Origin: Agelas oroides
Taxonomy: Eukaryota > Porifera > Demospongiae > Agelasida > Agelasidae
DNA length: 64,000 bases
Direction of reading: 5' to 3'
Assembly (NCBI GenBank): GCA_949130485.1
Contig: OX422197.1
Coordinates: forward strand, 1,154,603 to 1,218,602
Part shown: one piece after another, positions 1 to 64,000 of the stretch
Layout of the letters: each line of letters begins with the position of its first letter
How positions within the stretch are numbered: position 1 is the first letter of the stretch
Translations under genes and position numbers: made by a program
Notes under the pieces: model-generated
The model's input: only the letters and a program-made list of their open reading frames with translations
Told to the model about the DNA's origin: nothing
The model's database searches: none

Positions 1-1159
1 ACGTAGAACGTATTAAAATGCGGTTTTTAAGCCCTAGTAAATACACACTTGAGAAGTGAGGCAGAGAGGGAGTTGATGATGGCTGCAGTGACCCTAGATG
101 TGATCGCCCTATGAGGTCTCTAGTCGAGTACAATAGAAGCCAACCTCTCTCCACTTGTAAACCCAAACACACTCCAAGTGTCTATTAGCAGTTGAAAGGT
201 GTCGGAAGCCTTGATTGGACAGTTGGTCAACTCTGATCAACAGGTAGCTACACTGTAACATACCTTCGTTCTGTAGCGGTTCCTTGCTGATGTGCGCACA
301 ACCAAATCATCCGCTGCCTGCTGTAGAGGATGTAAGAATTAGCATAGTGCCACCTCACCTGCCCCATTTAGAGGAAACAGCCCAATAGAGAAGTAACTGG
401 GAACAGCTGTACAGAATTGAAATGGATGCTTCAGACCAGAAATGGGCAGAAGTTTTTGCATATCCATACTCCCCTCTCAGAGAAAATGAGTTGGGGTACA
501 CAGCTATGGTTAGTCCCACATTTAGTGCAATTCCCATCTCAGATCCACATCCATTTTATGCACTTACTTCACAGCCCTGGCTTCTTTGCAGTAGTCAAGG
601 TTATTGCAGAATGTTAATTTGGAGGACATTCTCCTGCGAAATATGGACTGGTGTTTGGTGTAGCACTGTCCATCACCATGACATTTTATCATCTTACTCT
701 AGCTGTCACACCCTAATCTGTCACAGCGAAGCTTTACATCATCTTATATGTCAGTGTTATGTATATAGTGGCTATAAAGTTGCAGCTACGAAGACTTGAC
801 TAATAGCAGCCTCCTTCCCTGCACTAGTCAAGCTTCAGCTAAATCCAGTCAGCTCACGTACTATTTCCTGCTCCCGGGGAATATGGATTGGCAGACACAT
901 CCAGATTGGTTTGCTTTATTATGTTACAGTTTAGTATTACAATCTTTGATGTCATGGCTTGCGGCAGTATAATTGCAGCTGCTGTAAACAACGAACTTGA
1001 CATCATTAATTAATTAATGTAGATGTACTACCATTTGTACAGTTTGGTTCTCCCCTTTTTACATCATTATTCCCCAGACATTTGGCTCTCGCTAATTGGG
1101 TTCTCCCCCTTACATTACATTATGTAATTTTAGTCAGAGGAAGGTGAGCCTAAGGACTG

Positions 1160-1360
1160 TTTGAAGCTTGTGTTACCCTGGCAACCACATTGCCACACCC
1201 CATTTTACCTCCACCCATTGTTTTAGTTGCTAAGCAACAGATAATAGCTCCACCTATTCGGTTGCTAAGCAACAGATAAAAGCTCCACCCATTACATTTT
1301 AGTGATAGATATATTGGTCTCCACCTATTATTTTGGTTGCTAAGCAACTGAGCACCATGG
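1160..1360. repeat. Dispersed repeat with three GTTGCTAAGCAAC palindromes
   Basis: The perfect 13-bp palindrome GTTGCTAAGCAAC occurs at 1226-1238, 1261-1273 and 1336-1348, between CTCCACCCATT-like segments. Related sequence with the same parts recurs at about 49041-49143 and 51920-52100 (palindrome at 52082-52094). The palindrome fits the X-box consensus RYYNYY-N(1-3)-RRNRAC bound by RFX factors; whether it works as one is unknown. Confidence 0.6.
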
Positions 1361-1934
1361 GCTACAATAAATGTGTATCAATTCAAAGGGTGTAGCACAC
1401 TAGAAACAACCATGCCTCAGTCGGACAATAGAAATACAAAGTTACCTAATCCTTTGACCACTGTTCCTCGCTTACAGTGTCTGCCAAAATGGGTTATTAG
1501 TAGTAATAAGACCCATATCGCCATAATTTCACCATTTGGTCGCAACATCAACTTGTATGACGAATACGTTTGGTGAGGTGAAGCATTAAATGTAACCCGA
1601 GAATGGGGGGTTGAACTTGGGCTAATAGGATGTGTGTGGGTGGATTCACACTTGTACTGGTATCCATCTTTTTGGATATATGAGATGGAAAGTGCACTTT
1701 TGTCCACCATACCAGGATCACTTACTGAACTGGGTAATTTGAAGCATTTGGGGGCTGTGCTGATTGAGTTAGAGTTTGAAACTCGTTGCGTGACTGCAGC
1801 TTTTCAGAATATCTGGGATGGCAGGAAACTTGTACGTCTTTTGGGGAATGGTGTGTATTCAGCCAGGGTTCGAACAGGTAGTGGATGATAACCTATGGTG
1901 ATGTCCCCCCCCCACCCACCCAACATTGAGATTA

Positions 1935-2207
1935 CATATGTGGCAGTCCTGTGTAGAAATCAAAGATTATTCCGTTGCATATTTCGATCGCATCGCTGTG
2001 TTTGAAGCACTGTATCGCTGAACTTCCATTAAGGGCGGGGCTCATACCCGCTTCGTAGAATCGTTAGCTATTCGTGCATCTACGAAGTGTGTATGAGCCC
2101 CGCCCTTAACGGAAGTTCAGCGATACAGCGCTTCAAACACAGTGATGCGATCGAAATAGGCGACGGAATAATCTTTGATTTCTACACGGGACTGTCACAT
2201 ATGGATG
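1935..2207. mobile_element. Foldback (MITE-like) element
   Basis: Two arms of about 120 bp are near-perfect reverse complements (about 1941-2060 and 2083-2201) around a short loop. The ends read TGGCAGTCC and GGACTGTCA. A CATATG sits on both outer sides and may be a 6-bp target-site duplication. There is no coding capacity. Confidence 0.8.
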
Positions 2208-3141
2208 CATTTACTCATGGTTGTTGAGGCGAGCCTGAGTGAGTTCCACACAAGTGAGACTGCTTGTGCATAAGTGCGTGTATGTTTGTTTGTTTGTTTG
2301 GACAGACTATGTGTTCCAAACACAATTTATGCGGAAAAACTGGATGCAATATTCGAAGTACCAAAGCACAACAACTTTTAACTGCTAAGTGTGAGAGCAG
2401 CTAGGATTTAGAGACTGTGTGTGGAATGAGGAACTTCTGAAGACAATGAAGGCAACATCCAACATTTAGTTAGCCAAAAACATGAGTGGATGCTAGCTGC
2501 TTGCCAACTTGGGTTCAGCGGATGGTATGCGTCGTGTAGCAAGTGATGAAAACCAGCTGTGTGTGCTGCTCACTTATGAGAAGTAGCTGTCGTTTGCTCG
2601 TGATTGTAAACTTGGTTGTGATACGTAACATGATCATTGTTCTAACCTTCCCATTTAAGTTCCCAATCACTTGGTCTTTTCTTTGTTCCTATCTACACAG
2701 GCTGACATGGGCTGTTAGCAACCACTTGTTGTGGCCGTTGCCAAGTGGGCAATGATTTGATTAGACTGGGCATCATCTAAGCTATGATTTTGTCTTCCTG
2801 TGGGAGCTGTTTTGAAAGAAGAGCAGGAGTTGGCTGTTAGTGTACTTTATTTCTTTCTGTGCTGGTGTCAATCTTGGATCTTTCACCACTAACTGTGAAA
2901 TGCTTGGCAGTGACCACAGACCTCCTTTATACACTGAGTCCAGTAGCCTGTGACTTGCATGGCTACACAGAGAGTTGAAACATTTCAATGGAGAATACAC
3001 TTGGCTAGGATGGTGTACTACCGATAGTCCTTTTGTGATAGTTGGTAGTCAGTAGATAATCGTGTAAGTCACATGATGATGACAATGACATACTGAGTAG
3101 ACCAATAGACGCCTGTTTGCTTGTACTTGTAAGTACTCCTG

Positions 3142-3142
<1 letters not shown>

Positions 3143-3199
<57 letters not shown>
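3143..3199 (+). repeat. (CT)n tract before a splice acceptor
   Basis: An uninterrupted CT dinucleotide run lies about 45 bp upstream of the acceptor at 3243-3244, so it may serve as an expanded polypyrimidine tract. Confidence 0.85.
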
Positions 3200-3202
<3 letters not shown>

Positions 3203-3244
3203 CCCCCCTCCCACACACACCACACACACACTTTTCTACTTCAG

Positions 3245-3387
3245 GGCAAAATGATGATGAGCTGAATGTGAATGCAAATGATACAGTTGTGATCATCCAG
3301 AACCTTGGTGATGGCTGGTTGCGGGTGCGCAAGGGACAGGATGAAGGATACGTCCCCGAGTCCTATGTGCGCTTTGTAGATGAATGA
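3245..3387 (+). CDS. Last exon of an SH3-domain protein (F-BAR/CIP4-Toca family-like)
   Basis: The exon follows the acceptor TTCAG and runs to TGA at 3385-3387. It encodes the C-terminal part of an SH3 domain: DELNV (RT loop), then GDGWLRVRKG with the conserved ligand-binding tryptophan, then EGYVPESYV, where GYVP-SY is the hallmark second half of the fold, followed at once by the stop. A terminal SH3 with this GDGW/GYVP pattern resembles FNBP1/TRIP10 (CIP4) F-BAR adaptors, which link membrane curvature to actin. No F-BAR part is visible, so the family is an inference from the SH3 alone. The exon starts mid-codon and its first SH3 strand lies in an unseen upstream exon. Confidence 0.75.
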
Positions 3388-4084
3388 TACTGTCCACAAA
3401 CTAATTTTTAAAAGCTCTCTGAACTTTTGTGTTTTAAAATACTTACTGAACCCTTATATTTTAGGAACGATGCTAATTGAATCTTTCTGTGTGTGGATAT
3501 ATAGCAGCATTCACTTTCCACAGTTTAATTTTGCTTGCATTATAAATTTTTGTACCCTACTTGATAGGTACATATACTATCTTAATTCGATATTAATTTT
3601 TTTAAATGAATTTTTATGAATTGCGAGTAGCCTGGTACCCAGACTCACAGCTCCAACTTTCATCGCTTTCGCTTTGCCCTCTTTTTTGCAAAACTCGTGT
3701 GCATGCTGGCGATGGTAATTAAACAATGAATGTCGGTTCCTTTGTGACGTCACTTCCGACGAGCTGTACTGTGTTGTCCTATATCAGCATCGTGATATGC
3801 TATCCTTGCGCTTTAGCTGAACTTTGCTAGCTGTGTTCGATACACAATCAACAGCTCGTTAGGAAGTGAAAGAGGTCGTTAGAAAGCTCTTCCAGCTAGC
3901 TAGCTAGCTACAATATAAGTGTATATAAATTGTGTTTGCTAAATTTGTCACCGCAAGTTGTGAAAATACAGTTTGAACAAAGGTAAGGCAAAATGCAATA
4001 ACTCTGACCTTGGTTTGCATACACAGCGCAAAGTTTGTCTAGCTTGCCCCTGTACTGACGTGTGTGCTTCCTGGACACTTGCAG
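3388..4084. other. Intergenic: 3' end of the SH3 gene and 5' region of the next gene
   Basis: This stretch is AT-rich. The first part is the likely 3' UTR. Around 3895-3940 are GCTAGCTAGCTAG and TATATAAAT, which could belong to the promoter of the downstream adaptor gene. The exon at 4085 follows a CTTGCAG acceptor, so at least one noncoding or short 5' exon probably lies here. Confidence 0.4.
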
Positions 4085-4087
4085 GCA

Positions 4088-7000
4088 ATGACTTCAAAAG
4101 CACAGACGACGTCAATTACTACTTGGTTGGCAGAACTGCGCATGGAATGCTACAAGAAGAATCTGGAGAACTACGAAACGATAAGGGTGAGTGTATGCGT
4201 GTGCAGTTGGAACAGCGTCTCTAATGCTTCAATAAAAACTGCGTAAAAAGAGGTGTGGTGGCGCCATGGTTGAATTGCAGCTGTAAAATAGGCGCCGGCG
4301 GGATCCGGGACGTGTGTACAGCTGTGCATGTTGTCTGCTTAGCATTTTTGTGGTGGTCCCCTTGTGCTTTTGATTTGGAAACCTGAGTGTGTTCCCATAT
4401 AGTTGCATGCAAGGAAGCCCAACTTCAATTTGCATTTAAGTCAGTAGTTGTGTAGAAGCTGGAATGCTCCTTCAGCTTTTCCAAGAACTAATGCCATACA
4501 AACTAGCATTTTTAATAAAGCAGGTTGGGAGGCAACTTGAAGCATGTATGAAACCTACATGTATCTGGAGTGCAAGAATAGTTGTAGCTGCACGCAGGGA
4601 TGCCCCACTTCAGTTGCAAGTGCTTGTTGCTGCATGGCAAGTAGGTACTCCAGCCACTAAGCTAATTAACTACCAATGCACTTTTTTGGTAGGCAGTTAA
4701 GTAAGTAGTGTGGGCATGCAGTTGTGTGTCATTCAAGTGCCTCTTGTGTGTGGCCAGCTTGTGCACTTCTTTCACCTATAATTGCCTTGATCACATGTCT
4801 TAGCTGTTTCCTCCCAATCCTCCCCCCTCTCTGCTGTTGTCTTTGCACAAGAGGCACACGTACATCGTGTATAAACCAGCTGTTTTTGAACTCTACTGGG
4901 AGCTTAGTTCAGCATCAGTTGGAGCTGTTTTGCAGTACGTATTCATAGTCTGCTTGCACCTATTCTTAAAGTTTATGGGCCATGAATACAGGACACAATT
5001 TAATCATGATTATTATGAAGCTGGAGATGAATGTGTTCGATGGTAAACATATAAATATTGGTATCAATGATTTTTGGAGTTGTACAAAATTTGAATGCTG
5101 TTTGTACGTCTGGTCTCATCAGTGCAGTATGGTTTCCTAGTGCAGTATATCACACAGGTTGGGTAACGACTGCTCGTACCACATTGTTAAACAACTGTCG
5201 TTTTTTAATGCAGCATCAAACATGTAGGGTGTTGGGTTATGACTGCTCATGACATGTTTAGCCTAGTTGATCCAAGGCAAGCAGGATGTGAAACTGTTCA
5301 TAACATTATTATGTACAATGACAACTCTAGTATGTTATAGCCAATGTAGTTTCCTAGAACTGCATCAAGCATCTGGGGTGTCAGGGTGTGCAAGTGCTCA
5401 GCCTTGTTGGTCTTCATTAGTTTCCTGGTAACAGTGTTAGGTAGATTACCAGCACTCTCCCATCCCAGTGGGCTTGGCAAAACAGGAACGAGATGCATTA
5501 CACTTAGACCTAACATGTCGGCTGATTTGCTAAGTGCACATGGGTGAGGGATGGAGTGTGTTTGTGTGATATATATATAAGGGCAATTATCTCAGGGGAT
5601 ATATTGCATCGATTGGGTCTAGTGGCATCAGTTTAAACGTCTGGGCACTGTCTAGTAAATTAGTCCAATGCTGCTTCGGATCCGTGTGAAGGTATTTCAT
5701 CTAGCAGTCTGAGGGGATGAGTGAGTAAAGTACATCTGTTCCTCTGTCAACGACAGAGTGAGCGACAGTGCGGGTGGTATCTTTGATGTGCATTTCATAC
5801 ATGTCTGAACTCAAGAATTATATTCATACTTGAGTAAGGACACTTAATACCATCATGGGATGTGTTCCTACTGTGTCCACACAGGTGAATGCTTCCATAC
5901 GCACTTAATAACCATTGAACTTTTACTGAAATCTTAGTGTGCGCAGTTTTTTTTGTGTACAACGTTAGTGGCCCTGCGTGCGCAGTCTGTGACTTTGTAT
6001 CCTTGTCTTGCCAAAATTGGGCAGGTGACTATATACTCGAACAACTTTTGATGTAGGCCTGAATCCTTGTGGAGGGTTAGCATTTCCTGCGGTTTCCTTC
6101 TTGACGACATTCCGTTGCAATGTTTGGTGTTCCATGTTGTATACAGGTATGGTAGATTGTGACCTTGTATCCTTGTTTCAACAGAATTGGTATGTGTTCA
6201 TTGGTGTGTGTAATAAGAGAGCAAACAAGGCGTTTTAGAACATTTGTGTTGAGCTTAGTCTTTTCAAAGCGAAATTTGTGACATGGGGCATGTTTCCTGT
6301 CTTTGATCAGCTTGGAAATATTTTTAACCAAAACATACATTAGACTCATCACTCACCTATCAAAGTGCAGTTAGACCCTCATTGGACTTAATCATAACTA
6401 TTTCTTTCTACGTATGGAATACCGCACGCCACTTGTTGGTACAACCACAGTGCATTTTGAATCTGACCAATCAGAGAGTGGATTTTACTTAAGCCACATT
6501 TTAGCTGATTGGCCAAATTGAGATTTTGAACTGATACTATCATATATTGATATTGTTTTAGGTCCCCACTTGGATTAATTGGCCCCAATTGTGCCTATTT
6601 TGATCCCCATTTGAAGTGCACAAAAGGTGAATGTGTGGGAAGGTGTGACTCCTTGTCTCCGTCCTTCTATGGAGCGTACAGACGGTAACATTGCCATGGA
6701 GTTAGTTCACACCACCTGAACTAGGAGTTATGGCCCCAGAATGAAATACTCACCCAGTCATCTAGTGTACACCAAGACAGCGAGTGGCTAGTTGTTGGTG
6801 GAAGTTAGGCTCACACCTCTTCCTCGATCTCACTAACTTGTCTCCAGCATTGTGTAGTGCTGTGTGTCTACCAGCATGTCACACCGTCTGTGGCACTTTG
6901 TTAACATAATAATATTATGTTGTCTGTCACTAGCACCATCTTTAACATATGTTGTCTGTCACTAGCTCCCAGTCTATTTTGGTGATGTGTCAACTCTTTG

Positions 7001-9166
7001 TCTAACACAGCACAGAGAGCACATGAGGCCATGTCTGTCTGCTGCAGTTTGCCCACATGATAAGGTGTTTATAGATGCATGGTATTTCGTGTTGCTGCTT
7101 CATGTGGGAAATTTAAATACCAATTTGCTATGCATTGTTGAGATGTACTACAGTATTGGGTTGACACAGTCAATACCGGTAAACAGGTGTGATCCATCGG
7201 TTGTCATGGATCCCACTATCAGTCTCATGGTGTGTTTTCACAAGAGTCTAAAGTAGCAGATTTGTCTCCTAGGAGTTACGTAATTACAGCAGTGCTTTTC
7301 TGAGTGGGAGAAAGCTTTCTGAGTGGGAGAAAGCGGGAGGCATGTGATAGCTATGGGAAGGAAAGAGAAGGCTTCTGAGAGACCTGGACACCTGTGAGCA
7401 CCAAGAATTCCATTCTGTATACAGCTCCCTCTAATTCAATTTCATTGGCACACATAAAGACGTGGGAATTCAAACTTTCTGCATTTGTAAGCATTTATTC
7501 AAATTAGGGACTTTGTTATTGAGAACGATGCCACGGGTCAAGAAACCGGGCTTCAGTGTAGACTGAGCCCTTCTAGAAGGACAGAATTACAAATTTTGTA
7601 TGGAAGTTAGTGGATGGTAAATTTGTTTGTGTAAAACGAATGACAATATTTGAGAACTTACTTGGTTTTGACAATCCCCTGTAAGACTAGACAACATGGT
7701 GTCTCGTAATGTAAGGATATTGATCATAAGTGTAAGGGTCCACGTGGTGCCATATCGTATGACATCTTGTTATCCGGTGTCATGTGCACACTTTCCTGAC
7801 TCTAGAAACCTGTGTGGGGCAGCATGCCATGGATGATTGGTATTGGTTTATTGCCATATTAGGAAGCGGTTCCGTTTCCCTGTGTTGAGGATATTAGTAT
7901 AATTTGGGAAGTCCCAAGATGATGTGAAGAATTTACAGTGTGTTTGGTACATTGTAGGTTTGTGCGTCTTGTCGCAATTCGTCTTGAACCAAAGCATCTT
8001 TTGATGATTGGATAAGTATTTTGGGTCCATTTTTTGGTAATTCACAGCTTCTAGGTGCTAAAGTTAAACAATGGCATACAGTGATAATTAGTGCGAATAA
8101 GTAGGTTATATGGAATCTTTGAGTTTAATATACCAAAGCATCTTTTGCTGATTGGATAAGTATTTTGGTAATTCACAGCTTCTAGGTGCTAAAAGTTAGA
8201 CAGTGCAAATATTGTAATCTTTGAGTTTAATATACCTACCTGTGTTTAGCATACATGTGTCTGTGCCTGGTAGAATGGGATGGAAAAGATACCATAGCTA
8301 TCCAAGAAACTCATCAACACCTTTAGTACGCTAGCCTATGTATGTGCATACCATGGATGCATATGGTATGGCTCTCCAGGTTTAGCCCATTCCACTGATG
8401 AGTACAAGGAAAACGGATGGATGGACTATAAGCGCCATGTCCCATTACCAGGCCAAGATTTGTCACAGAGAAAAGTGCACTAATTCGGTTTATTACTGTT
8501 TGCAATCTTTTAATTGTTCTCAATTTGGCAGTAAAAGCAACAAAAATTACAGGCAAATTAAAACGCAATATCTAAGTCTGCGTTCTGGCAGTATAAGCCA
8601 CACAGGTGTTGACCAAAAGCTCTGAATGTTGAGTGAAGCTTAGACTGTTGACACAAACAGTTTAAAGTTGCTTATCATGTTCATTCTTAGCAGCATAGTT
8701 TAGCAATTAAACTTCCATATATGGCTGTAATCTTGTGGCGCATTCCTGTACACTGGATTCATTTGTTGATGTGAATCCAAAACCGGCAATGAATCTGCAA
8801 CCAATTAGACGATTTAACACGATAGCTCTTGAATCTTCTCTCTCTGTCTCTTTCTCACAGCCGTTACTGGACTTCAAGGAGACAGAACTAAAGAAATTGG
8901 GCATTCACAACTCCAAGGACAGAGCCATGATGCTGAGAAGTCTGGCCAACTACAGGGTTGTCCAGGAGGATGACCGCCCAGGTGAGATGCCACGCCCACT
9001 CATGCTGTGTGGTCTTGTTTATTCCTTTGGACTAGCTTCGTTTTGAATGGAACATTAAGATTTGACGTTCTTCCTCATTCCGATTTTGAACTATAGGAAC
9101 TAAAGTGTAATGTGAATCTTGAACACACACACACACTCCATGCAATACAACCCATACATATGCCTG

Positions 9167-9227
<61 letters not shown>

Positions 9228-12200
9228 CACACACAGCAGTCACCACAATCACAACACAGGAGTCACACAAATCCCTGCTCAGAAAGAGTTCCCTAAGAAA
9301 GTAAGTGCATTTGCACGTCTTCTAAGGTCTATTTTTGGCACCTAACTGCCAAAAAGGTTGTATGTACATGCAGTGAGACATGACTGGCATTGAAACTGTT
9401 TTATTGTTTCAATTTCACGTTTGTAAGCCATGCTCATATTGAACATTCAAACATAGACACACAAATGAATGACCATACATGCAGCAAAAACAGACACATT
9501 CTTTGACCAATAGTTTCCCAGCGTTATCGCCCAGCTACGCTACAATAACGCTATGCAGTGTATATACTGTCACCAGTACACACCCAGAGAAACAACAGCT
9601 ATGCCAAGAAACCTTATTGAGAAGTTTTGTGAGCCCTGTTTTTGCGAGCTATAAACAGTTTGGAATCACTGCCAAATATATTGCAAATAATCATAAAATG
9701 TAGCGCCCACCTGCAATAAAGCTGCTATGTTGAATTTACTCATGTCGGTTTTTATCTTGTTTCATGTGGTTGTATGATATGATTGTCCAGCTACAAGCTT
9801 TTGTTACACCCTTGCCAGCTAATGTGAAAAAACGGCAGTAGCCCAGCCTACATGTAACCTGTGTACATGACATGCTTTGTGATAACTACACACAGTAACA
9901 GCTATGTGAGGTCACACTGCAACATAGGTAAATAAGTGTCCCCTCAACAACACGTCTTGTGCAGTGGGAGACTTTGTATAACATCTAGCCTTGCCTTTAT
10001 TTAGGAAGATGTGGTTCATTAATTGTTCATAGTGTGTTATAAAGAACATACCCAATCCATTACTGTGTTTGGTAGGCACTAACTGTTGTCCTGATCAACG
10101 TACGCATTATTCATTTGATGGTAACGGAGGACTCTGTCTACATTATTCATTGTCTGATAGTGTGTACAATCCCAGGTGGGCGTATGTATGTGGGTAACTT
10201 TCTGTCTCTGAGAGTTGAGAGAGGGAGGGAGGGATCGAGGGTGATGTCACACCCTCCCTCCTGGACCCTGTATTCCCAATAGGCAGAGGGTTGACCTGCA
10301 ATTCCCCCCCACATGCATTAGTGAATGGTGTGATTCCATGTTTCTCTTCCCCTTTCCTCTCCTCCTCTCCCTTTCCTCTCCTTCCTCTCCCTCTTCTCCC
10401 CCTCCTCCCTTAGACTGAATCTGAAGAGTATGAAAAAGGGACTCCTTGGCAGTGGAACGTCCAAAAAGGTTATTTAGTGTTATTTATGGCTTTGTTAATT
10501 CTATTTGGACCAGATTCTATTGATATATAAATTACATTGTATATGTCTACTCCCAGTTTGGTTTCTAGGTGATGCAGTTAAATGTCTATTCTTTGCTAAT
10601 ACGATTAGTCTAGAGTAGGAAAACGAACCGCATTTTTAAAATTCTTATCCACTTATGCTTACTAAGTTGATGTGAATGTTTGAACTGCAGGTGCGCACGA
10701 TAAAACCCAATAGTTGAAATAATGAGCTTATTATCTGTGGCTCGTGAGATTGGAGTCCCAGAGCATATGGCTTTAGGTGTTTGGCTAATCTAATAATGAA
10801 TACAATGGTAGAGTGTGACCAGATGTTCTGGGATTATCAATTTCAAGTATCAGGGTCTTATCAGGTTTGAGCTTGTTTATTGTCCTACTGGTGGTAAAAC
10901 TTTGTCTCCACGCCAGAAAAATGAAATTCTAGTGACGAAAATGTTTTTAGAGTATATTCTCTTCTCCTCTCCAGAGCAAAAAGAAGATTCATACTAGTAC
11001 TCCCTCGCTGCCCTTTGCTATTGACGATGCAGACCAGGCACCCCCTCCCGCTGCTCCCTCCTCTTCCTCCACTACCACCATCACCCCAAAACACAGCATC
11101 CCTGAATACGAAGAGCTCCCCGGCGACTCACCTGTTAGTAGCCAAAAACCCTTCCAAGCTGTCACGGGGAAGGCTGTTGAAAACGAATACGTCCCCTCAC
11201 CACAAAACAGCCCTCGATTCGATGCCCATCGGCAGAGAGCATTCACAGTCAATGATCTTCCATATGAGGTACACTTCAGAACGCGAGAAGACTTCCTACC
11301 TAAGCAAGAGTCACCATCAGGGCTAATGACACACAAGCACTTGAGTGGAATTTCAATGGAGTCGGGACTCAGTTTCGGCTATGACGTTGAGAAAGATTTC
11401 AACCCTGCTTTGCCTCTTGACCACCAGCCATGGTTTTACGGCAAGATACCCGGTGCCGAGGCTGAATGTCTGCTGAATGATGAGGGGGATTTTCTTGTGC
11501 GAGAGAACGTGATGTCAGCAGAAAAGTTCACCCTCAGTTTACGCTCTAGGGGAGATTTTGTGCACATTTCGATCCGAACCACCGAAGTTGTGAACAGCAG
11601 TAAGGGAGCTGAGGACGAACATAGTACTGCTGTTAAGTACCACTTTGACGGGGGTGCATTCGACTCCATACCAGAACTCGTATACAACCATTTGAAGTAC
11701 CAAATCCCCATCGACAAGAATGCCTTCCATGTGATTGTGAACCCCATCTGCCGGGGTGGCACGAAAGGCTTCCCTGGTTACATGCTCGATGAATCCTCCA
11801 CACTGCCTAAGAATTTTGGGAGCAAGCACAGAAAGCATTCTGCCCCTTCACCAGAGACCATGCAGCACAGCACTCTTCGTCCCATGAAACCCACCAGTCC
11901 CAACAGTTCACCGCAGAGGTCCCCCTTTCGTCAGCGCACAGGTCTCAAAAGTAGCACCTCCAGTGGGGACATCCTCGAAGCCAGGGAATTGGAAGTGATT
12001 GAGACAGGGAGAAATGTAATCAGCCCCCCGCCAATGCCTTTTAGCAGCAGTGGAAGGTCTCGTGCTTCAACCGTGTCTACTAGCAATCCGGCTCGGAGAC
12101 CGAGGGTAGACAGCTTTTCGTATCAGAGACCAAAAAGGGTAGAAGGGTTTGAAGACTATGAGGTGATGGAAAGCGTGTCAATTTTGGGCTCATCGCCAGA

Positions 12201-14685
12201 AACAAAGTGGCCAGGCTTTGCGGAAAGACCGTCAAATTTGCTCAGAGAAGATGTCAAATATGCTGAAATCAGATACCCTAGGGGCCAACCAATAATCCCC
12301 GCTGCTCCAGCCACAACTAGAGAACCAAGTAGAGTGAAGTATGCTGAAATTCGTTTCGCAAGACCACCAGTTTCTGTAAATGCCAGTCCCCATCCCTTCA
12401 GCCTGTACGACGTTATTCCCGCCACTTATGAAGATACCAACCCCTACCAGTCCAGAGCTGAGCTACTTGCTCAGAAACTGCAACTGGAAGTGACCAATTC
12501 TACCCCAAAACCCCAACACTCAGATCCCTACCAAACACGTGGAGAGCTACACCGCGCTGAGTCCTCACCCAATGCCTTTGCTAATGTCAGTAACTCACAA
12601 CACCACTTTCCAAGGCAGTATTCTAGCCCAGCTGTTGCCAGAAGACCCTTGAGTATGCTAACTACACAGGCTGATGCTGCTGGATCGGAAATGCCTCGTA
12701 GGAACAGAGAGTTTTATGTTAGTGGAAAAAGCGTTGTCAGCAGCCGCTCAAGCCCCGGTCTTACACAGGCATCTAAAGTCCCCAAAGGTCTCCCTGGGTA
12801 TGAAGCCCTGGTGAAGCTCCACTCCTTACTGGGGGCACAAAAGACAGAGGAGCTAGCGTACCACCTGACGAGAGCAGATGCAGTGTGCTTCCTGCTAGCG
12901 CCGAGAGTCGGGGAGGACGATGGAGTTTGGAAGAACAGGTACATTGGTGCTGAGTGTGTGTGTGTGTGTATGTGTGTGTTTGTGTGTGCGTGTGCATGTG
13001 TGTGTGTGTATGTGCATGCACTTTGCTGTTATGGGAGAGGAGAGAGAGGGGGTCAATCATTTGAATGCATGATTTAATTATGTAGGCAATTGCCATTAAA
13101 GAGCCATGAATTCTCAATAGTATTGTATTTCAGTTCAAAGTCTAATCAGTGAACCTACAACGCTAGTTATGACAAATGTCCAGTTACAGTCTGTTTACAA
13201 TTGAGATCAGTGTTGGAGATTCTAGGAAATCCTTCTCGCAGCATCTTATAGAAACCTAATGTAATACCATCCTGAGTAGTAAAATTCGATACCCCATTTC
13301 AAAGTACTTTGCATGTCGAAAGTACATGACAGTTGGAGTAATTTTACCTTCTTCTTCTTTGCTTACCCAGGGTAAAGAACGTGACATCTTCAGGGGTCTT
13401 TGTTGGCCTACAAACCCTCGCTGATACCGACGGTGAAAAACTGTGGAAGAAACTCTATTTCAGGTGGGTTATTCTTTACCTGTACATGCATGGATCTAAC
13501 GCCTAACCTGAATTTTAGCTAACCTTTCTGTTTTTCTCCCTTCCCTCCCTCCTCTGTCCTTCCTATGTTCCTTTCTACTCTTTCCCTCCCCCCTCCTCCC
13601 TACCTCCTCCCCCTCCTCCCCCCCTCCTCCCTACCTCCTCCCCTTCCCTCCCCCCTCCTCCCCCCCTCCTCCCCCCCTCCTCCCCCCCTCCTCCCCCCCT
13701 CCTCCCCCCCTCCTCCCCCCCTCCTCCCCCCCTCCTCCCCCCCTCCTCCCCCTCCTTAAACAGACACCTCAGTATCTCCCAGACGGTAGCCCTGTGCATC
13801 GTAAGCGCGGGTGATGCTCTAGATAGAGCAAGAATGTTGCAGAGGTTCATTGAGCTAGCCTCCCTGCTACAGAGCGGTAACTATGGCAACCTCTTCTCCT
13901 TCATGGCTGTCATGCAGGGAATACATGTCCCACAGGTCAGTACTGTTTTCCACCCTTGGGAAGAATTGATCACCAAGACACACTCATTTCAGGAAGATAG
14001 ATTTACATGAAGTAGGGGACTTGTTCTAATGTCCTGGTTAGTTGTCCTTACTCGAGGGATGTCCTTTGAGGGAAGTCTCACTAGTATAAAAGAGTCATAT
14101 GGAACTCACCTTTTGTGGAATTGCTACAGTAGAAAGTTTTAATATATCCACCCCAAGTTTACGCAAAATCACCCCCCTTCCTCCTCTCTCCTTTTCCAGG
14201 TCATGGCCATGTCAGAGATTTGGGAGCTGCTCCAGCTCCACTACCCCAAAACTGCCAGCACACACAAGGAGCTTCAGGGTACCATTTCCAATCTCAAAGA
14301 AGGTGTGTCTATGTTTGCTACTGAGCAGCTTGCAATACCGGCAATCCAGCATCTCAAAACAGTCTTTCATTATGAGGAGCAGCCCCTACCTGGCCAACCG
14401 CCCGAGGATTACAGCCCCCTGGGTGAATTCTCAAGCCTCTCGTCCGGTCTTGACAGCATCCACACCATCATTTCTAACTGCTCCCAATTCTGCTACAACG
14501 TGCGAAAAAGATTACATCATCTTCAGTACGATGCGACCCTGATGGACTTTTTCATGCAGGATTATCCACGAACATACTTGCAGCTAATGGGCGTATGTAC
14601 CGATAGTCCACAGGAGAGGCGGAGGAGATTTGGCGTGCTATTGGACGCTTTAGTAGACCGTCTCGAATCTTTTGAATGCTTATAG
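4088..14685 (+). CDS. SAM-SH2-Cdc25-homology adaptor, NSP family (BCAR3/SH2D3-like)
   Basis: Eight exons join in phase: 4088-4186, 8861-8981, 9237-9300, 10414-10468, 10975-12938, 13371-13463, 13764-13935 and 14200-14685, giving 1017 residues. An N-terminal SAM domain (about 12-75) is split over two exons (WLAEL, then LKKLGI). The SH2 domain (about 265-360) has WFYGKI, the phosphotyrosine-binding arginine in FLVRE, and a post-SH2 VNPICRGG stretch like NSP proteins. A Ser/Pro/Tyr-rich linker carries two YAEIR and two PYQ(S/T)R motifs. The C-terminal part (about 716-1010) matches the Cdc25/RasGEF-like domain with which BCAR3-type adaptors bind p130Cas, although in that family it lacks exchange activity. 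The likely role is cytosolic tyrosine-kinase/adhesion signalling. The start was chosen as the first ATG, three bases into the SAM exon. A SAM domain is not part of the vertebrate family as I know it. Confidence 0.85.
4187..8860 (+). other. Long first intron of the NSP-like gene
   Basis: This is a 4.7-kb intron from GTGAGT to TCTCACAG. No exon, RNA gene or transposase was recognised. It is AT-rich with scattered short open frames of no recognisable family. A sequence near 7975-8045 (TTTTGATGATTGGATAAGT-like through the TTCACAGCTTCTAGGTGC segment) recurs at 8140-8195 as a short duplication. Confidence 0.5.
9171..9235 (+). repeat. (CA)n microsatellite abutting a splice acceptor
   Basis: The CA dinucleotide run ends directly at the acceptor of the exon at 9237. 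Confidence 0.85.
9301..10413 (+). other. Intron of the NSP-like gene with a dispersed repeat
   Basis: No exon is seen. About 9963-10035 holds a copy of a dispersed repeat (GGGAGACTTTGTATAACATC, then a T-rich stretch, then GATGTGGTTCATTAATTG) also found near 20010, 31430-31555, 51740, 61890 and 63440-63880. The last 70 bp are a pyrimidine tract leading into the acceptor. Confidence 0.5.
13565..13758 (+). repeat. CTCCCCCC-type minisatellite upstream of a splice acceptor
   Basis: About 190 bp of almost pure pyrimidine are built from CCTCCCCC units on the sense strand. The tract ends a few bases before the acceptor of the exon at 13764. Confidence 0.85.
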
Positions 14686-15446
14686 ACAACACAGTGTTGC
14701 TACATGTAAATACTTATCATTGTTAGCTATTCATCAGTCATTTTTCACCCATCACATTTGTACCATAGTAAAGTTCTGTATCGTTTGTATTCATGTCACT
14801 ACTCACTACCATCGCACACCCTTACTGTATTTCACATGTATCACTGAATCACTCATCTTGTGTGTACATAACGCAGCCACAGTGCAATCATGTCCACTCC
14901 ATCTCCTCTCAGTCAAAGAAACTATATTTCTTTACCTTCCGTTATGTTGGTCAGGTTGAAACAGTGTACATTTGTCTGTTGTATGTACATAGTTTTTTAC
15001 TGTGTGTGCACATAATTTATTTGCAGAAGTACAGACCTAAGTGCGCGCCTAGCTATGCAAGGTGGGGTTCAATCTGGAGGGGGGGGGGGGGGGGGGGGGG
15101 GGGTAAGCTCATGCACACAAGATCCCACTCAAGAGTTGGTTAATGGCTCTATTGTGATAGAAGTTGAGATCCAGCATGGACTGATCAGTGAACATCAGTG
15201 ACCTCGATTGGCTCAGGAATGTAATTAATGAGCTGATATTCTGAGCTTGGACGTCCTACCCCCTGCATGCGCAGGGCAGCAGGGCGCGCGCGAAAATTTG
15301 GTCTGGGAACGAGACTAGTATATAGTCTCGTTCCCATGCTAATTTTTACGTGCGGGAATGGCCCATGAGACATGAGGCATGTGACCTCCGAATTGAGGTA
15401 ACCAGCTTTGTGGAAGAAGTGTGCCTGTATACAGCGAGACAGGATG
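14686..15446. other. 3' UTR and intergenic region before AP-3 mu
   Basis: No gene is seen. It contains a poly-G run at about 15079-15105 and a short foldback with GTCTGGGAACGAGACTA / TAGTCTCGTTCCC (about 15299-15340), related to the TAGCCT foldback family. The AP-3 mu start follows about 100 bp later. Confidence 0.5.
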
Positions 15447-22893
<7,447 letters not shown>

Positions 22894-23731
22894 AACTGCC
22901 GTATCTCGGGTATCAGAGAGATTTGTAATGTACTGGAGTGAAAAACATGAAATTGAATATAAAATTTTGATTTGAGTCTGTAGGTACTTCCTAAGAGCGG
23001 AAGATGAAGACAGCCGGACTGTCATGAGGGGTCTGGCGACTATTGAGTGCTTTTTTTGGTTGTGTCGAGTCAGCTGTCTCAAAATTGCACTACGTGATGA
23101 AGACATAAATCATTCGCTTATTCAAGAATCTACTGACTTGTACCTAGAAAGTGCTCAGTTGTCACCAGACCCTTTTCCTCGTGAGAGGGTGGGGTCTGCA
23201 TGACTAGAGGGGATGAGGCTAGATCTGGGAACGAGACTAGATCAGACCACCCTTGCACAAAGGGTTATTCAAAAATATGACAGTATTGTGGCTGTGGTGA
23301 TAAATAGCGGAAAGCTAACTTAGGCGCATGCAGGGGCTATCAGGTTAAAGGTTGTAATAAATTCTGGGCACATATGGGCACTATCGGGTTGAAGGGTTAA
23401 ATCAACTTAACATGTTGTTGAGTGGTAGAACTATTGGGGTTAAAGAGTTAATTCGACAATACTTCATGAGTGGTAGAACAAAAATAGAACACAAAAATAA
23501 AGTTATACCACACCGTCACGTCAAAAATAGGACAAAGACAACTCACACGATTACACACAAAAAACAACAACAGAACAACACATTTATCAGTCACACTCTT
23601 AGAACTTTATTTATACATACAAATTACATAGACCCATATGCAGACAGTTCAGGTGTAACTGTTTGTCCTGTGAATGTGTATTGATTCTTACTCCAACGTA
23701 AAATTATCTCCTAGCTGAACCTCAAAGTGAG
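22894..23731. other. Intergenic region between two convergent genes
   Basis: Holds the 3' ends of AP-3 mu (plus) and the CCCH/WD gene (minus). Around 23163-23250 are fragments of the TAGTCTC/CCAGACCC foldback family. No further gene is seen. Confidence 0.5.
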
Positions 23732-26700
23732 CTATTGTTTTGCAACCTGACACACCATCACTTTGGCGTCGGACCAAACTGTCGTCAGAATCAGATCACG
23801 GAATGGATTTCTGAAGTATGCATTACTGATCACTGGAACCTCTCTTGAAAAGTTGAGTGCCACGTACATGCATGTTCCTTTCATTTCCGGAAAATGGAGC
23901 TCCGAAGCAACAGAAAAGTTTGGAACGTTGTAAATCTTCACCGTATTGTTCTTCATCCCTACTGCTAGAAACATGCTACCTAGATGAGGGTGACTGTGGA
24001 ACGATGTCGAACTGACGTCGCCTCCTAGGTTTGAAATGGTCTTAATACACTTCGGAGGTCTACTAAACTGCCAGAGACTGACCGAATGTGTGACAGCGCT
24101 GTTAGGTTCTTGGTGGAGAGAAACATTCAACTGTTCTTCAGTTACCGAGAGGTTTGACATTTCCGACATGATACTGTTGAGGGTGGCTTGACCTGTGGGC
24201 TGCGTATGTGTCCCCTGTGGGGCAGACGTGACTAACCCTTCCGGTGCCACGGGCACTGTGGGATGGGGATCATGTGACACCATGTGACTATGAGTTGGAT
24301 CGTCCTCCCGGCCTGAACCAACCGTGAGAAACTGGCTGTTGTCCATGACGTGGATGTTGGTGAGCGAGGTGTTGTGAGGAACGATGGAGCTATCAACTAC
24401 AGGCTGCTGGCTTTGCATACTCCAGAGAACCACCAGGCCGTTCTGACTTCCAGAGAGGAGAAAACCTCCAAGGATCTACAGAGGGATAAAAATTACTTGC
24501 GAGTAATCGTTGTTTGTCCATGCTGTCACCAACTGCAGCATGCATGTGAAGGAAGAGCAGGAAAAGCCTGATACATTATCGTGAGATTGATAAACTACCA
24601 AAAGGTAAGACTAGCCTTGTCCCCAGGCCCCTGTCCAGCTTCTCTTTACAAGAGCTGCATTTTAAAAAGGTACCGAGTAACAAACTGTGGGTTGGAGACT
24701 CTGCCAGTTGTAGCCATTTAAGTATAGCGTGTATATGTATTTAAAATTTTCATGCGTTTCATTTTTGCCGCTCTGTGCACCGGCAAAATATTTTAACGGC
24801 GAAAAATTTCCTGATCTACGGTATCTTTGTCCATGTTGATTCCCACTCAGGGATCAGGCTTGACTCACTTTCATCATGTAAATCTATTTGCAAACTTTCA
24901 GTGACCAATTTGAATATGACATTTCGTGCATGCATATGAACTCGTCCCGCGTGTCCCCCTGTCACACACATAAGGGAGTGACCAGCCCTCGTGTCCAGAT
25001 CTCATGTTTCCTTACCTGGAGTGCGATCACAGGATGAGGGGCGTGGTTCTGAGCGCTGAAGAGCAGGGAGAATGTCTTCTGCGGTGGCTGCGAAATGTAC
25101 CACGAGACTACTCCATTCTTGTTGCCAGCCACCACCACCTGTGCTGCATTGATGGAGGTCATGAAGTGGATCAGTGCTGTCACTGGAGAGGCAACCTGAG
25201 AGAAGAGAGGGAGGGAGGAGGGAGAAGAGGATGGGGAGAGGAAGGGAAGAGGTAGAGGAGGGAAGGGAGGAGGGGGAGAGAAGGGAGGAGAGGATGAGGG
25301 AAGGGAGGAGAGGAAGAGGGAATGGAGGAGGGGGAGAGAAGGGAGGAGAGGAAGAGGGAAGGGAGGAGGGGGAGAGAAGGGAGGAGAGGAAGAGAGGAGG
25401 GGGAGAGAAGGGAGGAGAGGAAGAGAGGAAGGGAGGAGGGGGAGAGAAGGGAGGAGAGGATGAGGGAAGGGAGGAGAGGAAGAGGAGAAGAGATGACAGA
25501 GGGAAGAGGAAAGGAAGGTTGGGTGGAGGGAGGAGTAAGAGAGGGTGGGGTGGCGGAGAGGGAGAGAGAAGAGAGGTTCCTACTAGAGCACGCTAACAAT
25601 TCAACGTTGTACAAGAATGGGTGCAACTCAAACACTGCCTAGCAAGGTAGTCTGTGCACAATCACAAAACAAACAGGAAACTTGAAACAGAAACTAGTCA
25701 AGGGGATCAATTGCCTCACCTCTGCCGAGTGCACCAGTGTCACAATCCCATGTATCCCCTTCTTGAGGTCCCACACGTAGATGTTTCCCGCCTCAGTCCC
25801 TATCACCAATAGTGATGGCTGTTGCCTTGAGCAATGCAGACAGGACACATTGAACCTAAAATTGGTTCTCTCTATAAGGACAGAGCTGTCTTGGTAGGGC
25901 CGATTCCCTCCGAAGAGGATCTTGTAGTCTCGAACAACTGGACCAAAGCTGATGTAGAAATGATCTGCTCGGGCTGCTAGCTGCGAGATGTCGGCCACCG
26001 GTAATCCCTCTTGGTCATCGTGCGTGATGGCTACTTCCGAGAGAAGACTGAACTTTAGCACTGGGTCGGGCAGCACAGGAAGAGCAGTAGGAAATGGCAC
26101 CGTGGGTAAGAGAGGCACGTTCCCTGGCATTCGTCCACCAGACATTGGTGGTCTTAGGAACAAGAGTGGCGGCTGATTTGGAAAGTTAGATGCAAAGGTG
26201 CCCCTTGGTCTCATGACAGTTGGTAGGATGGGAGGTCGTGCGCCCGGGATGGACACCATGGGTGTGCCCAGGGGAGATTGTGGTGGTGATGCGACGTACT
26301 GAGATAGTTCGAGGGATGGGTTGTTCACCCAAACATTTGGTGGAGCCTGGATGTGGAGAGGCGGAGACGACGAAACCCTTGCTTGAGTGATGGGTCTGAA
26401 GGCGGATGGTGATTCTCTCGGTTCAGGGTGGGCAAACCAGCACTTCTCTCCGTATGGACACTGCCCGGCGATGTAGTGTCGACACAAAATCTCCTTGCGT
26501 GAAGAGATCAGCTGCTGTGAGGCAAGGGATAAGGGCGGTGGGTTCGGTAGGAGTGGTTCCGATTCCAGCGGTACCAAAGACCCTTGCAGAGATGTGCCGA
26601 GAAGTGACGCACTTGTTGAAGGTGTGATGTGGTTTTGGTAGACTGATGTGGACACTCCGACCGTTTGTTGCTCATATAACCCACTGCTCCCTCTGGTGGG

Positions 26701-27384
26701 CAACTGGGGTTGTGTGTGTGTCAGGTTGACAGTGGGATCTTGCGAATGAGACATGGCCACAGCTGTGGACGGGAACGCTGCTATACTGGGCAGCACTTCT
26801 GAAGTCGTGGGATTCTCCAGAACAGGAGCCGAAGAGAAACTAGGAGACGACGGCTGCGTCAACTCTTGACTCGGTGAGCCAGACGAAGGGACCATGCCGG
26901 TATTTTGCTGGATAAAAACAAGTCCCTGCTGCTGGTGCTGTGTGTTCTGCCCTGGGGGTAAAACGGAAGGTACAGGGAAGAGAATACCTGGGTGGCTAGG
27001 TACTGTCTGCATGGTGTTGCTATTGGGTGAGAGCTGACCAGGATTTGTGAGCACTCCCAAGCCGTAGAACGCATTTGTAGGACTATTGGGGGTTACGAAG
27101 GGAGGAGGGCGAACAAACTGGCCTGGAACAAAGGGGGGTTGTAGCATCCCAGTGCTACTTACTCTCGGAGAAGGGTATTTTCGTGGCTTTCCGCCACTAT
27201 CGCTACGAGGTCGGACTGTGCCGTTTGAGGAGCTGCTGCCACTTGAGGAGTTTGAATAGCGTCTTGGGTGGGGTAGTTTGGGACTACGAGCGATGAGAGT
27301 CTTTAGGACGTGCTCTCCGTAGTTCTGTACCCATCTTATCAGCCCATGTTGCAACTCTGATAAATTCAAGTCTGAATTTGACAG
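23732..27384 (-). CDS. CCCH zinc finger and WD40-type protein, 5' end not found
   Basis: Three minus-strand exons join in phase 0: 27384-25720, 25195-25016 and 24475-23732 (863 codons including stop). The first begins after a CAATAG acceptor and has no ATG, so an upstream start exon is missing. A Ser/Pro/Gln-rich region is followed by a C-X7-C-X5-C-X3-H finger, CRHYIAGQCPYGEKCWFAH (about 26430-26490). Next is a propeller-like part with VIGTEAGNIYVWDLKKG, VVVAGNKNGVVSWYI, LLSGSQNGLVVLWSM and FLAVGMKNNTVKIYNV, each a GxxxGxVxxW-type WD blade. CCCH fingers usually bind RNA, so an RNA-linked role is an inference. I do not recognise a named orthologue. Large introns hold purine tracts that are pyrimidine in the sense direction. 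Confidence 0.75.
24476..25015 (-). other. Intron of the CCCH/WD gene
   Basis: No exon is seen. Around 24605-24650 is a one-sided fragment of the TAGCCT foldback family (TAGCCTTGTCCCCAGG). Confidence 0.5.
25197..25562 (-). repeat. Purine tract (sense-strand polypyrimidine) at a splice acceptor
   Basis: GAGGGAGGAGG-type repeats of about 360 bp lie immediately upstream, in gene direction, of the exon starting at 25195. Confidence 0.85.
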
Positions 27385-27439
27385 CTATTGTGTGTGAGTG
27401 TTTTTGTGCATGCAAGAGAAAATGTCCTGGTTAAACAAT

Positions 27440-27655
27440 AGTCATATGGCTGTCACATGATGGCTACATGATAGCCACATGACAGCCACAGATAGTCACA
27501 TGACAGCCGCAGATAGTCACATGATAGTCACATGACAGCCACAGATAGTCACATGATAGTCACATGACAGCCACAGATAGTCACATGATAGTCACATGAC
27601 AGCCACAGATAGTCACATGATAGTCACATGACAGCCACAGATAGTCACATGGTAC
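27440..27655. repeat. Approx. 32-bp minisatellite
   Basis: About six units built from CATGACAGCCACAGATAGTC and ACATGATAGTCA. Confidence 0.85.
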
Positions 27656-28290
27656 ATGGAGGAGATCTCATACAATTTCATCTTAGCTATGACACAAACA
27701 GCAACTTTGAATTCTAGGGAGGTAGAAACTAGAGGTGGGAAGGCTTGAGAATGGGCTTTATATAGGCTTCTCATAGCCCAAGTTATTGCCAACAGGGAGG
27801 GGGATGTGGCTATGCCTAACCAGGTAAGCTTTCCACAATCCTTAAGTGCCAAACCAAGCCAACTGGACCACAATGCATAAACAAGAGAGGGGTGGAGTAA
27901 ACCATGCTAAGGAGATCTCATTGTGGAGAATTTAACGAATTGTTTACAGACTAAAACCACTAATTTATAGGAATGCCATCTGTATTTGTGTGGCTTTACA
28001 TTGTGTGCATAGAATTTTCGTTTTTCCCTCCGGTTTTTGCTTACCGTAATGGTAAAAACTGGAAGGTCAGGAACGAAGATGGGTGTCCACATTCTAAGAT
28101 GTAACAACCATCAACAGTCGACTAGTTCTACGTGTTTAGCAACTGATTGGGTATAAATATCCTCTTGTGAAATGGACCCTAACCTTAACACATGCAAGTG
28201 GGAGCAAAGAGGCGGAGGAAGATTTAAAAATCATATGTACATGTTTACCCATGTGACATAACGGGAGGGGATCTCAACAATCTTGAGGTT

Positions 28291-28695
28291 TTTCTTGTAG
28301 CGTCTGTCTGAGTGCTTGTAGTGTCCGTCTGAGTGCTTGTAGCGTCTGTCTGAGTGCTTGTAGCGTCTGTCTGAGTGCTTGTAGCGTCCGTCTGAGTGCT
28401 TGTAGCGTCCGTCTGAGTGCTTGTAGCGTCTGTCTGAGTGCTTGTAGCGTCTGTCTGAGTGCTTGTAGCGTCTGTCTGAGTGCTTGTAGCGTCTGTCTGA
28501 GTGCTTGTAGCGTCTGTCTGAGTGCTTGTAGCGTCCGTCTGAGTGCTTGTAGCGTCTGTCTGAGTGCTTGTAGCGTCTGTCTGAGTGCTTGTAGCGTCTG
28601 TCTGAGTGCTTGTAGCGTCTGTCTGAGTGCTTGTAGCGTCTGTCTGAGTGCTTGTAGCGTCCGTCTGAGTGCTTGTAGCGTCTGTCTGAGTGCTG
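28291..28695. repeat. 21-bp minisatellite, about 19 copies
   Basis: Unit TTGTAGCGTCTGTCTGAGTGC with single C/T differences. Because 21 is a multiple of three it stays open in several frames, but I see no sign of selection on a protein. Confidence 0.9.
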
Positions 28696-28794
28696 GAGTT
28701 TTGAACAGTAGTAAAGTAGAAACGAACTGCTCATTGAGGACTGTATGCACAAAATATACTCCCTTCAATGATGTACTCCTTAAGGATCGTTCCA

Positions 28795-29386
28795 TAGCCT
28801 TGTCCCCGGCGTGCGCGAAAAACGGAGAAGCGCCTGGTACACACTGTTTGCGCATGCGTTTAATCTCCCCAAGATGTGGGGGCTCCGGACTATTTTCTGA
28901 TTCTTCCGTGTTATGTGACGTCAGAGTTCGGACTCGATATAGTAAACTTGTCAGGATAATGATTTTCAGCAAGCAATTTATCAAGCCCTTCAGCGACTTG
29001 CGACCCCAAGTATGGTTCTCTAAACTTTCAACTCTCCGCTTGCACTTCGCACACATGAGATTCGGTAAGCCGTCGTCATGGTTCAACGTTTATATATCCA
29101 ACAAAGCGCTTATCCTTGATGCTAGTCTTTCCTGGCTAGCTTTTTTACCAAACAATGCTACTCTATGGTGGCTATAAGCCACAGAGGATCCGCAAAGGTG
29201 GCACACCGATGCCATTTTCGCTAACTGGGCCACGTCGGGATGTTTACTACTTAAATTTTGTCAGAGCACACGCCCCTAAACTGACAAAATTAAAAATGGC
29301 GTTGCTCACGTTTATGCCATTTTTAATTAACCGGAAGCGCATCAGTGTGTACCAGGCGCTCTTCCTCCGCGCCGGGTACCAGGCTA
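28795..29386. mobile_element. Foldback element with 9-bp TSD carrying a gene fragment (Pack-MULE-like)
   Basis: Starts TAGCCT and ends AGGCTA. Inverted ends of about 60 bp share GCGCCTGGTACACACTG. The flanks ATCGTTCCA (28786-28794 and 29387-29395) are a perfect 9-bp target-site duplication. Inside, on the minus strand near 28990-29086, is a coding-like fragment with DDGLPNLMCAKCKRRVESLE. It resembles the zinc-binding start of a ZAD-type domain (DDGLP..xCxxC). There is no transposase. The 9-bp duplication is typical of Mutator-like elements, which are known to capture gene pieces. Confidence 0.8.
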
Positions 29387-29426
29387 ATCGTTCCAATGAA
29401 CGATAGATTTCGGACCATGGTAGTTG

Positions 29427-29940
29427 GCAAAATTTTTCTGCAGTGTTTTGATCGCACTCTAGTAAGGGAAAGATCTACTTTTTCTGCAGTGTTTTGATCG
29501 CACTCTAGTAAGGGAAAGATCTACTTTTTCTGCAGTGTTTTGATCGCACTCTAGTAAGGGAAAGATCTACTTTTTCTGCAGTGTTTTGATCGCACTCTAG
29601 TAAGGGAAAGATCTACTTTTTCTGCAGTGTTTTGATCGCACTCTAGTGAGGGAAAGATCTACTTTTTCTGCAGTGTTTTTGATCGCAATCTAGTGAGGGA
29701 AAGATCTACTTTTTCTGCAGTGTTTTGATCGCACTCTAGTAAGGGAAAGATCTACTTTTTCTGCAGTGTTTTGATCGCACTCTAGTAAGGGAAAGATCTA
29801 CTTTTTCTGCAGTGTTTTGATTGCACTCTAGTAAGGGAAAGATCTACTTTTTCTGCAGTGTTTTGATCACACTCTAGTAAGGGAAAGATCTACTTTTTCT
29901 GCAGTGTTTTGATCACACTCTAGTAAGGGAAAGATCTACA
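29427..29940. repeat. 46-bp minisatellite, about 11 copies
   Basis: Each unit contains TTTTTCTGCAGTGTTTTGAT and CTCTAGTAAGGGAAAGATCT. The array ends directly at the stop codon of the Nudix gene. Confidence 0.9.
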
Positions 29941-29941
29941 T

Positions 29942-30465
29942 TTATTCTCTCAGCTGGAGATCATTCCTTTTCAGTCTACCTACGTAGACAATGGCGTCAT
30001 TCATATAATGGCTAAGTACAGAATACAAATTGAGACGGTACGACTGGAGGGGAGTGAGGAGATAGGGGTGTTCATATTGACTCACAAGCTCATAGCACTC
30101 GGAGATGAGGGCGCTCATGTCAACCCAGCAGTATCCGTTGATGCAGGGGAAGGATTGTCCGTGGATTACAAGCTCCGTTGGGGAGGTGTCGATCTCTGTG
30201 CCCTTGCCATTTCTTGACTTTGGCTGCCACTCTTCCCACTCTTTGTTGCTGGAGGTGTCCACCACATACACATGGTAGAGGGTCTGTTTTAGCTATGCAG
30301 ATGTGCGTGGTGAGTGTGTGTGTGGGGAGTGTGTGTGAATGTGTGTGAATATGTGCATATGTGTGTGGAGTGTGTGTGGAGGCCGAGAGGGAGCATTCTG
30401 GTGACATTTTTATTGATGTGTGAGTGAGACAGCCGTGCAGTGACTGATAGTAAGAACAATGACCA

Positions 30466-30499
<34 letters not shown>

Positions 30500-33058
30500 C
30501 CTGACATCAGCAGAATGGAAAGGGAGGGATTCCCCATAAACTACTTGCAACATTTGACTAAATACTTTAGCCACCACCAGGTGAAAGATATAGAAGTTGT
30601 TAGGTGACAGGCAAAAAGTCTCTGCAAACAAAACTTCAGCTTTTCTAGGTGCACTTTCTGGAACGTCCGCTGCTGTAAGATTAGTGTTTACAGTGACAAG
30701 ATCGAGATAAAGTTACTAAAAATCATTGGCTATTAACACCCAATGAATAACCACTCACAGCACTCGAGCAGCGGGTTGGCCTCCCCCTACAGCTCCACAC
30801 ACTTCTTATACTAACTAAGACACGATAAGGGACAATAGCACCACTAGGACAAATCGCATATACCACAAGAATCAGACCACTACTTTAATGGCATTGTGAC
30901 AAGGGAGATACTAATTTCTGCCTATTTTTCCCTCACACACTCAGGCATGCTGTAAATGGTAATAGTTGTGTAAATCCAAGAACGAGGCTTTGCTAAAAAC
31001 GCAAAGCAGAGGAGCGTCTCTTTCAAGTATCCAGTTCCAGAGAAAATTGGCATTATTTGAGTCTTACTTAGTCTACAGCTAATGGTTGTCGGTACATTAA
31101 CACGAGTGGCACTTGTACATTTTGGGTGCTGAAGAATGTCTAGTATTTTAGTGCAATCACTGCACGTGCTGTGTCTGTACGTAATATGCAGTATCTCTCT
31201 TTCTCTCACTCTGCGATGATTCAAACAGTTTGATGCAATCCTATGAAACAACATGCCACACGAGATATTATATTCACTGGAGCTGTTTCTTGCAGGAAAA
31301 CCAGCTCCTTGTATCATGATTACACCTGCTCAACAGAAGAGCTTAAAACGGGGCCGGCTTCTTTAATACCAATTTGTTCGGTGAATGGTAGCTCACTAAT
31401 TTATTGCATGTATGAACAACCAATGAACCACATCTCCCTCAAAAAAAAAAGGCAGGCCTAGACGTTATACAAAGTCCGAGGATGTTTTTGGCCAATACCA
31501 GGCCTCATCGCCTGCCTTTTTTTTAGGGAGATGTGGTTCAACAATTATTCATGTTCCACATAGCCGACTTTTTTGTCAACCAAAAGCACGACACTTTATG
31601 ATGGCCTGAAACTGCAAGCTCCAGACCCAAGACAGATATACCTGTCACTCAGTAAATCACACTGTTCAGCTGTAATGCTGAAATTGATGTCAGCTGCCTG
31701 CAATCACCCTAGGCTACCTGGTCATATGCCTTTCAGTATGCTTGTATTTCATATCTAACATGTGACTTACTCCATAATTATTACATGTGTGTATGGGGTG
31801 CTTTATGTAGCCATTAGTGAGATTAGCACACATTCAATGGTTGATGTTCTCCGTTCTCTAGCCGGCTAATCTTCGGGGTGAGTACCACGAGTGTACAAGC
31901 TAGTCTCTTGTGTTTTACGACAGTAGCCACTTAGAACGGCAGTTAACAGTGAACGAGAGCAGTCAACAAACGAGTGAACGACATAGTCAGCGAAAAAATT
32001 AACAAGCCTGCAGAAGAATTCAAGTTCCCCTTTCTTGTGAGGCTAGTGACACACATGCACACACACGCAGTCCACCAATAAATTTTTAATCGATGATGAA
32101 TACAATACCTTCCTTTGATGAATATAGCTATAACCAATAAAAAAAGTCATGATTGACTTTAATACAAACGTCATTACTTTAGATCTCAAGTGGCTCTGAG
32201 TTTACTGTTTACTGTAAACAAAAAAGCAAGACACAAAGTTTGGGGTACTGTTCAGTACCTAGGCCCACTTGACTGTGATTTACTAAACTTGCTAGATGCT
32301 CACACCAGTTTTATTGGATAATGTCACAGCACTGCATAGTACAGACAAGTACGCATAACTTAAGGTGAAAACGATTCGATCCAGGATTCTAAAATAAAAA
32401 TCCAGCAGAACAATTACCCATCTCAAACATGAATATAAAGGTGTCAGACATCACGGCTACCTGGCTCACCTTCCCTGACTTGCAGCACTCAATGTGGATG
32501 AGTGGAGGCAGACCGGGAGGAATCCCTCCGCCACATTCTTCTTCTAGCTCTCGTTTAGTTCCCACGTCACCGTCATCCTCCAAATCACCAGGTTGCTCCA
32601 ACCGTCCTCCCGGAAAAGACCACTTGTGTGGTGACGCTGAATTCGGGCCTCTCCTCTGCAGCAGACACTGGACAAAGCTGTTACCAGGGCAACGACACAC
32701 GACTCCAAGACCAACTTTTGGTTTCTGATACGCTGTACTGTAGGGGTTTGGGTGGTACATTGGAGGGCCCATGGGGATGGGGTGGTGTATATGCCACCCA
32801 TCTGCTGCCATGACTTCTGGTATATATTGTATGACAGTGCAAACGCTTCTTGTCTGAAGGTGTGGCACGTCACAGCGAGTGCACACGATAAATTGTTCTG
32901 ACCTCAGGCGCTAAAGATGTTCTTCCCTCGGGTGTCACGTTACTGGTGTTGTATAACCAAACACTGATGATTTTGGATTTAGTTAGACAATTGTTTCAAT
33001 GGAATTCAAAAGGTGGTCGGCGTGTGTAACTTACGCCACGAATATTGCTTCCGAGCAT
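29942..33058 (-). CDS. Nudix hydrolase family protein
   Basis: Minus-strand exons: 33058-33035 (tentative, eight codons from ATG, perfect GTAAGT donor), 32910-32470 and 30292-29942, all joined in phase 0. The centre has KPKVGLGVVCRC and KWSFPGGRLE, then the catalytic helix RELEEECGG (Nudix REUXEEXGU). The spacing between the glycine-rich start and REL is longer than the 23-residue canon. The last exon supplies LYHVYVVD, the typical strand after the helix, and GYCWVDMSAL, the usual WV-L element near the end of the fold. Nudix enzymes hydrolyse nucleoside diphosphates linked to another moiety, but the substrate cannot be read. A CxxC near the N-terminus (CTRC) is unexplained. The first exon is the least certain part; the domain itself is clear. 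Confidence 0.7.
30293..32469 (-). other. Long intron of the Nudix gene
   Basis: No second gene is evident. It has a CA run (30468-30499) and an inverted pair of the dispersed ACATCTCCCT/AGGGAGATGTGG repeat (about 31425-31560). An open segment at 30621-30506, with acceptor- and donor-like ends, could be an optional exon but is not needed to complete the Nudix fold. Confidence 0.45.
31425..31560. repeat. Inverted pair of a dispersed repeat
   Basis: AACCACATCTCCCTCAAAA at the left and its reverse complement TTTTTAGGGAGATGTGGTT at the right flank about 80 bp, giving a hairpin. Single copies of the same motif occur near 10000, 20040 and 61900. Confidence 0.7.
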
Positions 33059-33365
33059 GCCCGTAGCAGCAGGCTGACAAGATATGTCCGTCTGTCCTTG
33101 CTCCCGCAAGCAGGTGAGGGCCTCACTGTGTATGCCAGGTGCTCCGATGGGTCCAAAAAGGGCTATCTTTTTGTCTCGAATGTCTGTGAACACAAGGATT
33201 CTAGTGCAAATTTCGGACCGTACCCCAAGGTTGCAGCTCACGTTTCTGTCACGCGCAAATTGGCACAGCGCGCGCGCGCGCAATCACAGTTAGCCACACC
33301 CACACACGCGAGTGGCATGTGCTAAGTATTCATTATAACAACAGCAATATTTATACACTTGACCC

Positions 33366-42085
<8,720 letters not shown>

Positions 42086-42366
42086 GATGTTATAGCAGTC
42101 CCTCCAGATCACAACATGACTGAGTTTGATTTCTAAAAGGTGCGCACCACAGAAAAACAAACGTAACTATGGCAGCCAGTATTGGAATGTTGATAACTCT
42201 ATCGCGCGCGCCGCATACGTGGACGGTTCCGGTTGCTGTACCGGTACCGTCCCGTTATCAACATTCCCGGTCCAAATTATGTAGCCTCGTTCCCAGGCTC
42301 CCCACATTTACTTCTGAAGCATTTACTAAAGCCATGATCTAAAATCAGTCAGACTCTCAACCTCAG
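42086..42366. promoter_or_regulatory. Divergent (bidirectional) promoter interval, KIFAP3 / glycosyltransferase
   Basis: About 280 bp separate the two divergent start codons. A perfect 14-bp inverted pair, GGAATGTTGATAAC (42184-42197) and GTTATCAACATTCC (42254-42267), flanks a CpG-rich core with GCGCGCGC. A fragment of the TAGCCT foldback family is at 42279-42301. The promoter role is inferred from position. Confidence 0.55.
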
Positions 42367-43897
42367 ATGGCAAAGTCAGACCGAGTGATGTGCTGCTTTT
42401 GGTTTGTGTGCCTGTGGGCAGTATTAATATCGCCCACTCTTCTGCTGATGTATCACGGGTTGCACAGTACATCATCAGGTTAGCACCATGTAAGCTGTTA
42501 TTTGCTGCTCCAGAAAACATTTGTGTGTCAACTGTATACTTTTTCCTACAGATAGCTGGATAAAGTTGGTGTATGGTCAACTTAGCCACAAGTCTGGTCA
42601 CACTGTGCAATGGAAGTCTTATCTTCTTGCTCTGGGCTTTTCTGAGCAGCTGAGTGCTGCTACAAGCACAATGTTGACGTTAAGCACACTTGCTGCTGAC
42701 TGGCATGCAACTCTTGTAGATCCTGTTCTAGTAGACTCACACATATTCGGCTTGAGAGGCTTTCTCCCCCCTATGTTTGCTAATACCACAGAAAAGCAAA
42801 CTGTTACACTATCAGAGATTTATGACGTGGCAAAAATCAATCGAGTACTTAAAACATACGTCTCTCCACATCTCAGTATGGTTTCTACTGAATACTTTCT
42901 GGCCAATGCACCGAGGGACATCACTTTACTTCATTTCATTGACAAAAGTCACATAGGGGTCCGGGAGTTTGCTTTTCATTTATCTGAAACAATTTCCGTT
43001 GAAAACACTTTCCAAAACACCAATACCTCTATTGTTGATTGTTCGTTAGGGCATGATGCAAGTGCCTTGCAGCAAAGGTTGGAATATCACCTTAATGCAA
43101 TGAAGAGTTCCCTCAAGGTGCAGAGTGGAAATTTTACAGTGAAGAAATTCCTGTGTTTGGACTCCTGTTTTGTGTTCAGGAGTCATGTTCTATTGCAGAA
43201 CCTCTCTCTTCCAGGGACTGTCATTTTTACAAATTGGCATGGCTGTGGCCTCAGAAACTGCTCCATATTTCACAAGGGAAACTACCAACTGCTTAGAAAA
43301 CCAAGGAACTCCCCAAAATTTCGTCCCATTATTCTCACTCAGAAAGCATTCCAAGTTGGTCATATGGCGTATACTCTACATCACCCCAACATTCAGAAAG
43401 TTGCACGAGATTATTTGAGTGCCTGTGGGATAAAACGGCCATTCATTGGTGTTCACATTAGGCTAGAAAGACTCATGATGAATGAAGTAACACTGAAAAA
43501 TAACTCCTACATCAAGTATTGTTTGCAAAACCTGGAAAAGATCTTGAGTGATCTGAAAAAGCAGTTCGGTTTGCACAGGAGGCTGCTATTTACTGACATG
43601 GGGAAGTATGGCACTGATAGTTGCTGGAATAAAAGGTACTGTAGAAGAGATCGGCTTTTCTCAATGTTAGAGGGGCTTGGATTGACTGTCAGTTCCTATA
43701 ACCCAAAAGTGTTGAATGGCACAGAGAACAGTGGATATGTTTCCTTGGTAGAAATGAACATGATGGCTCTTGGGGAGAAGTTGGTTTTGGTTGGAGGTGG
43801 TGGATTTGAAGTAAACCTTCAAGGCAGGTTTTTATCATTGAATCACAGGGTGGAGGATGTATATCGTGTATGTTGCAACAGAACATCAAGAATATGA
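42367..43897 (+). CDS. Type II membrane glycosyltransferase, O-fucosyltransferase-like
   Basis: Two exons: 42367-42478 and 42552-43897, joined in phase 1, 485 residues. Exon 1 encodes a short cytosolic N-terminus and a single hydrophobic signal anchor (residues about 8-28, CCFWFVCLWAVLISPTLLL), typical of Golgi/ER type II enzymes. The luminal part has several N-glycosylation sequons. It carries the donor-binding style motif FIGVHIRLER, then LLFTDMGKYGTDSCW, a SLVEMNMMALGEKLV segment and GGGGFE near the end, a pattern seen in GDP-fucose O-fucosyltransferase-like families. Transfer of a sugar, probably fucose, to secreted proteins is an inference. The start is well supported because it supplies the membrane anchor. 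Confidence 0.75.
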
Positions 43898-44196
43898 ATT
43901 TTATTTTACCTCACTTTTGGCTGCAGTCTTATGGTCCGGTGTCCATGTGAATAAATACTGAGGCTTTAGGGCCGGGCTATTTTTCTCTCTGCATGCAGAA
44001 AAATAATCTGCACCTATCAATTGTATGCCTGCCTCCCCCCCTAACATACAATGCTGGGAAATCAGAGGGGGATTCGCTTGTTTCACCGCAAAATGTGGCC
44101 CAGAGTTGGGGTGTTTGCCTATACTCAATACCTCATAGTGTTTAGTTTTTTTTGCATGAAAAGCTCTGCAGTTGGTGCACACATTGGCTATCAGCA

Positions 44197-45201
44197 TAGC
44201 CTCGTTCCCAGGCCTTCGATCACAGCTAACGCGGTGGAAGGCCTGGTAAAACCCCTACGTAGAATGACGTCAGGTAGACGTCTGGAGGCGTGGCACTTCC
44301 GGTCTATGCAAAAGAACGCTACAATAGCGCGTTCACAACTACTCGACGGTCCATATCGAGCAGCCTTGGTGACGCTCCTTGTGTTCAGAAAGGCGCTCAC
44401 AGTTGTACCGAAGCGACGCTCACAAGCTCCTGGTGACACAAGTCAACGCAGCGCAGCTAAAACCGTACAAACGATTGAAGCTGATCGAAAACACGGCTTT
44501 AATTCCTGGCTTCAGAACTCTGCACACTTCGTGGCTGAGACGGCTTTCTGAACACGAAGAGCTTCACCAAGATTGCTCGATATTGATTGTCCGGTTGTTG
44601 TGAGCGAGCTGTTGTAGCGAGCTGTTATAGCGTTCCTTGGCAAAGACCGGAAGTGCCACGCCTCCAGACGTCTACCTGACGTCATTCTACGTAGGAGTTT
44701 TACCAGGCCTTCCACAGGCCACCGCGTTAGTAGTCTCGTGCCCAGACCCCACCCCTCACGAGGAGGAAAAGGGGTCTGGTTACAATACGACATCCCGCTC
44801 GACCCTTGAGGGGCGTAACCAAATGCCATTGTCATAAATTGTAAGCGAGCACGTGGGATAATTGCATAGTGCGAAGAGTGAGAAATGGTTTTACCATGGA
44901 AGATAGCACGCCTTTTTGTACGCAGTGCAGAGTATCTCTGCCGCTCACCCAAGCGAAGAACTATGTCCACTTCAGTTGAAGCGCCATCGTCATTTTATAA
45001 ACCCGCACTATTTCTGACACGTGAGCTTCATGTAATTATTACTCTAACTGTGCTGTGGTTGGTCATTTCACATGCCAGACGGCTACGTCACTGGGTCGAG
45101 CGGGATGTCGTATTGTAACCAGACCCTTTTCCTCGTGAGGGGTGGGGTCTGGGCACGAGACTACCGCGTTAGCTGTGATCGAAGGCCTGGGAACGAGGCT
45201 A
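44197..45201. mobile_element. Foldback element A, TAGCCT family, 9-bp TSD
   Basis: Ends TAGCCTCGTTCCCAGGCC and GGCCTGGGAACGAGGCTA. Flanked by the perfect 9-bp repeat CTATCAGCA (44188-44196, 45202-45210). Long arms continue inside with TACGTAGAATGACGTCAGG and its reverse complement near 44670-44700. The right arm is interrupted by element B. No transposase is present. Confidence 0.9.
44731..45163. mobile_element. Foldback element B, TAGTCTC family, nested in A, 9-bp TSD
   Basis: Ends TAGTCTCGTGCCCAGACC and GGTCTGGGCACGAGACTA. Flanked by the 9-bp repeat CCGCGTTAG (44722-44730, 45164-45172). Arms include the reverse complementary AATACGACATCCCGCTCGAC. Removing B with one TSD restores the right arm of element A. 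Confidence 0.9.
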
Positions 45202-45905
45202 CTATCAGCACACAATGATAATTACTTAACCATCATTCCCAGGCTCCCACACGGCCTGGGAACGAGGTTATCTACGCGTACAACTCATGCTCGGATTTGG
45301 GAATGGGACTAGAGCCTTGCGTTAATGAGCCGCACAGCCTCATGACAGAAGCACTTCCAACTGACCGTCTTCAAGTGAGAAAGCACTCTTTATGTCAGGG
45401 AGGGAAGTATAATAGGGCGTAGTATAGCGTGCCACAACTTTGCCATATCTTTCTGAAGTGACAGAAATTATAGCGCACGTAGTATGTGTGTGTTGTTTGG
45501 CTATGATTGATACTGTAGCTACTAGTTATGGTATCTATGATGCATACACAAATTTTTAGATCACTATCCCAGTGATTAAGACACTCTGGGGTCAGTTGCT
45601 GGGGTTGTTCTCCTATAATAGTAATTAGGGGGACATATGGATAATTAATTTTCCTAGGGGGTCAGCAATTACCGGTAGCTGTCCAGGGGGTGTATAGGAG
45701 TAAAATGAATTTTTGTCCTGGGGGGGAAATAGAAAGTATCCTCTTCCGAGGGGGGTGTATGCTTAATAAATGGAATAGCACATTTCTATCGCAGCAGCTG
45801 TTAACTTGTTGTGGTCTTCTATATCTGTAGGCAACCTCATGAACTGGTGAGTGCACCAAACTGGCAAAACTTGGAGAACACAAGACGTGCGATTATTGAA
45901 TACAA

Positions 45906-47513
45906 ATGGCGACAGCTGCCTTTCCACAATCTCAAGAGCACCACAGCAAAGAGCTACAGTGTGCACTTTGTATTGAGAGCTTCCAAGATGCCCGGATACT
46001 GCCTTGCTTCCACACATTCTGTGCCAGCTGTTTACAGCGTGCATGCCTGCAGCATAACACAAGGAACACACAAACAGTCTACTGTCCCATTTGCATGGAT
46101 GAGAGTGAGCTGCCTTCAAATGGAATCCAGGGACTTCCAAGAAACATGTACGTTCAGAACCTCCAAGACCTTCAGCGAGCACCTTCTCCACTATTGCCAA
46201 GGTGTGATCTGTGCACTGATAACGAGACTGCTGTCTGCTATTGTGAGATTTGTGGCTGCCATTTGTGTGAATTTTGTGAGCAAGCCCATCAACGACAGTG
46301 GAAAACATCTGAACATCCCCTGATCCCAGTGCAGGGGAAAACAACTCTCATGCATCGCTGTACCTCAAATGTTTCCGTTCATCCCAAAGTCTGTGAGTCC
46401 CACCCAAACGAGCACCTGAGGCTCTTTTGTAATTCCTGTAACATACCAATATGCCAGGAGTGTACCGTAGAGGAACATCATGACCACAAATTTCTCCCCC
46501 TTGAGGATGTAAACATGCAGTACTCCGAGATCATTGAAAGTCTCCTTGGACAAACCCCACCTCTAATCGCTGCCCTGAATGAGTCAATGAAAAGCATTGA
46601 GTTTATGCTGAGTAGTATTCAAGATCGTACGGAAATGGTTGCCCATGAGATCTGTGACTCCATCGATGCTCGAATGAGGGCTCTACAGGAGCACAAACGC
46701 TCCCTTCTGAATCAGCTGGATGCCATAAAACAGTGCAAGGAGAACATTTTAGAGCGTCAGCTGGAGGAAGTGAAACGAATTCTTGATGATTTGAATGTCT
46801 ACAGCAACTTGGCTGCCAAGGCACTTGAACAAGGCAACCCTTCCGCTGCCTTTTCATCTGAAGAAGTGCCTGTGGCTGCTCACCTTGAAGAGTTATTGAG
46901 CTTCAATCATGACTTTTACCCTGAAGAGGATGACTATATTCAGTTCAGTCCGAACCTCCCAGCTGGACAGAGCAGAGGATTTGAGATGTTTGGAATCTTG
47001 AACTCTCGAGGACCATCAGCAGCACACTCCGTTGTCGAGGGAGAAGGTCTCTTTGAGGCCAGACAGCGAAAGATGACTGGTTTTCTTGTGACCATTCATG
47101 ATCGTTTTGGAGAGAGACGGCTCAGCGGTGGTGACAAAGTGGAGGCTCTTTTGCACAGCCGGAGTGGGACGATGGTGAATACAACAGTCACTGACAATGG
47201 GGATGGGACGTATCAAGTCCTATATACCCCTGAATCCATTGGGGAACACCGTCTGTCAGTGCTCATAGATGGCAAACATGTGAGAGCAAGTCCGTTTGTC
47301 GTAAATGTTCGTCCAAAGCGAAAAAAGCACCGTGGCATCTTCCACTGCTGCACGTTTTGCTCTTCGGAAGGCAAGAAGCATGTGAGATGCGGGTGTGGGG
47401 GGGTGATGCCAGGTGGGTACAGTGGGTGTGGCCATGGTCACCCTGGTCACCCTGGCTGCCATCATTGGTCCTGTTGTGGCAGCACCGTTGAAAAGTCGGA
47501 ATGTCTGCTGTAA
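45906..47513 (+). CDS. TRIM45: TRIM45-like RING/B-box/filamin-repeat protein
   Basis: The coding sequence is a single exon of 535 residues. A RING finger (about 18-64: CALC, CFHTFCASC, CPIC) is followed by a first B-box (about 99-135) and a second B-box (about 163-205: CESH, CNSCNIPICQEC, HHDH). Then come a coiled coil (about 215-310) and a filamin-type Ig domain (about 370-465: GSPFVVNV-like ending ASPFVVNV). A Cys/His/Gly-rich tail has FHCCTFCSS and GCGHGHPGHPGCHHW before HWSCCGSTVEKSEC. This order and the unusual tail are those of TRIM45. By family it would be a RING E3 ubiquitin ligase; substrates cannot be told. The ATG sits in a good context (ACAAATGGC). Spliced 5' UTR exons are possible. 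Confidence 0.92.
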   Translation: MATAAFPQSQEHHSKELQCALCIESFQDARILPCFHTFCASCLQRACLQHNTRNTQTVYCPICMDESELPSNGIQGLPRNMYVQNLQDLQRAPSPLLPRCDLCTDNETAVCYCEICGCHLCEFCEQAHQRQWKTSEHPLIPVQGKTTLMHRCTSNVSVHPKVCESHPNEHLRLFCNSCNIPICQECTVEEHHDHKFLPLEDVNMQYSEIIESLLGQTPPLIAALNESMKSIEFMLSSIQDRTEMVAHEICDSIDARMRALQEHKRSLLNQLDAIKQCKENILERQLEEVKRILDDLNVYSNLAAKALEQGNPSAAFSSEEVPVAAHLEELLSFNHDFYPEEDDYIQFSPNLPAGQSRGFEMFGILNSRGPSAAHSVVEGEGLFEARQRKMTGFLVTIHDRFGERRLSGGDKVEALLHSRSGTMVNTTVTDNGDGTYQVLYTPESIGEHRLSVLIDGKHVRASPFVVNVRPKRKKHRGIFHCCTFCSSEGKKHVRCGCGGVMPGGYSGCGHGHPGHPGCHHWSCCGSTVEKSECLL

Positions 47514-47834
47514 AATACACTAGATCCCCTCCTCTCACTCACACATACATCCTTATTGTAAATCAGTCACAATTCTCAACTGATTGTTGTACAATGTGTG
47601 TACACATAATTATATTTATGATGAACAGCGGTGGCTTCGCCCATAGCTCCACCTCTTTGCCAGATTACAGCGGAAATAACTTCCTAGGATCTGGGCACGG
47701 GATCGGGACTGAGGCTCCTGGCTCGCCCCAGGGCGAGCCTGGGAACGAGGCTAGGCTCCTAGACCGGGGAGTAAGCGGAAACAGTCGTGCTGTTCTGAGT
47801 TGTTGACGGTTGTGCGTCTGCCTTGCGCTGGGGG

Positions 47835-50800
47835 ATGTCGCAAGAAGGAGACGGAGACGATCTTAACAGATCGCAGAGCAAAACAGAGTCTGCTCGTGAT
47901 CAGATTTTCAACCAGTTTTTCGAGGTAACCGATTTCCAAGAGATCCAAAAGAGCTTCCGAACTCTTTGCGATGCAATCGAAGCCAGCGGATGCGAGGGCT
48001 TGGCTCTTTACGCATCGCTGAAGAGGGAGCTAACATCATGGAAGTGCTGTCAACTGTGGAAGTTGTTAGACGCGCGAGCGTCGCTTCCCGAGTACGCAGA
48101 TCAGAAAGCCTGTGAGAAAATGAGAGTACTAATCGTGGGAGGGGGGCCAGTGGGACTGCGTGCAGCCATTGAAGCCGCCCTGCTCGGTGCTAGGGTGGAC
48201 CTGGTGGAGAAGAGAACTAGCTTCTCCCGAAACAACTCGCTCCATTTATGGCCATTTCTCATCACGGACCTGCGCGGTCTGGGAGCCAAGAAGTTCTACG
48301 GGAAATTCTGCGCCGGAGCAATCGACCATATCTGTAAGTGCTGCATCACTGCACGCATGCTTATGAATCTACCTAGGCGTTGCAAGCTGGATGGCAGGCT
48401 GTACCGTGGTGCAGCCATCAAGCCATATATAGTCAGAGAATTAGAGTGATACCCGGTAGTAAACACTGTGCAAAATGTGCCCAGATTCATCATATTGTGA
48501 ATATCTTCATCTTGACAAGAATGCTTTGAATTGCTAGCATGTCTCGAAATGTGACATTTGCTGAGTTGCGTATGTTCCCCTTTTGTCTGTCAATGTTTCA
48601 CATTTTCGTTCATCTTCACACAAGTGATGGCTGGCCAAGGTTTGTAGTGCGTACAAATTATGGAGAGATCACTTTTGCAGATTCTGGAACAGCAATTTGC
48701 TATTACATTGGACAAACTTTCAAACATGAACATTTGGCCAACGTAATGGAAAAGTTCTGTTCTGGAATCCATGAAAGAAACCACACATTGCATTTCAACA
48801 ATCTGTATACATTGTGTTACAGTCTGTGAGGTACTGACTGTTGAGGGATTCGGATTTACAAAATTTATTGTTCCTCCTCGACCACTTTGTCAATTTACAT
48901 GCTAGCAGACTTATTATCATCTCCTTCCTCTCAGTGAGGTCACTTGCTTCTAGTGAATGCTAAATAGCTCGCTAGTGAATCCACAGCGCTACAAAGTACT
49001 AATCAACTAGCAAATGCTGTATCTCATTCCAGCTGGCTGTGGCAGTACGTGGGTTGCTAGGGGTAACATCCAACCAGTTACATTCCCCAGACAGGACAGT
49101 ATTCGCCCTTTGGGCTCATGCTGGTCCGTCTGGGGAATGTAACTATTATATGCAATCTTTAAAAGTGAGTGTGTGATGGAAGAGGGTTCATATGAAGCAA
49201 GCAGTGATGAGAAATAGTTAATCTCACAGCCTAAGGGCAGTAGCATGTTCACAGTTTTCACATGCGCTTGTCTGTCTCTCCGTCCCTGTCTAACAGGTAT
49301 CAAGATTCTCCAGAGTATTCTACTTAAAGTGTGCCTCCTGCTCGGCGTGAAAGTCTACTCGGGAGTGAAATTCACAGGGCTTGTGGAGCCCAAGAATGCA
49401 AACGGCGGGTGGACAGCAACTGTCACTCCCGCTTCATCTCCAGTCTCCTCTTGTACCTTTGACATCATTCTTGGTGCTGACGGGAAACAGAACAGCCTTC
49501 CAGGGTTTCGTTCAAAGGAGTTCCGTGCAAAACTAGCACTTGCAATCACCGTCAATTTTGTGAATCACAACACAAAACAAGAAGCGGCTGTTCCAGAGAT
49601 TGGTGGGGTTTCGTACCATTTTAACCAGCGGTTCTTTGACACTCTCTCGGCGAAGCATCAGATTGACCTGGAGAACATTGTATACTACAAGGATGAGACT
49701 CACTACTTTGTGATGACGGCCAAAAAACAGAGCCTGTTGAAGAAGCGGGTGCTCAAAGATGTAAGTGTAAAACATAGTTCACATCTCTCCTCTTTGCCCA
49801 GATAACAGGTCAGAAATATCTCCCCTGCTGAAGAAAGGGAAGGAGGGGGGGGGGAGTAGGGTGCTGTGGTAGCAATGTGTAAAACAACCAACCCCAGGAA
49901 ACTATTACGGGATTAGGAGAAATAATGAACTGTTTTCTGTGTCAACACTGATTCGTAAACCAATCCTGATACTGTACATTACTATATCTACTAAAGGTAT
50001 ATGCAAATACCCAGTGGTAATGACAGCCCCCCACACCGTACTGCAGAGGAGCGAGGCAGTCACCTATGACAGTGAACACTGCAGCAAGCATGAGAGAATT
50101 ATGAATGACTAATCGCCATGGTTACCACTTGCTTTGATGTAGACCTCAGTTAGCACATGACGTTTCCTCAGAGGAGATTAGAAGCTAGTGTACACCACTT
50201 AACTCACTGAAGAAACAGTTTTGCTGTTTTAACCATTGTGGTCATCCTGGTTGAGAGAAGCTGAGGAGACAGCGGTTATGAGAGGCTTTGAGATTGGTAG
50301 TAGAGGCTAGCTGTGTAAGACAAATGGAAAGACTTGGTTTCTTACCCTTTTCCTCATCCAGAATGGGGCAAAGACAACGAGGAAACTGGATGTATTGCAC
50401 AATTAGTCACTATAGTATGGAACTAAAATACTCATTGTGGGTAGCCATTAGCCTCATTCTCAGGTCCCGCCCAGCTTTCCATCGCTTTCAGCACGGAAAA
50501 GTGGGAGAGGGCCTGGTATCTTTTCTCACATGAGTGACATCAGGATGGAAAGGATGGTAGAAAGGGTTTAATTGTGCGTTGGCAGACTAGGCCCAGAATA
50601 GCAAAAAGAGCCAAGGTACGAGGTAACTTACCTCACGTATCTAGCAATCGGGGGCCGACTGTCGTACACACCAAGCGTTGAGCGTGTAGTTGGTTGAAAA
50701 TACGTGAAACGCAGCCTGTAGTTCTGCAAATTTCCGATTATGTCATGCTCACGTGAGAAAAGATACCAGGCTCTCCCCGCTTTTCCGTACTGAAAGCGAC

Positions 50801-51880
50801 AGAAAGCTGGGCGGGGCCTAGGAATGAGGCTAGGTAGCCATCTGTGGTCTAAACAACTTTTACAAGCGTACTAGCCATAAATCCCTGGCACTGTGCTATA
50901 ACTATAACATCTATATCAGACAGGTCCCCTGGGGAAGAGCCATCTGTGATTTAAACAACTATTACAGTGCACAAGAGCGCATAAGAACGGGCGGCTAGAG
51001 TAAGAGCGTGTAACTCCAATAGAAGCCTGTAGTCCGGGCAAAATTATTGAACCGTACTAAAAATAGAACATCCGGTCACGTGTGCGCTTAGCAACAATGC
51101 ATAAGGGCTTATGTCAACGTAGCGTGCGCAGTGCGTGTTACTATTTTTAGTACTGGCGGTAAATTCCGCCCGGTTTCGAATTTTACGTAGTTACACGCTC
51201 TTACTCTAGCCGCCTGTTCTTATGCGCTCTTGAGTGCACTAGCTTCTTGTTTTGTTACCTTGGTAACCTCTCTTGAAATATCAAGACATTTCAACGTTTG
51301 TGTCCATCGTTTCAATTTCAACAGAATTTCAATCAGTCGGAGCAGCTTCTCTCTCCCAGCAATGTTGATCGCAAGGCTCTGGAGCGATATGCCATTGAGG
51401 CAGCTACTTTCTCCACCGAAGGGGAACTTGGAGACCTGGAGTTTGAGAGGAATCACAAAGGAGAGAATGACGTTGCTTTGTTTGACTTCACATCACTGTT
51501 TGCTGCGGAGAATGCCTCCAGGATTGTGGAGAGGAAAGGGAAGAGGATTCTGATGTGTCTAGCAGGAGACAGCCTGCTGGAGGTGAGCCCTCTTCCCCTC
51601 CCCCTCTTCTACCCCCACCTCGTCCCCCCACCTCCTTCCCTCCCCCCTCCTCTACCCACACATGCATACACAATGTCACACATGTCCTAAAGTTGTTTTT
51701 TTTTGCTAAAATTTCAGTTCTGTTCAGATAGCATTAATGCATAGCATCTAGGCCTGCCTTCTTATTGATTTTTCATACATAACCATGCCTGCACACGCAT
51801 GTGTATGCACACACACACACACACACACTCGCACTCACACACGCACATGCACACACACACACATGCACACACACACACAT

Positions 51881-51919
<39 letters not shown>

Positions 51920-54900
51920 ATAGTTACATTCCCTAGATGGAGCAGCATGAGCCCGAAGGGCGAATGCTGTTCTGTCTGGGGAATGTAACTTATTTGTTAG
52001 ATGTTACCCCTAGCAACCCACTGCCACACCCATAATCACCTCCACCCATTCTACTTTGTGTTGTTCAAGTACAAAGTTTTGGTTGCTAAGCAACATCTAA
52101 CAAACACACACACACACACACACAAAGGGGCTACTTGATCAGTTTGGCATGACTCTTTCTAGTATCAATGTTTCACTTCACTTATGAAACCATGGACGCC
52201 ACTCAAACCTGATTGTTACTCTCTTATTCACAGCCCTTCTGGCCATTGGGAACTGGCTGTGCGAGGGGCTTCCTCAGTGCATTTGATGCAGCCTGGATGA
52301 TGAAACGATTTGCAGGTGGGGCAGACCCCATAGACCTCCTGGAGGAGCGAGAAGCAATCTCGTACCTCCTTCCCCAGACCACCGTTGATAACCTCAACAA
52401 GAACTATGGAGCGTACACAATTGATCCAAAGACCCGCTACACCGCACTGAACGATGTCTCACCACTGGGTGATGTGACCCATCTGTACGACACAGATGAC
52501 CAAACAGCCATTAGAAGCCGAGCGTCTACTCGTGACAAGAAGGCTGCACAAGGTACTAAGCTTTCAGAACTCCTGGGAAAAATCGTTGTGTGCAGTGATG
52601 TCATGTAGTGTCAGCTAGATCAAGGTAGACACATGAAGGGGAAGGGGTGGCTGGCCATGTAATGTCAGCTAGATCGAGGTAGACGCATGAAGTTGTAAGT
52701 GCATGTAAGCTTGATCACCTACCATTGCCTTACCTTAATCGGCTACTCGCTCAGGCTGTCCCAGGACAATGCAGCATCTCCCTAGTACATACCAAGTTGT
52801 AAGTGCATGTAAGCTTGTTCCCAGGCCTCCAGCAGCTGCTTTGTCTGTTGAGTCTAGTGTGTGTGTGAAATCATGTCCGTACAGAAGTTTTTGCCCAGTT
52901 GGGCACCACAAGTGAAGCACGAGCCAGCAGCTACAGCAACAAAAGACCACAGTATCAAAAGTACAAATTTCATCCTTTTGATGTGGTGAGAATAATGACC
53001 TTCTTCTATTGACCTTTGTGATGCTCTATTCATGTAGCTGCCAGGCAACCAGACAACAAGGCCACAACTCAATCAAGTGGGCTCAAGCGTTCATGGTCAA
53101 CTGAGCACTTACCTCCAAGAGCGTCTCCCAGGTCATCAGATAGTCCCAGAACTCGGAAGAAGAAAGAGGGTCAAGCTGTGAAAGCCTCTCCCTCAGCCTC
53201 ACCTAGGGCTTCTCCGCAGCTGCGAAAAGGTGGTAAGTTCTCTCCAAGTACAAAGGTCAAGCGGGCTGAAGTGAGTGCTTCTCCAAAAAGGGCTTCCTCA
53301 TCCAAGCCAGGCCGAAAGGAAGACAGAAAGACATCAGACAAGAAAGAACTTACATCCTCCCAGCAATCCAAAACTGAGCCCAAAAGCAAAGAAGCAGAAG
53401 CTGAACAACGGCTGAAAGTCGCGGATATTATTCAGCAGCTGGAGCCACCTTCATCCGGCGCTACGGCAGCTTCCCCCAAGTCCACAGGAAAGGGTAAAAG
53501 TGGTAAGGAAAGTGTGAAACAGAAACCAGCCGGTAAGGGGGACAAAAAGAAAGGTGAGGAAAAGGTGAAAGTGAAACCAGATAAGGTCAGCAAGAAGGAG
53601 AAGCAGAAGGAGAAGAAGGAGAAGGAGAAGGAAGCAAAGGGAAGAGATTCTCCAGCAACAAAGAAACATCGTTTTTTTCCTTTCCTGTTTAAGAAGAAAA
53701 GTTATGATGTTGCTGGAGCCGAGGCTGCTGGGTCACCGAAGCACAAGAAGAAATCCAAGAAGGAAGACAAGCACAAAACTCAACCTCTACAAGAAGAGGA
53801 AGCAAAGCCACCGACAATTCAGAGTATAAAGGAGCAGTTGAAGCAGCGAGGGGTGGCCACAGATTGCCCGGACGCAGGACCTGATGTACCTCCAACCGTG
53901 GAACCAGAGGAGAAGCAGGACGAGGAGGAAGGGATGTCTGAGGTTTCGCTTCCCTCTCCAGATGTGCCGTCACCTCAGAAACCACTTGAACAAAGTCTAC
54001 AGGAAGGGGAAGAATTGGTGGATGGTGAGGCTGAGCCACAGATGATAGTAGGAAGCATCAGGGAGGAGTTGCCAGCATTGCCACGAGTTGAGAAGGAGGA
54101 GGAGGGGGAGGAGGGGGAGGAGGGGGAGGAAAAACCGAGAGCTACTGTGGAGGAGACCGTCAGGCGACTGCAACCCTTGGTTGAAGCTTCCAGTGTATGT
54201 TCATATTAGTGTACTTTGACCTTTGCTCTCTCAAAAACGAATGTTTTGATTTGAATCAATTTTTACTAATGTTTCTTATGCGTATTTCGTATAGACAATA
54301 CATTGTGTACGTAGCAGCAAAACTGTTTAGTACAGGTGAACGTACCGATTACCTCAAATTTTGTATGTATCCTGCAGGAATTGTCTTGGAAGTGCTCAAA
54401 AGACAAGAGGTGTGATGTCATTACCTGTTGCTATGTAATGCTAGTACATGTGTGTAACGTAATTACTAGTATTGGTATGCGAACTATTACTAAGATTACA
54501 TTGTTTACTTGTTCGTAGGTCAAAGGAGGCCGATTTGGCAGAAATTTATAGAAGAGAAACCAAGGTAGGTGGAGATGGACAATAGTATAGTATACTGGGG
54601 AGTGTGCAGTAGTATACTGGGAGTGTGCAGTAGTGCACTGGGAGTGTACAGTAGTATACTGGGACTGGGAGTGTGCAGCAGCGTACTGGGAGTGTGCAGT
54701 AGTATACTGGGAGTGTGCAGTAGTGTACTGGGAGTGTGCAGTAGTGTACTGGGAGTGTGCAGTAGTGCACTGGGAGTGTACAGTAGTATACTGGGACTGG
54801 GAGTGTGCAGCAGCGTACTGGGAGTGTGCAGTAGTATACTGGGAGTGTGCAGTAGTGTACTGGGAGTGTGCAGTAGTGTACTGGGAGTGTGCAGTAGTAT

Positions 54901-56497
54901 ACTGGGACTGGGAGTGTGCAGCAGCGTACTGGGAGTGTGCAGTAGTATACTGGGAGTGTGCAGTAGCGTACTGGGAGTGTGCAGTAGTGCACTGGGAGTG
55001 TACAGTAGTATACTGGGACTGGGAGTGTGCAGCAGCGTACTGGGAGTGTGCAGTAGTATACTGGGAGTGTGCAGTAGTGTACTGGGAGTGTGCAGTAGTG
55101 TACTGGGAGTGTGCAGTAGTGCACTGGGAGTGTACAGTAGTATACTGGGACTGGGAGTGTGCAGTAGCGTACTGGGAGTGTGCAGTAGCGTACTGGGAGT
55201 GTGCAGTAGCGTACTGGGAGTGTGCAGTAGCGTACTGGGAGTGTGCAGTAGCGTACTGGGAGTGTGCAGTAGCGTACTGGGAGTGTGCAGTAGCGTACTG
55301 GGAGTGTGCAGTAGCGTACTGGGAGTGTGCAGTAGCGTACTGGGAGTGTGCAGCAGCGTACTGGGAGTGTGCAGTAGCGTACTGGGAGTGTGCAGTAGCG
55401 TACTGGGAGTGTGCAGTAGTATACTGGGAGTGTGCAGTAGTATACTGGGAGTGTGCAGTAGCGTACTGGGAGTGTGCAGTAGTATACTGGGAGTGTGCAG
55501 TAGCGTACTGGGAGTGAGCAGTAGTATACTGGGAGTGTGCAGCAGCGTACTGGGAGTGTGCAGTAGTATACTGGAGTTAGCCTCGTACCTGTCTGCAGGA
55601 AGAGACGTCTCACCCCCTCTGGTTGGCGAGGGTGATGCAGGGACTGAACAAGTCTCTGGAGAGACTAAAGAAACAGAATGACGACATAATGGTCTCCAAA
55701 ACTGCTCTTGAGATTCTCAACACCATTTTCAGGTATAGTACCCTCTCTTCTCTCCCAGCCACCCCTCTCCCCCAACCATCTCCTCCCAACCCAAAAAGTT
55801 ACAGTTACATATGTGTGCTTACCTCAACAGTTAGCCTCATTCCCAGTCTCTTGTGCTCCATTGGTTGTAGTACATAGTATGGGGCATGGGAGACTGGGAA
55901 TGAGGCTACTCAACAATCAAAATGGACACTGTTTTCATCCCTCAAATTGAGAGAAACAATGCATATGACACTGAGTACCTAGAGTAAGTTCTGCTTTCAG
56001 GACCTTTCCAATGACGAGGGTGGACCAGGAGGGTCTATGATGGGAGCAAGGGTTGGGGAGGACCCCAACCAAAACTTGTTTTTTCTTTGGGAGGAGAGGG
56101 GAAGTAACTATCTTTAAAGAAAAGTGAAACTACCTAGCAACTTGATCAGAAGGGCTGTATCGGTTCAACCTTTCCTCAAATATCTTTCAAAGAGGTTGGA
56201 GATAATTCCCACATTACATCATGTTGTTACTATAGCAACGTGCAGCTGTATCCGGATGATGACATCTATCGTCGTGTGAGAATCTCGAGCAGACGGTTTC
56301 ATGACAAGGTGTGGCAGTACAGTGATGCTCAGCAGTTCCTGGCGAGAGCAGGATGGATGGAGGTGAGTGAGGCTCAACGTCTAGAAGCTATTGAGTATCG
56401 GCAGTCATTTCAGGATTATGTCCTACCAAAGAACTTCATCTTGCCACATGTCCTGTAACTTGATACATACTTTCTTTGCTTCACACACACACACACA

Positions 56498-56565
<68 letters not shown>

Positions 56566-59500
56566 AGATTGACGACTTCATAGTCCTTCCAATTGGCAAG
56601 ACAGTGGACATTCCAAAACATATTCTGGACAAACACTTGGAGTAAGCATAATCCTTTACATCAGCCTCATTCCCAGGCCTCTAGTATTGCATTCCAGAGG
56701 CCTGGGAATGAGGTCACCTTTATGTCACATGCATATGGCCAACCATCATGTATAAGAATTCTGACTCCGCCCACTTGTATTCCTTCATCTCTCTCCCAGC
56801 ATAGTGAACCAGATGTTGTGGTCAATGCGACTGGAGCTACCAGACTCACCAGACGTCCTGAAGAGAATAAAATTGAACAAGATTCGAGATAGGTCCATCT
56901 CACTTGGTCGGAGGGAGTCCTATGCCACAAGGCGCGTGTCTCCTCCTCTTCTTTCCTTTCCACTCTCCTCCCATTCTTGTATCTTTCCCCTCCCTCCCCT
57001 GCCTTCACCTCCCTTCCCTTCCCTCCCTCCCCTCCCTCTACTCCCCTATAGACGTCAGAGTCAATCTCTCCCCTCCCTTCCCTATTCAACCATCTCCCTG
57101 CTCTTTTTCTGGCCCCTTCCTCCCTCCCTCCCCTTCCCTCTTCCCCCTTTCCTCCTATTTTGCTTTCCCTTTCCTTTATCTATTCCTCTTTCATCCCTTT
57201 CCCCTTCCCCCCTCTTTTCACTCTATTGTACCTCCTTCCTCCCCTCATCCTTCACTATCACAATAACAAAAGGTGTCCTCTTCTTCTAGACTTGTTTATG
57301 AGAGTTTGGAACGTGTGGAAAAGGACCAGTTGGCGATGGCAGCAGCCAAGATGAGGAAGCCAACACCCACTGGTAGTCTCGCTCTGGGCTCTCCCCCAGG
57401 CCTGCAACCTCTTATAGAAGGGAAAGAGGAGGGGGAGGAGAAGGAAAAAGGGGGAGAGAGCACCTCAGACCCTTTTGATGTGAGTGAGAAGGGCCCTATA
57501 TACTCTCTTAGTCTTGTTCCCCTGACCCTCAGCGAGACCCCCGACCTTCAGCGAGACCCCCAGTACAGTTGCAGTTGTATGTACCATACTGGGGGTCTGG
57601 GGACCATATGGGGGTCTGGGGACCATACTGGGGGTCTGGGGACCATATGGGGGTCTGGGGACCAGACTGGGGGTCTGGGGACCATACTGGGGACCATGGG
57701 GGTCTGGGGACCATACTGGGGGTCTGGGGACCATACTGGTACCCTCTTACCATCTGAGCCCTGTATTTTGAGCATTAGACAGGCACCGTCTCTCCAAGAA
57801 AGTTTGAGTTATTGGGTACATCAGTGGGTATGCTATGCAACAACATGGGAAGATGCAGTAAACTTGTCTGCCTATTTCTGGTCCATTCCTCACCCTCTCA
57901 CATCATTATAATATAGGCTGCTGGTGTGCGTGAGGACAGAATGGAAGAGCTTCAAACGATAAAGGCTGCATCTGCGGCGAGAAACATCTGGCTGAGAAGA
58001 GACAGGAAGGGTAAGAAGTTGGCAAGATATCTCCAGACATCACACTAGTCTTGTCCCCAGACCCCACCCTTTCGTGAGGAGAAACAGTCTGGTGAACCTC
58101 TCACAGGAAGCATGTGCAGGCTGGGCATGAGACTAGGTCTAATGTACGATGACTGCCACTAGTTTCGTCCCCAGACCCCACCCTCTCACAGGAGGCACAT
58201 GCGGGCTGGGCATGAGACTTGGTCTAATGTACGATGACTGCCACTAGTTTCGTCCCCAGACCCCACCCTCTCACAGGAGGCGCGTGCGGGCTGGGCATGA
58301 GACTAACATCACACCTGCCAGCCTAAGGTTTGCAGTTGATGGGTTTCAGTGTGTGTGGCAAGAATTGTGGCAACAGTAACAACAGAAATGCATAGCAGAG
58401 TAATTACTTATTTTGTTTATGGCTTCAGTTCATTGTCAGTGAAATTTAGCCGTTATGTTTGTGCAAAAGAAAATTGCTGTATCAGCAATCGTACTTCGAC
58501 ATAGGTGCCTGGGCTGTTACTACACGAATCGTACGAATGTGTAGGAACTTGAGCGAAAAGAGGGTGTGAGCGCTCGCTCTGTGGTGGGCGCTCGCCCTGT
58601 GGTGGGCGATCGCTCTGTGGTGGGCGCTTGCCCTGTGGTGGGTACTCACCCTGTGGTGGGCGCTTGCTCTGTAGTGGGCGCTCGGCCTGTGGTGGGCACT
58701 TGCTCTGTGGCGGGCGCTCGCTCTGTGGTGGGCGCTCGGCCTGTGGTGGGCGCTCGCCCTGTGGTGGGCGCTCGCCCTGTGGTGGGCGCTCGCTCTGTGG
58801 TGGGCGCTTGATACGTACACTTTTTTGTTCTTGCAGGCTCTGAAGAGGTCAGGCAGGAGAGGGAATACAAGCTGATCCTGGAGACAGAACTTTATGACCT
58901 TGGCCCCAGACAGGTAGAGCAACATTGTTGGTCATGTTCCGCAGGAAACTTCCGGAGCTTGTTGGTATGGTGATGTTAAGTATTGCAAGTGTTATGACCC
59001 AGAGTTCACGGTTTAGCACGTACAGTGAACACTGTTATTGACCAATCACAAACAATAGAGTCACCTTCAACATTGACTTGAGTTGATCGTCTATAACTTA
59101 TGCAAGAACTTAAGGGCAGAAGGAATGGGGGGAGCTAAATCTTGATAGGGGTTGTATATATACCAAATGGTACTATTTATGGATGGTGCTAATGTTTGTG
59201 CGTGTTGGAGAGTGCATTCCTGATATGTCACATACACCATTCCCCTCAGGTCAATCCCCTGTCCACTCCCTTGTCCAAGCTACCTGAGGAGGAGGAAAAA
59301 GAGCAACATGCCCACGTCCCTTCCCCTTCCTTCTCCCCTTCCTCGTCTCCATCACAACAGCATACGGAACCAGAGGTTACCCCAGGAGAAGGGAAGGAGG
59401 GTTGTGTTGAACCAAACTCTCAGCAAAGTCTCTCCCAGCAAGAGATACTAGAGGCAGCTGTTGTGGCCAGTGAGAGTGCTCGTCAAGTGTGGAAACAGCT

Positions 59501-60276
59501 TGATGGTAAGAGTAGAGAATGGCTACCATGATTGATTGACTTGTTACATCTTTCTCATACCCATCCTCGCCATGGCTCTCACAGGTTCTGTCACCAACGA
59601 TGGTAACTGCATAGGAGTGACAACCCCTCCCAGAAAAGAACCCACTGAAGAGAGGGAGAAAGAACCCACTGAAGAGAGGGAGGCCATAGCTAGCAACACC
59701 AGTATTGGTGGGGAACAGCCTCCACGCACCAACTCTCACTCCTCTAGCCCACACCCAGCCTCACCCCTGCCACTGCCACCAGCAGATGTGCAGGTACGTT
59801 GACACATGATGTACGCATGCACGCATGCACGCACGCACGCACACACGCACGCACGCACGCATGCACGCACGCACGCATGATGTACGCATGCACGCACGCA
59901 CACACGCACGCACGCACGTACGCACGTATGCATGCACGCATGCACACACATGCACACACACACACACGCACACACGCACACACACACACACGCACACGCA
60001 CATGCACACACACGCACACGCACACACACACACACACAAGCAGTCAAACACAAGCACAACACTATATATACAATGAATTCTTATCCCCTCTCCCCGACAC
60101 ACCCCCACACACCCACACACATACTCTCTCTTCCACAAACAATTTCATAGTCAGCCACAGAGTCCTCAATCAAAAGCGGCCGGCTGGAGGATGAGAAGGT
60201 CACAATTGAAGCAGCTGCGCAAGCAAGGCAGAAATGGATGGACGGTAACTTGAACCCACAAGACTCACCAACCTAA
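47835..60276 (+). CDS. MICAL-type FAD monooxygenase fused to a PUB domain
   Basis: Seventeen exons, all phase-compatible: 47835-48333, 49297-49760, 51325-51582, 52234-52552, 53038-54194, 54378-54409, 54519-54564, 55599-55732, 56236-56362, 56568-56641, 56800-56892 (end ambiguous), 57290-57479, 57917-58010, 58837-58913, 59250-59505, 59585-59793 and 60151-60276, about 1384 residues. Residues 1-510 are a full MICAL monooxygenase: dinucleotide fold [75 protein letters not shown]. MICALs oxidise methionines of F-actin. The CH and LIM domains that normally follow are absent. Residues about 515-900 are Lys/Glu/Ser-rich. Residues about 930-1060 form a PUB domain ([34 protein letters not shown]), a fold that binds the p97/VCP tail. 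The C-terminus has three Ala-rich repeats ending in ARxxW. Confidence 0.85.
48334..49296 (+). other. Intron 1 of the MICAL-PUB gene
   Basis: No exon is seen. At 49041-49143 it holds a copy of the repeat that contains ACATTCCCCAGACAG and CTGTCTGGGGAATGTA-type inverted ends, related to that at 51920-52100. Confidence 0.5.
50449..50832. mobile_element. Foldback element, TAGCCT family, 9-bp TSD
   Basis: Ends TAGCCTCATTCTCAGG and CCTAGGAATGAGGCTA. Flanked by the perfect 9-bp repeat GGTAGCCAT (50440-50448, 50833-50841). Inner arms share ATACCAGGC and GAAAGC segments. It lies in MICAL-PUB intron 2. Confidence 0.88.
50972..51232. mobile_element. Foldback element of a second family
   Basis: Inverted ends of about 45 bp begin CAAGAGCGCATAAGAACGGG. 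The short repeat AGTGCA on both sides (50966-50971, 51233-51238) may be a 6-bp target duplication. The right end lies about 90 bp before a MICAL-PUB exon. Confidence 0.78.
51805..51920 (+). repeat. (CA)n microsatellite in MICAL-PUB intron 3
   Basis: CA run with GCAT interruptions. It is followed by a dispersed repeat with GTTGCTAAGCAAC at 52082-52094. Confidence 0.85.
54575..55575 (+). repeat. 21-bp minisatellite, about 45 copies, in a MICAL-PUB intron
   Basis: Unit GGGAGTGTGCAGTAGTATACT with few variants, and a 27-bp variant (ACTGGGACTGGGAGTG) recurring at regular distances. It begins just after the donor at 54565. It is open in all frames on both strands, which is expected for a 21-bp unit without stops. 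Confidence 0.92.
55832..55908. mobile_element. Minimal foldback element, TAGCCT family, 9-bp TSD
   Basis: Only 77 bp long: TAGCCTCATTCCCAGTCTC and its reverse complement around a short loop. Flanks CTCAACAGT (55823-55831) and CTCAACAAT (55909-55917) are a 9-bp duplication with one mismatch. Confidence 0.85.
56481..56564 (+). repeat. (CA)n microsatellite ending at a splice acceptor
   Basis: The CA run merges into the acceptor ACACCAG of the second PUB exon at 56568. Confidence 0.9.
56662..56716. mobile_element. 55-bp foldback element, TAGCCT family
   Basis: CAGCCTCATTCCCAGGCCTCT and its reverse complement form nearly the entire element. Flanks CCTTTACAT (56653-56661) and CCTTTATGT (56717-56725) look like a decayed 9-bp duplication. 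Confidence 0.65.
56940..57285 (+). repeat. Polypyrimidine tract before a MICAL-PUB acceptor
   Basis: C/T-rich sequence of about 340 bp on the sense strand leads into the exon at 57290. Confidence 0.8.
57580..57745 (+). repeat. Approx. 20-bp minisatellite (GGGGTCTGGGGACCATACTG)
   Basis: Eight to nine units in a MICAL-PUB intron. Each unit holds GGTCTGGGGACC, an imperfect palindrome. Confidence 0.88.
58020..58310. repeat. Three tandem TAGTCTC-family fragments
   Basis: AGTCTTGTCCCCAGACCCCA and two AGTTTCGTCCCCAGACCCCA copies, each followed by GGGCATGAGACT, indicate tandem duplication of a small element related to element B. Confidence 0.65.
58567..58812 (+). repeat. 18-bp minisatellite before a MICAL-PUB acceptor
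   Basis: About fourteen units of GCTCGCTCTGTGGTGGGC. The array ends 25 bp before the acceptor of the exon at 58837. Confidence 0.9.
59815..60045 (+). repeat. (ACGC)n and (CA)n microsatellite
   Basis: GCATGCACGCACGCACGC runs followed by CA repeats fill the last MICAL-PUB intron, starting about 20 bp after the donor at 59794. Confidence 0.88.
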
Positions 60277-60530
60277 ACTCGAAATACAATTAATCAAATG
60301 ATTGTACCAGAAATATTATCAATATCTCCAGTTGAAATACCATGTTATTTGGCATAAAGAAATTGTAGATGTGAAAATGAAAATGAAATGCTATTGATGT
60401 TTAACTCCCTCACTGTTGGTAAACATGACGGTTCTTTATAAACTTGAAATCACCAGAAATATTATCTCCAGTTGAAATACCATGTTATTTGGCATAAACA
60501 AATTGTGGATGTGAAAATGAAAATAAAATG

Positions 60531-62899
<2,369 letters not shown>

Positions 62900-62994
62900 C
62901 TATAGTCGGCGCCATTCAGGTACCGAGGAAGATAATACATTGACATGGTTGGGCCAATAAAGTACTTCTAAGTGAGACATTACCAAGATCTAAT

Positions 62995-63407
62995 TAGCCT
63001 TGTTCCCAGGCCGTTCCCGCCTCCAGTTTTTGATTGCTTGCAGAATAAAAACGGAGGGGAAAGGCCTGGGAGAGTCACGTGTGTGACGTCAGGTAGACGT
63101 GAGGGTAGACGTGAGGGGGGCGGTGCCTGACGAAGAATCTCGAGGTCCTTCTCGTAATATATCTTGTCCAAGAACTTGAGACTGTAACATTCGAAAGACA
63201 GCATCAATACAGCTCGTTGTTTGGTAGACTCAAGGCTGATCAACGCAAAGTTTGTGAGTTACAACGATTGGGCACCGCCCCCCTCATGTCTACCCTCACG
63301 TCTACCTGACGTCACGCACGTGACTCTTTCTCCCAGGCCTTCCCTCTCCGTTTTTATACTGCAAGCGATCAAAAACTGGAGGCGGGAACAGCCTGGGAAC
63401 GAGGCTA
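62995..63407. mobile_element. Foldback element, TAGCCT family
   Basis: Ends TAGCCTTGTTCCCAGGCC and AGCCTGGGAACGAGGCTA with arms of about 150 bp that include TGACGTCAGGTAGACGT, as in element A. The centre (about 63125-63260) is not inverted and could be read as protein on the minus strand (ECYSLKFLDKIYYEKDLEIL), possibly a captured fragment. The left flank AGATCTAAT is not repeated on the right, where a tandem array starts. Confidence 0.75.
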
Positions 63408-63860
63408 ACAGTACTCTTCAGTATGATAAGAGCAATTGTCCTGGCAGTTGGGTGAACTTTGCATAACCTCTAGACTTGTCTTTTTTCTCCACAGCTGCAA
63501 GACTGGGAGTGGCCTGGGAACGAGGCTAACAGTACTCTTCAGTATGATAAGAACAATTGTCCTGGCAGTTGGGTGAACTTTGCATAACCTCTAGACTTGT
63601 CTTTTTTCTCCACAGCTGCAAGACTGGGAGTGGCCTGGGAACGAGGCTAACAGTACTCTTCAGTATGATAAGAGCAATTGTCCTGGCAGTTGGGTGAACT
63701 TTGCATAACCTCTAGACTTGTCTTTTTTCTCCACAGCTGCAAGACTGGGAGTGGCCTGGGAACGAGGCTAACAGTACTCTTCAGTATGATAAGAGCAATT
63801 GTGCTGCGCAGTTGGGTGAACTTTGCATAACCTCTAGACTTGTCTTTTTTTCAGATGTGT
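63392..63860. repeat. Approx. 120-bp tandem repeat containing a transposon end
   Basis: About 3.7 units, each with AACAGTACTCTTCAGTATGA, CTTTGCATAACCTCTAGACT, a TTTTTTCTCCACAG stretch and GGCCTGGGAACGAGGCT. The unit therefore includes the right end of the adjacent foldback element and part of the other dispersed repeat. Confidence 0.85.
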
Positions 63861-64000
63861 GGTTCATCGATTGCACAGGCACATGGACACTTATCTGGCA
63901 ATCTAGACTAATTTAGGTTAATTTGGATGGGTTCTATGGAATGTAGAAAGATCGCTTTTGTGGATTCTGGAGCAGTGCTTTGACCAAACTCTCATGCTAC

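Follow-up and report, generated by a model that had tools for sequence, protein, structure and literature searches.

A candidate MICAL paralogue with a PUB domain and no detected CH or LIM domain in the sponge Agelas oroides

The gene model at 47835-60276

The window analysed (64,000 nucleotides of contig OX422197.1 from Agelas oroides) carries on its forward strand, between positions 47835 and 60276, a single gene model of 17 exons encoding 1399 aa. Each of the 16 introns has GT-AG borders, and the reading frame stays open up to the stop that ends at 60276. The predicted protein opens with a MICAL flavoprotein monooxygenase (FMO) domain, continues with a Lys/Ser-rich exon of 386 aa and a PUB domain, and closes with a helical tail that is conserved. 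MICALs take actin filaments apart by oxidising them; PUB domains are otherwise familiar from the protein-disposal machinery of cells.

As the initial annotation proposed, exon 4 (end at 52552, gtacta) joins exon 5 (start at 53038, atgtag|) in phase 1, and the junction 54194/54378 is in phase 0 and leaves the frame unbroken, with the start ATG at 47835. Exon 11 may end at 56931 (a GC donor) and not at 56937 (gtctcc), because the additional two residues are missing from P0001 and P0122, relatives described below.

47835..48333, + strand: exon 1; start codon, FMO N-terminus, GxGxxG (VGGGPVG, residue 101)
49297..49760, + strand: exon 2; FMO
51325..51582, + strand: exon 3; FMO
52234..52552, + strand: exon 4; FMO end, Trp410 (equivalent to the flavin-stacking W405 of MICAL3)
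52885..52986, + strand: candidate cassette exon outside the model; 102 nt, frame-keeping, without a Pfam match
53038..54194, + strand: exon 5; Lys/Ser/Glu-rich linker, residues 514-899
54378..54409, + strand: exon 6
54519..54564, + strand: exon 7
55599..55732, + strand: exon 8; pre-PUB stretch and PUB N-terminal part
56236..56362, + strand: exon 9; PUB core
56568..56641, + strand: exon 10; PUB C-terminal part
56800..56937, + strand: exon 11; conserved post-PUB stretch ([15 protein letters not shown]); end possibly 56931
57290..57479, + strand: exon 12
57917..58010, + strand: exon 13; first KAASAARN.W motif
58837..58913, + strand: exon 14; [13 protein letters not shown]
59250..59505, + strand: exon 15; SARQVW motif
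59585..59793, + strand: exon 16; small homologue support
60151..60276, + strand: exon 17; VIM-like stretch ([11 protein letters not shown], residue 1374), stop

The in-frame stretch at 52885-52986 is a possible extra exon of the gene, and is offered as a possibility only. The SARQVW motif of exon 15 was not found in P0001 or P0122.

The FMO domain, the linker, and their relatives

Exons 1-4 match the Pfam profile Rossman_Mical (PF25413) at 188.1 bits (cut-off 27) and human MICAL3 (6ici) at 563 bits across residues 9-500, in agreement with the complete MICAL flavoprotein domain that had been assigned to them; five MICAL sequences of solved structures are matched, each with E<=3.1e-150. The FAD motif GxGxxG is retained, as are three of the five FAD contacts taken from PMC6949599: Tyr303, Asp403, and Trp410 (MICAL3 Y298, D398, and W405). 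The other two are changed, Cys97 of MICAL3 to Val and Val126 to Ser. The model thus resembles MICAL1-3 (the [F-actin]-monooxygenases) in its full-length FMO, its GxGxxG motif, and its Trp, Tyr, and Asp contacts to FAD; unlike them, it has no detected CH, LIM, or bMERB domain, and has instead a long basic linker of low complexity, a PUB domain, and a different tail.

No CH domain is present among the Pfam matches to the model at E<=1, and neither LIM nor C-terminal bMERB was found in the model (Pfam) or in the window's open reading frames (homologue queries). When reading frames of at least 20 aa in the window were compared with five CH-bearing MICALs (three with LIM and three with bMERB by Pfam), P0001, and P0002, matches with E<0.01 fell only at the four FMO exons and, for P0001, at exons on the PUB side. 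A CH exon hidden between exons 4 and 5 was searched for and none was found; the five CH-bearing queries matched only the four FMO exons, which upholds the earlier claim that no such exon intervenes. A canonical FMO-CH-LIM MICAL is encoded on another contig of the same genome, and the PUB-bearing MICAL is therefore an additional paralogue. The description "PUB in place of CH/LIM" accordingly has to be qualified, as it applies to this protein and not to every MICAL of the genome. In an FMO tree the window sequence groups with a protein of Geodia barretti (P0002) and with P0003 (support 100/99), in a clade that leaves out this genome's canonical paralogue; introns near IDHI(S/C) and at LLE|PFWP are apparently common to the two paralogues. 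Changes in the FMO at the CH-docking residues (MICAL3 K207, T208, E213, and E215) were not used as evidence, because mouse MICAL1 keeps only E215 of five such residues (PMC6949599) and Geodia also keeps E215.

The first 299 residues of exon 5 are free of Met (none before residue 813). The exon shares with Geodia the islands VADI..L.P, KKSYDV, and VE.T.R.L.PL and aligns to the Geodia linker with a score of 194 (shuffles 139+/-13); the 70 residues beginning eight before the exon 4/5 join score 57 (shuffles 35+/-5.5), and both scores lie above all 500 shuffles. P0002 has a MICAL domain and the same linker without CH or LIM, and ends where the equivalent of exon 5 ends; it is a deposited sequence, and its own FMO-linker join may be a prediction. 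P0001 starts inside the linker, continues through PUB and tail, and is 89% identical to P0002 over their 467-aa overlap; its first Met is residue 30, and the linker is conserved upstream of that Met. A further copy, P0122, covers the end of the linker together with PUB and tail, and shares 73% identity with P0001 across 312 aa. P0003 ends at 522 aa with no linker, PUB, or CH, and may be either a short form or a broken prediction.

Because these overlapping relatives (P0002, P0001, and P0122) carry successive shared parts, they support the exon joins and, with the gene model, the reported junction of a MICAL FMO to a PUB. FMO and PUB were not seen in one sequence outside the gene model: a search by the PUB region, admitting proteins 0.55-1.75 times as long as the model, picked out P0001 alone from 254 candidates. 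A search for stray sponge DNA in bacterial and archaeal contigs gave 102 pattern matches and no relatives by tblastn.

The PUB pocket and the C-terminal tail

The PUB assignment is borne out by profile search: PF09409 matches the whole model at 43.7 bits (E 2.7e-11; gathering cut-off 34.3), a 126-aa piece at 48.7 bits, and the relatives P0001, P0122, and P0123 at 44.2, 45.3, and 37.1 bits. In a genome-wide six-frame search (259 Mb) the PUB exon scores 35.1 bits, above the cut-off, and is one of three matches with E<=0.001; the search goes exon by exon, and its values are lower bounds. The nearest solved PUB by profile is that of UBXD1/UBXN6 (21.7 bits, E 0.0016), which is level with PNGase in single-sequence comparison. 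NGLY1/PNGase is a glycanase with an N-terminal PUB; like the model it joins an enzyme to a PUB, and the two PUBs were aligned by sequence.

The p97-binding pocket, as described from UBXD1 and PNGase in PMC6995525, comprises five residues, YxxN(x)9Y and K/RxxN. PNGase has this canonical pocket, whereas that of the model is altered: the model, P0001, and P0122 have IxxN(x)9Y and RxxS, keeping three of five positions, with the first Tyr replaced by Ile and the carboxylate-binding Asn by Ser in all three copies. The substitutions Y181A and N201A weaken UBXD1-p97 binding (PMC6995525). UBXD1/UBXN6 is a p97 cofactor with VIM, PUB, and UBX; the model has a weak VIM-like motif, but differs in having no UBX among its Pfam matches, in the replacement of the PIM pocket Tyr and Asn, and in the attached oxidase. 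The PUB of SPATA2, where the first pocket Tyr is Val, is reported to bind no such p97 peptide (PMC6995525). The model shares the change from Tyr to an aliphatic residue, and differs in that its PUB matches PF09409 and not PF21388 (SPATA2_PUB-like); the likeness depends on a single pocket position. Of the initial annotation's argument from PUB to p97, then, the PUB stands and the p97 step is not well supported, because two of the five pocket residues are replaced in the model, P0001, and P0122. Judged from these residues, p97 binding is possible and should not be assumed.

The relaxed VIM motif [RK]x5AAx2R lies near the C-terminus of all three copies; the strict form Rx5AAx2R occurs in P0122 only (one of three), and the full consensus Rx2h3AAx2Rh, including its hydrophobic positions, in none. 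The relaxed motif arises in 176, 135, and 50 of 2000 shuffles of the model, P0001, and P0122, respectively. At another place the tail repeats a comparable stretch that lacks the VIM spacing. This motif may be regarded as the remaining, weak lead towards p97. A DPF motif in the tail was dropped as an adaptor-binding signal because P0122 lacks it. AlphaFold prediction of P0122 with P0001 is poor (mean pLDDT 48.1, pTM 0.22) and provides no structural support.

Competing readings and a proposed role

Two adjoining genes, one for a short MICAL that lacks CH and one for the PUB part with an unrecognised start exon, would fit a gene model built on genomic sequence, the end of P0002 and the beginning of P0001 within the linker, and the stop of P0003, in the same clade, shortly past its FMO. 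Exon 5, however, continues exon 4 in frame and has as its Geodia homologue the linker behind the FMO; its long Met-free stretch, together with linker upstream of the first Met of P0001, means that a separate PUB gene needs another start exon, and we consider this arrangement very improbable. A degenerate or catalytically dead MICAL with a scaffold role only is improbable as well, if somewhat less so: the accessory domains are absent and two FAD-contact positions are changed, but the frame is open, the flavin-stacking Trp and two further FAD contacts are retained, and the FMO is 63% identical to that of Geodia over 503 columns.

The protein might also be a redox p97 cofactor that, like UBXD1, places its PUB on the p97 C-terminal tail and a VIM-like helix on the N-domain, delivering a methionine oxidase to clients that are unfolded. 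The nearest solved PUBs (UBXN6 and PNGase), the three retained pocket positions, the relaxed motif in every copy (strict in P0122 alone), and the bipartite PUB and VIM binding of UBXD1 (PMC5389986) favour this. The Ile and Ser in all three pockets weigh against it, as do the missing full VIM consensus, the frequency of the relaxed motif in shuffles, and the similar stretch elsewhere in the tail, and we hold it to be unlikely. More doubtful still is a sponge-specific form, in which a modified PUB and a VIM helix grip p97 while methionines of actin or emerging clients are oxidised; if true, it would link cytoskeletal disassembly to protein extraction.

We favour a sponge-lineage MICAL paralogue in which a catalytic FMO is coupled to a PUB adaptor, an explanation that is, as a whole, probable. 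Its parts differ in strength: a MICAL FMO without CH or LIM, joined to a PUB, can be predicted with high confidence from the sequence, and a ubiquitin-system partner bound through a non-canonical, SPATA2-like surface is put forward tentatively. The FMO would be an NADPH-dependent methionine oxidase acting on F-actin or another target. The linker, PUB, and tail would replace the usual CH/LIM/Rab-binding half, guide the enzyme to the partner, and perhaps also hold it inactive; the PUB would most likely dock on a ubiquitin-system protein through the SPATA2-like surface, and not engage the p97 tail in the known way.

PMC3305314 and PMC9982024 present MICALs as proteins that combine FMO, CH, and LIM with a Rab-binding region at the C-terminus, and no description of a MICAL-PUB architecture was found in the literature searched. 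A survey of early-branching animals picked proteins by their LIM domain (PMC3305314), and a LIM-less MICAL would therefore probably have escaped it. F-actin raises MICAL3 efficiency only when CH is present (PMC6949599), and the redox domain is by itself sufficient according to a review (PMC9982024); MICAL-PUB would offer a natural test of the CH requirement for F-actin activity and would raise the question of further oxidation targets. Among the PUB proteins it would be one more enzyme, its pocket suggesting another ligand. A MICAL in which a ubiquitin-system adaptor has taken the place of the second half would show the oxidase module rewired.

Gene model and domain composition

On the forward strand, from an ATG at 47835 to a stop at 60276, the predicted gene comprises 17 in-frame exons, separated by 16 GT-AG introns, and encodes 1,399 residues. 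Its weakest splice site is the exon 11 donor (gtctcc); an alternative end of that exon at 56931, with a GC donor, drops two residues also missing in the related database proteins P0001 and P0122. As the initial annotation proposed, exons 1-4 encode a complete MICAL flavoprotein (FMO) domain, which aligns to human MICAL3 (6ici) over residues 9-500 (563 bits) and matches four further MICAL sequences with solved structures (E ≤ 3.1e-150); Pfam places Rossman_Mical at residues 246-375 (188.1 bits). A GxGxxG motif is retained at residue 101, as are the equivalents of MICAL3 Tyr298, Asp398, and Trp405, while Cys97 and Val126 correspond to Val106 and Ser135 (residues as named in PMC6949599). The proposed PUB domain was confirmed by profile (Pfam, 43.7 bits, E 2.7e-11, residues 958-1025). 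A six-frame search of the genome (259 Mb, 141 contigs; window at C15:1154603-1218602) with PF09409, which proceeds exon by exon and so gives lower bounds, yielded at least three matches, exon 9 among them.

Other features lie around and within the gene:

10951-13074, +, SH2-domain reading frame
25642-27384, -, CCCH zinc finger reading frame
33369-34022 and 35481-37160, -, exons encoding KAP, a kinesin-associated protein (PF05804, 32.8 and 84.6 bits)
45900-47513, +, RING/B-box/filamin-repeat (TRIM-like) open frame directly upstream of the gene (PF00630 61.6, PF00643 43.5, PF13445 27.8 bits)
49076-49152 (intron 1) and 51914-51990 (intron 3), 77-nt element in opposite orientations, 91% complementary
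54588-55574, minisatellite, 45 copies of 21 bp, occupying most of intron 7
60700-60773, -, predicted tRNA-Val(CAC) directly beyond the gene
61372-61614, -, deoxyhypusine synthase exon, downstream and convergent (PF01916, 69.5 bits)

Each copy of the 77-nt element is itself an inverted repeat, and the element as a whole resembles a small dispersed hairpin.

Relatives across the joins and the canonical paralogue

The nearest named relative comes from the demosponge Geodia barretti: P0002, named mical1 (1,031 aa), the top FMO match listed (64%), has the FMO and linker without CH or LIM, and its end corresponds to that of exon 5. Aligned with the Geodia linker, exon 5 (no methionine ahead of residue 813) reaches a score of 194, against 139 ± 13 for shuffled sequences. 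A 70-residue stretch that starts eight residues upstream of the exon 4/5 junction scores 57, against 35 ± 5.5; none of the 500 shuffles in either test scored as high. As had been claimed, the model's frame is continuous across this junction, with no CH exon between.

The FMO search gave 3,265 matches; none of the best 120 carried PF09409, and four of these 120 lacked PF00307 (P0002, P0003, P0009, and P0048). P0003 (522 aa) ends shortly past the FMO and has no CH, linker, or PUB. A PUB-region search of proteins 0.55-1.75 times the model's length returned one match among 254 candidates, P0001, which aligns to residues 883-1199 in one gapped alignment over nine intron positions and to 1356-1390 over one more, spanning them as a processed transcript would. 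P0001 and P0002 share the linker (89% identity over 467 aa) and therefore together, although from different sources, tile FMO, linker, PUB, and tail. A search with a two-row alignment (324 aa) gave 8 matches of 7,528 at E ≤ 1: P0122 (459 aa) and P0123, both with PUB above cut-off, P0124, which stems from the window itself, and five short pieces.

Among 17 FMOs placed in a midpoint-rooted tree, one clade (100/99) unites the gene in the window with P0002 and P0003, and within it the window and Geodia FMOs group at 96/94. The canonical paralogue adjoins this clade on a long branch (91/94, not starred); its sequence was assembled from matches, so its placement is rough.

The model contains no CH, LIM, or bMERB domain at E ≤ 1 (Pfam). 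Window ORFs of at least 20 aa were searched with seven relatives (P0001, P0002, CH-bearing P0004, P0006, P0011, P0013, and P0061); below E 0.01 the matches were confined to the four FMO exons and, for P0001, seven PUB-side ORFs, and three weaker matches fell at 10076 (E 0.28), 15188 (0.075), and 59193 (0.87). The reading of PUB in place of CH/LIM applies to the model; the genome also carries a canonical MICAL on another contig, C6. There a second FMO is accompanied by a CH domain divided between two exons (42.6 and 28.8 bits), together with a LIM domain (31.8 bits); the locus also weakly matches the C-terminal part of acorn-worm MICAL P0011 (E 0.001, internal stop).

PUB pocket and C-terminal tail

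A link to p97 had been suggested from the PUB domain. The p97-tail pocket is described as YxxN(x)9Y plus K/RxxN, and in UBXD1 Y181A raises the Kd from 14 to 111 μM and N201A raises it five-fold (PMC6995525). The domain is present, but in the model, P0001, and P0122 the pocket reads IxxN(x)9Y and RxxS (P0123 is consistent so far as its intron-broken sequence allows), and a different ligand, or a weaker one, is therefore expected. A PUB exon from another part of the genome, taken for UBXN6 by resemblance only, served as control and retains YxxN(x)9Y and RxxN. By profile the nearest solved PUB is that of UBXN6 (21.7 bits, E 0.0016), followed by PNGase (17.7 bits, E 0.029); a query with one sequence puts them on a par (PNGase E 0.026, UBXN6 E 0.027). 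Another PUB of the genome (C23:5231025-5231216, -) has its second pocket tyrosine replaced by tryptophan (YVIN..W..KTNN) and scores weakly, under cut-off, against SPATA2_PUB-like.

The tail carries the motif AA..AR[NQ].W at residues 1163, 1276, and 1379. Two stretches of the type AA..[AV]R[NQ].W are shared by the model, P0001, and P0122; the model alone has a third, looser one. The exon 15 copy was not found in P0001 or P0122 and is perhaps an exon duplication. The last stretch reads RITLEAAAQVR in one of its versions. The pattern [RK]x5AAx2R, found in 1 of 127 other proteins compared (mostly MICALs), arises by chance in 176, 135, and 50 of 2,000 shuffles of the model, P0001, and P0122, respectively. 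None of the three has the full VIM consensus, given as Rx2h3AAx2Rh (PMC5389986), and the VIM-like motif is a lead suggested by sequence rather than a finding.

Literature and possible function

The view that no MICAL of this architecture had been described stands: no MICAL-PUB fusion appeared in the literature searched, which was mostly non-subscription and was judged by title and abstract opening. The same literature gave nothing on a MICAL with a PUG domain, no MICAL1-p97 link by title, and, for PUB domains and sponges, a review only. In one survey covering early-branching animals, proteins were collected on the basis of their LIM domain (PMC3305314). Sources disagree on the CH requirement: the redox domain alone is reported to suffice, without CH (PMC9982024), whereas F-actin raised MICAL3 efficiency only with CH (PMC6949599). 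At the level of sequence, the domain composition and its conservation are demonstrated. In such a protein the FMO would oxidise methionine, and the linker, PUB, and tail would target, and perhaps restrain, the enzyme.
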